IMG/VR virus record: IMGVR_UViG_3300015373_000023
Span: 1 to 34,066 of that record
DNA from: a virus
DNA length: 34,066 nucleotides
Direction: 5' to 3' (one strand)
The notes under the pieces: model-generated
Told to the model about the DNA's origin: nothing
What the model saw: only the letters and a program-made list of their open reading frames with translations
Database searches by the model: none
Position numbers and translations under genes: made by a program
Shown here: one piece after another, positions 1-34,066 of the stretch
Layout: the number at the start of each line of letters is the position of its first letter
Position numbering within the stretch: the stretch's first letter is position 1

Positions 1-117
1 AAAAACTTTCTATAAACGTCTACTTAATATCTAATACTTATTACTTATTGAAGTCGCGCGTAGGGAAAGGTTTTTAGAGTAGATTTGGGCGGGCAGAGAT
101 TGGCTCAATCCCAGTGT
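1..117. other. Non-coding left edge
   Basis: No gene was found here. The stretch lies downstream of the SF2 helicase gene and is AT-rich. It holds one arm of the hairpin at 91-139 and a 13-nt sequence at 31-43 that recurs inverted near 2219-2231. Confidence 0.6.
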
Positions 118-139
118 TCAAGCCGTTTTTACTCTGCCC
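91..139 (-). ncRNA. Hairpin at the end of the SF2 helicase gene
   Basis: GGGCAGAG at 91-98 pairs with CTCTGCCC at 132-139. Inside it 102-106 pairs with 120-124; the last pair is a G-U wobble on the minus transcript but a C/A mismatch on the plus strand, which favours a minus-strand RNA. It overlaps the stop codon at 118-120. There is no U-run directly after the stem, so it is not a classical intrinsic terminator. Its 3' sequence CTCTGCCCGCC is shared with the element at 2236-2298. Role unknown. Confidence 0.5.
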
Positions 140-1308
140 ATTTTTAGATCATCTATCTCAGTATCTGAAATATTGAAGTTTTTCTTAGATATTAGCGATC
201 TCCAAATAACTAAATCCATACCCGACTTGGACCTCAACGTGTAGTAGTAAAGATTCAAAAATGGGCTATTTAATCGGTCAATTCGTCCGTGCGCTTGCTC
301 CCACCGTTTGTACGAATATGTCAGTGAGTGAAAAAGCGTCGTATCCGTCTCAACGCAGTTCCAACCTTCGGAGCCAGCCACGTATTGTACCAGGTAGACC
401 CAGGAATCGGTGGTGGGTATCTCCTCATGTTTCCATCCGTTCCACTCAGCTATGTCAGTACGGCTCTGTAAGCGACGTAGAGACTCTAGCTCGTAGTTGA
501 AGTTGTAGAATATAACCATCTTGGGATGCTTCTCTAAGAGGCTCTCAATCGCCCTTACACGGCTTGGATCGGAGTTGACCACACGCCGTACCACCCCGTA
601 GAGCTCTGCGATGTCCTTGATGGGACGATTTTGATAGATATGCCAACGATTCTTGATGACCGACTGCACCAATTCCTCGTTGTGCTCTACGTACACATTG
701 ACAGAATGGCGTACGGTATGCTTCTCAAACGGCATATGAACCAATATCTGATTGCGAAAATGGTTCAGCTTTCCTTCGTTCAGATATCGCTTGACTTTGG
801 GAAACTTCTGGAACGGCTCGTAAACGACATGCTCTGTCTTGAATGCGGTTCTGTTCTTATAGAAGCCGTTGGCGACGAAGACCGGGATGTAGTCGAGCCA
901 CGTATCTCCAGGTGTGGCTGAGAGCAGGATCCAGGAATTGTTCTTGGCGATCTTGAGGAATGACTTGACCCATGTTCCCGATCCAACGAGCCGCTGTTCG
1001 TCGAAAATGAAAAACGCGTTTGTAACATCCACATATTTATGAATATTGTTCCAACTATCAACAGTAAGGACTCCCCAGACAGTTGCCCCTTCTTCCTTAC
1101 CCACGACGATCTTCGCGAACTCACCTTCCCAGTCCTTTGAATCACGCTTTTTCGCCGTGGTAATGACATAGACGTCTTTATCAACATGCCACATCTCGTA
1201 GTACGCAGCTGCCACTCGTGACTTTCCAGACCCCACACCTCCCCACAGAATATTGCCGTTTTCGAGTTGTGTAAGGGCGCGCTCCTGATGCGGTTTAAGA
1301 TCCTCCAT
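118..1308 (-). CDS. SF2 DEAD/DEAH-like helicase
   Basis: This 396-residue protein is a superfamily 2 helicase or translocase, probably remodelling phage DNA during replication or recombination. Walker A is GGVGSGKS at residues 23-30, preceded by a Q-motif-like LKPHQERAL. Motif II reads FIFDEQR (103-106 DEQR), a variant of DEAH. Motif III is SATP at 130-133. Motif VI is QAHGRIDR at 338-345, close to the QxxGRxxR arginine finger. The ATG at 1306-1308 directly abuts the stop of the upstream 110-residue zinc-ribbon gene, so the two are probably translationally coupled. The length suits compact phage SF2 helicases lacking extra nuclease domains. The family is secure; the exact substrate is inference. 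Confidence 0.88.
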
Positions 1309-1641
1309 TTAAGTACACACACCATCGATGTTGGCGTAACACTGAACACAATATGGAAACGTGTAATCGTCCTTACTGATCATGGTAGAGCATTTACCAC
1401 ATGCACACTTTACCTTTCCGCCTCTTTCAGAAAGTACTACTACGTTTTCCGGAATAGCCACATTCTGCATCGCTACGACAGCCCATCGACCATCAAGCCA
1501 ATCATGAACTTCCCACCGATAAAAAGGCACTCGCAACTCGGAATTGAGATTACGGCAACGACGTTCTGCACGAAATTTGAATCGAGTGATTAGATCTGGA
1601 TCGGCATTTGGAACTCGCTGGCTTGTAGTAATATGTGCCAT
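1309..1641 (-). CDS. Small zinc-ribbon protein
   Basis: A 110-residue protein of unknown function. The C-terminal third carries a CxCxxC group and a CxxC pair about 20 residues later (KCACGKC, then YCVQC), a likely four-cysteine zinc ribbon. The N-terminal half is basic (RFKFRAERRCR). It sits between a 42-residue cysteine-rich ORF, whose TAA overlaps its ATG by one base, and the SF2 helicase, which starts immediately after its stop. The context suggests a nucleic-acid-binding partner of the helicase, which is inference. Confidence 0.75.
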   Translation of the reverse strand: MAHITTSQRVPNADPDLITRFKFRAERRCRNLNSELRVPFYRWEVHDWLDGRWAVVAMQNVAIPENVVVLSERGGKVKCACGKCSTMISKDDYTFPYCVQCYANIDGVCT

Positions 1642-1769
1642 TACCTTTTATTTTCCTTCTTCTTTTCCTTGCACTCCTCACAGAATGGAGGCTTGGCCGG
1701 GTCATTCGTGACTTCTGCCTCATTGTAACAGAACATAGTCGAGCAGACAGTCATTTCTTTCTTGTTCAT
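1641..1769 (-). CDS. 42-residue cysteine-pair protein
   Basis: A short ORF with a strong ribosome binding site (GGAGGA about 8 nt before the ATG at 1767-1769). The product has a CSTMFC pair and a CEEC pair about 15 residues apart, then a very lysine-rich tail (KEKKKENKR). This fits a minimal zinc-binding, nucleic-acid-binding peptide. Its TAA shares one base with the ATG of the 110-residue zinc-ribbon gene, and its own ATG follows the previous stop by one base, so it is embedded in the operon. Confidence 0.7.
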   Translation of the reverse strand: MNKKEMTVCSTMFCYNEAEVTNDPAKPPFCEECKEKKKENKR

Positions 1770-1770
1770 C

Positions 1771-1992
1771 TTACTTTTCCTCCGACCCCGAATCTACTGG
1801 AAATCTTTTCTTCAGTTCGTTATCTACGTCTTCGACCGAGTCAACCATTCCTTTCAGATGTGCATCAGTCACGATCGCATCCGTCCAGATGGTGATCACC
1901 CATGAATATACGCCCGCGGCAGTACGACGCAGCTCGATCGATCCACGACCAGGAATAGGATCTCTATACGGTTTCACAGTTTCGTTAGCCAC
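1771..1992 (-). CDS. Hypothetical 73-residue protein
   Basis: No family recognised. The product contains a likely beta-rich core (SIELRRTAAGVYSWVITIW) followed by an acidic helix (VDSVEDVDNELKKRF). It is tightly packed between the 66-residue and 42-residue ORFs and is read in the same direction, which supports it as a real small early phage gene. The start is ATG at 1990-1992 with an AGGAG-type site upstream. Confidence 0.7.
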   Translation of the reverse strand: MANETVKPYRDPIPGRGSIELRRTAAGVYSWVITIWTDAIVTDAHLKGMVDSVEDVDNELKKRFPVDSGSEEK

Positions 1993-2001
1993 TCTATTCT
2001 C

Positions 2002-2202
2002 CTATTCGGTTCTTACCCAATGAATTAGATCCCACGCTTCAATTTTCTCTGGATCTGATTGCCAACCGCCTAAGTCGAGTATCTCCACATCACTATATCC
2101 GCGTACGTCCTTGATAGTTTGCACATACTTCCATTCATGTCTAGGAGGTCCTGCAAAATGACTACATGCCTGCTCATAAGTCTCCGCAAAGACAAGAATC
2201 AT
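2002..2202 (-). CDS. Hypothetical 66-residue protein
   Basis: No family recognised. The product is aromatic-rich (HEWKYVQTIKDVRGY, WDLIHWVRTE) and resembles the many small soluble proteins of unknown role in phage accessory arms. The start has GGAGGATAA just upstream. It is the first gene after the hairpin pair at 2236-2338, so those hairpins form its untranslated leader if transcription continues through. Confidence 0.7.
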   Translation of the reverse strand: MILVFAETYEQACSHFAGPPRHEWKYVQTIKDVRGYSDVEILDLGGWQSDPEKIEAWDLIHWVRTE

Positions 2203-2235
2203 TTATCCTCCAGAAAAAATAAGTATTAGACCGGC

Positions 2236-2298
2236 GGGCAGAGCACCTACACAGTCTCGGCATAGTTGCGATGCGGAGAATATATAGGTGCCCTGCCC
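2236..2298 (-). ncRNA. Hairpin-closed RNA element
   Basis: A 14-bp stem pairs 2236-2249 with 2285-2298. The one non-Watson-Crick position is G-U on the minus transcript and A/C on the plus strand, supporting a minus-strand RNA. Smaller inner pairings TCTC/GAGA and GCAT/ATGC sit in the loop. The 3' end CTCTGCCCGCC repeats the end of the element at 91-139. It lies in the 141-nt gap before the 66-residue gene. Confidence 0.55.
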
Positions 2299-2301
2299 TA
2301 T

Positions 2302-2338
2302 CCCTCTATGGCCGCAGGAGTTCAAAAACCACAGAGGG
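2302..2338 (-). ncRNA. Second hairpin in the 2203-2343 gap
   Basis: On the minus strand CCCTCTGTGG pairs with CCATAGAGGG over 10 bp with one G-U wobble. It follows the stop of the 61-residue gene. There is no U-run after it, so it may be a processing or stability element rather than a terminator. It immediately precedes the element at 2236-2298, making a double hairpin. Confidence 0.5.
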
Positions 2339-2343
2339 AATCT

Positions 2344-2529
2344 TTAAAACTTGGTCAATGTCACAGCGCGAAGAAAAGTAATTCCGTGCGTCTCGACAGT
2401 CCAACCTTCGTTTATTAGTCTTTCGATCTCGATATCCATGGCTTCTTTACTGATGAGAACATTGGACTTACCATCATCTCTTCGCCATTTACCGAATCTT
2501 TGTTTTTTGTAGAATATTTGACGACGCAC
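2344..2529 (-). CDS. Hypothetical 61-residue basic protein
   Basis: The N-terminus is strongly basic (KKQRFGKWRRDDGK), followed by a helix (SKEAMDIEIERLINEGW) and a short beta-like end. No family recognised. The start codon is GTG at 2527-2529, with an AAGGG-type site upstream. It lies directly after the 68-residue gene and before a double hairpin. Confidence 0.65.
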   Translation of the reverse strand: MRRQIFYKKQRFGKWRRDDGKSNVLISKEAMDIEIERLINEGWTVETHGITFLRAVTLTKF

Positions 2530-2541
2530 GTCCTTACCCTT

Positions 2542-2748
2542 CTAATTCGTTTCTACAAGCGATCTCCAAGTATTCCGACCACCATCTGCACTACGAGGAA
2601 CGTCGATATGCAGCTCCCACTCACTGTCTTGCGTCATCACGGCAAGGTCGGCTCGACTTCCACCGTCCTTAGTCGTGATGAATGCGAGAGGTGCTTCTTC
2701 GCCGTTATCATCCTCGTAGACCACTGGAGTTCCGTATGGATAGTCCAT
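2542..2748 (-). CDS. Hypothetical 68-residue protein
   Basis: A small acidic, probably beta-rich protein (TPVVYEDDNGEEAPLAFITTKDGG). It looks like the conserved small phage proteins often found beside lysis genes, but I cannot name its function. Its ATG overlaps the endolysin stop codon (TAATG), so it is translationally coupled to the endolysin. Confidence 0.7.
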   Translation of the reverse strand: MDYPYGTPVVYEDDNGEEAPLAFITTKDGGSRADLAVMTQDSEWELHIDVPRSADGGRNTWRSLVETN

Positions 2749-3497
2749 TACATACCTGCCGGATGTCGGTGAACGAATCGTGAGTAAGGACGTCTGACTG
2801 TCCGGACCCTCGGACCATGCGATCCGAAGCCATAGGGCGACGTGTCGAAGCGGAAATACCCTTCAGGAAGAGAGAATTCCATCCAGACATGATCCCAGGC
2901 GGCGTGGATTGTGACATATTCGCCTCTCCCGGCGAGTCCCCAGTTGAAGAACCAGCTGGAAACCTGAGCCATGCTGGAGCCGAGCAGATTGAACTTCCAC
3001 AATACGAAGCTGGTCGACGACGAACAATCGAACGCATCGTGAGGATCATCATCGGCGAAAGTTCGATCGTGCTGTCCACCGTAGGAATAAGGCCCATCGA
3101 AGAGTTTGCAATATGCGAGCATCGCTCGAGCTTTGGACAGAGCCTTGTTCTCAGGCTTCATATTGATTTCTTTATCGGCCTTTTCCATCATCAGAATTGC
3201 GGTCTTGTCAAAGGCCCATTCAGTCTTGGATCCCTTTTTACGAGTATTGACTAGCTTGGAGTGAGTAGGCTCTCCATAATAGCCGGTAGGATTCAAACCG
3301 AAATGCTGTTGGAACGGCTTGACTCCTTCCATAGCGAACTTCTCGCTATAATTCTGGTCGAATTCCTGCCACGGCCAGAATCCAGCTCTCGAGATAGCAC
3401 GCTTGACCGCCTCAATATCTGAATACGGCTTAGAGGGGCCCTTATCGTGTGAAGGAGGATATAACGGCCGTACAAAATGAACAACGGGAGCTGCCAT
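2748..3497 (-). CDS. Endolysin, NlpC/P60-type peptidase
   Basis: This 249-residue enzyme probably cleaves peptidoglycan peptide stems at the end of infection. Residues 25-85 look like a peptidoglycan-binding-type domain (AVKRAISRAGFWPWQ, GVKPFQQHFGLNPTGYYGEPT). The catalytic domain follows: PYSYGGQH about 136-143, then DAFDCSSS with the probable nucleophile Cys158, and DHVWMEF with the probable His203. There is no signal peptide, so it needs a holin or similar pore. Its ATG overlaps the stop of the upstream 70-residue acidic protein. I recall this N-terminal layout from actinophage lysins. The exact bond cut is not visible. Confidence 0.85.
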   Translation of the reverse strand: MAAPVVHFVRPLYPPSHDKGPSKPYSDIEAVKRAISRAGFWPWQEFDQNYSEKFAMEGVKPFQQHFGLNPTGYYGEPTHSKLVNTRKKGSKTEWAFDKTAILMMEKADKEINMKPENKALSKARAMLAYCKLFDGPYSYGGQHDRTFADDDPHDAFDCSSSTSFVLWKFNLLGSSMAQVSSWFFNWGLAGRGEYVTIHAAWDHVWMEFSLPEGYFRFDTSPYGFGSHGPRVRTVRRPYSRFVHRHPAGM

Positions 3498-3709
3498 TAG
3501 GCCTCCTCGTCGGTCTCCGAATCTTCGCGCTGAGGAGCGTCAGGATCCTGATCGTCATCGTCAGCAGGAAGAACTGTCCCAGGAGCGGGCTCAGCAGGCT
3601 GTCCGGGATCAGCAGGCTCGTACGGACCCTCTGGATCGGGACCCTGCAATCCGGTATCCGGCTCTTCGGGCTGTTCGGTCGTAGTCAGAGGCTCAGAAGT
3701 CTCATTCAT
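3497..3709 (-). CDS. Acidic, proline-rich 70-residue protein
   Basis: Low-complexity, almost entirely Pro, Glu, Asp, Gly and Thr, with no hydrophobic core, so it is likely disordered. It starts at an ATG overlapping the TAA of the 43-residue basic protein, and its own TAA overlaps the endolysin ATG. Its place just before the endolysin suggests a role in lysis or simply a linker gene. No family recognised. Confidence 0.65.
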   Translation of the reverse strand: MNETSEPLTTTEQPEEPDTGLQGPDPEGPYEPADPGQPAEPAPGTVLPADDDDQDPDAPQREDSETDEEA

Positions 3710-3840
3710 TATTTCTTTTTTCCTTTCTTTCGACTTTTCTTGGGCAATTTGCCCTTATTATCGAAATGATGTTTCTTAGCCCAAGCTGGGCCTTTCACTG
3801 CGAATGCCCAAGCTCTCTGCTTCTGTGACTTGGCAGGCAT
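3709..3840 (-). CDS. 43-residue basic protein
   Basis: The product begins MPAKSQKQRAWAFAVKGPAW and ends in a lysine/arginine tail (KKSRKKGKKK). It resembles very small basic phage proteins starting MPAKS. A GGGGGGAG ribosome site lies a few nt before the ATG at 3838-3840, and the TAA overlaps the next ATG by one base. A nucleic-acid-binding role is likely from charge alone, which is inference. Confidence 0.7.
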   Translation of the reverse strand: MPAKSQKQRAWAFAVKGPAWAKKHHFDNKGKLPKKSRKKGKKK

Positions 3841-3858
3841 CGCTCCCCCCGTTTAGCA

Positions 3859-4059
3859 TCATTTTGGTTGGATTACCCTTCTGTCTAGCAGATCTGCGAC
3901 GACACCAACCATTAATGATTTATTTTGCTCGGGTACATCTTCCCATGGAACAGCCGATTCTTTTCGAGTCTCATAGCCATAGGAAGGTGCTAGACGTTCA
4001 TATGTTTCATGAAATTCCCGAGCAATATCGTGAGCAATATGCATCTCTTCAGGACTCAT
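3859..4059 (-). CDS. Hypothetical 66-residue protein
   Basis: A helical protein with a WEDVPEQNKSLMVGVVADLL segment. A W-x-D-x-P-x2-x-K pattern like this recurs in many small phage and bacterial proteins of unknown role. Its ATG overlaps the stop of the 57-residue gene (ATGA), showing translational coupling. Confidence 0.7.
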   Translation of the reverse strand: MSPEEMHIAHDIAREFHETYERLAPSYGYETRKESAVPWEDVPEQNKSLMVGVVADLLDRRVIQPK

Positions 4060-4229
4060 ACGTCTGGCTCTTTATTCACGGGAGTTTCTCCCCGGAGAAT
4101 TTTCTCGATTCCCTCTGCGTCATGAGCACCGAAACCCGTCTGAGCTTGTACAAGCCACTGGGCCATCGTACCGACTGCTAGCTCAAGACGATCGACGCGC
4201 TTTTCGATTTGGAGCTTAGTCTCTGCCAT
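4056..4229 (-). CDS. Hypothetical 57-residue protein
   Basis: It starts with a likely amphipathic coiled-coil helix (KLQIEKRVDRLELAVGTMAQWL) and ends in an acidic stretch. It has a GGGGGGAA ribosome site before the ATG at 4227-4229 and its TGA overlaps the next ATG (ATGA). The pattern suits a small oligomeric phage protein; no function is recognised. Confidence 0.7.
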   Translation of the reverse strand: MAETKLQIEKRVDRLELAVGTMAQWLVQAQTGFGAHDAEGIEKILRGETPVNKEPDV

Positions 4230-4237
4230 TTCCCCCC

Positions 4238-4420
4238 TTAAACAAGTTTACGATATCCAGCTTTGCGAAGATCATCTTGAAGTGCTTTTAGTGTTTCTCG
4301 TGAACCACTAACTGTTGCGGGTTCAACATGAATAGTTTCTTTAAATTTTTCCCGCATTTCTTCAATTTCTTTCAACGGATGAATCTCGCTGAACAGTTGA
4401 GCTTCGGGGCTTACTTCCAT
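4238..4420 (-). CDS. Hypothetical 60-residue protein
   Basis: A charged, largely helical protein (HPLKEIEEMREKFKETI, TLKALQDDLRKAGYRKLV). No family recognised. It starts at an ATG at 4418-4420, just before the stop of the secreted lysozyme-like gene, and is followed after 8 nt by the 57-residue gene. Confidence 0.65.
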   Translation of the reverse strand: MEVSPEAQLFSEIHPLKEIEEMREKFKETIHVEPATVSGSRETLKALQDDLRKAGYRKLV

Positions 4421-4421
4421 A

Positions 4422-4904
4422 TCACACTCCGCACTTCAGTCGTGTGTTTGGCCATGGTCCGAAACCACGACCCGAGTAATATGCCCTCATAGCTACGGCC
4501 ATCTGAATGAATGGTGGCCAATTATCAGCTGTACCCAATGAATTTAGGAATTCTCTACCATAGGCGCGCTGGAAGTCCATATCCATTTGCATTCCGCCGT
4601 AATAGCCATTCCCGGTCCGAGCATTCCATCCGGCTTCAAAGCTATGAATGCATAGAAATGCGCGTGTAACTCCACCACTACCGAAACTTACTCTCTGACG
4701 ATTAACCTGTCTATGAATTTGTAGTGTGCGTCCTCGAGCATTTGCGTCCTTACGAGCTTGGACTGCCCGTTTAGCCCACCACTTAGCGGTTTTCCCTTGA
4801 TAGGTCGCACTAGGATATGTGGGTTCTGCCGTTGCTGTCGTCGTTACCATCACTAAAACAAGAATAATGATCGAAGCGACGATTATGGCGGTCAGAAACT
4901 TCAC
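4422..4904 (-). CDS. Secreted Rpf/lysozyme-like muralytic protein
   Basis: This 160-residue protein has an N-terminal membrane or signal segment (about residues 4-22) followed by ATAEP, a possible signal peptidase site near Ala26. The domain from about residue 80 has the pattern of resuscitation-promoting factor and transglycosylase-like lysozymes: CIHSFEAGW with the probable catalytic Glu90, GNGYYGGMQM at 99-107, then NWPPFIQMAVAMRAYY and GFGPWPNT. It would cut the glycan backbone outside the membrane, complementing the NlpC/P60 peptidase 1 kb downstream. The start is GTG at 4902-4904 with an AGGAGG site. It could act in lysis or in remodelling the wall for DNA entry. Confidence 0.8.
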   Translation of the reverse strand: MKFLTAIIVASIIILVLVMVTTTATAEPTYPSATYQGKTAKWWAKRAVQARKDANARGRTLQIHRQVNRQRVSFGSGGVTRAFLCIHSFEAGWNARTGNGYYGGMQMDMDFQRAYGREFLNSLGTADNWPPFIQMAVAMRAYYSGRGFGPWPNTRLKCGV

Positions 4905-5036
4905 AATAAAAGCCTCCTACTGGGGGTCAGGATTGACGGCCGCGAATATAACACCTGGGATAGATGGTGGACTCCTATTCCGCCGTCTCTACGTCACGGA
5001 GTCAAGTTTTTGAGTAACGCAGCGATGGGGAATCAC

Positions 5037-5076
5037 GTGTCTGCTATAAGGTTAGACAGGTTCGAATAACAGTCAC
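5037..5076 (-). ncRNA. Hairpin element
   Basis: 5037-5047 pairs with 5066-5076 over 11 positions, with one mismatch and one G-U wobble that exists only on the minus transcript. The loop holds TTCGAACC. It is the last well-defined hairpin before the leader of the lysozyme-like gene. Confidence 0.45.
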
Positions 5077-5084
5077 CATACCCT

Positions 5085-5141
5085 CTCACGTTTGCCTAAT
5101 GAGGATCGTCCCGACCTCCTATCCTCACCCTGTCCCGTGAG
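5085..5141 (-). ncRNA. Conserved hairpin motif, copy 1
   Basis: CTCACG at 5085-5090 pairs with CGTGAG at 5136-5141. On the minus strand the element runs CTCACGG, an inner TGAGGAT/ATCCTCA hairpin, then TTAGGCAAACGTGAG. The last 15 nt are identical in the second copy at 5289-5331, while the inner hairpin differs in sequence but is still paired. Conserved ends with a covarying middle are a good sign of a functional RNA. No known class was recognised. Confidence 0.6.
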
Positions 5142-5150
5142 CTGAAAATT

Positions 5151-5228
5151 GAAGCTGGTAGGATTCCTACTAAGCGGGCTTGTCCACCCGAGGCGATTCT
5201 TATTCTATTCGGTCACCCTACCAGCTTC
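5151..5228 (-). ncRNA. 78-nt element closed by a perfect 12-bp stem
   Basis: GAAGCTGGTAGG at 5151-5162 pairs perfectly with 5217-5228. The interior can fold into a CGGG/CCCG hairpin. Its size and closed base recall a tRNA-sized RNA, but there is no T-arm or anticodon arm, so I do not call a tRNA. It lies between the two copies of the CTCACG motif. Confidence 0.55.
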
Positions 5229-5233
5229 ATAAA

Positions 5234-5287
5234 TGGCATCGCGTAGCCGAGTGCGTTCGAGCGGCTCCATGACGGCCTACCATGCCA
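5234..5287 (-). ncRNA. 54-nt hairpin element
   Basis: TGGCAT at 5234-5239 pairs with ATGCCA at 5282-5287, and the inner AGCCG/CGGCT forms a perfect 5-bp hairpin. It is adjacent to copy 2 of the CTCACG motif. Strand is assigned from neighbours; function unknown. Confidence 0.45.
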
Positions 5288-5288
5288 A

Positions 5289-5331
5289 CTCACGTTTGCC
5301 TAACGGCGGTGCCACCGTCCCGCTCCGTGAG
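5289..5331 (-). ncRNA. Conserved hairpin motif, copy 2
   Basis: CTCACG at 5289-5294 pairs with CGTGAG at 5326-5331. The minus strand reads CTCACGGAGC, an inner GGTGGCACC-type hairpin, then TTAGGCAAACGTGAG, identical at the end to copy 1 at 5085-5141. It begins 11 nt after the stop of the 53-residue gene. Confidence 0.6.
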
Positions 5332-5341
5332 CTTTCTTGTA

Positions 5342-5503
5342 CTACTGAGGGTCGATGATCTTGTAGCCGACCCGCTCCAGCATCTCCCGGAGCTCCGCCT
5401 TGTCCTCCGGCGTCAGCTCCTTCATCTCGGAGATCTCGAGCTTGCGGTCAGGGCCGAAATAATCGATCATGGCCTTGACCAAAGTCATCTCCTTCGGCTC
5501 CAT
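5342..5503 (-). CDS. Hypothetical 53-residue helical protein
   Basis: Sequence features: MEPKEMTLVKAMIDYFGPD, then a charged helix LTPEDKAELREMLERVGYKI. It has an excellent ribosome site (GGGGAGGTGA) before the ATG at 5501-5503. It is visibly more GC-rich than its neighbours, which may mean recent acquisition. It is followed directly by the hairpin region. No function recognised. Confidence 0.72.
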   Translation of the reverse strand: MEPKEMTLVKAMIDYFGPDRKLEISEMKELTPEDKAELREMLERVGYKIIDPQ

Positions 5504-5525
5504 AGTCACCTCCCCTCAAAATTGA

Positions 5526-5762
5526 TTACTTAGCGAAATGCCAGGTCACACCGAGATTCTCGCCCTCTTCTCCGCTAGGCTCGCGGTGAGGAATGTCGCC
5601 CTCGTCGTTTACAGCAGCGAAAGATGAAGTTCCGTTGTCATCAAACATGATCATCTCGCCATGCTGAAACGACAATCCTTGTACAGGCTTCTGGAAAACT
5701 AGGGCGTTGTGATTCTTGCCGTCGTTATAGACGACACGATATACTGCAGTCTTTCCGTCCAC
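5526..5762 (-). CDS. Hypothetical 78-residue beta-rich protein
   Basis: A small protein with alternating hydrophobic and polar residues (AVYRVVYNDGKNHNALVF) and an acidic turn region. No family recognised. Its ATG overlaps the end of the 106-residue gene (stop at 5762), so the two are coupled. Confidence 0.7.
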   Translation of the reverse strand: MDGKTAVYRVVYNDGKNHNALVFQKPVQGLSFQHGEMIMFDDNGTSSFAAVNDEGDIPHREPSGEEGENLGVTWHFAK

Positions 5763-6082
5763 TATGTAGACTCCTCTACTAGATTGAAGTTTGCCTGGAA
5801 AGCCTTAGTCGTGTAGACCTTGTAGCCTCGTTCTGTGTACAGAATCCAGTCTCCCACAAACGCCTTTGTCTGCCTAGGATTCTTCGGATTATGAACCCGA
5901 ACGTGAATATACTGCTTCGTAGGCTGGACATCCTGGGATCTATCAACGGGAGACTCGTCAATATTGCCAATCTCGCCGAAACACCATCTCGCAATATCGG
6001 CGAAATTCTCCTCAGTCACCTGAACAGCATCCACGAATAGTGGCTTACGAACGTACTTTGTGGTAATGCTCGTGTTCTCCAT
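5762..6082 (-). CDS. Small phage protein with GDWI motif
   Basis: A 106-residue protein. The C-terminal VGDWILYTERGYKVYTTKAFQANF matches the general pattern of a widespread small phage protein family (GDW-I followed by a Y/F-rich strand and F-x-x-x-F/Y), related in style to PGDYG proteins. The N-terminal half begins with a KPLFVDAVQVTEEN strand. The function is unknown. It follows the 34-residue membrane ORF and is coupled to the 78-residue gene. Confidence 0.75.
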   Translation of the reverse strand: MENTSITTKYVRKPLFVDAVQVTEENFADIARWCFGEIGNIDESPVDRSQDVQPTKQYIHVRVHNPKNPRQTKAFVGDWILYTERGYKVYTTKAFQANFNLVEEST

Positions 6083-6087
6083 AGTTC

Positions 6088-6192
6088 CTATTCTTCGCTC
6101 CGGTTGCGAGTTATACCAAGGCCATATCCAATTAGGAGACTAATTAGAACTACAAGAGCTGTTACGATAACTGTGACAATAATCCCGATCAT
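6088..6192 (-). CDS. 34-residue single-pass membrane peptide
   Basis: Nearly the whole product is one hydrophobic helix (MIGIIVTVIVTALVVLISLL, then GYGLGITRNRSEE). The ATG at 6190-6192 overlaps the TGA of the 36-residue ORF as ATGA. A longer reading from TTG at 6307-6309 in the same frame exists (73 residues), but the coupled ATG start fits the neighbouring overlaps better. It could be a holin-like or inhibitor peptide; that is speculation. Confidence 0.55.
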   Translation of the reverse strand: MIGIIVTVIVTALVVLISLLIGYGLGITRNRSEE

Positions 6193-6299
6193 GATTCTCG
6201 TCCTACCCAAGCCCATTCGCCCCAACGAGCATAATCGCTCCATCGAAGCGATGTCCAAAGACACCAAGGGCAATTCTCGGCTAGGAACAGAGTGATCAT
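6189..6299 (-). CDS. 36-residue tryptophan-rich ORF
   Basis: This short ORF starts with an ATG overlapping the TGA of the ssDNA-binding-like gene (ATGA at 6296-6299) and ends with an ATGA overlap into the 34-residue membrane ORF. The product has a CPWC pair and six tryptophans (WSDYARWGEWAWVGRES). Two perfect ATGA junctions argue for real translation, although the ORF is very short and uses a different frame from the alternative 73-residue reading. Confidence 0.5.
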   Translation of the reverse strand: MITLFLAENCPWCLWTSLRWSDYARWGEWAWVGRES

Positions 6300-6769
6300 G
6301 ATTGATCAAGTTCTGAATATTTCAACTCCAGAGGATCTTCTTGGATTGTTACATAGAGACTCTGAAGATATGCTTTGATTCCGCTCTTGTCGTTGACCGT
6401 CCAGGCATACGGACTAACGATCAAATCTACATTGATGATATCCGCCCAATCAAGCATCTCGATTTGACCTTCATCAATGTTCGTCCTTCCACGAGACGTG
6501 ATCAGGACGATACGCGGCGGGCGGCCTTTGAAGTTTACCGAGATGGGCAAATATGCCTGCGGTTCTTCTCTTCCTGCGTCTGCATCTTCTTCGCGAGGGC
6601 GCAACCACTTAACGTTCCAACCATCGGCAGCCATGTCTTCGGCTGTCTTGTCATCGAGAAGTACGGCGAAATTTCGATCACCTTCACGATTGTACTGGCC
6701 TTCTTTCCCAGCAAAATTACGAAAGATGATCCGAACACCCTCCATCAAAACCGTGTTATCCCTCGGCAT
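6296..6769 (-). CDS. Probable ssDNA-binding protein
   Basis: A 157-residue protein. The segment VRIIFRNFAGKEGQYNREGD followed by NFAVLLDDKTAEDMAADGWNVK, then YLPISVNFKGRPPRIVLI and VDLIVSPYAWTVNDKSGIKAYLQSL, matches my memory of a phage protein family annotated as single-stranded DNA-binding and rich in beta strands. It would coat ssDNA for the helicase-primase-polymerase encoded just upstream in the operon. The assignment is from recall and context, not from a unique motif. The gene is coupled by ATGA to the next ORF. Confidence 0.6.
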   Translation of the reverse strand: MPRDNTVLMEGVRIIFRNFAGKEGQYNREGDRNFAVLLDDKTAEDMAADGWNVKWLRPREEDADAGREEPQAYLPISVNFKGRPPRIVLITSRGRTNIDEGQIEMLDWADIINVDLIVSPYAWTVNDKSGIKAYLQSLYVTIQEDPLELKYSELDQS

Positions 6770-6947
6770 CGGTTTCTCCCGTCGCTTCCTGTATGATTCG
6801 TTCGGCTATGTAAGTTGACATCCAGTCGTCAATGGCGTCTTGAAGAGGTACTCCGTCTACCTTGGCCATAACTTTGAACATGCACATCATCGTCTTACCC
6901 ATCAGACGACCAAGCTCATGCACATCCTCGTCCGAAATTTCAGCCAT
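6756..6947 (-). CDS. Hypothetical 63-residue helical protein
   Basis: An acidic, mostly helical protein with several methionines (LGRLMGKTMMCMFKVMAKVDG). No family recognised. It overlaps the start of the ssDNA-binding-like gene by 14 nt, so they are probably co-translated. It may be a replication accessory subunit; that is inference from position only. Confidence 0.68.
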   Translation of the reverse strand: MAEISDEDVHELGRLMGKTMMCMFKVMAKVDGVPLQDAIDDWMSTYIAERIIQEATGETDAEG

Positions 6948-6949
6948 AA

Positions 6950-7168
6950 TTAGTCCTTATTAAGAAGAAGGTCGAGAGCAATCCGATCGAACTCACTTAG
7001 ATCCACATCTTGCTCATCACAAATATGAACGATGTATTGAGTCATGTCGAATAGCCTTGCATATTCACGTCTCTGTCGAGCAAGGTCCTTCATCAGAGAT
7101 CGTATGATGATTATTGACGCAATTTGTGTTCCGACTAAAATGCCGATAGCCGTTCGAACCTCAACCAT
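6950..7168 (-). CDS. 72-residue membrane-anchored protein
   Basis: The start I prefer is the ATG at 7166-7168, which has GAGGAG six nt upstream; a reading from 7183 would run further into the polymerase gene. The product begins MVEVRTAIGILVGTQIASII, a short membrane helix, then a charged cytosolic tail (KDLARQRREYARLFDM). It overlaps the end of the polymerase gene by 8 nt. Function unknown. Confidence 0.65.
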   Translation of the reverse strand: MVEVRTAIGILVGTQIASIIIIRSLMKDLARQRREYARLFDMTQYIVHICDEQDVDLSEFDRIALDLLLNKD

Positions 7169-10100
7169 TAACAAACTCCTCAAATGATCCGAAAGATTCG
7201 ATAGTCTTTATAGCTTCGGCTTTCAACTTCTCGAAATATGACATGTCAATTTTCAGATCTGTTATGGATTGAGCGATCTCGGCTTCAACCCATTTGTAAC
7301 CTTTGGTTCCGGCCACTGCGTAGTACTTATCATCCTTTACGCGGTAGAGCGTGCCACCTCCCTGTAAAACAGGTACAAAGCGACCAGTACGCCCAAGATG
7401 CCGCATGAGATGATAATCCAGAGCTTCATCTTCTTCGTGCTCCTCCCTATCAAGATACATTGTCCCTTGCACTACATTTTTACTTTCGCAGAAGTCATCG
7501 AAAGTAAGATCTTCTCCTGAAAACAGGGTTTTAAATATGTAGGGATGCTGAAATTGGGATCCTACAGCAGTCCAGGTATCACCTTTTCGCGCAATATATA
7601 CCGCATCGTTCACGAGACAAAATTTATCGTACGTTATCTCGTGTTCGAAATCATACCCGTATCGGGCACCATGTTCCTTAACGAAAGCGATTGCTCGTTT
7701 TGTTGCCCCGGGGATTTTTACGGAATCGGTCTTGATGTGTACTACCCTGTGGCCATTTTCCTGCAGGTCGTTTTTCAAATCGATCATGTAGAGAGCGCCA
7801 CGCTTAGCAACTATGTTATCCTTATTGCGATTATCTCGGAAAGGATTGGGAAATTTTGCCGAGGTCAATCCGTATACAATATTGATAACAATCTTTAGGG
7901 CGTATGCTAGCTTGTCTGCTCCATCTTCATTCTCAAGATATGGAGCTAAACGACCTTCGAGCATTTTCCTAGCCGAAGAAAAGTCTCTTCTTTTAATAGC
8001 CATACGAGCTTTTTTGAGATCCGAAAATTTTTCTGTATATTTCCCGAAGAGATTGAGGATCTCAATTGTCGTAGGGTGCATCGAAGCAATGTCCAGAAGA
8101 GCAACCTTCTTGTAGATTCCAGGCTCTGCGTAAACGTATCCACCTTCACCTGGATCTTCACCTCTATACGAGGATTTTCCGGCATCGAATTTGTATCCCT
8201 TGAATTCTTTACTCAGATCAGTATAGACAAAGGACCTCTGGGGATTTCGATCGTTGCCAAATATGATCTGTGCGGTATGTCTTTGTGTTGTGTCGTTGAT
8301 TGTCAATCCACTGAGTTCAGCCAAGATTTGTCGGGCAACGAAATCTTCCCAGCGATCTTCGAGCACAGCTTCCGTTGCTCGAACATCGTTGCAGCAATAT
8401 TCCACTACTCGCGACCAATCTTTTTCGTCTACTGGCTCGTCTAGCGGGAAATCCAACTCCATATGGTGGATACCGAGATCAATTTCAAATTTCTTAAGGC
8501 CTTGTTTGACAGAACTGATCTCCCAAACGTCGGCATAAGAAAGGTTATATGCTTGAGCAAAGAACGCATTTCGATTGTTGTCTATGACGATTTTTCTTGT
8601 TAACTCATAGAGTTTCTCGATGCTGTAACCCAAGACTGCAGCATAGAGAATATGATTGTCAAATCTACGGTTGTAGAAACCGACAAGCTTCAGTTTTGTC
8701 AGATTCTCAACCTCTTCTCTCGAAGGATTGATCATCCGAACAATGTTGTCGTCTCCCTTGAATTTCCAACAGATGACAAAGAGATTTGGGTAAACCTCAA
8801 TGTCAAATATGACCATACGATCATCGGTTACTTCGACAACAGCGTCAGCACTAACTTCCTCATCGGATTGGAACCTCATCGTCTGAACAATTCTCAGACA
8901 GTTGGAAGCCTGGTGCGTACTGTTGTTGGCAAAAGCCAAAATACGTGGTCGTAGGTCTGTGACGTCGTATTTCAGCCCTTCCTCATATGCTTCTTCTAGA
9001 ATATGAGCGATGAAATCCACCGATGGCTTGGTTCCTGGATGAATCTCTTTTCGCAGATTCCGCTCAATTAGCTCTCTAAGACCCTTTTCGGAAGTAATAG
9101 TCTTAGCCTTAAGCATCTTCTCCTTCTTCTTTTTAAGCGGGAGTCCACTGCCTATTTTGGCAACAGGCACAGCATTACATCGAGTTAACTTTCGACGTAA
9201 CGAGGCATCTCCCGTATACACCTTGATCTCGATGCCTTCGGAATATACCGATGCTAACTCGGTTGGATCCCCGAGATAAGTATAATGAAGATGTACACCT
9301 TTTCCAGATTTACTCAGCTCTGCATACGTAGCGGGCCACCTGCTTGCCGCCTCGAGATTTCGTTCAAGACTCACTTCTCCATCGGGGGTCTTCAAATCGA
9401 AATCGATGACGACATGTTTTTCAGGTACCCTTACGTAGTGAAGTTGAGAAGTGTCAATATCTGAAAGGGTAGACTTTACTCTTTCCCATTTTCTAAGAGG
9501 CGTTCCATCTTGGTTCGCCAGCTGAGCGGGACAGTCCGCAAGAAGCGAATCGAGTAGCGAATCATCTTCATCCATAACCAAAGAGAATGCCGGTAAGTTT
9601 TCATCACTTTCCTTAAGAACCTTGAACTTCTCAGCGTTGAATCCAGTATATAGACTACGAACGCGTTCACCGTCGACCTCTCCTCTATCTTTGAAATCAT
9701 CGAAATAGTTACGGAGCTCTTCGCGGATCTTGTATTGCGGACGCGCTCGATCGATGCCGCTTTCTATGCACCATTCCTTGTATAGCCCGTACGCCTGCTT
9801 CAAGGTTGTATAGTCTTGTTTCTTGAATAAATCGAAATATGCCTCAATGAAATTGAAGAAGACGTCGGTTTGAAGCATCATTTCCAGTGGACGATAGCCG
9901 TTGTAGTAATTCTTACCCATCTCCAAATATACTTGGAGACAGTGAGTAGCTATCGCACCTAGCTCGAAATCAATCTGACTCATCAACGTGTTATAGTGCC
10001 GAACCGGGATCTTAACGCCAGTTGGATGAATATCGATTAGTCTGCGAATTATTCCCGATTTGGCATCCGTGATCTTTACAGGTTGATTCGATCCGATGAA

Positions 10101-10913
10101 CAGCAATGCTTCAGCGCGGGAAGTATAACTCGGCTTGTACTTCTCATTCATCGTCATCTGCTCGTGGGAAACGATGGAATTTAGCCGTGTATTATCTTCC
10201 AACTTAGATAGATCACCGTCGTGCTGTATAGCAACAAGAGGGTTGTGTTTAAAAGCCTCCGTAGAAAACGTCCCATTTGAGCTTCCTAGGGCTTTCCCAT
10301 CGAATGTGGTGGTATATCCGTCGAACAATTTATGCAAGATGTTCAGAATAGTGGACTTACCGGATCCAGCGGGACCGTAGAATACGAAGAACTTTTGAAG
10401 TTTCTTAGAATCTCCCGCCACGATGGATCCGATAGCCCATTCTATCTTTGCTCGTTCTTCAACAGAATACAATGTTCCCACAAGCTCATCCCAAGCTGAA
10501 ATATCACCTCCCTCTAATGCGTAATTCAACCGCTTACTCGCATAGTCAGTTTTCTTTATTTCTGAGTTTGAAAACATGACTTTCGAGTCGAGGGGATGAT
10601 TATTATCACTGATATTGGCGAGGAACTTCTTAAATTGAGCCCAAGAATTGCTTTGGAATGACCGCATATAACGTACAATGTAGTTCATTCCTGTTTCTTT
10701 TCTCAATCTATCAGCTTCTGCTTGTAGATGTTCGTCTACCAATCGTTGAACATCGTACTCGTCACGAGACCATAGACCTTTTTCTTCGTCCCAAATAGCA
10801 TAAAAGGTTCGTCCTTGTACCATCAGATCCTGAGAGCGTCCCACGATAAAGTCGGGGTATAGTTCTATACCCTTATCTTTCGTCTCTTTAGTAAGGATCT
10901 GATAAAAATCCAT
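7161..10913 (-). CDS. Fused SF3 helicase / AEP-like primase / family B DNA polymerase
   Basis: A 1250-residue replisome protein. Residues 150-330 form an SF3/D5-type helicase: Walker A GPAGSGKST at 180-188 and motif C-like LLFIGSNQP about 270-278. Residues 500-590 look like an archaeo-eukaryotic primase: VIDFDLK at 502-508, SGKGVHLHY at 536-544 and IEIKVYTG at 561-568. Residues 700-1200 are a family B polymerase with proofreading: ExoI FDIEVY 703-708, ExoII GFYNRRFDN 745-753, ExoIII YCCNDVRAT 839-847, motif A DIASMHP 941-947, motif B K1007 to Y1014-G1015, motif C KTDS 1061-1064. The usual DTDS first aspartate is Lys; I recall the same variant in gut-phage relatives. The module order is reversed from ordinary primase-helicases. 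ATG at 10911-10913 with AGGAGG. Confidence 0.88.
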   Translation of the reverse strand: MDFYQILTKETKDKGIELYPDFIVGRSQDLMVQGRTFYAIWDEEKGLWSRDEYDVQRLVDEHLQAEADRLRKETGMNYIVRYMRSFQSNSWAQFKKFLANISDNNHPLDSKVMFSNSEIKKTDYASKRLNYALEGGDISAWDELVGTLYSVEERAKIEWAIGSIVAGDSKKLQKFFVFYGPAGSGKSTILNILHKLFDGYTTTFDGKALGSSNGTFSTEAFKHNPLVAIQHDGDLSKLEDNTRLNSIVSHEQMTMNEKYKPSYTSRAEALLFIGSNQPVKITDAKSGIIRRLIDIHPTGVKIPVRHYNTLMSQIDFELGAIATHCLQVYLEMGKNYYNGYRPLEMMLQTDVFFNFIEAYFDLFKKQDYTTLKQAYGLYKEWCIESGIDRARPQYKIREELRNYFDDFKDRGEVDGERVRSLYTGFNAEKFKVLKESDENLPAFSLVMDEDDSLLDSLLADCPAQLANQDGTPLRKWERVKSTLSDIDTSQLHYVRVPEKHVVIDFDLKTPDGEVSLERNLEAASRWPATYAELSKSGKGVHLHYTYLGDPTELASVYSEGIEIKVYTGDASLRRKLTRCNAVPVAKIGSGLPLKKKKEKMLKAKTITSEKGLRELIERNLRKEIHPGTKPSVDFIAHILEEAYEEGLKYDVTDLRPRILAFANNSTHQASNCLRIVQTMRFQSDEEVSADAVVEVTDDRMVIFDIEVYPNLFVICWKFKGDDNIVRMINPSREEVENLTKLKLVGFYNRRFDNHILYAAVLGYSIEKLYELTRKIVIDNNRNAFFAQAYNLSYADVWEISSVKQGLKKFEIDLGIHHMELDFPLDEPVDEKDWSRVVEYCCNDVRATEAVLEDRWEDFVARQILAELSGLTINDTTQRHTAQIIFGNDRNPQRSFVYTDLSKEFKGYKFDAGKSSYRGEDPGEGGYVYAEPGIYKKVALLDIASMHPTTIEILNLFGKYTEKFSDLKKARMAIKRRDFSSARKMLEGRLAPYLENEDGADKLAYALKIVINIVYGLTSAKFPNPFRDNRNKDNIVAKRGALYMIDLKNDLQENGHRVVHIKTDSVKIPGATKRAIAFVKEHGARYGYDFEHEITYDKFCLVNDAVYIARKGDTWTAVGSQFQHPYIFKTLFSGEDLTFDDFCESKNVVQGTMYLDREEHEEDEALDYHLMRHLGRTGRFVPVLQGGGTLYRVKDDKYYAVAGTKGYKWVEAEIAQSITDLKIDMSYFEKLKAEAIKTIESFGSFEEFVNG

Positions 10914-10923
10914 AATCCTCCTT

Positions 10924-11445
10924 CTAAAGATCCGTCATCTCGTTAACGTATGCCTGCATCTGAAACCAAATTTCTACCTGGGTTTGATCTCTTTCAGGAT
11001 TGTTCAGTGGAAAGAATCCGCCGTATCCATCATATCGATAATTTCTCCACACAAGGTTATAGAGAATTTCATCGATTCGATCGACATTTTCTTTCGTCAG
11101 TTCATCGGACATCTTGTTCAATCGAAGATTCTTGATCAACCTCCATGCCCAGTGACGATCATCACCACCCGCTATGAAAGCTACTCTTCGACTGAGACCA
11201 ATTAGCAACTCGAGAATCGTACAACCATCGAGCTGCAATTTCTTGGCTTTGATCTTGCTACCCATGAATTCTGCACGGAGATCCAAACCGTCCTGTAGAC
11301 GGTTGTTATCATTCGGAACCGTCCATACAAATTCCAGGTTGTGCATCCGTTCGAACAAGCCTCTATACGACTTACCATTTCTTGGCGTATCGACTTGTCC
11401 TATCAACCACTCATAGTATTCAAAATCAATCGGTTGCAGAGTCAT
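10924..11445 (-). CDS. Conserved phage protein, unknown role
   Basis: A 173-residue protein. It has signature segments I recall from a family widespread in gut and Gram-positive phages: YRGLFERMHNLEFVWTVPND-type start, LDGCTILELLIGLSRRVAF in the middle, and GGFFPLNNPERDQTQVEIWF near the end. The function of that family is unknown to me. It lies 10 nt before the replisome fusion and overlaps the end of the 246-residue membrane protein by 20 nt, so it is probably expressed with both. Confidence 0.75.
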   Translation of the reverse strand: MTLQPIDFEYYEWLIGQVDTPRNGKSYRGLFERMHNLEFVWTVPNDNNRLQDGLDLRAEFMGSKIKAKKLQLDGCTILELLIGLSRRVAFIAGGDDRHWAWRLIKNLRLNKMSDELTKENVDRIDEILYNLVWRNYRYDGYGGFFPLNNPERDQTQVEIWFQMQAYVNEMTDL

Positions 11446-12166
11446 TTCGATCGAGGCCTAGCATTTCCTCTTCGTAACTCGCCGGGGATCGGCAAATCTC
11501 CATCTCCAACTCCAGCTTCTGGTTACGAACGAACACGACATCGATGTCGTCTGATCCGTGACCAAACCTGAGGTTGTCCTTACCGACAACTTCCTGAGCA
11601 TGAGGAAGCGGTCTACCGTCCTCGTCGCAAAGAACGTCGTCACCGGCATAATAGGTGTAGGTCACCTTTGAATATCCGGCTTCTGATTCGTTGAACTCAT
11701 CCTGATGGATGATGTAAGGCACTTCTGGATCTCGAGCTCTCAACTCAAGAGCATAGTCCCAGCCATCATCCTTCGACTTTCCTCCATCGTAGGTGACTAC
11801 CGGAGGCGCGCGGAGAGGTTCCTGAACAGGAACTGGAGGTCTCGTCGGTCGAGGTGGCTCTTCGACTTCGACAGCTGTCGAATATCCTCGCTCCTCTACG
11901 AGTTCTTCGACGGAAGGCTTCTGCCGAGCCTGATAAGCCTCTCGAATCTTCTCGACTTCCTCTGCACTCTCCTTGAAGGCTTCGGCTCGGATCTTTTCCT
12001 TATTGAACCGATAACCCCAATAGAACCCCAATGCTGCGCCAATTACCATCCCTCCAAGAACATATCCAACAGCCGACGTGTTGATTTTCCTTGTCGCCTG
12101 GGCAACCTCTTCGAGATTGGTCGCGACTTCTTCCACGACTCCTTCTACAACACCTTCAACGGCCAT
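11426..12166 (-). CDS. Membrane-anchored 246-residue protein
   Basis: The N-terminus is an acidic helix (EGVVEGVVEEVATNLEEVAQ), followed by a membrane helix around residues 32-52 (VGYVLGGMVIGAALGFYWGY), a coiled charged region, a proline-rich linker (PPRPTRPPVPV) and an acidic soluble domain with aromatic strands. The glycine-zipper-like helix is typical of proteins that associate in membranes. It sits with the DUF6353-like gene 9 nt upstream, so they may form one complex. No family recognised. Start with AAGGAG five nt upstream. Confidence 0.7.
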   Translation of the reverse strand: MAVEGVVEGVVEEVATNLEEVAQATRKINTSAVGYVLGGMVIGAALGFYWGYRFNKEKIRAEAFKESAEEVEKIREAYQARQKPSVEELVEERGYSTAVEVEEPPRPTRPPVPVQEPLRAPPVVTYDGGKSKDDGWDYALELRARDPEVPYIIHQDEFNESEAGYSKVTYTYYAGDDVLCDEDGRPLPHAQEVVGKDNLRFGHGSDDIDVVFVRNQKLELEMEICRSPASYEEEMLGLDRNDSATD

Positions 12167-12175
12167 ATTTTCTCC

Positions 12176-13072
12176 TTAACCTTCGAAGTCGATTCGGTCG
12201 TAGATCACGCCATCGACATTGAAGTCAAGAAGGATAGATCCTTCAAAGCCGTTGACGAAATCCCGGGCAACTTGAGTATCCCCGTCAAATACGCCGAAAT
12301 TGATGAAATTATCGGTCTCGCCGTTTGGTGTGAGAATCCAACCGACCACTGCTCCAGCCTTGGATCTCGGAATTCCGAGCATGTCGTAGACTTCATTCAG
12401 AAACACATGCCCTCGAGAATGGAGCAGATCGTTCGCGTAGTTCTGCTGGCACTTAAGAAAGATCAGATTGTACTCGGGCTCCTTGTTCCACGATGAGGAG
12501 GATGGATCAAAGAATCGAGCATAGATCGACGGCTCGCCGAACCCAACACGAGTAACTTTCTTCTTCTTACCGGTCTCCGGATCTTCGATCGTCACTTCAC
12601 GAGTGCCATATCGGAAGTCTCGATCCTGATCCTCACCGTACTTCTCGACTACACGAGCTCGGTATTCGCTGAACCCCTTTTCCAGCGCCGTATATGCCGA
12701 CATCAGCGCGGCATTACGCTTGGTTAGGATATTGTGGGAGCTCGTCAAGGCATAGACAGAAAGTCCACCGAGAACGATAGCCGGAGCATACGCCCTTACA
12801 ACCTTGACGCCGGTCTGGAAATAGATGAGCGAAATATCCCGCTGGCGATCCTTCTCGCTGTAATCGGGATGATCCAACGTCTTTGCCGTCTCGAGCTTGT
12901 CCTTTGCTTCGCCGACGACTTCGTCCATCTTCAAAGTAGCCCGACAAGCGAGGACAGTACTCCCCACCATGCCCACGATACCTGCTCCAAGAAGAAGTCC
13001 CGGAGAACTTTTCTGCAAAAGCAGAGTATTACGGGCAACCTGTCTTCCGATTACCTCTGGGACAAACTTCAT
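12176..13072 (-). CDS. DUF6353-like membrane protein, copy 1
   Basis: A 298-residue protein with two probable membrane segments (GLLLGAGIVGMVGSTVLACRA near residue 25-45, and AYAPAIVLGGLSVYALTSSHN about 115-135), then a soluble C-terminal domain. It is a paralogue of the gene at 15096-15893: shared features are G-I/V-VG-VG---L--RA, a second helix followed by K-AAL, an EY--VVEK-G segment and the C-terminal GW--N-- region. I believe this matches DUF6353, a phage family of unknown function. The ATG overlaps the TGA of the 71-residue gene. A role in envelope modification or superinfection exclusion is possible but unproven. Confidence 0.75.
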   Translation of the reverse strand: MKFVPEVIGRQVARNTLLLQKSSPGLLLGAGIVGMVGSTVLACRATLKMDEVVGEAKDKLETAKTLDHPDYSEKDRQRDISLIYFQTGVKVVRAYAPAIVLGGLSVYALTSSHNILTKRNAALMSAYTALEKGFSEYRARVVEKYGEDQDRDFRYGTREVTIEDPETGKKKKVTRVGFGEPSIYARFFDPSSSSWNKEPEYNLIFLKCQQNYANDLLHSRGHVFLNEVYDMLGIPRSKAGAVVGWILTPNGETDNFINFGVFDGDTQVARDFVNGFEGSILLDFNVDGVIYDRIDFEG

Positions 13073-13284
13073 GGTACATTTGCTCCCTTCATAAAGTCAG
13101 AAAGACCTTCTATTGCCTCATTAGCTAATGTACGCTTATCGAATTGAAGATTGGCCGCATCTTCTTTTAGATCTTGAAGTACTCGAATATCGTCCGTACC
13201 ATTTTTCGTAGCTTTGGAAATGAGAAAATCGCATAAACGTTCTACCTTTTGGGCGAATTCGTTTATATCGATATCTCTAGGCAT
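13069..13284 (-). CDS. Hypothetical 71-residue helical protein
   Basis: A predicted all-helical protein (NEFAQKVERLCDFLISKATK, VLQDLKEDAANLQFDKRTL). No family recognised. The TGA overlaps the ATG of the DUF6353-like gene (ATGA), pointing to co-translation and perhaps a joint function at the membrane. It starts about 20 nt after the stop of the 208-residue protein. Confidence 0.68.
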   Translation of the reverse strand: MPRDIDINEFAQKVERLCDFLISKATKNGTDDIRVLQDLKEDAANLQFDKRTLANEAIEGLSDFMKGANVP

Positions 13285-13304
13285 TTTCGATTGACTCTGT
13301 CACT

Positions 13305-13931
13305 TCAGTCAAGAGGTTCTGGTTCCGGCAGATCCAACAGATAACCGCCACGGATCCTTGAAACCCCAGCGCCCTGTAGATCTGTCCAACCCCATTTATG
13401 ATCAATATGCGTGGAACCGAGTCCAACAAGCTCGTAGAGATCTGCAACTGACGCGGAATCATATTGCCTCACTAAGTCGAAAAGTCGGTCGATAACTTCC
13501 TCGGCCTCTGTACGATTATCCAGCACGATTTCATCAAAGTCATGACGAGCACGTGCTTCACGACTCATTGCTCTTTGAGGACCAGAAAACCTGCTTCCAG
13601 TCGATGAATAACGGTTGTACTGAATATGACCAGTTGGGCCCGAAGGCGGAATCCTGGATCCTCGTCGACGAGAATCGCCGAAGATCAGCTTTTCGATCCC
13701 CTGCTGACCTGCTTCGACGATCATATCCCTTGCTGCAGGAAGTAGAACGTCAAAAATGACGTACTTGACTGAGGTTTTCAGATCTCCTGCCACGAAAGTG
13801 CTCGAGAACTGCTTTCGAAGAGACCTTCTCTTTCGAGTAGCCTTTCCCGTCGTAATAGGAGTAATATTTTTATCCTCAGGAGTTCCTTTTTTGCTTGCCT
13901 CGCTATTCGGCGGAAATTCCGAAGATGACAT
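13305..13931 (-). CDS. Conserved phage protein of unknown role
   Basis: A 208-residue protein. It has a basic N-terminus (RKRRSLRKQF), a hydrophobic or amphipathic stretch (VKYVIFDVLLPAARDMIVEAG), a serine/arginine-rich linker, and a conserved C-terminal domain (DNRTEAEEVIDRLFDLVRQY, then DHKWGWTDLQGAGVSRIRGGYLLDLPEP). I recall the same C-terminal pattern from many gut-phage hypothetical proteins. It follows a terminator at 13955-13988 but has no copy of the cassette promoter, so its transcription is unclear. Confidence 0.75.
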   Translation of the reverse strand: MSSSEFPPNSEASKKGTPEDKNITPITTGKATRKRRSLRKQFSSTFVAGDLKTSVKYVIFDVLLPAARDMIVEAGQQGIEKLIFGDSRRRGSRIPPSGPTGHIQYNRYSSTGSRFSGPQRAMSREARARHDFDEIVLDNRTEAEEVIDRLFDLVRQYDSASVADLYELVGLGSTHIDHKWGWTDLQGAGVSRIRGGYLLDLPEPEPLD

Positions 13932-13954
13932 TTATTTCCTTAGCTTTTGAGAAA

Positions 13955-13988
13955 CAAAAAGCTAAAGGCCGTGTTAGGGCCTCTAGCT
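13955..13988 (-). terminator. Intrinsic terminator after the 89-residue gene
   Basis: On the minus strand an 11-bp stem AGCTAGAGGCC/GGCCTTTAGCT (13978-13988 with 13960-13970, one G-U pair) is followed by TTTTTG. It begins 6 nt after the TAG at 13995-13997. Confidence 0.8.
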
Positions 13989-13994
13989 GTGAAG

Positions 13995-14264
13995 CTAACT
14001 TTCGACTACCTCGGGCTCAGTAGCGTCGGTGTTACGCTTCTGCAACCAAGTCTTGCCGTTCTCCATCGCTTCTCCGACGTACTCCGATCCGCGATCGGCG
14101 ACGAGCAGTCCGAGAACCGTACTTCCAGTCCAGACCACGATCTTGTTTGCGACCGTGACCGGCATGGTCGTGTTGTTCTTGACGACGTCACCAACCACCT
14201 TCGTAGTACTTGCAGTTACGAGGGCCTGAACAGCAAACTTAACGACAGAAAATGCACCCAGCAT
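13995..14264 (-). CDS. Small membrane protein, 89 residues
   Basis: It has two hydrophobic stretches: SVVKFAVQALVTASTTKVVG near the N-terminus and VANKIVVWTGSTVLGLLVAD in the middle, then a charged tail. No family recognised. It forms a complete cassette: promoter motif at 14290-14314, AAGGAG ribosome site, ATG at 14262-14264, and an intrinsic terminator after the stop. The cassette form recurs at 18.2-19.4 kb. Confidence 0.75.
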   Translation of the reverse strand: MLGAFSVVKFAVQALVTASTTKVVGDVVKNNTTMPVTVANKIVVWTGSTVLGLLVADRGSEYVGEAMENGKTWLQKRNTDATEPEVVES

Positions 14265-14289
14265 TTTTGCTCCTTAAGTAGAGGGCTTC

Positions 14290-14314
14290 ATTATATGGAA
14301 TGATTATTCTGCGA
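14290..14314 (-). promoter_or_regulatory. Cassette promoter motif P1
   Basis: The minus strand carries TCGC (14314-14311), 15 nt, then TATAAT (14295-14290) followed by GAA. The same layout occurs at seven other sites with exactly the same spacing. It overlaps the stop of the 177-residue gene and drives the 89-residue membrane protein. Confidence 0.75.
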
Positions 14315-14837
14315 TTTTCGCTTCTCCAGAAGCCAAACGAGCCCCAAGAGCTCTGAGTTCATCTTCTGACATTGAGTCAAATACGTGTCTTGGAATGATT
14401 TCAGGTTCGGGTTTCTCTGCTACGGCCAATGCGGGCTTCTTTTCCTCGCCGCTAGCTACTTTTGCTGCTTCTTCGGCCATTCCAGCAGGGATAACTCCGT
14501 TGATAAACTCGATTGCTGCATCCGTTTTTGTGACCAATTCCATGAAAAGCACCGAATATGCTTCGGTTGACTCGAATTCGTCACGCAGCTGCTGGTTCTT
14601 GATGAATCGACGACCATCTTCCGATTTCTGACCATAGGCGCCCAGGATGATATTCTTGAATTCTGCGATGATGCTCTTACCATCCTCAGCTGCGACAATT
14701 CGTTTCAAAGCTTCAGACAAGCCGCCTTGATGGCTCATTTCGAGCTCGACTAGCTCTGCCTTAGACAAATGGAAGAAAAAATCTTCACTAACTTCTTCGC
14801 CGTTGAAGTCTGTGTACGTAATTGTCTTCTTGAGCAC
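14304..14837 (-). CDS. Conserved phage protein, chaperone-like (uncertain)
   Basis: A 177-residue protein. The start GTG at 14835-14837 has a GGGAG site. The product reads TITYTDFNGEEVSEDFFFHLSKAEL, then LKRIVAAEDGKSIIAEFKNIILGAYGQKSEDGRRFIK, and ends in a low-complexity acidic tail (EPEIIPRHVFDSMSEDELRALG). I recall this pattern from gut-phage proteins sometimes labelled tail assembly chaperone. Here it lies 15 kb from the tail genes, in the membrane cassette region, so the label is doubtful. Its stop lies inside promoter P1. Confidence 0.65.
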   Translation of the reverse strand: MLKKTITYTDFNGEEVSEDFFFHLSKAELVELEMSHQGGLSEALKRIVAAEDGKSIIAEFKNIILGAYGQKSEDGRRFIKNQQLRDEFESTEAYSVLFMELVTKTDAAIEFINGVIPAGMAEEAAKVASGEEKKPALAVAEKPEPEIIPRHVFDSMSEDELRALGARLASGEAKIAE

Positions 14838-14848
14838 GTTCTCCCTTT

Positions 14849-15064
14849 CTAAACTGGCTCTAGCGGCTCACGCCAATTCGGAGGAACAGGTCTAGTCGAG
14901 GCCCATCGCACCGCTTCATCAATGCAATGTGCGTCGACAAGACAATATCGAAGGTTTTGCTTCATCTCGATACCTTCACCGAGATCACGAGTACGCGATA
15001 CCACGCCGATTTCTTCGTCAGGACGCGTTTTACCGCATACATGACAAGACCATTCAAGACTCAT
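14849..15064 (-). CDS. 71-residue zinc-binding-like protein
   Basis: I prefer the ATG at 15062-15064 with GGGGGA eight nt upstream; ATG at 15073 or 15115 are alternatives. The product starts MSLEWSCHVCGKTRPDEEIG and continues NLRYCLVDAHCIDEAVRWAS, giving CxxC and CxxxxxC groups that may bind one zinc. Small proteins with a CDVCGK-RPD pattern are common in actinophages; their function is unknown. It lies between the second DUF6353-like gene and the 177-residue gene. Confidence 0.7.
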   Translation of the reverse strand: MSLEWSCHVCGKTRPDEEIGVVSRTRDLGEGIEMKQNLRYCLVDAHCIDEAVRWASTRPVPPNWREPLEPV

Positions 15065-15095
15065 AACCGTCATCCCCCATCCAGGGCTGGCAGTT

Positions 15096-15893
15096 TCAAG
15101 ACCAAGCCTTGTCATAGTCGGGAAGTGGCTGTCTGGAGAAATCGATTGCGATGCACGGTCGCTGATCCTCAGACATCACTGTCGAGAACTTCACTTCCAT
15201 GTGATTGTTCATGTTCCAACCGACAGTGTCGGTGTAATGCGTAGGCGGCAATCCGATCTCGTCGTAGAAATGTGACAGGCTACAAGACATGTAGTTAATG
15301 ATCTCGTAGTTGACCTTGTTCTCGGCACGCTTGACATCTTCCATGGTACTTCTGAAATATCGCCCAGTAAGCATGTCGTAGAAGAGAACTTGACCGTCTC
15401 CAACGAGAATCACTTCATTAGACGACGGGGGCTGCTTGTTGACGCGATCCTGGGCGATCTCGTCTCTGATCTTCTCGTCCTGACGCGCTCCGAGCTTCTC
15501 GATGACCTTATCTTTGTACTCCGTGAGAGCTCGCTCGGAAACTGCTGTCGCGATTGTCAAGGCGGCGATCTTCTTCGAGGAAATACGATGCGCCAGGATG
15601 ATGCTCGTAACCGTAATGACACCGGTTGCCACAGGCGGTAGATATTGAATCCAAACCAACTTCGTCTTCTCGGTCTTTGAGAGCTCAGTGACATGCGTCT
15701 CCGGGAACTTCAGATCTTTCTCTCGATCACTTCGCTCTGCTTCGATGATCTGGGCGGCCTTGAATGATGCACGTCCCGTCAAGACAGCTGTACCAACCGT
15801 TCCAACTACCCCCACTGCGGTAAGAATAGTGGTAGAATTGTCGGTCACCAAGAACTTTGCTCGATCGACAATCTGAGTCAATCCAGTTACCAT
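15096..15893 (-). CDS. DUF6353-like membrane protein, copy 2
   Basis: A 265-residue paralogue of the protein at 12176-13072. It has a membrane segment TAVGVVGTVGTAVLTGRASFK near the N-terminus and a second (VATGVITVTSIILAHRISSK) around residue 90-110, then a soluble region (LTEYKDKVIEKLGARQDEKI; CSLSHFYDEIGLPP; VGWNMNNHMEV). I start it at the ATG 15891-15893, preceded by AAAGG; an upstream in-frame reading to 15956 overlaps the 51-residue gene in another frame and lacks a good ribosome site. It is probably expressed from promoter P2 with the 51-residue protein. Function unknown. Confidence 0.75.
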   Translation of the reverse strand: MVTGLTQIVDRAKFLVTDNSTTILTAVGVVGTVGTAVLTGRASFKAAQIIEAERSDREKDLKFPETHVTELSKTEKTKLVWIQYLPPVATGVITVTSIILAHRISSKKIAALTIATAVSERALTEYKDKVIEKLGARQDEKIRDEIAQDRVNKQPPSSNEVILVGDGQVLFYDMLTGRYFRSTMEDVKRAENKVNYEIINYMSCSLSHFYDEIGLPPTHYTDTVGWNMNNHMEVKFSTVMSEDQRPCIAIDFSRQPLPDYDKAWS

Positions 15894-15903
15894 CTTTGAC
15901 CTT

Positions 15904-16059
15904 TCAATATAGCGGGAAACAGCGGTTCGAGTTTCGATTTCGCATCTCACGGACAAAGATCCAGATCAACCACAATCCCCATGTCAAAAAGACCATGAAG
16001 ACATCGCCGAGAAACTTGAAGAAGCCGTAACGCTTCTGTGGGGCAACGCAAATATACAT
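15904..16059 (-). CDS. 51-residue membrane protein, family RYGF copy 1
   Basis: A short protein with one membrane helix: QKRYGFFKFLGDVFMVFLTW, then GLWLIWIFVREMRNRN. It is clearly related to the 40-residue protein at 18076-18198; both share RYGF, D-FM-F-T, GLWLIW-FVRE and a basic tail. It starts at the ATG 16057-16059 with an AGGAGG site and is the first gene after promoter P2 and its folded leader. Such basic, one-helix peptides could alter the host membrane or a membrane complex; this is inference. Confidence 0.75.
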   Translation of the reverse strand: MYICVAPQKRYGFFKFLGDVFMVFLTWGLWLIWIFVREMRNRNSNRCFPLY

Positions 16060-16072
16060 TTACACCTCCTGA

Positions 16073-16139
16073 AAAAAAATAGAGGGCGAGGTACGACTCT
16101 AATGGTCGCGTCGGAATGCTCGTAGAGCACTCCACCTCT
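16073..16139 (-). ncRNA. Folded leader with U-tract downstream of P2
   Basis: Directly after promoter P2 the transcript can form a three-way junction: an outer AGAGG/CCTCT stem (about 16135-16139 with 16082-16086), an arm GAGTGCTC/GAGCATTC with one minus-strand G-U, and a CGAC/GTCG arm. A run of eight U follows, then AGGAGG and the ATG of the 51-residue gene. This resembles an attenuator or a small terminated RNA. Confidence 0.6.
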
Positions 16140-16164
16140 ATTATACTGTGCGTTTTTCTTGCGA
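16140..16164 (-). promoter_or_regulatory. Cassette promoter motif P2
   Basis: TCGC at 16164-16161, 15 nt containing GAAAAACGC, then TATAAT at 16145-16140. Here the box is followed by AGAGG, the outer stem of the folded leader, rather than GAA. It overlaps the stop of the 104-residue gene and lies before the 51-residue and DUF6353-like genes. Confidence 0.75.
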
Positions 16165-16455
16165 GCCTGCTAGTACTCGGTTGAAGCTCTCGAACGATTT
16201 TGTAGCCTCACGAGCAGCATCGCTTATACCGATCATTGCTCGAGTAAATCCATTGACCTGCAGAATGAACCGAAGGTGCTTACGATATGCCTCCATCTCG
16301 AGCTCATCGGCAACACGCATACGTGCACGAACTCTCTGACGGCGGCGGCGATGGTTCCACTCCATCCAGTCGGCGTACCGCTCACCGAAATGCCAGAGAA
16401 GAAATATGCCGGTCAAGGCGAGAACAGCGAACAGCAGATCGACCCCGTTGATCAT
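16141..16455 (-). CDS. 104-residue membrane protein
   Basis: It starts at the ATG 16453-16455 in an ATGA overlap with the upstream 74-residue gene, with AGGAG six nt before; a longer reading from 16524 lies mostly within that gene. An N-terminal helix (INGVDLLFAVLALTGIFLLW) crosses the membrane; the rest is very basic and helical (RRRRQRVRARMRVADELEME). Function unknown. Confidence 0.72.
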   Translation of the reverse strand: MINGVDLLFAVLALTGIFLLWHFGERYADWMEWNHRRRRQRVRARMRVADELEMEAYRKHLRFILQVNGFTRAMIGISDAAREATKSFESFNRVLAGSQEKRTV

Positions 16456-16676
16456 GACGGCTCCTTCAGCTTGGCGTGAAGAGTCCACACCATTTTCGAG
16501 TCCAGAGTTTCCTCGTCCGAACACACTCCGTGGATCTCAGTCATCCTCCAAGCACCTTTCCCCGACAGAAGAGCAGAACACACGGAATGAAAGGCTTCTA
16601 CAACATCCGTTGGATGACCCTCGGCAACAGCTTGAAGCTCTCCCGTTTCTAGAAGAGTGAGATCCTGGAAAATCAT
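16452..16676 (-). CDS. Hypothetical 74-residue protein
   Basis: A soluble protein with no recognised family (TLLETGELQAVAEGHPTDVV, MTEIHGVCSDEETLDS). The ribosome site and start (AGGAGCCGTCATGAT) are repeated letter for letter before the next gene, suggesting local duplication of the start region. It follows promoter P3 and its folded leader. Confidence 0.65.
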   Translation of the reverse strand: MIFQDLTLLETGELQAVAEGHPTDVVEAFHSVCSALLSGKGAWRMTEIHGVCSDEETLDSKMVWTLHAKLKEPS

Positions 16677-16697
16677 GACGGCTCCTGATGGTCGGGA

Positions 16698-16784
16698 AAG
16701 AAAAAAAAGAAGGGGCGTATAAGACCCGGCGAGGCCTAAGTCTTATACAGGACACGCTCAATGCACGTCCCACATTATCCCTTC
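16698..16784 (-). ncRNA. Folded leader with U-tract downstream of P3
   Basis: After promoter P3 the transcript can form an outer GAAGGG/CCCTTC stem, an arm GGACGTGC/GCGTGTCC whose two wobbles are G-U only on the minus strand, and a 9-bp arm GTATAAGAC/GTCTTATAC. A run of nine U follows. This repeats the plan of the leader after P2. Confidence 0.62.
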
Positions 16785-16809
16785 ATAATAAGACGTGTTT
16801 TTTCTGCGT
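16785..16809 (-). promoter_or_regulatory. Cassette promoter motif P3
   Basis: ACGC at 16809-16806, 15 nt, then TATTAT at 16790-16785 followed by GAAGGG. It overlaps the stop of the 63-residue gene upstream and lies before the 74-residue gene. Confidence 0.68.
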
Positions 16810-17000
16810 TATATCTTGGCGCTCCAAGCGTAGATGGCGGCTCGACGGAGAGTATCTGCCCCGACATAGACGATTGTACAAAGAATAATGCTTCGAGTAA
16901 CTCGCTTTATGATATGGTCAATATCTATTGGCTGAATATCAACGGACTCGATGTCTCCATCCTTGACCATCTTGATCTGAAGCGACCTATTTTTGAACAT
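16809..17000 (-). CDS. 63-residue membrane protein
   Basis: The N-terminal half is charged (DIESVDIQPIDIDHIIKRV). It is followed by a hydrophobic helix (TRSIILCTIVYVGADTLRRA). No family recognised. It overlaps the end of the 59-residue gene by 14 nt, and promoter P3 covers its stop codon. It is the last gene of the unit that starts at promoter P4. Confidence 0.65.
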   Translation of the reverse strand: MFKNRSLQIKMVKDGDIESVDIQPIDIDHIIKRVTRSIILCTIVYVGADTLRRAAIYAWSAKI

Positions 17001-17166
17001 CCTTATATTTCTCCTCGAGGCGCTTAACTTCGATGTCTACGTCTTCTTGCCGCATGAGTCCGTGATCTGCAGCAGCTTGCATCCCCATGACGTTAAGATA
17101 GTCATTGAGGATTTCCTTTTGCTCGTCGGTTAGTTCACCTTTCCAACCGATTCTCACGGTACTCAT
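16987..17166 (-). CDS. Hypothetical 59-residue protein
   Basis: A soluble, helical, acidic protein (WKGELTDEQKEILNDYLNVM; DVDIEVKRLEEKYKDVQK). It starts at an ATG at 17164-17166 with a GGGGG site upstream. Adjacent genes are the 66-residue protein upstream and the 63-residue membrane protein downstream. Function unknown. Confidence 0.68.
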   Translation of the reverse strand: MSTVRIGWKGELTDEQKEILNDYLNVMGMQAAADHGLMRQEDVDIEVKRLEEKYKDVQK

Positions 17167-17175
17167 TTTGACCCC

Positions 17176-17376
17176 CTAGATCACATTATTGATTTCGATG
17201 GAGAATTCCTCGTGCTCCTGAAAACTGCCGTCCGTACCAAAACTCCGGAAAAACAGATTGCCACCCGCATCAGTGAACCGAATGAACAAGCGGCCACCCT
17301 TGAAAGCAAATGCCACGCTCGAAAGGGTTGTGTTCATGATATGTTCCAGTAGGGCGCGAAGTTGAAGAGCACTCAT
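17176..17376 (-). CDS. Hypothetical 66-residue protein
   Basis: An N-terminal helix (LQLRALLEHIMNTTLS) is followed by beta strands (VAFAFKGGRLFIRFTDAGGN). No family recognised. A strong AAGGAGG site lies before the ATG at 17374-17376. It is the first clear gene downstream of promoter P4 and the large folded region. Confidence 0.7.
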   Translation of the reverse strand: MSALQLRALLEHIMNTTLSSVAFAFKGGRLFIRFTDAGGNLFFRSFGTDGSFQEHEEFSIEINNVI

Positions 17377-17394
17377 AATTCCTCCTTTAAAAAT

Positions 17395-17940
17395 ATGCTG
17401 AGGGGATTACTAGCTCCTAGATAGCATAGGCACGTTCCTTTAACGCCCTTACAGGCAAGGCGACCGTGCGGCCTATCGACTTGTCTAGCTGCAATCCAAT
17501 AGGCTTACACTAAACAGGATTCATCGGCTTTCGCGGATAATCCCCTCAACCTTTGAAAAATATTAGGAGAGAGTTTCGCTGCGGTCGCCCTCCGGAAGGC
17601 AGTTGCAGCCTGCGGTCTTGCACCACCCCATCTAACTGCTCTCTCCTAATCTGGGCCTGACCTACCCTTTTCAGATGAGTCACGTTTAATCGGCCTTGGA
17701 TAAACCGAACCCAGATCTTTTCCAATCCCTTAACCAGAGCCTGTGGAGCGTTTAGTAAGTAGCCTATTTTTTCGGACGGCCAATCCGCGGGCTTACTGTG
17801 CACGTAAACCTCCAGTATACCTTACTCCACGCCGCGTCCCCGCACAACCAGGTGAACGATTTGTCCCTGCGGTGTTGTGACCGGAGGTTTTGTCGTTCCA
17901 TCATACACAGGCCCTGGTTAAAGGATCGGGCAAACAAAAA
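17395..17940 (-). ncRNA. Multi-domain folded non-coding region
   Basis: Four hairpin-closed domains lie almost back to back. Domain 1: 17399-17409 with 17538-17548 (11 bp), with nested CTAGA/TCTAG, ATAGGC-CACG and CGCCCTT stems. Domain 2: 17562-17573 with 17639-17650 (12 bp perfect), inside which GCAGTT/AACTGC pairs. Domain 3: 17649-17655 with 17710-17716 and an inner GTTTA/TAAAC. Domain 4: 17729-17745 with 17906-17923 (G-U on the minus strand), with nested AGTAAG, AAACCTCC and CACAAC stems. Promoter P4 lies upstream. No known ribozyme, tRNA or riboswitch core was recognised. A GTG-initiated 85-codon ORF (17546-17803) crosses it. Confidence 0.6.
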
Positions 17941-17997
17941 GGAGAAGGTACGAGCGAATTATTTCTTCTTCATATTCGCACATAGTGTACCTTCTCT
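17941..17997 (-). ncRNA. Folded leader with U-tract downstream of P4
   Basis: AGAGAAGGTAC right after promoter P4 pairs with GTACCTTCTC, with an inner GCGAAT/ATTCGC hairpin. TTTTTG follows. It repeats the promoter-hairpin-U-tract layout of P2 and P3 and precedes the 560-nt folded region. Confidence 0.62.
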
Positions 17998-18022
17998 ATT
18001 ATAGTAGATGTTTTTATCGCGA
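17998..18022 (-). promoter_or_regulatory. Cassette promoter motif P4
   Basis: TCGC at 18022-18019, 15 nt containing TAAAAACA, TATAAT at 18003-17998, then AGAG. It follows the terminator of the 40-residue gene and would transcribe the folded region and the genes at 17376-16809. Confidence 0.75.
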
Positions 18023-18026
18023 GTGA

Positions 18027-18065
18027 CAAAAAAGAGAACCTTGTATAACAGCTCTCCTTTTTGAG
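18027..18065 (-). terminator. Intrinsic terminator after the 40-residue gene
   Basis: The minus strand has GGAGAGC, a short loop, GGTTCTC, then TTTTTT. The pairing is weaker than in neighbouring terminators but the U-run and position 10 nt after the stop fit. Confidence 0.6.
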
Positions 18066-18075
18066 TTGCATGTTT

Positions 18076-18198
18076 CTAGTAAGCGGCGTTACGACGTCCC
18101 TGAATCTCACGAACGAACACCCAGATCAGCCACAGACCTGCAGTAATGAAGGTCATGAAGCAGTCCATGATGAAGTTCCCGAATCCATAACGACTCAT
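18076..18198 (-). CDS. 40-residue membrane protein, family RYGF copy 2
   Basis: The product has one membrane helix: MSRYGFGNFIMDCFMTFITA, then GLWLIWVFVREIQGRR. It is a paralogue of the 51-residue protein at 15904-16059. The cassette is complete: promoter P5 at 18228-18252, AGGAGG before the ATG at 18196-18198, TAG at 18076-18078, then a terminator. Function unknown. Confidence 0.75.
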   Translation of the reverse strand: MSRYGFGNFIMDCFMTFITAGLWLIWVFVREIQGRRNAAY

Positions 18199-18227
18199 AA
18201 CTTCCTCCTTATAGAAAATTACATTTC

Positions 18228-18252
18228 ATTATAAGGAGTGTTTTTCCTGCGA
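18228..18252 (-). promoter_or_regulatory. Cassette promoter motif P5
   Basis: TCGC at 18252-18249, 15 nt containing GAAAAACA, TATAAT at 18233-18228, then GAA. It lies just after the upstream terminator and 30 nt before the ATG of the 40-residue membrane protein. Confidence 0.78.
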
Positions 18253-18253
18253 C

Positions 18254-18290
18254 AAAAAAGAGAATTCCATGGTTAGGAACTCTCTCTTTT
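18254..18290 (-). terminator. Intrinsic terminator after the 60-residue gene
   Basis: On the minus strand AAAAGAGAGAGTTCC pairs with GGAATTCTC followed by TTTTTTG. It begins 4 nt after the stop at 18295-18297 and directly abuts promoter P5. Confidence 0.78.
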
Positions 18291-18294
18291 GATA

Positions 18295-18477
18295 CTACGA
18301 GCGAAGCGCAGCAACGGGCTTCAGGATGGTCGTCTTCACGATGTCGAGGTTCGTCCTGCGGATCATCTTGATGGCCTTGACCAACACCTTCTCAGCAACG
18401 AGGATGTAGATCATGCCAACGATGGTCCAGAGGATGCCTCTGAGCAGCATGAAAGCAATTCTTCCGATGAAAACCAT
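18295..18477 (-). CDS. 60-residue membrane protein
   Basis: A long hydrophobic stretch fills the first half (VFIGRIAFMLLRGILWTIVG followed by MIYILVAEKVLVKAI), then a basic tail (KMIRRTNLDIVKTTILKPVA). It is an independent cassette with promoter P6, an AAGGAG site, and its own terminator. No family recognised. Confidence 0.72.
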   Translation of the reverse strand: MVFIGRIAFMLLRGILWTIVGMIYILVAEKVLVKAIKMIRRTNLDIVKTTILKPVAALRS

Positions 18478-18500
18478 TGTTTTCTCCTTTAGTAGATTTC

Positions 18501-18525
18501 ATTACATACCGTGTTTTTTTCGCGT
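18501..18525 (-). promoter_or_regulatory. Cassette promoter motif P6
   Basis: ACGC at 18525-18522, 15 nt containing AAAAAAACAC, TGTAAT at 18506-18501, then GAA. Both boxes depart by one base from the commonest form, but the spacing is unchanged. It drives the 60-residue membrane protein. Confidence 0.7.
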
Positions 18526-18533
18526 GTTTTAGG

Positions 18534-18564
18534 TAAAAACTAAAGCCCCCGAAGGGACCTTAGT
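18534..18564 (-). terminator. Intrinsic terminator after the 97-residue gene
   Basis: The minus strand has ACTAAGGTCCC, a TTCG loop, GGGGCTTTAGT and TTTTT. Two wobbles are G-U on the minus strand. It lies 3 nt after the stop of the 97-residue gene. Confidence 0.85.
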
Positions 18565-18566
18565 CT

Positions 18567-18860
18567 TTAAATCGCTTCAATCTTCTGGAAATCTAGGTTG
18601 TACTCATCGACGAATCGAAACAGCTCGTTGAATCGTTTTCCTTCCACGACTATGAACGTGCTACGTCTGTGAATCGGCGGCATCTCCCACACCAGGTAGT
18701 TCTTGACATCGTTCTTGACATTAGGAACCATGTCATAGATCGTTTTCAAGACTTCTAGCTTGGTGAGAGTTACAAAGTCGATTTCCCAGTTAGTAACAAA
18801 CTCGAGTAGGGAAGCAACGTTCTCGGAGGTCAGTTCGACCGCCCATAAAGTGCGTTCCAC
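18567..18860 (-). CDS. Hypothetical 97-residue soluble protein
   Basis: No family recognised. The product looks like alternating helices and strands (TSENVASLLEFVTNWEIDFV; RRSTFIVVEGKRFNELFRFV). The start is GTG at 18858-18860 with an AAAGGA site. It is a self-contained cassette: promoter P7 upstream, terminator at 18534-18564 downstream. It is one of the few products in this region without an obvious membrane helix. Confidence 0.7.
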   Translation of the reverse strand: MERTLWAVELTSENVASLLEFVTNWEIDFVTLTKLEVLKTIYDMVPNVKNDVKNYLVWEMPPIHRRSTFIVVEGKRFNELFRFVDEYNLDFQKIEAI

Positions 18861-18886
18861 GATAATCCTTTCAATAGAAAGATTTC

Positions 18887-18911
18887 ATTATATGCGATGT
18901 AATATCTGCGA
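18887..18911 (-). promoter_or_regulatory. Cassette promoter motif P7
   Basis: TCGC at 18911-18908, 15 nt, TATAAT at 18892-18887, then GAA. The spacer lacks the usual A-run. It drives the 97-residue gene. Confidence 0.72.
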
Positions 18912-18918
18912 TTTGAGC

Positions 18919-18945
18919 TAAAATTTCCCCCCGGGGATTTTTTGA
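18919..18945. terminator. Possible second terminator-like hairpin
   Basis: A near-palindrome with AAAAT, a C-run, a G-run and ATTTT can form a hairpin followed by a U-run on either strand. It sits between the terminator at 18975-19013 and promoter P7, perhaps as a back-up stop. Confidence 0.45.
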
Positions 18946-18974
18946 GATAGAAAAAAAATACTAGATGTTAGGAA

Positions 18975-19013
18975 AAGAAATATGAAAGGCCGCGTTTAAC
19001 GACCTCTCATATT
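18975..19013 (-). terminator. Intrinsic terminator after the 95-residue gene
   Basis: The minus strand has a stem AATATGAGAGGTCG with CGGCCTTTCATATT, then TCTTTTCC. It starts about 20 nt after the stop at 19033. Confidence 0.78.
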
Positions 19014-19032
19014 CCCTCTCCTGAAATTTTCA

Positions 19033-19320
19033 CTATCTGAGCCGGAACACGAAACCCAGCGCCTTCGAAGTGATCACGTTCACATTCTCATGCTTGATGA
19101 TCAGAATGATTCCGAGTAGATTCGCGGCAACGGTGAGCATCGTCTCCTTGCTGACGGATGATGGCTTTTCTTTCTCCATCATGTCGTTTAGCCTTTCAAC
19201 GACGTTCAACGTCTTTACATAATCTTCGGACGGAATCTGTTCTGTCTTCAACCAACTGATCGTGCGTTCGAGTTCACTTTCGAGCATGCGTTGATGTTTC
19301 GGTATCTCCTTTTCGAACAT
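19033..19320 (-). CDS. 95-residue protein with C-terminal membrane helix
   Basis: I start it at ATG 19318-19320 (MFEKEIPKHQRMLESELERT) with GGAGGAGG upstream. An in-frame ATG at 19353 exists, but its codons would be the TATAAT box of promoter P8, so it is very unlikely. The N-terminal two thirds are a charged helix; the C-terminus has a hydrophobic stretch (MLTVAANLLGIILIIKHENV). No family recognised. It is a full cassette with its own promoter and terminator. Confidence 0.75.
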   Translation of the reverse strand: MFEKEIPKHQRMLESELERTISWLKTEQIPSEDYVKTLNVVERLNDMMEKEKPSSVSKETMLTVAANLLGIILIIKHENVNVITSKALGFVFRLR

Positions 19321-19341
19321 AGTCCTCCTCCAGTAGAGTTC

Positions 19342-19366
19342 ATTATACGCCATGTTTCACTTGCGA
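19342..19366 (-). promoter_or_regulatory. Cassette promoter motif P8
   Basis: TCGC at 19366-19363, 15 nt containing GTGAAACA, TATAAT at 19347-19342, then GAAC. It overlaps the stop of the 83-residue gene, so the tail operon reads into the cassette region unless stopped. Confidence 0.75.
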
Positions 19367-19608
19367 TCTAGTTCTGCTACTGGAAAAGGACCTTTCTTGA
19401 CTTTGAAGACTACTTCGTTTTGCATTTGAATCAATTCTGGATCTTCATAGAGTTCAAGAGAATATATGATCTTATCGTCGTCTTTTGTCGTCCAAATGAC
19501 ACCGGTAAAATCAGCATTCTTATCGAAGAAATATTTGAGGAAAAACCCTAAAGCTCCACCAAGGTAAAAGAAGAAAACACAAATGCATACAATCCAAAAT
19601 GTGCTCAT
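19357..19608 (-). CDS. 83-residue one-helix membrane protein
   Basis: The N-terminus is a membrane helix (FWIVCICVFFFYLGGALGFF), followed by a small soluble domain (FTGVIWTTKDDDKIIYSLEL, then EDPELIQMQNEVVFKV). I recall the second part from small conserved phage proteins in which a G-I-T-D-K-YSLEL-DPE pattern follows a membrane helix; their role is unknown. It directly follows the Gp37-like tail gene, whose end supplies a weak ribosome site. Confidence 0.72.
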   Translation of the reverse strand: MSTFWIVCICVFFFYLGGALGFFLKYFFDKNADFTGVIWTTKDDDKIIYSLELYEDPELIQMQNEVVFKVKKGPFPVAELDRK

Positions 19609-19610
19609 TT

Positions 19611-20744
19611 TTATCCAATCATGGCCACTGTAGGATATGTCTTCGCTCCTGCCTCATCTTGAGCGCGAATATACTCGGTAACTCTGGCTGTCTGAACAGT
19701 TCCACTATTTCCTTCCACTTCGATGATGTCTCCTAGATTATAGTGAACTCCATACTGGAATTGATTCTCAGGAACGATCTCTCCGTCTACAGCTTTGACG
19801 AAAGGATGATTGGTAAGCTCGTCATGAGCTCGGTTATTTAGAATATTGAGGAGAGTTGCCGGATTACCACCCACCTGATCCGTCGTGATGTCCTCTGCAA
19901 ATACCTGAAGAGCGCGCAAATCAAAACCAGTATATTGCGGCCCGGTTAGGCTACTTACACCAGGAGTCGTACGAAGATCGAGCTCTCCTTCGTTCGGATT
20001 TAATCCTGGCGCAAACGAATATACCTGAGTTTTGAGTGCAGCAATTGACTGAAGCTCCTTGATATCTGTAAAGGAGTCCATCTGTGGAGAGAATCGAACG
20101 GGTGGATTAATATCTTGACCACTTGTACGATCAAGTCCTTTGTAGCTTCGAAATCCAAGAGAATATTTTGTATCAGTAACATCATCGAGAGTAATTTGCA
20201 TCCCGATTTGATACGTGGTGGCAAGCTCCTTACAAGCGTCATAAACGGGTCCAAATGGTACACCAACTTTTAAGATTGGACCATCTTGATTCCAGTCTTT
20301 AAGACCTAAACCGGTAATTATCAATGCGTGTGGATTGGGAATACCCGTATAAATTGAGCCATTCAGATATGGACTACCTGAACAACACATGTTATAAACA
20401 ATCCACCACAAAAGCCAACCGGGTTCACCTTCAATATACCAATATCTATCTTCGTGCTTATCCGACGTTCGAACAAATCTGTTATTCAGCCAAGGAAGAA
20501 GAGAAATTCCCGTAACTTTCAGCTTGTTATTCTCAACATTGAACGTCTCGAGCATCATGACTTCGTCCGAGGCTTCAATACCTAGAAACGTTCCGGGCAT
20601 CAATTTTTGCATCAAGTCAGGTGTCGCAGGAACCACCATCTCGACAGCACTATCTCCATAATATCGCTCAGTCCAGATGATTGACGAAAACCCATCGATA
20701 ATATCGCGCTTATGAAAGTCTCGCCCCAGGGTATACGGTTCCAT
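19611..20744 (-). CDS. Minor tail protein, ReqiPepy6 Gp37-like
   Basis: A 377-residue protein expected at the tail tip next to the distal tail protein. The sequence fits the Siphovirus ReqiPepy6 Gp37-like family: DIIDGFSSIIWTERYYGDS at the start, LMPGTFLGIEASDEVMMLET, NKLKVTGISLLPWLNNR, and the late YNLGDIIEVEGNSG and ARVTEYIRA segments typical of that family and of siphophage tip proteins. Its ATG overlaps the TAA of the distal tail gene. It ends the recognisable tail operon. Confidence 0.82.
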   Translation of the reverse strand: MEPYTLGRDFHKRDIIDGFSSIIWTERYYGDSAVEMVVPATPDLMQKLMPGTFLGIEASDEVMMLETFNVENNKLKVTGISLLPWLNNRFVRTSDKHEDRYWYIEGEPGWLLWWIVYNMCCSGSPYLNGSIYTGIPNPHALIITGLGLKDWNQDGPILKVGVPFGPVYDACKELATTYQIGMQITLDDVTDTKYSLGFRSYKGLDRTSGQDINPPVRFSPQMDSFTDIKELQSIAALKTQVYSFAPGLNPNEGELDLRTTPGVSSLTGPQYTGFDLRALQVFAEDITTDQVGGNPATLLNILNNRAHDELTNHPFVKAVDGEIVPENQFQYGVHYNLGDIIEVEGNSGTVQTARVTEYIRAQDEAGAKTYPTVAMIG

Positions 20745-21592
20745 TACAGACCCCCGAAACGCTCATAAAACGAGAGTTCGTAATCCTGTACGCCGACATC
20801 AGTGGTAATCATGACTTCGTTGTCACCCGGTTGGAGCGTAGGCCACAAAGCACCTTCTTGCACATAGACTTTGGAGAGAAGATTCGTTATAACCCCCGTA
20901 TCGATACCGATATTCTGAACGAACTTCTGCATAGGAATAGAGCTAAGCTCGAAATACTTCGACGAATCTACCCCAGCAGCCACGCCAAAGAGCGTGATCT
21001 TGGGATCTCCGATCTGAATGGTAACGTCTTCAGGATTTGGTCCTGAAACTGCTGTGATCTTGACCTTGATTCCCGACTCGATAGTTCCCTTGTAGTCGAC
21101 GATAATCGGATCTTCGCCATATCGGATAGTATTACCGGTGATCACAGTCGGTTCGAGAGCTGTGAAATATGGATCCGGACAGATGATCGAGACCAGATAT
21201 TCAGGATCCTTAGAAAAGATATTGACTCCGACACTCTCGACCACTCCGGAGATTTCTACTGGGCCCATATCATCGCTGTAAAACACCAAACGAGTCGGTC
21301 TCTTCGGCATGAAATATTGATAGATGAGTTTGCGAAGACTCTCGTGCGTCCAAAGTTCCCAGTCAGGATTTGGATGAAGTGTAAGGACGAGATTTCGACT
21401 TGGAATACTGCTTCCTACGTAAGATGTTCCGTCGACAGATCCGAGTGGAGACGTATTGACAGCTGCTTTGACAGGATCGAGACCGTCGATATTGCGAATT
21501 TGAATCGGGTCTGTTTCAGCTCGGCCACCATCAAGAAGAGGTAGCGTAGGAGCTGAAGGCCATGAGCTATAAGCTTTGACTTCCGTCAACAC
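20744..21592 (-). CDS. Distal tail protein (Dit-like)
   Basis: A 282-residue protein placed right after the tape measure gene, where siphophages encode the distal tail hub. The N-terminal domain shows IQIRNIDGLDPVKAAVNTSP, then IPSRNLVLTLHPNPDWELWT and LVFYSDDMGPVEISGVVESV, the last resembling the belt domain of Dit proteins. The C-terminal part is beta-rich (galectin-like region of Dit), which is inference. The start is GTG at 21590-21592 with AAGGAGG about 10 nt upstream. A 75-nt hairpin element lies between it and the tape measure gene. Confidence 0.78.
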   Translation of the reverse strand: MLTEVKAYSSWPSAPTLPLLDGGRAETDPIQIRNIDGLDPVKAAVNTSPLGSVDGTSYVGSSIPSRNLVLTLHPNPDWELWTHESLRKLIYQYFMPKRPTRLVFYSDDMGPVEISGVVESVGVNIFSKDPEYLVSIICPDPYFTALEPTVITGNTIRYGEDPIIVDYKGTIESGIKVKITAVSGPNPEDVTIQIGDPKITLFGVAAGVDSSKYFELSSIPMQKFVQNIGIDTGVITNLLSKVYVQEGALWPTLQPGDNEVMITTDVGVQDYELSFYERFGGL

Positions 21593-21620
21593 AGCTCTCG
21601 GACCTCCTTAGATGGTAGGA

Positions 21621-21695
21621 GGAGTAGGACTTGGGGGGAACGGAGGTACTTTGGGAGGGTACTTCCGTTGGGAGAGAGCGGCCAAGTCCTACTCC
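21621..21695. other. 75-nt hairpin element between tape measure and Dit genes
   Basis: A perfect 14-bp outer stem pairs 21621-21634 with 21682-21695, and an inner 10-bp stem pairs 21640-21649 with 21659-21668 (one G-U pair, which here forms on the plus strand only). There is no U-run on the minus strand. It may control messenger processing between the very long tape measure gene and the tip genes. Confidence 0.6.
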
Positions 21696-21701
21696 ACGCT
21701 T

Positions 21702-24700
21702 TTATACTTCCAGTACAGACTTGAGTTGAGATAGCTGATTCTTCGTTTGTCTATAAATTTCGATCTCGGTCAAAGCCTCAGGCGAGTAATTGTTCTGTTC
21801 GAACTTGACATGTGTCCCGCCAGGCGCCACCGCAGTTAGCTCCTCTTGGGCACTCAGTTGTTCGGACGAGATAATCGAAGCCTGTCCATACGAAGCTGCC
21901 GCAGTGATCGGCGTTACGCTAGTCAAAGCTCCCAATTCTGCAGCTCCGGCCCGGACTTGTGTGAGATCGAGGATCGGCGTAATAACGGGGTTTGGGTTCA
22001 ATTCATTCGTAACCGCATCCGAAATACCACGCATTGATTCCTGCATCTGTGACAGCGCGTCCTTCGCTGCATCATCGACAGCATCCGTTACGATCTTGGA
22101 AGAATTAGAGAAGCCTTGTGCCATGCCCTCCATTGCAAACTTGCCGATTTCGGCAAACGCCTGCGATGGGGACTTGATCTTCAGCTCCTTCTTCAAGGCA
22201 CTGAGCATCTCTCTCGCGATTTCTTCCATCTCTCTGCGAATAGCCGATCTCTTGGCAGACAAACCATTCACAAGACCCTGAGCGGCATCAACACCAGCCT
22301 GATAGAGATTCCTACCGGCATTGGTAGCCAGAGTCTTGGATACGTTTGCAAGCTGAGTGTCAAGACGATTCAAACCGGCAACAGCGGTCTTACCACCTGA
22401 GAGAAGCTGAGTAGCAAAGGCCTGATCCTGAGGACCTTCAGAAAGAAGCTTCTGATAGGTCTTGTCGTCCAGACCCAGCTTCCTCAACTGATCAAGCGTC
22501 GACTGATATGCAGCAACTGCCTTGGCCTGATTGTCGAGAGCCTGCATATATGTAGCCAGCTGATCAATCGAGTTACCCTCAGCATCTTCCTTGACAATAT
22601 CCGGCAATGTCGAGTATTGATCGGCGAAACCCTTGATCGCTTCGTCTCGGGTCTGAGTAGCCTGCTTCAAAGCGTCCTTCGCGCCCTTCAGCCTCTCACC
22701 GATCTTCTCGTAATCGCCCGTCAGACCAATCAACGTCTTCTTCTCATCTTGAAGCGTCTTGGTCAGAGCAATATGACCTGCCGTCGAACGTGCTAGCAAG
22801 TCTTGATTCTCTTTGATGGTCTCTTGGGCTTCCTTGATTGCCGAAGCATCTTGCTTCTTAGCTTTCCGAAGCTTTGCGAGCTTATCCTCCTCAGAAGCAA
22901 TAGTTTCCCGAGCCTTCTGCATCGCTTCGGTCAGCTTGTTGTTCAGATCGGTAAAGACGCCACGAATATCATCGCCAGAACCTCTGAGTCCTTCGGCGAA
23001 TCCCTGTCCAACGTACTGACCAATCTCCATCATCACCTTGGAAGGCGATGTGATCTGGAAAGTATCGGTAAACGACTTGATTACTCCGTTACTCATAGCT
23101 TCGGCTGAGTCATAAGCCTTTGGTGCCGTATTATCCAGACCCTTGACCATGCCAAGAATGAGATTCTCGCCAATATCATTAGTGATTCTCGACGGAGAGA
23201 AGACTCCTGCAACTTTATGCATAAGACCCATGGCCTTACCCATGATTCCAGAGATCTTGTTGTACAACTCTCCCGCCTTACCAACCAGACCACCCGTCAT
23301 ACCGTTGATGATGGCGTAACCGATATTGAGACCGGCCTGACGCATCTCACCGATATGACTGTTAATTGCGTTCGCGATACCGTTCAGGAAGTTGATTACC
23401 GCTTCGATACCAGCGTTGGCGAGCCTGACTGAATTCGATGACAACGCATTGATGAACTTGATGATCGCGTCCGTACCAGCTTTGACAATTCTTGCGCCAG
23501 CATTGCCGATACCTTCGACAAACGCCACGATAACATCGGTCGCTGTCTTGATTACCTTTCCAATAGCACCGCTGATAGCCGACAAGAACTTTGTAAGGAC
23601 GCTAAGACCGGCAGTGGCGATCTTTCCGAGGTTACTGGCAACTGCACTAAGAAATGCGGTGATAATATTGAGAACTGTAGTAGCAATTGTCGAAATTCTG
23701 CTGATGATTCCCTTGATGAGGGAGGCAAACAGCTGGATTCCGGCATTGACGATCCTATTCAAGTTCGCCGAAATAGCCTGAATGAATTTGACGACAATAT
23801 CTACTACCAGAGTGACCAATTGTGGAATATTGTTTCTGATGCCTTGAAGGAGAGCAATCAAGAGATCAAATCCTGCCTGGATGATCTCTCCCTGTTTGTC
23901 ATGAAGAACCTGCAAAGCAGCATCGATCAATGCCTCGAATAGCTGGACGATCTTAGGAGTCATCTGAATGATGGCATCGACAACGCTGCTGAGGATCTTG
24001 ACAATTGCATCGACGAATTGTGGAGCAGTAGCGGCAAGCGCTTTCACAATTTCCAGAAGACCGAGTACTAGGAGCTTGATGTTGCTAATCAGGCCTTTGA
24101 CCAGTTCGGTGAATGCAGCAACTAGAATTCCGACTCCTGTTGGCGCTGCTACAACAAGAGCACTGAGAGCTGCCGAAATAAGGAAGAGTCCTGCGCCTAC
24201 TAGTGCTACACCCGCACCGACTAGAACTAATGCTGCTCCGAAGCCCAACAGTCCAGGTACGGCTCCTGTGATTAGTGCTCCAGCCACACCGATGACTGCG
24301 AATGCTGCTGCGAGAGCAACTAGTCCCTTGACAATGGTTGCCCATGACATCTTTCCTAGCATTACAAGAGCTGGGGCGAGAAGAGCAATTCCTCCCGCAA
24401 CTACAGTTAGCGCCAATGCACCAGGTAGCGCTCCTTCCATGGCATACATGGCATCGATCAGAAGGAACAATGCTCCACCCAGAGCGATCAAGCTCTTTCC
24501 GATCTCTCTGATGGACATTCCACCCATCTTTGCAAGCGCAATGGCAATCAGATTCAGCGCACCTGCTACAATGAGAAGCCCAGCGGCCTTAAGTGCGGTA
24601 TCCTTCGGCAAGAATTTCATAGCTACGACGATAATGCCGAGAGAAGCGGCTATACCCAATAGACCTTGGCCGATTGTCCGCAAATCCATACCGCCGAATG

Positions 24701-27356
24701 CTGCTACGGCACTTGCCAGGATTCTGAGACCAGCAGCCAGGGCGATGACTCCGATTCCAGCGGAGATGATACCCTTCACAGGCATGTTTCTCATTGCATC
24801 GATCAGGAGAACCAAACCTACCGCAATAGCTCCGAGACCCTTGCCCAATTCCTTCATATTCATACTGGCCATCTGCTTCACGGCAAGCGCCAAGAGATTC
24901 AGAGCGATAGCCATAGCAGTAAGGCCGACACCCGCTCGAACCATTCCCGCAGAATTGGCAGACAGAGGAATCGATGCTGCTGAGACAGCAACCAACAAAG
25001 CCGCGACTCCACCAAGTCCCTTTGCGAGCTCTTCCCAGCTGAGTCGACTGAGAATAACCACGGCAATAGAAAGGGTTGTGATCGCTCCAGCCAACAGGAT
25101 CATGGCACCGGCGATAACCGGCATCTTGACGAAACCCATCGTCTTGGTAATGTTGCCCAGGATCGCCATAGCGCCGAGAAGCTGACCAAACGCAACGGTC
25201 ATTGCCGTCAGAGATGACTTGAGTCGTTCCGGATCCACGAACGACAGAGCAACGACAGATGCAGTCAAGAGCGCAATAGCGATGGCAATTTCCTTGAGAG
25301 TCTTCGCCTTGATGTTGTTCTGCAAAGCGACCATCGAGCCTTCAAGGGCCTTGAATGTGCCGCTGATGTTCGCAAGAATCCCGCCACCGAATCCCTTGGT
25401 GATCTGATCAATAGCTGAACCCTTGCCCAAGAACTTCTTGAACATCACGGTCAATCCGACAAGAAGACCAGTGCGAATAACGGCCAGGATCGCCTCGAAG
25501 TTCATGGTCGACATGGCGTTGCCGAAAGCGGTGACAAACGTTCCCAAACCCTTGGCTACAGATTCCCCAATGGACTGGAAAACATCTCCCGATCCGGCGA
25601 AACCCTCGATGAAGCGGTTCCAAGCATTGGCAACGGCTTGAAGAATCTTCGAGAAGGGCGACAGAGAACTCGTTACTCCATCGATTTCGTCAGAAATTCC
25701 CGCGGAGGAAAATCCTTCAAACAAATTCGACACAGCGTCGGCCAAAGCTCCCAGGAGTTTGAGAGGAGCTCCAAGAACACCGGCAAGTCCATCAAAGAAC
25801 TTGGTGATCTTGTTGCCCTTCTTCAAGGACTCGTCGAGAGCAACAATGAAATCGCCGATTCTGGCAGTAAGATTCAGGAATTTGCCTTCTCCGCCACCAG
25901 CTGCATTGAATAGTCGACTAAAGAAGTGAAATATACCGCTAATTACTTGCTTCCCGATGTCCAGAATCGCGAAAAGTCCTCGGAAAGTACGTCTCAGATT
26001 CTCGATAGTGGTCGGACTGGGCTTGAGCGCTTCAGCAAAGTCCTGGAATCGCTTTGTGAGGTCAAGCAGTGTTTTCCCTGTAACTGGTGGGAAAATATCG
26101 CGAAATGCGTCCTTAATTGGCGCAACAATCATGCCAAGATTGTGAAATGCCGTCCTTACAGAGTCGATCAAGATCGTTCGGCCGCCGAGATCTTTCCAAT
26201 CCTGGAGAACCTTGTTACGAGCGTCGGCATTTGCCTTGATGAATCCGTTGACAGCATTCGAGAGACCCGTGAAGAGTGTCTTGGCCTCACCGAAGTCACC
26301 AAAGATGATCTGCCAGGTCTGTGCCCAACCCGATCCAGCAGTTTCCTTGGCGGTATCGAGAACTCCCTGCAGGGTCTTGACTTCAGTCGCTGCTTTCATA
26401 GCCGTAGTGGCCGTCTGCTGAATAGCTTTGATCTGAGCGTCGTTGAATCCCTGTGCCTTGAGCTCAGCAGCTGACAAATCGCCCGTAAACTGCTGCAACG
26501 TCTTCGTAAGGACGTCAGAAGTCAGCCAAGACTTCTCACCTGGCTTCGCCGAGATGGAGTTACGGAACGATTCTCCGGCGATCGAGACGTTCTTCATCTT
26601 TCCGGTGAGCTTAACCGTCTTCTCATCCAGCGTACCCATCGCTACAGCGGTCTGAGCGAGAGCTCTCTGGAAGACGGTACCACCCATACCGGCATTTACG
26701 ACGGAGTTCCAGTCCTGAAGGTTGACTCGACCAGCTGCGATAGCCTGGGAGAGCTGATACATCGCCGTCGAGGCCTGCTCAGCATTCGAGCCAGAGAGAG
26801 CCGCCAGGTTGGCGATACCCTTGATGGACCCAGTTGCCGTATCCAGATCGACACCGGCAGCCGTGAAGGTACCGATGTTCTTCGCCATCTGGCTGAAATT
26901 GTAGATCGTCTTGTCCGAGTAGTCGTTAAGCTGCTTGAGCGCAGCATTGACGTCCTTCAGCTTGGCACCAGAGGCCTGAGTGTTGGCCAAGATCGTCTGA
27001 ACGGCATTCAGATTGGTCGTATACTCGGAGAAACCGGCCTTGATTGGATCGATGGTGAATGCCTTGGCGAATCTGCCTGCTGCTCGTACCGCTTGTGTTG
27101 CTAACTGAGACAGTACACCGATCGCAACGAGGTGAAACGTTCTGAGTTTGTTGCTGACCTCGTCGACAGACTGACCAAGATGACCGAGACTGAGACTCTT
27201 GAATATACCTTGAAGTTTCTCGAAGCCCTTACCCACATCCTGAATCTTGAGAGAGGCCTTGAGCTTGTCCAGAGCACTAATGGCCTTATTGACACCCGAT
27301 TCGAACTTACTTGACTCGAAACTTAGAGCAACGACTTTGTCGTCGATGACAGCCAC
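21702..27356 (-). CDS. Tape measure protein
   Basis: A giant protein of 1884 residues that sets tail length and sits inside the tube. It begins with a tape-measure-type helical N-terminus (FESSKFESGVNKAISALDKL) and contains the QYTTNLNAVQTILANTQ-like conserved segment (about residues 105-135). The middle is highly hydrophobic and Ala/Gly-rich (several membrane-like helices, about 640-1080), then a heptad- or 11-residue-repeat part around 1080-1400 (repeating GI---I--A). The C-terminal third has three SPS motifs of the type SPS-----IG--------G-- (SPSRITNDIGENLI, SPSKVMMEIGQYVG, SPSQAFAEIGKFAM). The GTG start shares one base with the upstream stop. The large plus-strand ORF at 23968-25185 is a shadow of this gene. 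Confidence 0.93.
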   Translation of the reverse strand: MAVIDDKVVALSFESSKFESGVNKAISALDKLKASLKIQDVGKGFEKLQGIFKSLSLGHLGQSVDEVSNKLRTFHLVAIGVLSQLATQAVRAAGRFAKAFTIDPIKAGFSEYTTNLNAVQTILANTQASGAKLKDVNAALKQLNDYSDKTIYNFSQMAKNIGTFTAAGVDLDTATGSIKGIANLAALSGSNAEQASTAMYQLSQAIAAGRVNLQDWNSVVNAGMGGTVFQRALAQTAVAMGTLDEKTVKLTGKMKNVSIAGESFRNSISAKPGEKSWLTSDVLTKTLQQFTGDLSAAELKAQGFNDAQIKAIQQTATTAMKAATEVKTLQGVLDTAKETAGSGWAQTWQIIFGDFGEAKTLFTGLSNAVNGFIKANADARNKVLQDWKDLGGRTILIDSVRTAFHNLGMIVAPIKDAFRDIFPPVTGKTLLDLTKRFQDFAEALKPSPTTIENLRRTFRGLFAILDIGKQVISGIFHFFSRLFNAAGGGEGKFLNLTARIGDFIVALDESLKKGNKITKFFDGLAGVLGAPLKLLGALADAVSNLFEGFSSAGISDEIDGVTSSLSPFSKILQAVANAWNRFIEGFAGSGDVFQSIGESVAKGLGTFVTAFGNAMSTMNFEAILAVIRTGLLVGLTVMFKKFLGKGSAIDQITKGFGGGILANISGTFKALEGSMVALQNNIKAKTLKEIAIAIALLTASVVALSFVDPERLKSSLTAMTVAFGQLLGAMAILGNITKTMGFVKMPVIAGAMILLAGAITTLSIAVVILSRLSWEELAKGLGGVAALLVAVSAASIPLSANSAGMVRAGVGLTAMAIALNLLALAVKQMASMNMKELGKGLGAIAVGLVLLIDAMRNMPVKGIISAGIGVIALAAGLRILASAVAAFGGMDLRTIGQGLLGIAASLGIIVVAMKFLPKDTALKAAGLLIVAGALNLIAIALAKMGGMSIREIGKSLIALGGALFLLIDAMYAMEGALPGALALTVVAGGIALLAPALVMLGKMSWATIVKGLVALAAAFAVIGVAGALITGAVPGLLGFGAALVLVGAGVALVGAGLFLISAALSALVVAAPTGVGILVAAFTELVKGLISNIKLLVLGLLEIVKALAATAPQFVDAIVKILSSVVDAIIQMTPKIVQLFEALIDAALQVLHDKQGEIIQAGFDLLIALLQGIRNNIPQLVTLVVDIVVKFIQAISANLNRIVNAGIQLFASLIKGIISRISTIATTVLNIITAFLSAVASNLGKIATAGLSVLTKFLSAISGAIGKVIKTATDVIVAFVEGIGNAGARIVKAGTDAIIKFINALSSNSVRLANAGIEAVINFLNGIANAINSHIGEMRQAGLNIGYAIINGMTGGLVGKAGELYNKISGIMGKAMGLMHKVAGVFSPSRITNDIGENLILGMVKGLDNTAPKAYDSAEAMSNGVIKSFTDTFQITSPSKVMMEIGQYVGQGFAEGLRGSGDDIRGVFTDLNNKLTEAMQKARETIASEEDKLAKLRKAKKQDASAIKEAQETIKENQDLLARSTAGHIALTKTLQDEKKTLIGLTGDYEKIGERLKGAKDALKQATQTRDEAIKGFADQYSTLPDIVKEDAEGNSIDQLATYMQALDNQAKAVAAYQSTLDQLRKLGLDDKTYQKLLSEGPQDQAFATQLLSGGKTAVAGLNRLDTQLANVSKTLATNAGRNLYQAGVDAAQGLVNGLSAKRSAIRREMEEIAREMLSALKKELKIKSPSQAFAEIGKFAMEGMAQGFSNSSKIVTDAVDDAAKDALSQMQESMRGISDAVTNELNPNPVITPILDLTQVRAGAAELGALTSVTPITAAASYGQASIISSEQLSAQEELTAVAPGGTHVKFEQNNYSPEALTEIEIYRQTKNQLSQLKSVLEV

Positions 27357-27733
27357 TAGACTCTATTCACCTCCCTCATCGCTTCGGCTACGATTTGGTC
27401 AAATATAGGTCGAATTGCAGGCATAATGTAGTCTCGGCCCTGTACATACCCTCCCGTTCCCGTACCATGGCCGTACTGAAGGATGACGGCAATCGGTACA
27501 CCGTCCTCGACATGGCTGTTATGCCAGCGAATCGAGTAATATCCCGGTCGCGAGATAACGGAATGAGACCACGATGCTGCGGTAAGACCCGATTCTCTCG
27601 GAGTGGCATTCGAAAGAGCATTTACACCCAAAGTTCCGTACTTATTCAGAATATCAAGGCGTTGTTGCTCTTTCAGTCGGCGTAACCACGCTTCAACGTG
27701 ACTAAACGATCCTTTCTCCGTAATAGTGATCAT
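27356..27733 (-). CDS. HK97 gp10-like neck/tail completion protein
   Basis: A 125-residue protein. The pattern ALSNATPRESGLTAASWSHS, then IRWHNSHVEDGVPIAVILQY, GHGTGTGGYVQGRDYIMPAI and a final helix fits the HK97 gp10-like family of tail completion proteins. In most siphophages this gene lies before the tail-tube gene; here it lies after two fibre genes and directly before the tape measure. Its stop overlaps the GTG of the tape measure. Confidence 0.75.
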   Translation of the reverse strand: MITITEKGSFSHVEAWLRRLKEQQRLDILNKYGTLGVNALSNATPRESGLTAASWSHSVISRPGYYSIRWHNSHVEDGVPIAVILQYGHGTGTGGYVQGRDYIMPAIRPIFDQIVAEAMREVNRV

Positions 27734-27736
27734 GAT

Positions 27737-28609
27737 CTACTCTGCAGTGAGACGTAGAATCACGATACCCTTCTGACTGGGAGTTCTCGCTCCGATAGAT
27801 TGACCGAATACCGTAGGCAATCCATTCAGAGGCGCTGCTTTAGCTCCACTCGCACCCCCCGGAATGATTCCGTCTGCTCCACTACTTGAATCGTCACTTT
27901 GGGGAGCTCCTGGCCCATAAACCGATGTATCTCCAGGATTATATGAGCCCCTTCCTCCAGCAGTAGCGAAAGAATAAGTTCCTCCGTCGTACCTTCCGAC
28001 TCCGCCAGCTCCGCCACCTCCACCTTTGCCTATATTGTTGAAGATCGTGCCGTCAGTACCATCAGTACCAGGAATATAAGGACCAGTAGGAGACGGAGTA
28101 CCGGCCAATCCTCCTGGTGCTCCTCCTCCAGCAATAGTGCGATTACCAATTCCACCATCTCCGCCATGGGCTTGTGTGGTAACTGTCAAAGAATTCGACT
28201 GAACTCTTTTTCCGCCCTTACCACCTGAGGCTCGACATGTAGTACCGTTAAACGCCGAATGTCCACCATCACTACCGTCAGAAGTAAGAGCAGGATTACT
28301 GGAATGCTCGTTTCCGGGAATACCTGCAATACCTACTTCGACATACACATCAGTAGGAAGAGCCGATAGCAATCCGCGAACTCGATGGAATCCACCACCG
28401 CCACCAGCTCCACCATAACTTCGAATTAGCGTACCCGTATTGGCAGTATCAATACCTCCGCCGATTCCGCCTCCGCCACCAATGCAAATTACCTCGAAAT
28501 GGGTGTATCCGAGTTCGAGATAATTCTCCGGATAGAAGTATTGATTGGTTTCTAAACGAAGTACCAGTGGGTCAGGGCGAATCAGGCTTCCTGCGAGCTC
28601 GATTCTCAT
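27737..28609 (-). CDS. Glycine-rich fibre / receptor-binding protein
   Basis: A 290-residue protein, dominated by glycine runs (GGGGGIGGGIDTANTG, GGAGGGGGFHRVRG, GKGGGGGAGGVGRYDGG), as in the glycine-rich tips of phage fibres where glycine-rich helices form the adhesive tip. The N-terminus (PLVLRLETNQYFYPENYLEL) and C-terminus (GKGIVILRL-like end, TPSQKGIVILRL) are typical of glycine-rich minor tail proteins. It follows the collar-domain fibre gene. Both lie upstream of the tape measure, which is unusual. Confidence 0.8.
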   Translation of the reverse strand: MRIELAGSLIRPDPLVLRLETNQYFYPENYLELGYTHFEVICIGGGGGIGGGIDTANTGTLIRSYGGAGGGGGFHRVRGLLSALPTDVYVEVGIAGIPGNEHSSNPALTSDGSDGGHSAFNGTTCRASGGKGGKRVQSNSLTVTTQAHGGDGGIGNRTIAGGGAPGGLAGTPSPTGPYIPGTDGTDGTIFNNIGKGGGGGAGGVGRYDGGTYSFATAGGRGSYNPGDTSVYGPGAPQSDDSSSGADGIIPGGASGAKAAPLNGLPTVFGQSIGARTPSQKGIVILRLTAE

Positions 28610-28611
28610 GA

Positions 28612-29337
28612 CTAACCGTCCAAATATACGATGTAAGGCACAAAGACGGTCGGCTGAACGTTCTCGTGAGCCCCGTTACCACCCGTACTGCTTGATGCCA
28701 CCGATGTGGCTGGACCAACATGCTTATCCCGACCACCATCAACGCCTGCCGAATCTTGTGTGGATCCATACGTGGCATATGACGCCAATCCGCTGCCAGC
28801 AAGATGAGTATGTGCGGGCATTTCGGGAACCGTAAGGACGTGTGTTTCCTCTCCAGTTCTTGCGGCAATCGTGATCGCGACAGAACGAGTCATACGATTA
28901 GCACGACTACCGTCGCCAGGCATCTGATCCATACCAGAAGGTACCAGACCTCGGAGATCCGGAACTCGGAAGTTAGCTACACCAGGATCGCTTGCTCCGG
29001 CAAATGTACGCCATCCCGAAGCAATATGACCAGCGGCGATAGGATGTTCTGATACGACATAGACTGCCCCGTTTGCCCAAACCCAACGTCCGTAAGTTCC
29101 AATCGCAGGAAGATTTGTTCCCGACCACATCCGAACTTCACCCGGAATAGCACTGATTGCGGCTGGACCCGAAGGACCGGCAGGACCCGGAGGACCAAGA
29201 ACAGGACCGGCATCGATTTCACTTCCATCGTGCTTAATGAGCCACAGATGACCATCGCCTCTTACTTCACCGTCGACGACCGATTCTGCTTCAATACCTA
29301 GCATTCTTTCTGCTGTAAGACCGGTAATAGTAGCCAT
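28612..29337 (-). CDS. Tail fibre with tail-collar domain
   Basis: A 241-residue protein with an N-terminal segment, a short collagen-like run (GPPGPAGPSGPA near residues 48-60) and a C-terminal phage tail collar-like domain (GEVRMWSGTNLPAIGTYGRW, ANFRVPDLRGLVPSGMDQM, and MPAHTHLAGSG with the family's typical HTH motif). It is a likely receptor-binding or fibre protein. An AAGGAGGTGAA site lies before the ATG at 29335-29337. Its closest partner is the glycine-rich gene directly downstream. Confidence 0.82.
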   Translation of the reverse strand: MATITGLTAERMLGIEAESVVDGEVRGDGHLWLIKHDGSEIDAGPVLGPPGPAGPSGPAAISAIPGEVRMWSGTNLPAIGTYGRWVWANGAVYVVSEHPIAAGHIASGWRTFAGASDPGVANFRVPDLRGLVPSGMDQMPGDGSRANRMTRSVAITIAARTGEETHVLTVPEMPAHTHLAGSGLASYATYGSTQDSAGVDGGRDKHVGPATSVASSSTGGNGAHENVQPTVFVPYIVYLDG

Positions 29338-29346
29338 TTCACCTCC

Positions 29347-30156
29347 TTAACTTGATCCGCCGACGTTCGTAGATGACACTTCATATGTATCTGGATTCAA
29401 ATATGTGGCATCTGCACCATCGATTTGGAAAGTGGTATCGTCGATCATATCGATATATGTATTAGACTCGTCAATAGCAGTCCAACTACCATCTCCATGA
29501 TCAATGATGATAAGCGCACCCAGATATCCAAAGATTTCGCCGATTTCTGTGATTGGCGGAAGACTAGGACCCACTTTATCCGTTCCATACAGCGTGGATT
29601 CCAGCAATCTCAAGACATCAGGAGGAGTTTTCCTTGAATCGATAGAAATGTGAACTGTCGGTCGAAGTTTCTGAATCTTTGGAGGTGTTCCTGTCAAAGT
29701 CCAGGAAAACTGGGTTGCTTCGGCCGTTTCTCTCAAGGTTTGGAAAGTAGCCGTATCAGGATTAGCAATAATATTATAAAGGATATGAATCTTGTATCCG
29801 TGATCCATCCCATCAATGTCATTGCCGACTTTCGTTCGGTATGACAAGTTGAAACTCTTCGAGGGTTGCTCGTAATAGTCCAATCCTGGGGCAACTTCGG
29901 CAATTCCGTTGACAGAATCGAACTCGTCGGGATAGGTATACGCCTTGAGCTTTCCCTGGAAGTCTCCTGGAGTAAGATTCTCTAGAAACTTCACACCCTC
30001 AAGATAAAACGACTTCAATTCTGAGTTTTCGGACTCTTCTACATCGATGAGCCCGTTCCAAGGAGCTACTGTGCCGTCTTGAAGATAGAGAACCCCACGA
30101 TCGACACCCGTTTGATACACTCTCTCGCCGACTTCATCCCAAGTAAGAGTTGCCAC
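29347..30156 (-). CDS. Second tail-tube protein (paralogue)
   Basis: A 269-residue protein starting at GTG 30154-30156 with GGGGGTGA upstream. It is a paralogue of the protein at 30752-31408: both begin MA-LTWD-VGERVY-TGVD-G, and share AYTYPDEF or AFTYPDEF, LSYRT-VGND-DG-DHGYK-H and a late LL--LYG segment. It has about 45 extra C-terminal residues (LIIIDHGDGSWTAIDESNTY). The first copy is the likely main tube; this one may decorate or form a different tube section, which is inference. Confidence 0.8.
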   Translation of the reverse strand: MATLTWDEVGERVYQTGVDRGVLYLQDGTVAPWNGLIDVEESENSELKSFYLEGVKFLENLTPGDFQGKLKAYTYPDEFDSVNGIAEVAPGLDYYEQPSKSFNLSYRTKVGNDIDGMDHGYKIHILYNIIANPDTATFQTLRETAEATQFSWTLTGTPPKIQKLRPTVHISIDSRKTPPDVLRLLESTLYGTDKVGPSLPPITEIGEIFGYLGALIIIDHGDGSWTAIDESNTYIDMIDDTTFQIDGADATYLNPDTYEVSSTNVGGSS

Positions 30157-30168
30157 GTCACCCCCTTT

Positions 30169-30711
30169 CTAACCTTTGCTTCCGAGCTGTGCTCTACGTT
30201 GAGCATTGAGTTCTCTGTTTCGGGCTGCGATTTCAGCGCGACTCATCTTCTTGGGTTTCGCTGACTTGACATTACAAACTCGAATCAACGTGAATAACCG
30301 ATTGAGATGCCAGTGCTCACATTCGAATGGGATCTGAAACGTCACCATCCAGTAATAGATGAGTTCGGACGTGATCACTTCTCTACTTGGAGGAGCTCCA
30401 GGAGCTTCATTGAACCAAGTGGCACTCATCTTTGCGTCGATGTATTCGTTAATCGCGTTGATGTTCTGCTCAGAAAGCTTGAGATACACTTCGTCCGGCA
30501 CATTTGGAGTCAATGTCATGGCCTTGATATAGCCGATGACTTCTTCGGTCGTCTTCTCGACCTTGCCTAGGAAAGGCTTTTCGTACTTTGACTCCCATTT
30601 TGACAGTGAGACTAGAGAATGCTCTAGATCCAAAGTCACGTCGTCAACGGTGATGAACTCTTGTGACTTTTCGTCGAACATTTCGACGCCCGGAACAATA
30701 ATGGTAAGCAT
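30169..30711 (-). CDS. Tail assembly chaperone-position protein
   Basis: A 180-residue helical protein ([60 protein letters not shown]) with a basic C-terminus ([20 protein letters not shown]). In Gram-positive siphophages a protein of this style lies between tail tube and tape measure and is called a tail assembly chaperone; here it sits between two tail-tube paralogues. I see no programmed frameshift product. The assignment is from position and composition. Confidence 0.65.
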
Positions 30712-30751
30712 TCCCTAGTCTCCTGTCTAAGCAAATCATGATCCTTGGGGC

Positions 30752-31408
30752 TCAGGGCCCACCAAACAGCGCGATAACTGCGTCCGGCGTCGGAAGAGCA
30801 GCCTCGGTTGCACCATTGCCATACAGCAGATTCTCGAGTGCTGTAAGATCCGCCGCATCCACCACAGTCGAGTCGACCACGATCAGCGAAGTCGGCTTGT
30901 AGTCCGTCACCGGCACTGGAGTCGTCGTGACCTCCCAGCTGAACGCGATTGCCTCCGGTGAATCGTTGATCGTCGCATAGGCCTTCTCCGACGGAGCAGC
31001 CTGGCAGCCATAGACCAGATGCAGCTTGTAGCCATGATCCGTTCCGTCGACGTCGTTACCGACTCGAGTCCTATAGCTCAGACCGAACATCTTCCGACCC
31101 TGCTGTCCGACGATCACACCCTCGGCTGGCATGGCGCTACCGTCACACGGACCGAATTCATCCGGATAGGTGAACGCCTCGATGGTGCAACCGAACTCTT
31201 CAGCAGAGATCAGGTTCAGGTACTTGATGTTGTCAGCGTACTGTGCATTAGGTTCAGCACCGGACGGCGACTCGGTGACAGTCGTGAGACCATTCCAAGC
31301 AACACCGAGATCGTAGACACCGGTTTCGTTCGGGAGATAGAGAACTCCATGATCTACACCGGTCTCATATACTCTTTCGCCGACCTGGTCCCAAGTCAAA
31401 GGGGCCAT
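30752..31408 (-). CDS. Major tail-tube protein
   Basis: A 218-residue protein that should form the tail tube. It shares its main motifs with the 29347-30156 paralogue (GERVYETGVD, EAFTYPDEFG, LSYRTRVGNDVDGTDHGYKL). It is more GC-rich than the second copy, which may reflect high expression. It follows the tail completion gene at 31423-31722. Confidence 0.82.
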   Translation of the reverse strand: MAPLTWDQVGERVYETGVDHGVLYLPNETGVYDLGVAWNGLTTVTESPSGAEPNAQYADNIKYLNLISAEEFGCTIEAFTYPDEFGPCDGSAMPAEGVIVGQQGRKMFGLSYRTRVGNDVDGTDHGYKLHLVYGCQAAPSEKAYATINDSPEAIAFSWEVTTTPVPVTDYKPTSLIVVDSTVVDAADLTALENLLYGNGATEAALPTPDAVIALFGGP

Positions 31409-31422
31409 TGTCTTCCTTTCCC

Positions 31423-31722
31423 TTAGAAGTACACGCTATACACGTCGTGATTTAGATTATCCGCCGTATAGAACCGATTGAATAGACTCATCGGCATTGC
31501 CGCCACTTTTCTTGGGATGTCACTATCAGGATTTGGGTCAATCACCGTAATCATGTACCTTGGAATGTGATCATACGGCTTGTCATCGGCAAATTTCGTA
31601 TGTGCAAAGTCACGTTTATAGATAATGCAAGGATATTGTAACTTGACATTAGTTGGTGGCTGAAAATAGACGTGTTCGGTAAACGTTTCAAGGAGTTGGT
31701 GCAGCTGCAGGCGTGCGGCCAT
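31423..31722 (-). CDS. Tail completion / head-tail joining protein
   Basis: A 99-residue protein with a PPTNVKLQYPCIIYKRDFAH segment followed by YMITVIDPNPDSDIP, a pattern seen in tail terminator-like proteins of siphophages. It follows the head-closure-like gene and precedes the tail tube, the standard place. It overlaps the upstream gene by 35 nt. Confidence 0.75.
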   Translation of the reverse strand: MAARLQLHQLLETFTEHVYFQPPTNVKLQYPCIIYKRDFAHTKFADDKPYDHIPRYMITVIDPNPDSDIPRKVAAMPMSLFNRFYTADNLNHDVYSVYF

Positions 31723-32029
31723 TGTACACCTCCCCCAATCTTAGAATGAGACGGGGACTCTGCACTTCGACACTTGTAACTGTCCACAAAGTCCCCGCCC
31801 ATTCCACATACCGAATGGCAAAGAAGTGTTCATTTGCATACGCATCGGCCACAATGCTGATAGAATTTTGAACGCTAAGATCAAAGTTGAGATTTTCGCC
31901 CTCTCGAAGATTTCGAGCATTCCGGATAACATCTCCGAAATATGAACGCTCAACAATCTGATCTTCCCACACGCCTGGCGTAGTTTCTACTGACTCACCG
32001 TAACCAACACGACCAGAGAACCTCGCCAT
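31688..32029 (-). CDS. Head closure protein
   Basis: A 113-residue protein (RVGYGESVETTPGVWEDQIVERSYFGDVIR) matching the PGVWED-I-ER-Y-GD pattern I know from head-closure proteins of Gram-positive siphophages. It lies between the capsid gene and the tail completion gene. A separate adaptor gene is not present between capsid and this gene. Confidence 0.75.
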   Translation of the reverse strand: MARFSGRVGYGESVETTPGVWEDQIVERSYFGDVIRNARNLREGENLNFDLSVQNSISIVADAYANEHFFAIRYVEWAGTLWTVTSVEVQSPRLILRLGEVYNGRTPAAAPTP

Positions 32030-32047
32030 GAATGACCTACTTTCCGA

Positions 32048-34066
32048 TCAAGCAGAGGCCGTGTTCTTGAACTTCCACTCGTCTTCCTGGTTCGTGGTGA
32101 AGTAGTAGCCGGACTTCGGAACTGCCATGACAGTCACCGTCTCGCCCGGATCGACGTCAACAGTACCCGTCACGTTGGAACCATCGACCTGGTAGTCGAC
32201 ACCAGTCGTGGTCGGAATCGTGACAGTCTCACCGTCGAAGGTCGGAGCTGCAGGAGTAGCGACCGACGAACCGCTCGGAGCGCGCCTGATCACCAGAGCC
32301 GACCGCATCTTCGTCAGTGCACCCGAGAGGCGGGTCTCGTACAGGTACTTGTACTGGTTGTAGTCGATGTCGAAGTCGTCGAAGAAATTGACATCGCCAC
32401 CCTTATCGGTACCCAGCGTGTAGTCCTTCAGATTCACGATGATACCGACGAGGTCCTCTTCCCGCTCCATCGTCTCGACAGTCACGATGGCTGAAACACC
32501 GATCTCAGAAGCGAGCTCGGCCGGGCTCTTCCACAGGCGATGATTGAACTGATCGCGCGTGAGGAGCAACTGGGTCAGGGTCGGAAGAGTAGTGTAGAAC
32601 ACGGGGGAACCCGAACCCTTGTAGTAGCCCATAGCCGAGACGATTCCGTCGACAGTCTCGACTGAATTTGCACCGTCATCGACCGTAACGGTTGCCGCAT
32701 AGAGATCGTGATCATGGAGGATCGAGCGGATACCCGCACCTTCCGAAGCGCCCGCCGGATCCTTGATCTTGTCGTCGTCATCGACATCGCGACCGTCGCC
32801 GATCAGAATGGCCGATGCGATCTCCTCGTCGAGCATGAGGCGCATCTCAGCCTTGAGCCAAGCGACCACGTCGAAGTCGGTGATGTCCAGAATATCGTCA
32901 CGATCCAGCTTCTGCTTCTTGTAGACCGTGCTGGGCGTCGTGACGCGCTTCGAAACGCCGAACCACTCTTCCTTCTTGAAAGTGCCCGTGATGTAACCAC
33001 GTGCGCGGGCCTCTTCCATCGTGAGATCGGCGGAGATCGACTTGATACGAGTGAAGGGCGAATGCTTGGTCCCGTTGAGAACACCAGAGACCCACTCGAC
33101 CCTCCGACTATCGAACTCCGGAGAGTCCATGACCGCGCGGGCATCGGGGAAGAGGACATCGATGTTCTCGATGCCATGCTTGAGCGCATAGTTCTGCACA
33201 GCTTCCTTCAGAGAACCGCCTCTCTTGGCCTCGTCCACGATTCCAATGAGGGCGTCATGAGTCAGAACATGCTCCTCTTCCTGCTTGCCTCCGCTCTGCT
33301 GCTCGAAGACATTACGAGTCATGTGCCGTCCTTCCTCTTCCTTAGTGTCATCAGCATGAACAAGTTCCGACTCTGACTTATCCTTAGTGTCGGAATGAGC
33401 AGCGTCCTCGGAAGCTTTCCCATCGGAATGAGATGCAGACGCTTCCTCAAGAGCGGCACCTACCATGAAATGAACGACGCTCTTCTGCTCGTCGGTCATC
33501 GAGTCATAGACTTCCTGAACAGTCGGACCATCATCTTCGGTATCCTGATTGTCCTGATGCTCGACTTCATCATCAGACTCTTTGGCATCACCGTGACGAA
33601 GTTCCAATCCGGTGTAGATAATTGCTTCATCATCGAGCGTTACCATATCGCCGTCGCCGTGTGCCAACGTGATATTGTCGATAAGTGCACCAGGATTAGC
33701 TCCGGAAAGAACTAGGCTCAACTCACGAATGAATCCATGAAGAACCTGCTTGGACTTTTCGGTAAGTTGATTTGCATAGATTGACAGCGATGTAATATCC
33801 TTGTGCTGTACCAGGGTCTTGGCGTTCTTAGCCGTCTCAGTATCGTTGAAGAATCCATAAGCATAAACGCCATCTTCACGATTCTCGAGTAGTGCGTGAC
33901 CAAGCACATTGCTGGGCTCATTGTGACCGTGCTGCCAGACCAACGGAACAATTTCCTTATCCTGATGCTTGAAAGCATCCGGCATAATCGTCCGTCCATC
34001 TGAGCACTTAAGACCAGCCTTCGTGGCGTAACCACTGAAATCAGGCTTAGCCTCTTCTGCTCCCAT
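32048..34066 (-). CDS. Fused prohead protease / major capsid protein
   Basis: A 672-residue protein starting exactly at the window edge, so a longer N-terminus cannot be excluded. Residues 1-140 are an HK97-type prohead serine protease: WQHGHNEP with His46/His48, and DITSLSIYA with Ser93/Ser95. Residues about 145-250 are acidic and disordered, like a scaffolding domain. Residues about 250-590 are an HK97-fold capsid (MTRNVFEQQSGG, GIENIDVLFPDA, GVSKRVTTPSTVYKKQKLDRDD, DEEIASAILIGDGRDV). The last 70 residues are an Ig-like or decoration-type end (PTFDGETVTIPTTTGVDYQV). An ATG at 33320-33322 (Met249) has a GGAAGG site and could give a separate 424-residue capsid protein. Confidence 0.85.
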   Translation of the reverse strand: MGAEEAKPDFSGYATKAGLKCSDGRTIMPDAFKHQDKEIVPLVWQHGHNEPSNVLGHALLENREDGVYAYGFFNDTETAKNAKTLVQHKDITSLSIYANQLTEKSKQVLHGFIRELSLVLSGANPGALIDNITLAHGDGDMVTLDDEAIIYTGLELRHGDAKESDDEVEHQDNQDTEDDGPTVQEVYDSMTDEQKSVVHFMVGAALEEASASHSDGKASEDAAHSDTKDKSESELVHADDTKEEEGRHMTRNVFEQQSGGKQEEEHVLTHDALIGIVDEAKRGGSLKEAVQNYALKHGIENIDVLFPDARAVMDSPEFDSRRVEWVSGVLNGTKHSPFTRIKSISADLTMEEARARGYITGTFKKEEWFGVSKRVTTPSTVYKKQKLDRDDILDITDFDVVAWLKAEMRLMLDEEIASAILIGDGRDVDDDDKIKDPAGASEGAGIRSILHDHDLYAATVTVDDGANSVETVDGIVSAMGYYKGSGSPVFYTTLPTLTQLLLTRDQFNHRLWKSPAELASEIGVSAIVTVETMEREEDLVGIIVNLKDYTLGTDKGGDVNFFDDFDIDYNQYKYLYETRLSGALTKMRSALVIRRAPSGSSVATPAAPTFDGETVTIPTTTGVDYQVDGSNVTGTVDVDPGETVTVMAVPKSGYYFTTNQEDEWKFKNTASA

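Follow-up and report, generated by a model that had tools for sequence, protein, structure and literature searches.

Relation to described RNAs

The ZTP (pfl) riboswitch is built from tandem hairpins, the internal-loop region of the first pairing with the loop of the second, and the guanidine-II (mini-ykkC) riboswitch consists of two tandem hairpins in loop-loop contact. Kissing loops are also found in the phi29-type packaging RNA, which is phage-encoded. GOLLD and ROOL are structured phage RNAs with kissing loops whose function is not established (PMC12286853).

The locus described here lies in a 34,066-nt stretch of viral DNA (the window; IMG/VR record IMGVR_UViG_3300015373_000023) and holds two copies of an element, RNA A. 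The evidence strongly supports RNA A being a conserved, previously uncatalogued folded RNA of ~100 nt, whose two hairpins pair loop to loop. In layout it recalls the ZTP and guanidine-II riboswitches, and like GOLLD and ROOL it is a phage RNA with kissing loops, but it belongs to none of them. With ZTP (RF01750) it shares the two tandem hairpins and the pairing of an internal-loop region to a loop; it differs in having no Rfam match, other conserved sequence and unrelated downstream genes. With guanidine-II (RF01068) it shares tandem hairpins in loop-loop contact, but again there is no Rfam match, the pairing is of 5-7 bp and is made through large loops, and there is no consistent downstream gene. 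The phi29-type packaging RNA (RF00044) is likewise a phage RNA with kissing loops, and the loops of RNA A could in principle pair between molecules; however, this Rfam family is not matched either, and the window phage has a primase-polymerase fusion and not the protein-primed replication of the phi29 type. GOLLD and ROOL, phage-borne and with kissing loops as RNA A is, are single large RNAs of about 650-800+ nt, often near tRNA islands, whereas RNA A is ~100 nt. Neither of their Rfam models matches in the window, and the 86-131 nt of RNA A fall below the >600 nt criterion for such RNAs. No family of Rfam 15 reaches its gathering threshold anywhere in the window, permissive Rfam scanning over 4850-5400 and two homologous regions yielded chance-level matches or none, and no description of RNA A was found in open-licence papers.

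The RNA region and its two copies of RNA A

The window derives from a tailed phage. The main genes, among them those for the tape measure, distal tail, primase-polymerase fusion and helicase, are on the minus strand, and no tRNA is present. The polymerase shares 60-62% identity with its counterparts in Gordonia (Deejayvirinae) and Rhodococcus (Pepyhexavirus) phages, and 52-57% with those in phages of Arthrobacter, Streptomyces, Microbacterium and Curtobacterium. The RNA region is a 436-nt gap between two minus-strand ORFs. The upstream one is small (MEPKEMTLVKAM...IDPQ, 5341-5511), its stop at 5341 preceding copy 1 of RNA A by ~9 nt; the downstream one (4422-4904) has a weak transglycosylase match (PHROG 29757, E 2e-4). 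Adjoining the region on the same strand, at 5762-6082, is the gene for a 106-aa protein with no assigned function (PHROG 35556 and 14977). This protein is mostly 79-95% identical over ~56 related phages and is a good clade marker. The island itself (4935-5332) runs RNA A, RNA B, RNA A, a hairpin and a weaker closed element.

The initial annotation had reported a hairpin motif with shared ends and a variable inner stem, present twice. Both copies indeed begin, on the minus strand, with GCTCACGG (at 5332 and 5142) and finish with the 15-mer TTAGGCAAACGTGAG (at 5289 and 5085). The 15-mer is identical in the two and has no other exact match in the window; even at up to three mismatches the known copies are its only two sites there, with 0.83 expected by chance. 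The inner stems differ in sequence and both pair. The extent of the motif has to be revised: the CTCACGG...TTAGGCAAACGTGAG hairpin is real, but is just the 5' half of an RNA of ~86-131 nt. Similarly, of the two further closed elements that the copies were said to flank, the region 5151-5228 proves to be a separate RNA family, whilst 5234-5287 is not separate but forms domain 2 of copy 1. Overlooked at that stage were this second domain, the pseudoknot between the domains and the distinctness of the family at 5150-5229; the second domain of copy 2 (5028-5083) falls outside the annotated range of 5085-5331.

Copy 1, a two-domain kissing-hairpin RNA with homologs in 27 other contigs, occupies 5234-5332 (minus strand) and scores 115 bits with the covariance model R1, a score that is not independent as copy 1 went into building R1, and 104 bits with R2. 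Domain 1 (5289-5331) is closed by P1 (CTCACG, 5326-5331, with CGTGAG, 5289-5294) around the variable P2, and folds at -23.4 kcal/mol (z -3.6, no shuffle as stable). Domain 2 (5234-5287) is closed by P3 (TGGCAT, 5282-5287, with ATGCCA, 5234-5239), with P4 inside. The pseudoknot, for which the evidence is the family-wide permutation test given below, joins GAGCGG (5320-5325) to CCGCTC (5259-5264) in the apical loop of domain 2.

Copy 2 (5028-5142, minus strand) has a divergent domain 2. It was not used to build R1 and was recovered blind by that model at 56 bits (E 2.4e-7); R2 gives 68 bits. Its domain 1 (5085-5141; P1 5136-5141 with 5085-5090, P2 TGAGGAT/ATCCTCA) folds at -20.3 kcal/mol (z -3.6, again with no shuffle as stable), and P3 of its domain 2 (5028-5083) pairs 5078-5083 with 5028-5033. 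Here the pseudoknot strands are GACAGG (5129-5134) and CCTGTC (5055-5060), so that relative to copy 1 both strands have changed in sequence and complementarity is kept.

Distribution of RNA A

The search proposed in the initial annotation, for the 15-mer with a CTCACG partner in other phages, was productive: homologs were obtained and a covariance model was built. A scan of viral contigs with the bare 15-mer found 15 loci, with the real motif in two only (L003 and L013); the others were chance matches, as was a further candidate, L019. Both L003 and L013 have the CTCACGG partner and also keep the sequence that follows the motif, GGGTATGGTAGGCCGTC…GAACGCACTCGGCTACGCGATACCC. Since this conserved sequence is the closed element at 5234-5287, the unit has two domains. 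Further scans with the second half and with parts of the whole unit added members, and R1, run on the window and on 67 loci that code for relatives of the adjacent 106-aa protein, yielded 26 copies, window copy 2 included.

R1, R2 and two more scans together gave a final set of 31 copies, representing 27 distinct sequences. They come from 28 IMG/VR records of a single phage clade, one or two per record, and every copy is in gene-sense orientation. The records are of uncultivated viruses akin to phages that infect soil actinobacteria. Of the 56 loci with the 106-aa protein at 79% identity or more, at least 26 by our own count derive from contigs that bear RNA A. The copy in L122 is placed differently from the others, in the part of the genome upstream of the polymerase operon. 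Covariance searches at E up to 5 found RNA A in none of 11 loci with a more distant 106-aa protein and in none of 12 cultured relatives. Among 84,980 bacterial and archaeal species, scans with exact patterns, which divergent copies would escape, gave no match; a BLASTN search of 50,697 phage records with the island as query likewise gave none, and a structural descriptor run over all loci gave two apparent chance matches and no new member.

Structure and covariation

The base of hairpin 1 is P1, fixed at 6 bp; next come an internal loop with a GAGCGG-type 5' strand and a GGCAAA-type 3' strand, and the optional extension P2, which varies in sequence and length across the family and is missing from two members. 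Hairpin 2 begins 1-3 nt later and consists of P3, a small G/GYG internal loop, P4 and a large apical loop. P1 is 100% paired, with double changes in four of its six pairs; its variants CTCACG, CTCATG, CTCTAG, CTCCAG, CTTACG and CTCACA each come with their own complement. P3, also of 6 bp, is 98.8% paired and has double changes in all six pairs. Pairing is 98.8% and 96% in P4, and 76.8% at the base of P2. Overall, 92.3% of cells pair, against 75.9% in shuffled alignments and 26-51% in slid controls.

The earlier reading of the motif as a structural RNA is strongly supported by double compensatory changes in 22 of 28 pairs (120 cells, against 35 in shuffles). With such changes present and with copies in other virus records, both of the observations named beforehand as telling against that reading (conservation without paired changes, absence outside this genome) are contradicted. 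The eight strongest of ~5,000 column pairs all fall within the nested helices, three of them at E<0.05 under a tree-based null custom-written for this analysis; the covariance-model alignments are fitted to the nested structure, which favours nested helices, and the pseudoknot is absent from the models. The lengths of 86-131 nt show no triplet bias, which argues against coding.

Over all pairs, G·U outnumbers A·C by 40 to 7 on the gene-sense strand, so it is this strand that carries the structure. A DNA-level element (an origin, packaging or recombination site) that looks RNA-like by symmetry only would suit a sequence that is restricted to a clade and repeated inside a genome, but this G·U excess, the invariable gene orientation and the maintained pseudoknot pairing make it highly improbable.

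The loop-loop pairing spans 5-7 bp and connects the apical loop of hairpin 2 with the 5' side of the internal loop in hairpin 1. Besides the two window pairings there are AGTGG/CCACT (L003), GACGG/CCGTC (L013), AGCAGG/CCTGCT (L042), AGCGAG/CTCGCT (L074) and GGCCGAT/ATCGGTC (L051). Column-level support for the pseudoknot is weak, owing to indels and conservation, and the claim is borne by an alignment-free permutation test in which each loop is paired with its own or with another member's partner. Own-partner pairing averages -10.8 kcal/mol and re-paired -8.9, with none of 20,000 permutations as good, though related sequences are not independent in this test. With one member per distinct loop (n=16) the means are -10.3 and -7.5 kcal/mol (sd 0.5). 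The pairing should hold the two hairpins side by side; in the two members that lack P2 there are just two plain hairpins kissing through their loops.

RNA A is thus a new and well-supported class of RNA, for which there are a covariance model and a loop-loop pseudoknot open to testing, in a clade that has Gordonia and Rhodococcus phages among its closest cultured relatives. About 20 of its positions are near-invariant. One subgroup conserves P4, the internal loop and part of the loop of hairpin 2, but these drift in the others, which leaves the putative binding core uncertain.

Genomic context and possible functions

On its 5' side RNA A starts 6-20 nt past a stop codon or directly after another RNA, and its 3' end is usually 14-30 nt ahead of a ribosome binding site and start codon. 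The genes that follow are unrelated (lysozyme-like proteins, an 82-aa membrane-like protein, a 78-aa protein and others), and even for the two commonest of them RNA A is directly upstream in only 4 of 9 and 4 of 12 homologs. After window copy 1, L044 and copy 2 of L041 there is another RNA and not a gene. Placement ahead of unrelated genes or of other structured RNAs makes gene-specific control unlikely. This weighs against a ligand-sensing riboswitch for the next gene, a role that would otherwise suit the size of RNA A, its ZTP-like pseudoknotted two-hairpin layout, its conserved unpaired positions and its leader position. The genes downstream do not form a consistent set, a given gene can have homologs with RNA A and others without it, no Rfam riboswitch family matches, no terminator-like site was found in 4400-6400, and inspection by eye found no consistent case of ribosome-site sequestration; we therefore regard a riboswitch as unlikely. 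A self-cleaving ribozyme that cuts the operon transcript is more doubtful still. The compact pseudoknotted fold, the conserved loops and the location between cistrons would be in keeping with one, as many ribozymes share this look, but no Rfam ribozyme matches and no candidate cleavage site was identified.

An action in cis that is indifferent to the gene would accommodate the context better. The pseudoknot might stop 5'-3' decay (RNase J) or mark processing sites, and so shield or insulate the following cistron. The spacing from stop codon to ribosome binding site, kept in most records whichever gene follows, speaks for such a block, as does the location inside operons with no recognisable promoter or terminator found nearby. 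It accounts poorly for the succession of RNA A, RNA B and RNA A in the window with no gene between, for the other copies that are followed by an RNA, and for the homologous downstream genes that manage without RNA A; moreover, the near-invariant positions are more than plain hairpin protection requires. A cis-acting block is the leading alternative, though less probable than action in trans.

With middling confidence, and on a ranking drawn entirely from context, RNA A is most likely an autonomous trans-acting RNA module derived from operon mRNA. Autonomy is suggested by the unrelated genes or other RNAs that follow, the homologs of the commonest downstream genes that do without RNA A directly upstream, the separate position of the L122 copy, the one or two copies per record and the islands of distinct closed RNAs. 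RNA A may be cut out of, or persist from, the polycistronic phage mRNA as a compact, nuclease-resistant RNA that would act in trans, its conserved core recognising some protein, RNA or metabolite of the host or the phage; the variable P2 would be a dispensable spacer. The ending of RNA A 14-30 nt before a start codon in most records, like a cis leader, counts against action in trans, as does the drift of the conserved core outside one subgroup. So does the failure to find a recognisable promoter or terminator nearby, which means that a separate small RNA would need processing. If RNA A does act in trans, it would offer a direct route toward phage RNA effectors.

Other structured RNAs of the island

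RNA B (5150-5229, minus strand) is a second new RNA family, distinct from RNA A. In the window a 15-bp closing stem surrounds the core TGACCGAA...CGGG..CCCG...GTAGGA, with a fold z of -5.3. Homologs with closing stems of 11-14 bp are found in L041 (8682-8753), L061 (13756-13830) and L077 (7686-7762). The stem sequence differs from phage to phage (11-15 bp) and the core is kept, MAFFT alignments being poor at the 3' stem. Two smaller minus-strand elements come from the lowest-energy fold: a hairpin read by eye right after RNA A copy 2 (4989-5022) and, last in the island, a possible closed element GACGGC...GCCGTC (4935-4987), which is weak (z +0.9 for 4905-4985).

Two further families occur in relatives. 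Family C, ~80-145 nt and closed by TTAGTCTCCAG/CTGGAGACTAA, is present in L041 (9592), L042 (8876), L086 (8927), L087 (8809) and L097 (4447); its inner sequence is common to most of these, and it is often immediately upstream of RNA A. Family D, a shared TTCGGAGGGGCAGCGGTAG... element, follows RNA A in L044 (~4390-4500) and RNA B in L061 (~13835). Several relatives without RNA A have gaps of 150-870 nt in the corresponding region, as delimited by a crude ORF caller. At least some phages of the clade therefore have entire intergenic regions taken up by several different structured RNAs, which protein-centred annotation misses. More speculatively, and with a rather low probability, these phages may carry a toolkit of unrelated compact RNAs (A, B, C and D; pseudoknotted or long-stem) that are kept in islands, released from operon mRNA and active in trans. 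If so, the RNAs could be, for example, decoys of host defence proteins or signals, which would make the islands the RNA equivalent of small clusters of anti-defence genes.

In L057 (~11790-12045) the leader of the 82-aa gene's homolog lacks RNA A and carries instead another RNA element, apparently a closed one. L003 and L013 have in common an element downstream of RNA A, GCCYGTGGAGAG...CTCTCGCGACRGGC, followed by a T-rich stretch that is possibly a terminator. A large gene, seen in the Gordonia phages L101 (11245-12306) and L105 (27399-29855), is annotated as 'RNA-dependent RNA polymerase' in some relatives and as 'helix-turn-helix DNA binding' in others.

Follow-up and report, generated by a model that had tools for sequence, protein, structure and literature searches.

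Does one viral gene encode a helicase, a primase and a proofreading polymerase, with the helicase first, and does such a gene amount to a self-contained replisome? This question is raised by positions 7161-10913 of the window, by which is meant the whole stretch of DNA that was analyzed, 34,066 nucleotides of IMG/VR record IMGVR_UViG_3300015373_000023. The region holds a single intact open reading frame of 1250 amino acids on the minus strand; its plus-strand translation contains many stops. The protein is matched end to end by PHROG 4210 (1956.8 bits), and a fused gene matching the same family is present in 10 of 10 records examined. At least 80% of the protein is covered in 252 of the 413 matching GenBank phage records, and a relative is encoded by 349 of 374 candidate IMG/VR stretches. 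The gene, its domains and its motifs are placed as follows.

7161..10913, minus strand: predicted HelPrimPolB (GP55-like) replicase, 1250 aa, ATG start, stop included
9657..10604, minus strand: SF3 (D5-like) helicase domain, residues ~104-419 (Pfam DUF5906, VIA-align)
10353..10376, minus strand: Walker A/P-loop, GPAGSGKS, residues 180-187
9132..9569, minus strand: AEP (PriS-like) catalytic core, residues ~449-594 (Foldseek, VIA-align)
9396..9404, minus strand: AEP motif I, DFD (D504, D506), 119/119
8862..9110, minus strand: helical domain aHD, residues ~602-684 (Y649, F661), helices in the model
7179..8828, minus strand: 3'-5' exonuclease and family B polymerase, residues ~696-1245 (Foldseek, VIA-align)
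8796..8804, minus strand: ExoI motif, DIE (D704, E706), 119/119
8091..8093, minus strand: polymerase motif A Asp, D941, 119/119
7722..7733, minus strand: polymerase motif C, KTDS (K1061-S1064), 119/119; GP55 also KTDS

Neither a PolB nor an AEP domain was found in a Pfam search of the protein, PF00136 has no match anywhere in the window, and phmmer gave no match below E 0.1 against the PDB. Thus, structure comparison was needed. The N-terminal domain, which Pfam matches to DUF5906 at residues 178-291 (E 1.1e-12), aligns in VIA-align with the SaPI5 primase-helicase (Z 19.8), vaccinia D5 (Z 17.5) and the C-terminal region of NrS-1 (Z 17.4). The next domain resembles the NrS-1 PrimPol (Foldseek E 2.8e-6; VIA-align Z 9.3, rmsd 3.5, 140 aligned), and in Foldseek the ten best hits for residues 430-700 are without exception PrimPols, from NrS-1 or pRN1/Sulfolobus ORF904, which bears out the AEP fold that the original prediction had placed in this middle region. 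Four helices follow the AEP core in the model; the VIA-align alignment to NrS-1 chains spans the core only (model residues 20-165), and the structure matches of the helical domain (602-684) are weak and helical among the matches listed. The exonuclease and polymerase region matches the 9N polymerase in Foldseek (E 2.2e-16) and KOD in VIA-align (Z 16.5). Read from the N terminus, one polypeptide therefore carries an SF3 (D5-like) helicase followed by an AEP core, then a helical domain and finally a proofreading family B polymerase. Both the assignment and the order first proposed from the sequence agree with these matches of predicted to solved structures. The three regions stand as well, with their limits shifted from 1-350 to ~104-419, from 480-690 to ~449-594 plus ~602-684, and from 700-1250 to ~696-1245, those of the helicase, AEP and PolB being taken from VIA-align. 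The pTM of the full-length predicted model is 0.50, and the arrangement of the domains within it is unreliable for that reason.

Conservation was read from aligned columns of 119 distinct sequences and not from a loose regular-expression motif count, which misses members with small variations. In the helicase, the Walker A lysine, K186, is found in 117 of the 119 (the other two are gaps in truncated rows) and the Walker B-region D234 in 116, with one Lys, one Asn and one gap in the remainder. N276, which we take to be sensor 1, and R290 and R291, presumably the Arg finger, are named from position and are each present in 119/119. The AEP residues D504, D506, H541 and E562 are equally invariant, as is F661 of the aHD, where Y649 is Tyr in 109 sequences and Phe in 10. 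The catalytic residues of the exonuclease (D704, E706, D752 and D843) and of the polymerase (D941 and D1063) are all present in the window protein. Positions in the Exo and Pol motifs are mostly invariant (119/119); the exceptions are N748, which is Cys in 11 sequences, K1007, which is Arg in 6, and S944 and N1011, each of which differs in a single sequence.

A fusion of helicase, primase and PolB was reportedly first described in a 2016 paper. The architecture was named HelPrimPolB by Kazlauskas et al. (2020; PMC7544198), and in that account the group shares with the window protein a PolB with an N-terminal SF3 helicase and a PrimPol, along with a divergent motif C; no difference between the two is seen there. 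The window protein thus has a known architecture and is not novel. The novelty implied at first is lost twice over, as the architecture had already been described (PMC7544198) and a relative, GP55, already tested (PMC12205980). Full-length relatives are also found as the DNA primase/polymerase of Gordonia, Rhodococcus, Arthrobacter and Streptomyces phages (e.g. Petito gp64, ReqiPepy6 gp072), at ~51-62% identity among the matches listed. These differ from the window protein by sequence divergence only, and in the actinobacteriophage records examined a similar cassette combines the gene for an SF2-type helicase with an SSB-like one. The primase-polymerase-helicases NrS-1 and ORF904 share the AEP fold and the SF3 helicase with the window protein, but their AEP precedes the helicase, whereas here the helicase comes first and a PolB with exonuclease is added. 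With this order and a PolB present, classification of the window protein as a PrimPol-helicase of the NrS-1/ORF904 type was set aside.

A literature search for more recent publications on fused enzymes of this kind returned a sole match (PMC12205980), which concerns GP55 of lactococcal phage 1706. According to that paper, GP55 was purified in 2025 and unwinds, primes, extends and proofreads; it is called a “four-in-one replicase”, copies M13 ssDNA de novo, and loses priming altogether upon mutation of D509 (PMC12205980). GP55 and the window protein are alike in the order of SF3 helicase, PriS-like AEP, aHD, exonuclease and PolB. Additionally, all seven GP55 residues that were checked are kept in the window protein, namely K189, D509 (window D506), Y655 and F667 (aligned with Y649 and F661 of the aHD), and D712, E714 and D949 (D704, E706 and D941). 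The two proteins are 40.2% identical over 1225 aligned positions. An identity of only 40% is a point that counts against the comparison.

The gene is very probably that of a tailed-phage replicase of the HelPrimPolB/GP55 type, with a mechanism in which each activity is predicted by homology with GP55. The N-terminal SF3 domain would load onto DNA and then unwind it, and the AEP core, together with the adjacent helical domain, would lay down a short RNA primer, the site for which is only loosely specified. This primer would then pass to the C-terminal family B domain for extension with strand displacement, the exonuclease providing proofreading. The polymerase active site would rely on D941 of motif A and D1063 of motif C, the usual first aspartate of motif C being replaced by lysine. 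Such a gene would be a sound example of core replication enzymes of a phage being encoded together as one protein. With it, the GP55 type, for which biochemical tests exist, reaches into a large environmental branch close to the actinobacteriophages.

Motif C of the window protein is VVHIKTDSVKIP, which includes K1061-T1062-D1063-S1064. All 119 distinct sequences in the alignment have KTDS; the lysine at one acidic position, correctly noted in the original prediction, is thus neither an error nor chance. Motif C contains two aspartates in most enzymes of the B family (PMC7544198), and the loss of the first could mean that the PolB is crippled and that the protein serves mainly as a primase-helicase feeding the host DNA polymerase. 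This reading is very improbable. GP55, with the identical KTDS, is an efficient proofreading polymerase that is inactivated by the motif A mutation D949A (PMC12205980), so the lysine does not abolish polymerization, and the idea that KTDS marks an inactive polymerase was rejected. The first aspartate of motif C is missing from the piPolBs as well, yet these are highly active (PMC7544198), and the near-invariance of the Exo and Pol motif positions across the 119 sequences speaks for selection on activity. KTDS is fixed in this family, including a member known to polymerize; the available main text of PMC12205980 makes no mention of motif C, KTD, the lysine or HelPrimPolB. The closest stand-alone PolBs found are separate genes in Enterococcus (TV54), Pseudomonas (HHBS29_1) and crAss-like (cr55_1) phages, and have NTD, not DTD or KTD, so the first aspartate is absent there too. 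Among the sequences compared, including these three separate PolBs, the motif C lysine appears specific to the fused enzymes.

The likeness to piPolBs, in which the aspartate replaced by K1061 is likewise missing (PMC7544198), would also suit a PolB domain that starts synthesis without a primer, leaving the AEP as an auxiliary. There is little chance of this. The window protein has a separate AEP domain, and the invariance of its four catalytic residues (D504, D506, H541 and E562) in 119/119 argues against an accessory role. De novo synthesis by GP55 is abolished by an AEP mutation and likewise when the primase region is missing; with dNTPs as the only nucleotides, no significant product forms (PMC12205980). 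That separate genes were joined by chance or by the assembly in a single contig, as might be imagined from the separate genes of the closest stand-alone PolBs and from the Enterococcus phage with a separate Prim-Pol gene near its own, is rejected with practical certainty, as 252 GenBank phage records contain relatives with the same fusion at full length, and all 10 records examined with PHROG 4210 have it too.

The preferred reading, a GP55-type replicase, leaves the second half of the question, for which three further genes of the window are relevant.

6296..6769, minus strand: predicted phage ssDNA-binding protein, downstream companion (Pfam PF24083, E 9.5e-65; phrog_4787)
118..1308, minus strand: predicted SF2-type DNA helicase, downstream companion (phrog_62)
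10924..11445, minus strand: gene immediately upstream of the replicase (phrog_4678), with no Pfam match at E 0.1

The description of the gene as one self-contained replisome fits GP55 largely, and the wording of its authors is nearly the same (PMC12205980). It applies less well to the phage: a predicted ssDNA-binding protein (phrog_4787) and a separate predicted SF2-type helicase (phrog_62) are each present in all ten of the related genomes or records, so that the phage replisome probably exceeds the HelPrimPolB gene alone. By homology, the phage genome would be replicated with this SSB-like protein and SF2-type helicase as separate partners. DnaB_C, the DnaG zinc ribbon and PolA have no match in the 10 records examined, in which controls were detected, and no other standard replicase was thus found in the surveyed phages. 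The window itself is a fragment, and five of the ten records, counting the window, come from IMG/VR contigs that are possibly incomplete, so it is not proven that other replication genes are absent.

The Ser/Thr position of the P-loop normally binds Mg. In this family it is Ser in 108 of 117 rows, including the window protein, and Gly in the other 9, and a quick tree implies six or more changes at this position. GP55 has Gly at this position (GTGKGT, versus GSGKST in the window protein), and its helicase requires UTP or dTTP (PMC12205980); owing to both, details of the GP55 helicase may not carry over. The aligned P-loops suggest, as a tentative and rather unlikely proposal, that the fuel of the built-in helicase may differ among family members, with an ATP-driven window enzyme and a P-loop residue that might act as a switch between nucleotides, flipped several times over within one replicase family. 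The Ser/Gly difference offers a cheap handle on why GP55 uses dTTP or UTP.

The minus-strand open reading frame at window positions 10913-7161 is uninterrupted and encodes 1250 amino acids, and the match to PHROG 4210 spans the whole protein (1956.8 bits). Above its cut-off, Pfam recognizes only the helicase centre of this protein (DUF5906, E 1.1e-12). The domain order originally predicted, an SF3 (D5-like) helicase followed by an archaeo-eukaryotic primase (AEP) and a family B polymerase (PolB), nevertheless proves right, given the structural matches returned by Foldseek and VIA-align. The predicted structure of residues 430-700 (pLDDT 85; 59 window and IMG/VR sequences) has NrS-1 or ORF904 primase-polymerases as all of its top ten Foldseek matches (E 2.8e-6 to 4.3e-4) and aligns to NrS-1 PrimPol with Z 9.3 and rmsd 3.5 over 140 residues, with ORF904, CAPP, S-2L PrimPol, RepB' and eukaryotic primase subunits as lower VIA-align matches. 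The AEP had been placed at residues 480-690; its core lies at 449-594, and the remainder is a separate helical domain. In the model of residues 51-1250 (pLDDT 82, pTM 0.50; 55 sequences), VIA-align matches the N-terminal part to the SaPI5 primase-helicase with Z 19.8 over 291 residues (rmsd 9.2), to poxvirus D5/E5 with Z about 17.5 (for 8apl, 234 residues at rmsd 3.3) and to the C-terminal region of NrS-1 with Z 17.4 over 281 residues (rmsd 10.9). The C-terminal part aligns to KOD polymerase with Z 16.5 over 452 residues (rmsd 7.0) and has a Foldseek match to 9N polymerase (E 2.2e-16).

Both the observation and its interpretation are thus upheld, and the window protein is a well-preserved new example of the HelPrimPolB/GP55 class. 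This class has already been described and biochemically tested, and little in the window protein is new. By tblastn, 413 of 50,697 phage records match it, 252 of them over at least 80% of its length, with Gordonia phage Petito at the top (62% identity) and 'DNA primase/polymerase' the usual annotation among the matches listed. A looser threshold yields 581 phage records, and the identity of full-length relatives then extends down to 49% in Faecalibacterium phage FP_oengus and 35% in Lactococcus phage P162. A relative is encoded in 349 of 374 candidate IMG/VR stretches, and a profile search found one in at least 596 (596 of the 600 listed). Annotation within the family is inconsistent, as the replicase is a 'hypothetical protein' in P162 (L163:20001-24035) and a 'putative helicase' in phage 1706 (L167:18583-22536).

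GP55, the replicase of lactococcal phage 1706, shares this domain plan. It is reported to act as a DNA polymerase and 3'-5' exonuclease, as a helicase that depends on UTP/dTTP and as an RNA primase, to prime strongly at 5'-CCAAC-3', to require its helicase for strand displacement and to copy M13 ssDNA in full from NTPs and dNTPs (PMC12205980). The two proteins share 40.2% identity across 1225 aligned positions, and GP55 residues K189, D509, Y655, F667, D712, E714 and D949 are identical in the window protein. Motif C of GP55 is VVHVKTDSFKLP, as in the window protein, so efficient polymerization is possible with a lysine at this position. The sufficiency of one motif C Asp agrees with PMC7544198, which states that the first Asp is missing from piPolBs too and that these enzymes are highly active.

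Conservation was assessed across 119 distinct sequences (113 from IMG/VR, the window, GP55 and four further named phages). Invariant in all are N276, R290 and R291 of the helicase region; D504, D506, S534, H541, E562 and F661; and D704, E706, D752, Y839, D843, D941, Y1014 and G1015. Every one of the 117 rows that extend to K186 has this lysine, and D232 is conserved in 118 rows, the last having a gap there. Departures occur at S187 (Gly in 9), D234 (Lys once, Asn once), Y649 (Phe in 10), N748 (Cys in 11), K1007 (Arg in 6), S944 and N1011 (one each) and K1204 (Arg in 4, Ala in one). The KTDS of motif C (K1061-T1062-D1063-S1064) is likewise found in 119/119 and is thus fixed throughout the sampled family, not a peculiarity of this one protein. 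Three related stand-alone PolBs used for comparison (L165, L166 and L168; from Pseudomonas, Enterococcus and crAss-like phages) carry NTD at motif C, and loss of the first aspartate therefore extends beyond the fused enzymes.

The P-loop differs between the two proteins, being GAKGTGKGT in GP55 and GPAGSGKST in the window protein. The Ser/Thr at this P-loop position normally binds Mg, and the unusual UTP/dTTP dependence of GP55 may therefore be tied to its Gly; by the same conjecture, the helicase of the window protein may use ATP. Gly occupies the position in 9/117 sequences, for which a quick ML tree requires six changes or more, and the window protein falls in a large Ser-keeping branch. 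Such repeated Ser/Gly change could equally reflect a position that is simply tolerant.

Ten records (the window, five named phages and four IMG/VR records) were searched for replication genes. DnaB_C, the DnaG zinc ribbon and family A polymerase had no match in any of the ten, with positive controls detected, but each record holds one PHROG 4210 gene, one phrog_62 helicase and one phrog_4787 ssDNA-binding protein; the PHROG 4210 gene consequently looks like the core replicase, though one with partners. The proposal of a self-contained replisome is limited chiefly by the helicase and SSB-like genes that all ten records encode separately. In three replicase-bearing relatives, the replicase gene block also contains, close to its end, a gene for a protein of 880-990 aa with a C-terminal HTH that matches phrog_4291, 'RNA-dependent RNA polymerase' (1242-1343 bits), and is annotated as an HTH protein, hypothetical or a putative RNA polymerase. 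These genes, absent from the window, are:

L162:28591-31365, phrog_4291-like gene
L082:34035-36683, phrog_4291-like gene
L163:37613-40579, phrog_4291-like gene (Lactococcus phage P162)

Upstream of the window replicase lie tailed-phage genes for a head maturation protease, major tail proteins, tape measure, Dit-like and minor tail proteins; downstream are a predicted ssDNA-binding protein (PF24083, E 9.5e-65) and an SF2-type helicase by phrog_62 match. The IMG/VR record, at 34066 bases, is the length of the window and is probably a fragment, because two annotated relatives have more genes past the helicase, namely HNH, VRR-Nuc and Cas4/RecB-like genes and a large one annotated as HTH. The region that separates the replicase from the tail genes holds a minus-strand gene (14304-14837) for a phrog_4282-like protein (177 bits). 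Two further minus-strand genes, at 29347-30156 and 30752-31408, both match phrog_2645, a family of major tail proteins, with 277 and 362 bits; separated by a single gene (phrog_4338), they are possibly duplicated tail tube proteins.

Follow-up and report, generated by a model that had tools for sequence, protein, structure and literature searches.

The eight identically spaced elements found in a viral genome fragment (IMG/VR record IMGVR_UViG_3300015373_000023, positions 1 to 34,066; this whole 34,066-nt stretch is the window) are best explained as promoters of a phage-wide class, most likely read by the phages' own two-barrel RNA polymerase. A sequence-only reading had placed on the minus strand eight copies of a TCGC or ACGC tetramer followed, after exactly 15 nt, by TATAAT or a one-base variant. 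All eight are confirmed, with an exact box in six sites, TATTAT at 16785 and TGTAAT at 18501. Six exact matches to WCGC-N15-TATAAT compare with 0.07 expected, and no shuffle reached six. A weight matrix derived from related phages returns exactly these eight sites, all on the minus strand at 20.4-37.6 bits, and no ninth site reaches 5 bits on one strand or the other anywhere in the window. The absence of the motif from the structural and replication arms is therefore right for the window. The conserved unit proves longer than first described: an invariant C sits at the ACA of the spacer, and the box is followed by GARA.

Five of the eight sites lead into open reading frames (ORFs). The site at 14290..14314 (TCGC-N15-TATAAT, predicted +1 at 14289) heads a moderately hydrophobic 89-aa ORF (phrog_7539, 13995-14264), and that at 18228..18252 (TCGC-N15-TATAAT, predicted +1 at 18227) heads a hydrophobic ORF of about 40 aa starting from 18198. 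The ACGC-N15-TGTAAT site at 18501..18525 (predicted +1 at 18500) precedes a 60-aa hydrophobic ORF, probably a membrane protein (18295-18477). The two remaining sites of this kind, both TCGC-N15-TATAAT, lie at 18887..18911 (predicted +1 at 18886), ahead of a 97-aa ORF with a GTG start that is not hydrophobic (18567-18860), and at 19342..19366 (predicted +1 at 19341), ahead of a 95-aa ORF (phrog_5818, 19033-19320) with a moderately hydrophobic stretch towards its C-terminus. All five ORFs are on the minus strand. The view that most of the headed units encode membrane proteins was thus overstated, one of the five products being not hydrophobic and two only moderately so.

The other three sites head no genes, but predicted small terminator-closed RNAs on the same strand. 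From the site at 16140..16164 (TCGC-N15-TATAAT, predicted +1 at 16139) would come a 67-nt RNA (A, 16073..16139) whose centroid structure pairs a 5' AGAGG with CCUCU before a U-run (z -3.5). The ACGC-N15-TATTAT site at 16785..16809 (predicted +1 at 16784) is followed by a predicted RNA of 84 nt (B, 16701..16784) that pairs 5' GAAGGG with CCCUUC before the U-run (z -5.0). Likewise, the site at 17998..18022 (TCGC-N15-TATAAT, predicted +1 at 17997) leads into a predicted 62-nt RNA (C, 17936..17997) in which GAGAAGGUAC forms a stem with GUACCUUCUC ahead of the U-run (z -3.8). Rfam gives no match anywhere in the window at E up to 1.

The window's DNA primase/polymerase gene (7161..10913, minus strand), which lies outside the motif, served as the query for 82 related loci. 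Across them, the gene strand holds 253 instances of TCGC-n-TATAAT with n=15 and the opposite strand none, and each other spacing accounts for only 0-4 instances. At 12 bits or more, the matrix scan yields 520 gene-strand sites, none on the opposite strand and one in reversed sequence. At least one site is present in 50 of the 51 loci that have at least 8 kb upstream of the DNA polymerase gene; the exception (L028) may be a fragmentary record. The full consensus approximates TCGCARAAAWWACANGSCNTATAAT followed by GAGACC and can be summarized as three blocks, TCGC-A-N6-WACA-N5-TATAAT, followed by GARA. This architecture is common to phages of Gordonia, Rhodococcus, Arthrobacter, Streptomyces, Curtobacterium, Lactococcus and Faecalibacterium, including the Firmicute phages P118, 1706 and FP_oengus, and the spacer core is the same across phages of different phyla. 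The upstream box is TTTT in phage P118, unlike that of the TCGC phages. Among the open-licence papers listed by literature searches, none describes the motif or a promoter for this polymerase group in its title or abstract opening.

That the sites are repeated, intergenic and one-directional would also suit some other DNA signal, such as one for replication or packaging or a repressor operator. Such a role is highly improbable, as a Shine-Dalgarno sequence and start codon follow within 120 nt in 412 of 525 distinct sites (median distance 26 nt), and the rest include sites that lead into terminator-closed RNAs or tRNAs. The original description of a promoter-like element with fixed spacing and lacking a TTGACA-type -35 is supported, and its reading as a private regulon also holds up, as does conservation of the motif in related phages.

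The TATAAT-like box invites comparison with sigma-A/sigma-70 promoters. Host RNA polymerase with sigma-A could act at TATAAT with a phage activator on the TCGC and ACA blocks replacing the -35 element. Indeed, the box is exactly TATAAT in 343 of the 525 sites, most relatives keep this sequence, which host sigma-A could also use, the GARA after the box resembles a sigma-A discriminator, and uncharacterised core proteins common to all the phages could be activators. However, no site matches five or six of the six positions of TTGACA at 16-18 nt, and four-of-six matches are found in 28 sites (5.3%) versus 10% in the control. Of the 525 sites, which take in 13 of the 14 matches in FP_oengus, 476 have A at the second position of the box and 509 have T at the last. 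The second-position A, which sigma-A needs, is missing from many sites of the Curtobacterium and Faecalibacterium phages. No FP_oengus box included has it (CTTTAT, TTTTAT, TTCTAT; one of the first two in 12 of 14 matches). In Eevee, five of eight boxes read TTTAAT, and an oral phage has CATAAT at several of its sites. Throughout such variants (CTTTAT, TTTAAT, CATAAT, TATAGT) spacing and architecture are unchanged.

The predicted start would be a further point of difference. Both first bases after the box are purines in all 525 sites, and the closing stem begins immediately past the box in 31 of 37 sites with a terminator-closed RNA, as against 2-10 per replicate with scattered offsets in shuffles, the real counts treating related RNAs as independent. 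Because the stem starts there, +1 is predicted to be the first base past the AT-rich box, rather than 6-9 nt beyond it as originally expected. Judged by sequence, these are probably not sigma-A promoters: the sites lack a -35, the box varies at the essential A, and transcription would begin directly after it. The activator scheme, which would also have to account for the one spacer core that recurs in phages from several phyla, is rather unlikely, and a phage-encoded polymerase explains more.

The relatives encode a single-chain two-barrel RNA polymerase of about 900 aa (phrog_4291), of the QDE-1/YonO kind, with built-in helix-turn-helix (HTH) motifs near the N-terminus and at the C-terminus; it is also encoded in four Microbacterium records. 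DFDGD, an instance of the catalytic DxDGD motif, is present in 15 of 15 aligned polymerases and invariant in the 43 proteins of a larger alignment (A3), whose members were selected for holding it. A phmmer search of solved structures with the Petito polymerase gives no match. A first AlphaFold model, built from 13 sequences, had a pLDDT of 65.4 and only weak fold matches; repeated with 43 sequences, modelling reached a pLDDT of 79.9 and predicts a two-barrel core fold. The best match of this model among solved structures is QDE-1 (Z 15.5, E 6.9e-10, rmsd 4.6, 354 aligned positions, residues 229-720), and it also matches the phage polymerases P32 gp64 (Z 14.0) and P74 gp62 (Z 13.7).

The proposed reader of the motif is this polymerase. 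Among contigs of at least 40 kb fetched by the motif alone, 25 of 26 encode the RNA polymerase, and the exception (G062) may be a fragmentary record. There is no two-barrel polymerase gene inside the window, a 34-kb fragment. The contig of its nearest relative (L011/G016) encodes one, and presumably so does the missing part of the window's phage. No site is found in ReqiPine5 (1-50,000) or Listeria phage P35, two phages whose lack of the polymerase is taken from annotation. Among the 15 bacterial genomes with a hit, the polymerase is encoded in five of eight with several sites versus none of seven with one site. Two Streptomyces hits considered as host genes under a phage promoter were rejected, being CRISPR-type spacers.

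That the TCGC box is read by a transcription factor of the host or by an alternative sigma, as once suggested, might be expected from the diversity of Actinobacteria regulators and from the fact that most sequenced carriers infect Actinobacteria. Yet the strict pattern matches only 16 stretches in a collection of 84,980 genomes compared to at least 120 viral stretches, and the motif is also found in Lactococcus and Faecalibacterium phages. This reading is rejected because the motif is scarce in bacterial genomes, and the breadth of hosts and the boxes without second-position A make a host factor or host sigma a very improbable reader.

Co-occurrence with the motif is not particular to the polymerase, since the same is found for other parts of the shared phage core, namely the DNA polymerase, helicase, VRR-Nuc, Cas4, phrog_4303, phrog_4079 and a DUF6353 protein. 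Another core protein could thus be the reader or a cofactor. The phrog_4303 protein (about 80 residues) is encoded right after the polymerase and adjoins it in 12 of 12 genomes compared, an arrangement compatible with a role as a distinct specificity factor recruiting the polymerase to the motif. No HTH or other DNA-binding domain is found in it, though, and the polymerase has HTHs of its own; such a role for this or another core protein is unlikely.

If the polymerase itself is the reader, one of its HTHs would probably contact the TCGC box, with melting taking place in the AT-rich one. The second N-terminal HTH carries a NESSVRALL-like helix in TCGC phages, SPGSVTNYA in P118 and SESSVRNWI in 1706. 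Its recognition of the upstream box is only suggestive, because one clear departure underlies it.

Several known systems offer parallels. Thermus phage P23-45 has virion (gp96) and non-virion (gp64) RNA polymerases with experimentally mapped starts, and the motifs upstream of these are reported in relatives with the polymerase and not in those without it (PMC10770324). Both systems combine two-barrel phage polymerases with a conserved motif that recurs in relatives encoding the polymerase, although the P23-45 motifs, described there as AT-rich and GC-rich, are set beside ours by description only (PMC10770324). Unlike in P23-45, the present polymerase is not fused to the tape measure protein. 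YonO of SPbeta is likewise a phage-encoded, single-chain, DNA-dependent RNA polymerase; its promoter sequence and need for extra factors were still to be determined in the 2017 report, which has it starting one late operon (PMC5467207), whereas many promoters would serve small genes here. The two share an aspartate triad, which aligns in a global alignment at about 20% identity. Scored with the matrix, SPBc2 40-90 kb yields nothing that reaches 8 bits. Upstream of yonK, on the minus strand at 60146, is a possibly core-like stretch, AATTACATACCC, on which no claim is based. QDE-1 of Neurospora, the closest fold match, is a eukaryotic RNA-silencing enzyme that is RNA/DNA-dependent; it is not known to use promoters, and the modelled alignment leaves out the HTH parts. 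In T7-type promoters a single compact motif extends to +1 and includes an AT-rich stretch, and transcription starts in a run of purines. The present motif would likewise extend to its predicted +1, contains an AT-rich box and is followed by purines, but it is longer and split into three blocks, and the proposed enzyme matches two-barrel polymerases.

The small genes and small RNAs under these promoters would form a regulon of their own, placed between the tail/lysis genes and those for replication. Several relatives also carry a site just before the VRR-nuclease/Cas4/polymerase operon, so positive autoregulation is proposed. It is conceivable, though less likely than not, that the single-chain two-barrel polymerase, with its built-in sigma-like HTHs, is carried in the virion, reads the three-block promoter unaided and, on entry, transcribes a region for host takeover that encodes small membrane proteins along with dozens of new small RNAs. 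If this whole reading is true, the YonO-like lineage would gain its first defined promoter class. The idea of virion carriage comes from a single annotation in the ReqiPoco6 record ('1706_gp75 structural protein'), a protein listed in the current record of phage 1706 as RNA-dependent RNA polymerase.

Taken together, several hundred sites in about 250 sequenced phage records would constitute a promoter set for a polymerase of YonO's broad lineage, and from the proposal follow predictions of start sites, of a class of RNAs and of an autoregulatory loop. Many carrier phages have laboratory hosts, which opens promoter recognition by a single-chain enzyme related to cellular RNA polymerase to direct tests. 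Such a system could also provide compact, host-independent expression in Actinobacteria.

Eight minus-strand sites in the window, each consisting of TCGC or ACGC, exactly 15 nt and a TATAAT-like box (hereafter the box), had been described in a sequence-only reading as promoter-like, and all eight are present, with the tail genes on one side and the DNA primase/polymerase on the other. WCGC-N15-TATAAT occurs six times in the window against 0.07 expected from shuffles; the remaining two boxes are TATTAT and TGTAAT. Their proposed confinement to the small-gene region held as well, as a matrix trained on relatives and run across the whole window at ≥5 bits returned only these eight.

The window's DNA polymerase matched 413 phage records, 252 of them over at least 80% of its length, from uncultured phages and phages of Gordonia, Rhodococcus, Arthrobacter, Streptomyces, Curtobacterium and Lactococcus. 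Among 82 related loci (80 IMG/VR loci, ReqiPoco6 and Petito; 1.6 Mb), TCGC-n-TATAAT was counted on both strands for n = 5 to 30. The conservation predicted for related phages is pronounced: the 15-nt spacing occurs 253 times on the gene strand and never on the other, and every other spacing only 0-4 times. Conservation extends past both boxes in a logo of 248 distinct sites, with A or G after TCGC, then A/T positions and an invariant C in ACA, and with GARA and C-rich bases following TATAAT. A matrix trained on 259 TCGC-N15-TATAAT sites, and thus partly circular for those sites, found at ≥12 bits 520 sites on the gene strand, none on the other and one in reversed sequence. Of the 80 IMG/VR loci, 51 extend at least 8 kb upstream of the DNA polymerase gene, and all of these except L028 carry a site; relative to that gene, 331 sites lie upstream, one inside, 87 downstream and none on the other strand. 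Petito (1-11,999) and ReqiPoco6 (1-29,999) have no site in their left arms, where the lysis, packaging, head and tail genes are located. Nor is there one in ReqiPine5 (1-50,000) or Listeria phage P35, both taken from annotation to lack the phage RNA polymerase described below. At least 120 viral stretches match the strict pattern, compared with only 16 in the bacterial genome collection. Three contigs of bacterial genomes, from bins assigned to Acidobacteria, Saccharibacteria and Bacilli (L238, L241 and L242), have 6-12 sites each; they are probably phage or prophage pieces that widen the host range of the motif promoter.

The motif is not a sigma-A promoter. As had been noted, a TTGACA-type -35 is missing: across 525 sites, the best matches at 16-18 nt do not exceed those of random positions. 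The box is exactly TATAAT in 343 of these 525 distinct sites and varies in the remainder, second position included. For instance, it reads TTTAAT in five of eight sites of Curtobacterium phage Eevee, CATAAT at several sites of an oral phage, and commonly TATAGT in Streptomyces phage Rima and Lactococcus phage 1706. The latter has 12 TACA-N5-TATAGT/TATAAT-R sites, and Lactococcus phage P118 has nine WACA-N5-TATAAT-R sites in which TTTT often replaces TCGC; neither pattern occurs on the other strand. Most sites of Faecalibacterium phage FP_oengus read ACGC/GCGC-GAAAAA...-CTTTAT-GRRR. There, CGCG...CTTTATG occurs 11 times at the motif spacing and never at the other spacings tested (8-23), and a wider pattern gives 14 forward matches, of which that at 20207 looks like chance, and no reverse match. 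The architecture is thus stable across bacterial phyla, while its letters drift by phage.

Both the first and the second base 3' of the box are purines at all 525 sites; in the logo set, whose selection pattern did not include the first of them, that base is G in 86% and A in 13%. Many sites head a short RNA ended by a stem and T-run. A stem of at least 7 pairs joining the T-run to promoter-proximal sequence was found at 37 of 504 sites. In 15 of these the 5' arm starts exactly at the first base 3' of the box, and that of a further 16 starts there with a few extra pairs between box letters and the T-run (31 in total, and six elsewhere). Each of 20 replicates with the proximal 45 nt shuffled had 2-10 such stems, at scattered offsets; since related RNAs are non-independent, the preferred start is a tendency rather than a probability. 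This pairing argues that the first base 3' of the box is transcribed. Overall, the motif is very probably a genuine transcription start element. Such promoter-proximal stems also enclose the tRNA genes of ReqiPoco6 and phage 1706.

The window's three predicted small RNAs are more stably folded than shuffles (z -3.5, -5.0 and -3.8). Between the third, small RNA C, and the ORF at 17176-17376, some 500 minus-strand bases (17400-17930) look structured, with neither a convincing gene nor an Rfam hit up to an E of 1. Small RNAs in four related loci (promoter starts L029 ~4121, L035 ~2405, L066 ~377 and L092 ~23298) contain a tRNA T-arm-like stretch without reading as complete tRNAs, and may form a family of tRNA-like phage RNAs. 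A second class, in different phages (L040 ~247 and L019 ~3287), shares a common core and the same promoter.

The relatives examined carry at one end VRR-Nuc, Cas4 and a ~900-aa protein that annotations call either an RNA-dependent RNA polymerase or an HTH protein. Other genes separate this polymerase from the nucleases in P118 and 1706, and in the oral phage record it is split over several frames. The window, a fragment, stops short of this region. The protein matches phrog_4291, has DFDGD in 15 of 15 aligned proteins, and shares 20% identity with YonO, the two aligning around the aspartate triad. HTH or sigma-region-4-like matches lie near both termini, most below the Pfam cut-off. An AlphaFold model (43 sequences, pLDDT 79.9, pTM 0.58) has QDE-1 as its top fold match (E 6.9e-10, Z 15.5, rmsd 4.6, 354 aligned) and also matches the phage P32/P74 polymerases (Z 14.0 and 13.7).

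By tblastn, the polymerase occurs in 250 phage records, with host tallies nearly equal to those of the DNA polymerase. Among 26 viral contigs of at least 40 kb picked by the promoter pattern alone, independently of the DNA polymerase, all except G062 encode phrog_4291. Of the 30 records nearest by DNA polymerase 21 matched, one by an HTH stretch alone, leaving 20 encoders, including the nearest relative (L011/G016); the polymerase-less records may be fragments. Eight of 15 bacterial genomes with strict hits have at least two matrix sites in their loci, and five of these encode the polymerase; the other seven have one site, and none encodes it. Co-occurrence cannot single out the polymerase, because DNA polymerase, helicase, VRR-Nuc, Cas4, phrog_4303, phrog_4079, the DUF6353 membrane protein and structural genes are equally common to all 12 genomes compared. 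(The window phage has two DUF6353 proteins, phrog_2152, at 12176-13072 and 15096-15893, minus strand.) Only the polymerase among these has a transcription-enzyme fold and HTH matches; phrog_4303, phrog_4079 and the DUF6353 protein gave no HTH match. That the polymerase reads the motif is therefore inferred, and likely.

In Thermus phage P23-45, starts have been mapped for promoters of the phage's own polymerases (PMC10770324), and the 2017 work on YonO left its promoter to be determined (PMC5467207). A literature search found no description of the motif, which probably defines a class of promoters serving a phage two-barrel RNA polymerase. In SPBc2, AATTACATACCC (minus strand, 60146) bears a candidate likeness to the spacer core of P118 promoters; it lies within a long annotation-free stretch upstream of yonK, the reported YonO start region.

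Two Streptomyces genomes contain CRISPR-type arrays with the motif promoter itself as spacer: one spacer in NZ_LMWH01000236.1 (3422-3453), and two of six spacers read by eye in NZ_BMMU01000088.1 (about 2841-2881 and 3073-3110). As a CRISPR target, the promoter is multi-copy and conserved.

A Shine-Dalgarno sequence and start codon follow within 120 nt at 412 of 525 sites (median 26), and the targets are small genes or small RNAs. Furthermore, a site directly precedes the VRR-Nuc/Cas4/polymerase operon in ReqiPoco6 (73858), Circum (54406), Gordon (54252), Linda (50502), Scap1 (38952) and FP_oengus (27683). With a site so placed in several relatives, the polymerase would be self-amplifying, raising its own expression through the motif ahead of its operon.

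Follow-up and report, generated by a model that had tools for sequence, protein, structure and literature searches.

An IMG/VR virus record of 34,066 bases, here called the window, contains about 560 nt that had been read from sequence alone as a folded non-coding RNA of four closed domains. This raised the question of whether the fold is real, whether it is conserved in other phages and what such an RNA might do. The window encodes a capsid-protease fusion, major tail proteins, a tape measure protein and a primase-polymerase, and its nearest phages are those of Gordonia, Streptomyces, Arthrobacter and Rhodococcus. According to a crude gene predictor, positions 17397-17929 form the longest gene-free gap of the contig. 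Tail-end genes lie on one side of this region and a run of short unknown ORFs without Pfam match on the other, and packaging genes are not among the flanking genes. Two genes of the unknown PHROG family phrog_2152 (12176-13072 and 15096-15956) are located between the RNA and the polymerase gene.

We folded positions 17395-17940 on both strands and compared the energies with those of shuffled sequences. The minus strand, which is the strand of the recognised phage genes, reached -220 kcal/mol against -178 ± 6.7 kcal/mol after shuffling (z = -6.2; 0 of 100 shuffles), whereas the z score of the plus strand was only -2.2. This confirms the proposed fold of a non-coding RNA, read from the minus strand of a gene-free gap, and a transcript from this strand is predicted. 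The minimum free energy (MFE) structure also contained the four closed domains side by side, with z scores of -6.2, -3.7, -2.6 and -4.7 for domains 1 to 4. Their closing stems had been put at 7-18 bp, which held for domain 2 (8 bp), domain 3 (9-11 bp) and domain 4 (14 bp) but not for domain 1, whose closing stem is 24 bp long. The G-U pair ascribed to the closing stem of domain 4 was located at 17537/17410, and the promoter expected upstream of the RNA corresponds to a promoter-like site at about 18029-17997. As anticipated, we found no tRNA, ribozyme or riboswitch: ARAGORN and Rfam detected no tRNA or tmRNA in the window, and the suggested Infernal search, run as a cmscan of the RNA stretch against Rfam, matched no family even at E <= 5. 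Sliding-window scanning of folding energy, regressed on composition, proved too noisy, and comparing gene-free gaps with their shuffles performed better. The features of the region are as follows.

17997..18029, minus strand: promoter-like site TTGTCA ... TATAAT, with a repeated phage motif at 18021-17997 (see below)
17934..17997, minus strand: closed leader hairpin starting near +1, with a U-run at its end (z = -4.7)
17722..17929, minus strand: domain 1, assigned to a new RNA family from its fold, its match to model R1 (see below) and covariation
17929-17906 with 17745-17722, minus strand: closing helix P1 of domain 1, 24 bp, from the MFE structure
17855..17897, minus strand: P2, AACGA/UCGUU (17897-17893 with 17859-17855)
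17874..17879, minus strand: loop of hairpin 1, CACAAC, the kissing partner of hairpin 2 by covariation
17839..17852, minus strand: hairpin 2, CCUG[GUUGUG]CGGG, with a six-nt loop fully complementary to the loop of hairpin 1
17790..17810, minus strand: third hairpin, GGUUUAC[GUGCACA]GUAAGCC, with a 6-nt palindrome in its loop; candidate homodimer kissing loop
17648..17717, minus strand: domain 2, two hairpins in an 8-bp closed stem, from folding energy only
17565..17647, minus strand: domain 3, a 9-11 bp closed stem with inner hairpins, from folding energy only
17397..17550, minus strand: domain 4, a 14-bp closed stem with two inner hairpins, from folding and a relative in L033
17176..17376, minus strand: 66-aa ORF 3' of the RNA, without Pfam match

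Domain 1 and its relatives

As a starting set, we fetched loci around the window's polymerase (L numbers are our handles for loci). Sequence searches identified relatives of domain 1 in L005/L006 (69% identity) and in L004. These copies are found at about the matching genome position, consist of domain 1 alone and have a different gene after them; the 66-aa ORF is likewise not kept beside the relatives of the RNA. The ORFs that overlap the RNA region are not conserved either, as single-base gaps separate the relatives and the RNA helices are kept. The RNA of about 560 nt is a real fold, but it is not conserved as a single block: domain 1, which measures about 210 nt and stands alone in L004 and L006, is a self-contained family member.

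We aligned domain 1 of the window with L004 and L006, both found by sequence alone, and with L146, which R1 and a sequence pattern had each picked out independently. In this four-sequence alignment, 97.9% of the cells in the named structure pair. Furthermore, both sides had changed in 37 of 71 pairs, a value reached by none of 500 shuffles, and pairing collapsed when the partners were slid by 1-3 columns. Covarying closing stems in relatives, which the sequence-only reading had named as confirmation, were thus found for domain 1. At the level of sequence comparison, domain 1 is shown to be a conserved RNA fold. Its closing helix leads into a junction that carries P2 and hairpin 1, hairpin 2 and variable further hairpins, with P2 enclosing a CAAA..ACAAA internal loop and hairpin 1.

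Several kin with excess folding in gene-free gaps share, by eye, the core G(A/G)(C/T)GACAAA - hairpin 1 - ACAAATC(G/A)TC - hairpin 2. The core set was enlarged with regex searches and by scanning IMG/VR for exact patterns, and the covariance model R1 was built with 22 core sequences as seed; eight were left out, with six odd-hairpin ones kept as tests. R1 recovered all six held-back members and found new copies. All 15 significant matches (E < 1e-5) in the polymerase-kin set lay on the coding strand. In the window, itself part of the 22-sequence seed, the core GRYGACAAA - hairpin 1 - ACAAAUCRUC was matched at 17903-17827 (57.5 bits, E = 5.8e-15). Applied to 42 sources, two of them on one contig, R1 gave 47 distinct sequences from about 41 phage contigs at E <= 7e-7; L131/L149 (28.7 bits) were excluded as coding-like. 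Across the family, P2 reads GRYGA..UCRUC, with conserved CAAA/ACAAA internal-loop strands and hairpin 1 on top, and hairpin 2 has a stem of 3-5 bp and nearly always a six-nt loop. P2 and hairpin 1 covary across the 47 R1-aligned sequences, in an alignment that leans towards the model, and the covariation of P2 is biased in members found by pattern or regex because those searches impose the P2 stem. The same searches imposed neither the closing helix nor hairpin 1, hairpin 2 or the loop-loop pair.

A blastn search against 50,697 phage records left the RNA itself unmatched; what it returned were promoters or genes flanking the RNA and weak matches at chance level. A check with R1 led us to reject matches in phage records of Geobacillus, Vibrio and Pseudomonas. 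Additionally, R1 matched none of eight cultured kin among the actinophages and none of seven T4-like phages, and there was no cultured carrier of the RNA among the records tested. A pattern scan of genome contigs from 84,980 prokaryote species gave two loci in a chance-like context. Scanning for GCCGACAAA..AAAGCGGC gave 53 loci, nearly all without the fold, and R1 accepted only already known types. Rfam returned nothing relevant for the family members at gathering threshold or at E <= 1. The string ACAAAUCGUC did not occur in the papers listed by a full-text literature search; subscription papers lie outside its coverage, so an earlier description may exist elsewhere. Judged by its match to R1 and by these searches, domain 1 belongs to a previously unlisted phage RNA family that is absent from Rfam.

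Loop-loop pairing in domain 1

In the window, the loops of hairpin 1 (CACAAC) and hairpin 2 (GUUGUG) form a kissing pair of 6 bp. The kissing pairs of relatives include CGUACA/UGUACG, CUGCAA/UUGCAG, CGUGGA/UCCACG, CUACCA/UGGUAG and CCCGAA/UUCGGG. A pair of at least 5 bp was present in 42 of 47 non-redundant members and one of at least 6 bp in 33, compared to 12% and 2.6%, respectively, of mismatched loop partners (permutation z = 15.2; 0 of 20,000 permutations as high). Four further members, outside the 47, could not be parsed for this pair. The loop of hairpin 2 measures six nt in 43 of the 47, and the letters are rewritten in almost every member, giving about 30 different duplexes. A clear kissing pair was missing in five of the parsed members, namely the L012/L134 type, L114, L171 and L195. 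In L012 (3433-3496) and L134 (3352-3415), hairpin 1 is very short, being a palindrome of 10 nt (AGCCUAGGCU), and the loop 1-loop 2 pair is absent; in this type, pairing is possibly between molecules.

Six contigs carry two copies. Both codes were readable in L007, L017, L147, L110 and L180 and differed clearly between the copies in all but L180. Since the codes of the copies differ, pairing would take place within one molecule or between identical molecules, not between the two copies.

The loop of the third hairpin reads GUGCACA in the window, the L006 type and L146, and GACGUCA in the L004 type. The palindrome is kept in all four sequence types though four of its six letters change (GUGCAC <-> GACGUC); our scan for more members of the window's subfamily left the letters of this loop free. 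Switching from palindrome to palindrome is the type of evidence described for homomeric contacts in OLE and GOLLD (PMC12286853). The third-loop palindrome suggests homodimers in the window's subfamily, and this reading stays suggestive because, among four sequence types of which three share one palindrome, just two palindromes were seen.

Genomic setting and possible function

Members of the family occur in soil actinophage-like contigs, in marine T4-like phages and in very large phages (L198, L199 and L193, of 186-267 kb). We favor the reading, at a probability of about 0.6, that the RNA is structural and trans-acting, that the internal kissing pair locks its core and that it perhaps dimerises in the window's subfamily. 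A compact, stable RNA would be made during infection, either from its own phage promoter or by co-transcription with phage tRNAs, and would act in trans. The intramolecular loop-loop pair would lock two neighbouring helices side by side, and by analogy with OLE and GOLLD, the palindromic third loop may join two copies into a homodimer in the window's subfamily. Trans action is supported by the genes downstream of the members, which fall into 33 unrelated protein clusters, by tRNA-gene neighbours, by contigs with two copies and private codes, and by sigma-70-like promoters that were seen by eye just upstream of the RNA in L198 and L189. Against this reading stand the five parsed members that lack a clear kissing pair, the marine T4-like members, in which long closing helices are missing, domains 2 and 3, for which no relatives were found, and the records of cultured phages, which gave no carrier.

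An alternative that we consider unlikely is a cis-acting leader, attenuator or put-like antitermination RNA controlling the phage genes that follow on the same transcript. The motif CGC-N3-AAAAACA-N5..8-TATAAT is found at 18021-17997 and again at 18251 and 16808, with 0 expected in shuffles, and the leader hairpin, which is terminator- or cap-like and may end, cap or gate transcription, lies directly 5' of domain 1. The same order (promoter, closed hairpin of 55-105 nt from about +1 with U-run, domain 1, same-strand genes) is present in the window, L006, L017 and L012, with the corresponding hairpins at L006:4361-4445, L017:1138-1192 and L012:3310-3413. A terminator-like hairpin between promoter and RNA would fit a regulated leader and counts against a trans-acting RNA, and the position of marine T4-like members directly before the neck gene (L089, L163, L168, L191 and others) points in the same direction. 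However, a cis element is hard to reconcile with downstream genes that are not of one type and with members located between tRNA genes. Moreover, we saw no conserved alternative pairing with the start site or a terminator, and in the window's group every element has a closing helix of its own.

A rival that we regard as less probable still is a decoy or inhibitor RNA, kept with tRNA arrays as a counter-defence, that would sequester an RNA-binding protein, a toxin or a defence nuclease of the host. Members lie inside or beside tRNA arrays in L126, L132, L169, L172 and L195 and near tRNA or tmRNA in L016, L103, L110 and L095. Copies with private loop codes would fit such a role, and the conserved unpaired CAAA/ACAAA strands offer a possible protein site, but Pfam recognised no adjoining toxin-antitoxin or defence gene. 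The phage-borne tmRNA genes near family members are at L016:1423-1722 and L110:9572-9886.

A DNA-level inverted-repeat element, such as a miniature mobile element whose arms merely resemble an RNA stem, is already disfavoured and very improbable. The variable genomic positions and the very long near-perfect closing repeats of L132 (28 bp) and L007 (32 bp) would agree with it, but the kissing loops and inner hairpins covary independently of the arms, folding is strand-asymmetric and the polymerase-kin members are all on the coding strand. The arms are also weak in many members: although the window's group and some others have closing helices of roughly 20-38 columns, in many members none rises above background. 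Least probable of all, chance folding of a GC-rich spacer or of tandem terminators is refuted for domain 1 by the whole-region z of -6.2, by covariation that 0 of 500 shuffles reach and by conservation across lineages, although such spacers are present in these phages, and it is still possible for domains 2 and 3, which alone reach only z of about -3.

Further domains and comparison with known RNAs

No relative of domains 2 and 3 was found. Domain 4 and L033 have a layout in common as well as a loop of 20 nt, GGAUUGCAGCUAGACAAGUC, located in the window at about 17497-17478, and a pattern scan retrieved L033's contig only. The end of L033:17195-17985 is the sole, distant relative of this domain; that stretch as a whole is about 800 nt of folded, apparently non-coding sequence downstream of a polymerase gene (z = -6.1; no Rfam match). 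By eye, multi-domain layouts 3' of the core are also present in L017, L012 and L109. Because the domain 1 unit is extended with domains 2-4, the window RNA would be a modular ornate RNA, perhaps a GOLLD/ROOL-like scaffold or assembly with a different fold.

Likeness to GOLLD and ROOL without membership was what the sequence-only reading had proposed, and this description stood: the RNA is phage-borne, ornate and rich in kissing loops, its relatives lie near tRNAs, and Rfam gives no match. Both candidates were rejected, their Rfam covariance models being unmatched in the window (E <= 5) and in the members. ROOL is a large phage- or prophage-borne non-coding RNA found near tRNA islands, with kissing loops and of unknown function (PMC12286853). 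Members of the new family are similarly phage-borne and apparently held by kissing loops, and five share the tRNA-array location given above; unlike ROOL, the window itself has no tRNA, the family has a separate consensus for a conserved core of about 80 nt, and members measure about 80-550 nt. GOLLD is phage-borne and modular, with a conserved part, variable domains and a homomeric contact made through a covarying palindrome in a loop (PMC12286853). All these traits of composition recur in the window RNA, including a palindromic covarying loop, but its conserved part is 5' instead of 3', and sequence and pairing differ. OLE RNA, whose dimer contact is made via a covarying palindromic loop (PMC12286853), resembles the window RNA in that loop. 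It gave no Rfam match to the window. To our knowledge, OLE is not a phage RNA.

T4 species 1 and 2 RNAs (rnaC, rnaD) are annotated as small stable RNAs in a phage tRNA cluster, a place analogous to that of the new family, and we know of no function for them. They lack the GACAAA/ACAAAUC core, and an unfiltered R1 search of the tRNA cluster of T4 gave no significant match; they were thus rejected. The prohead RNA (pRNA) of phi29 is a phage RNA that pairs two hairpins loop to loop and is part of the packaging motor. In contrast, the new RNA is not found with packaging genes, and its loops 1 and 2 lie next to each other in one molecule, where they are complementary; the comparison with pRNA was made via Rfam only.

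We see roughly even odds that the family represents a widespread undescribed phage RNA class with an intramolecular kissing-loop core, a rewritable six-letter loop code and homodimers or larger RNA-only complexes formed via palindromes, a class that phages of the actinophage-like, marine T4-like and very large kinds would carry as one copy, as tandem copies or as the opening domain of an ornate RNA. Complex structured phage RNAs are few (GOLLD, ROOL) and neither is functionally explained; the new family would be the third. With about 80-210 nt, a size for routine biochemistry, it has dozens of members and a built-in mutational code, and its small size together with the tRNA-array link in unrelated phages would make the function of such RNAs directly testable. 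More generally, RNA families absent from Rfam can be discovered in uncultured phages from a single member and synteny.

Other structured stretches were observed in the same loci. Another closed module with a long closing stem, GACACAGGCCCAAATCCTA ... AAGCCTGTGTC, is common to L017:2650-2880 and L007:3083-3260 and is not matched by the core model. In L013, about 950 nt (3851-4800) are gene-free and fold strongly on both strands (z = -5.5 and -4.8), with no Rfam match. Finally, the phage contig L081 contains at 18250-18420 a near-perfect inverted repeat with arms of about 60 bp and poly-A/T stretches.
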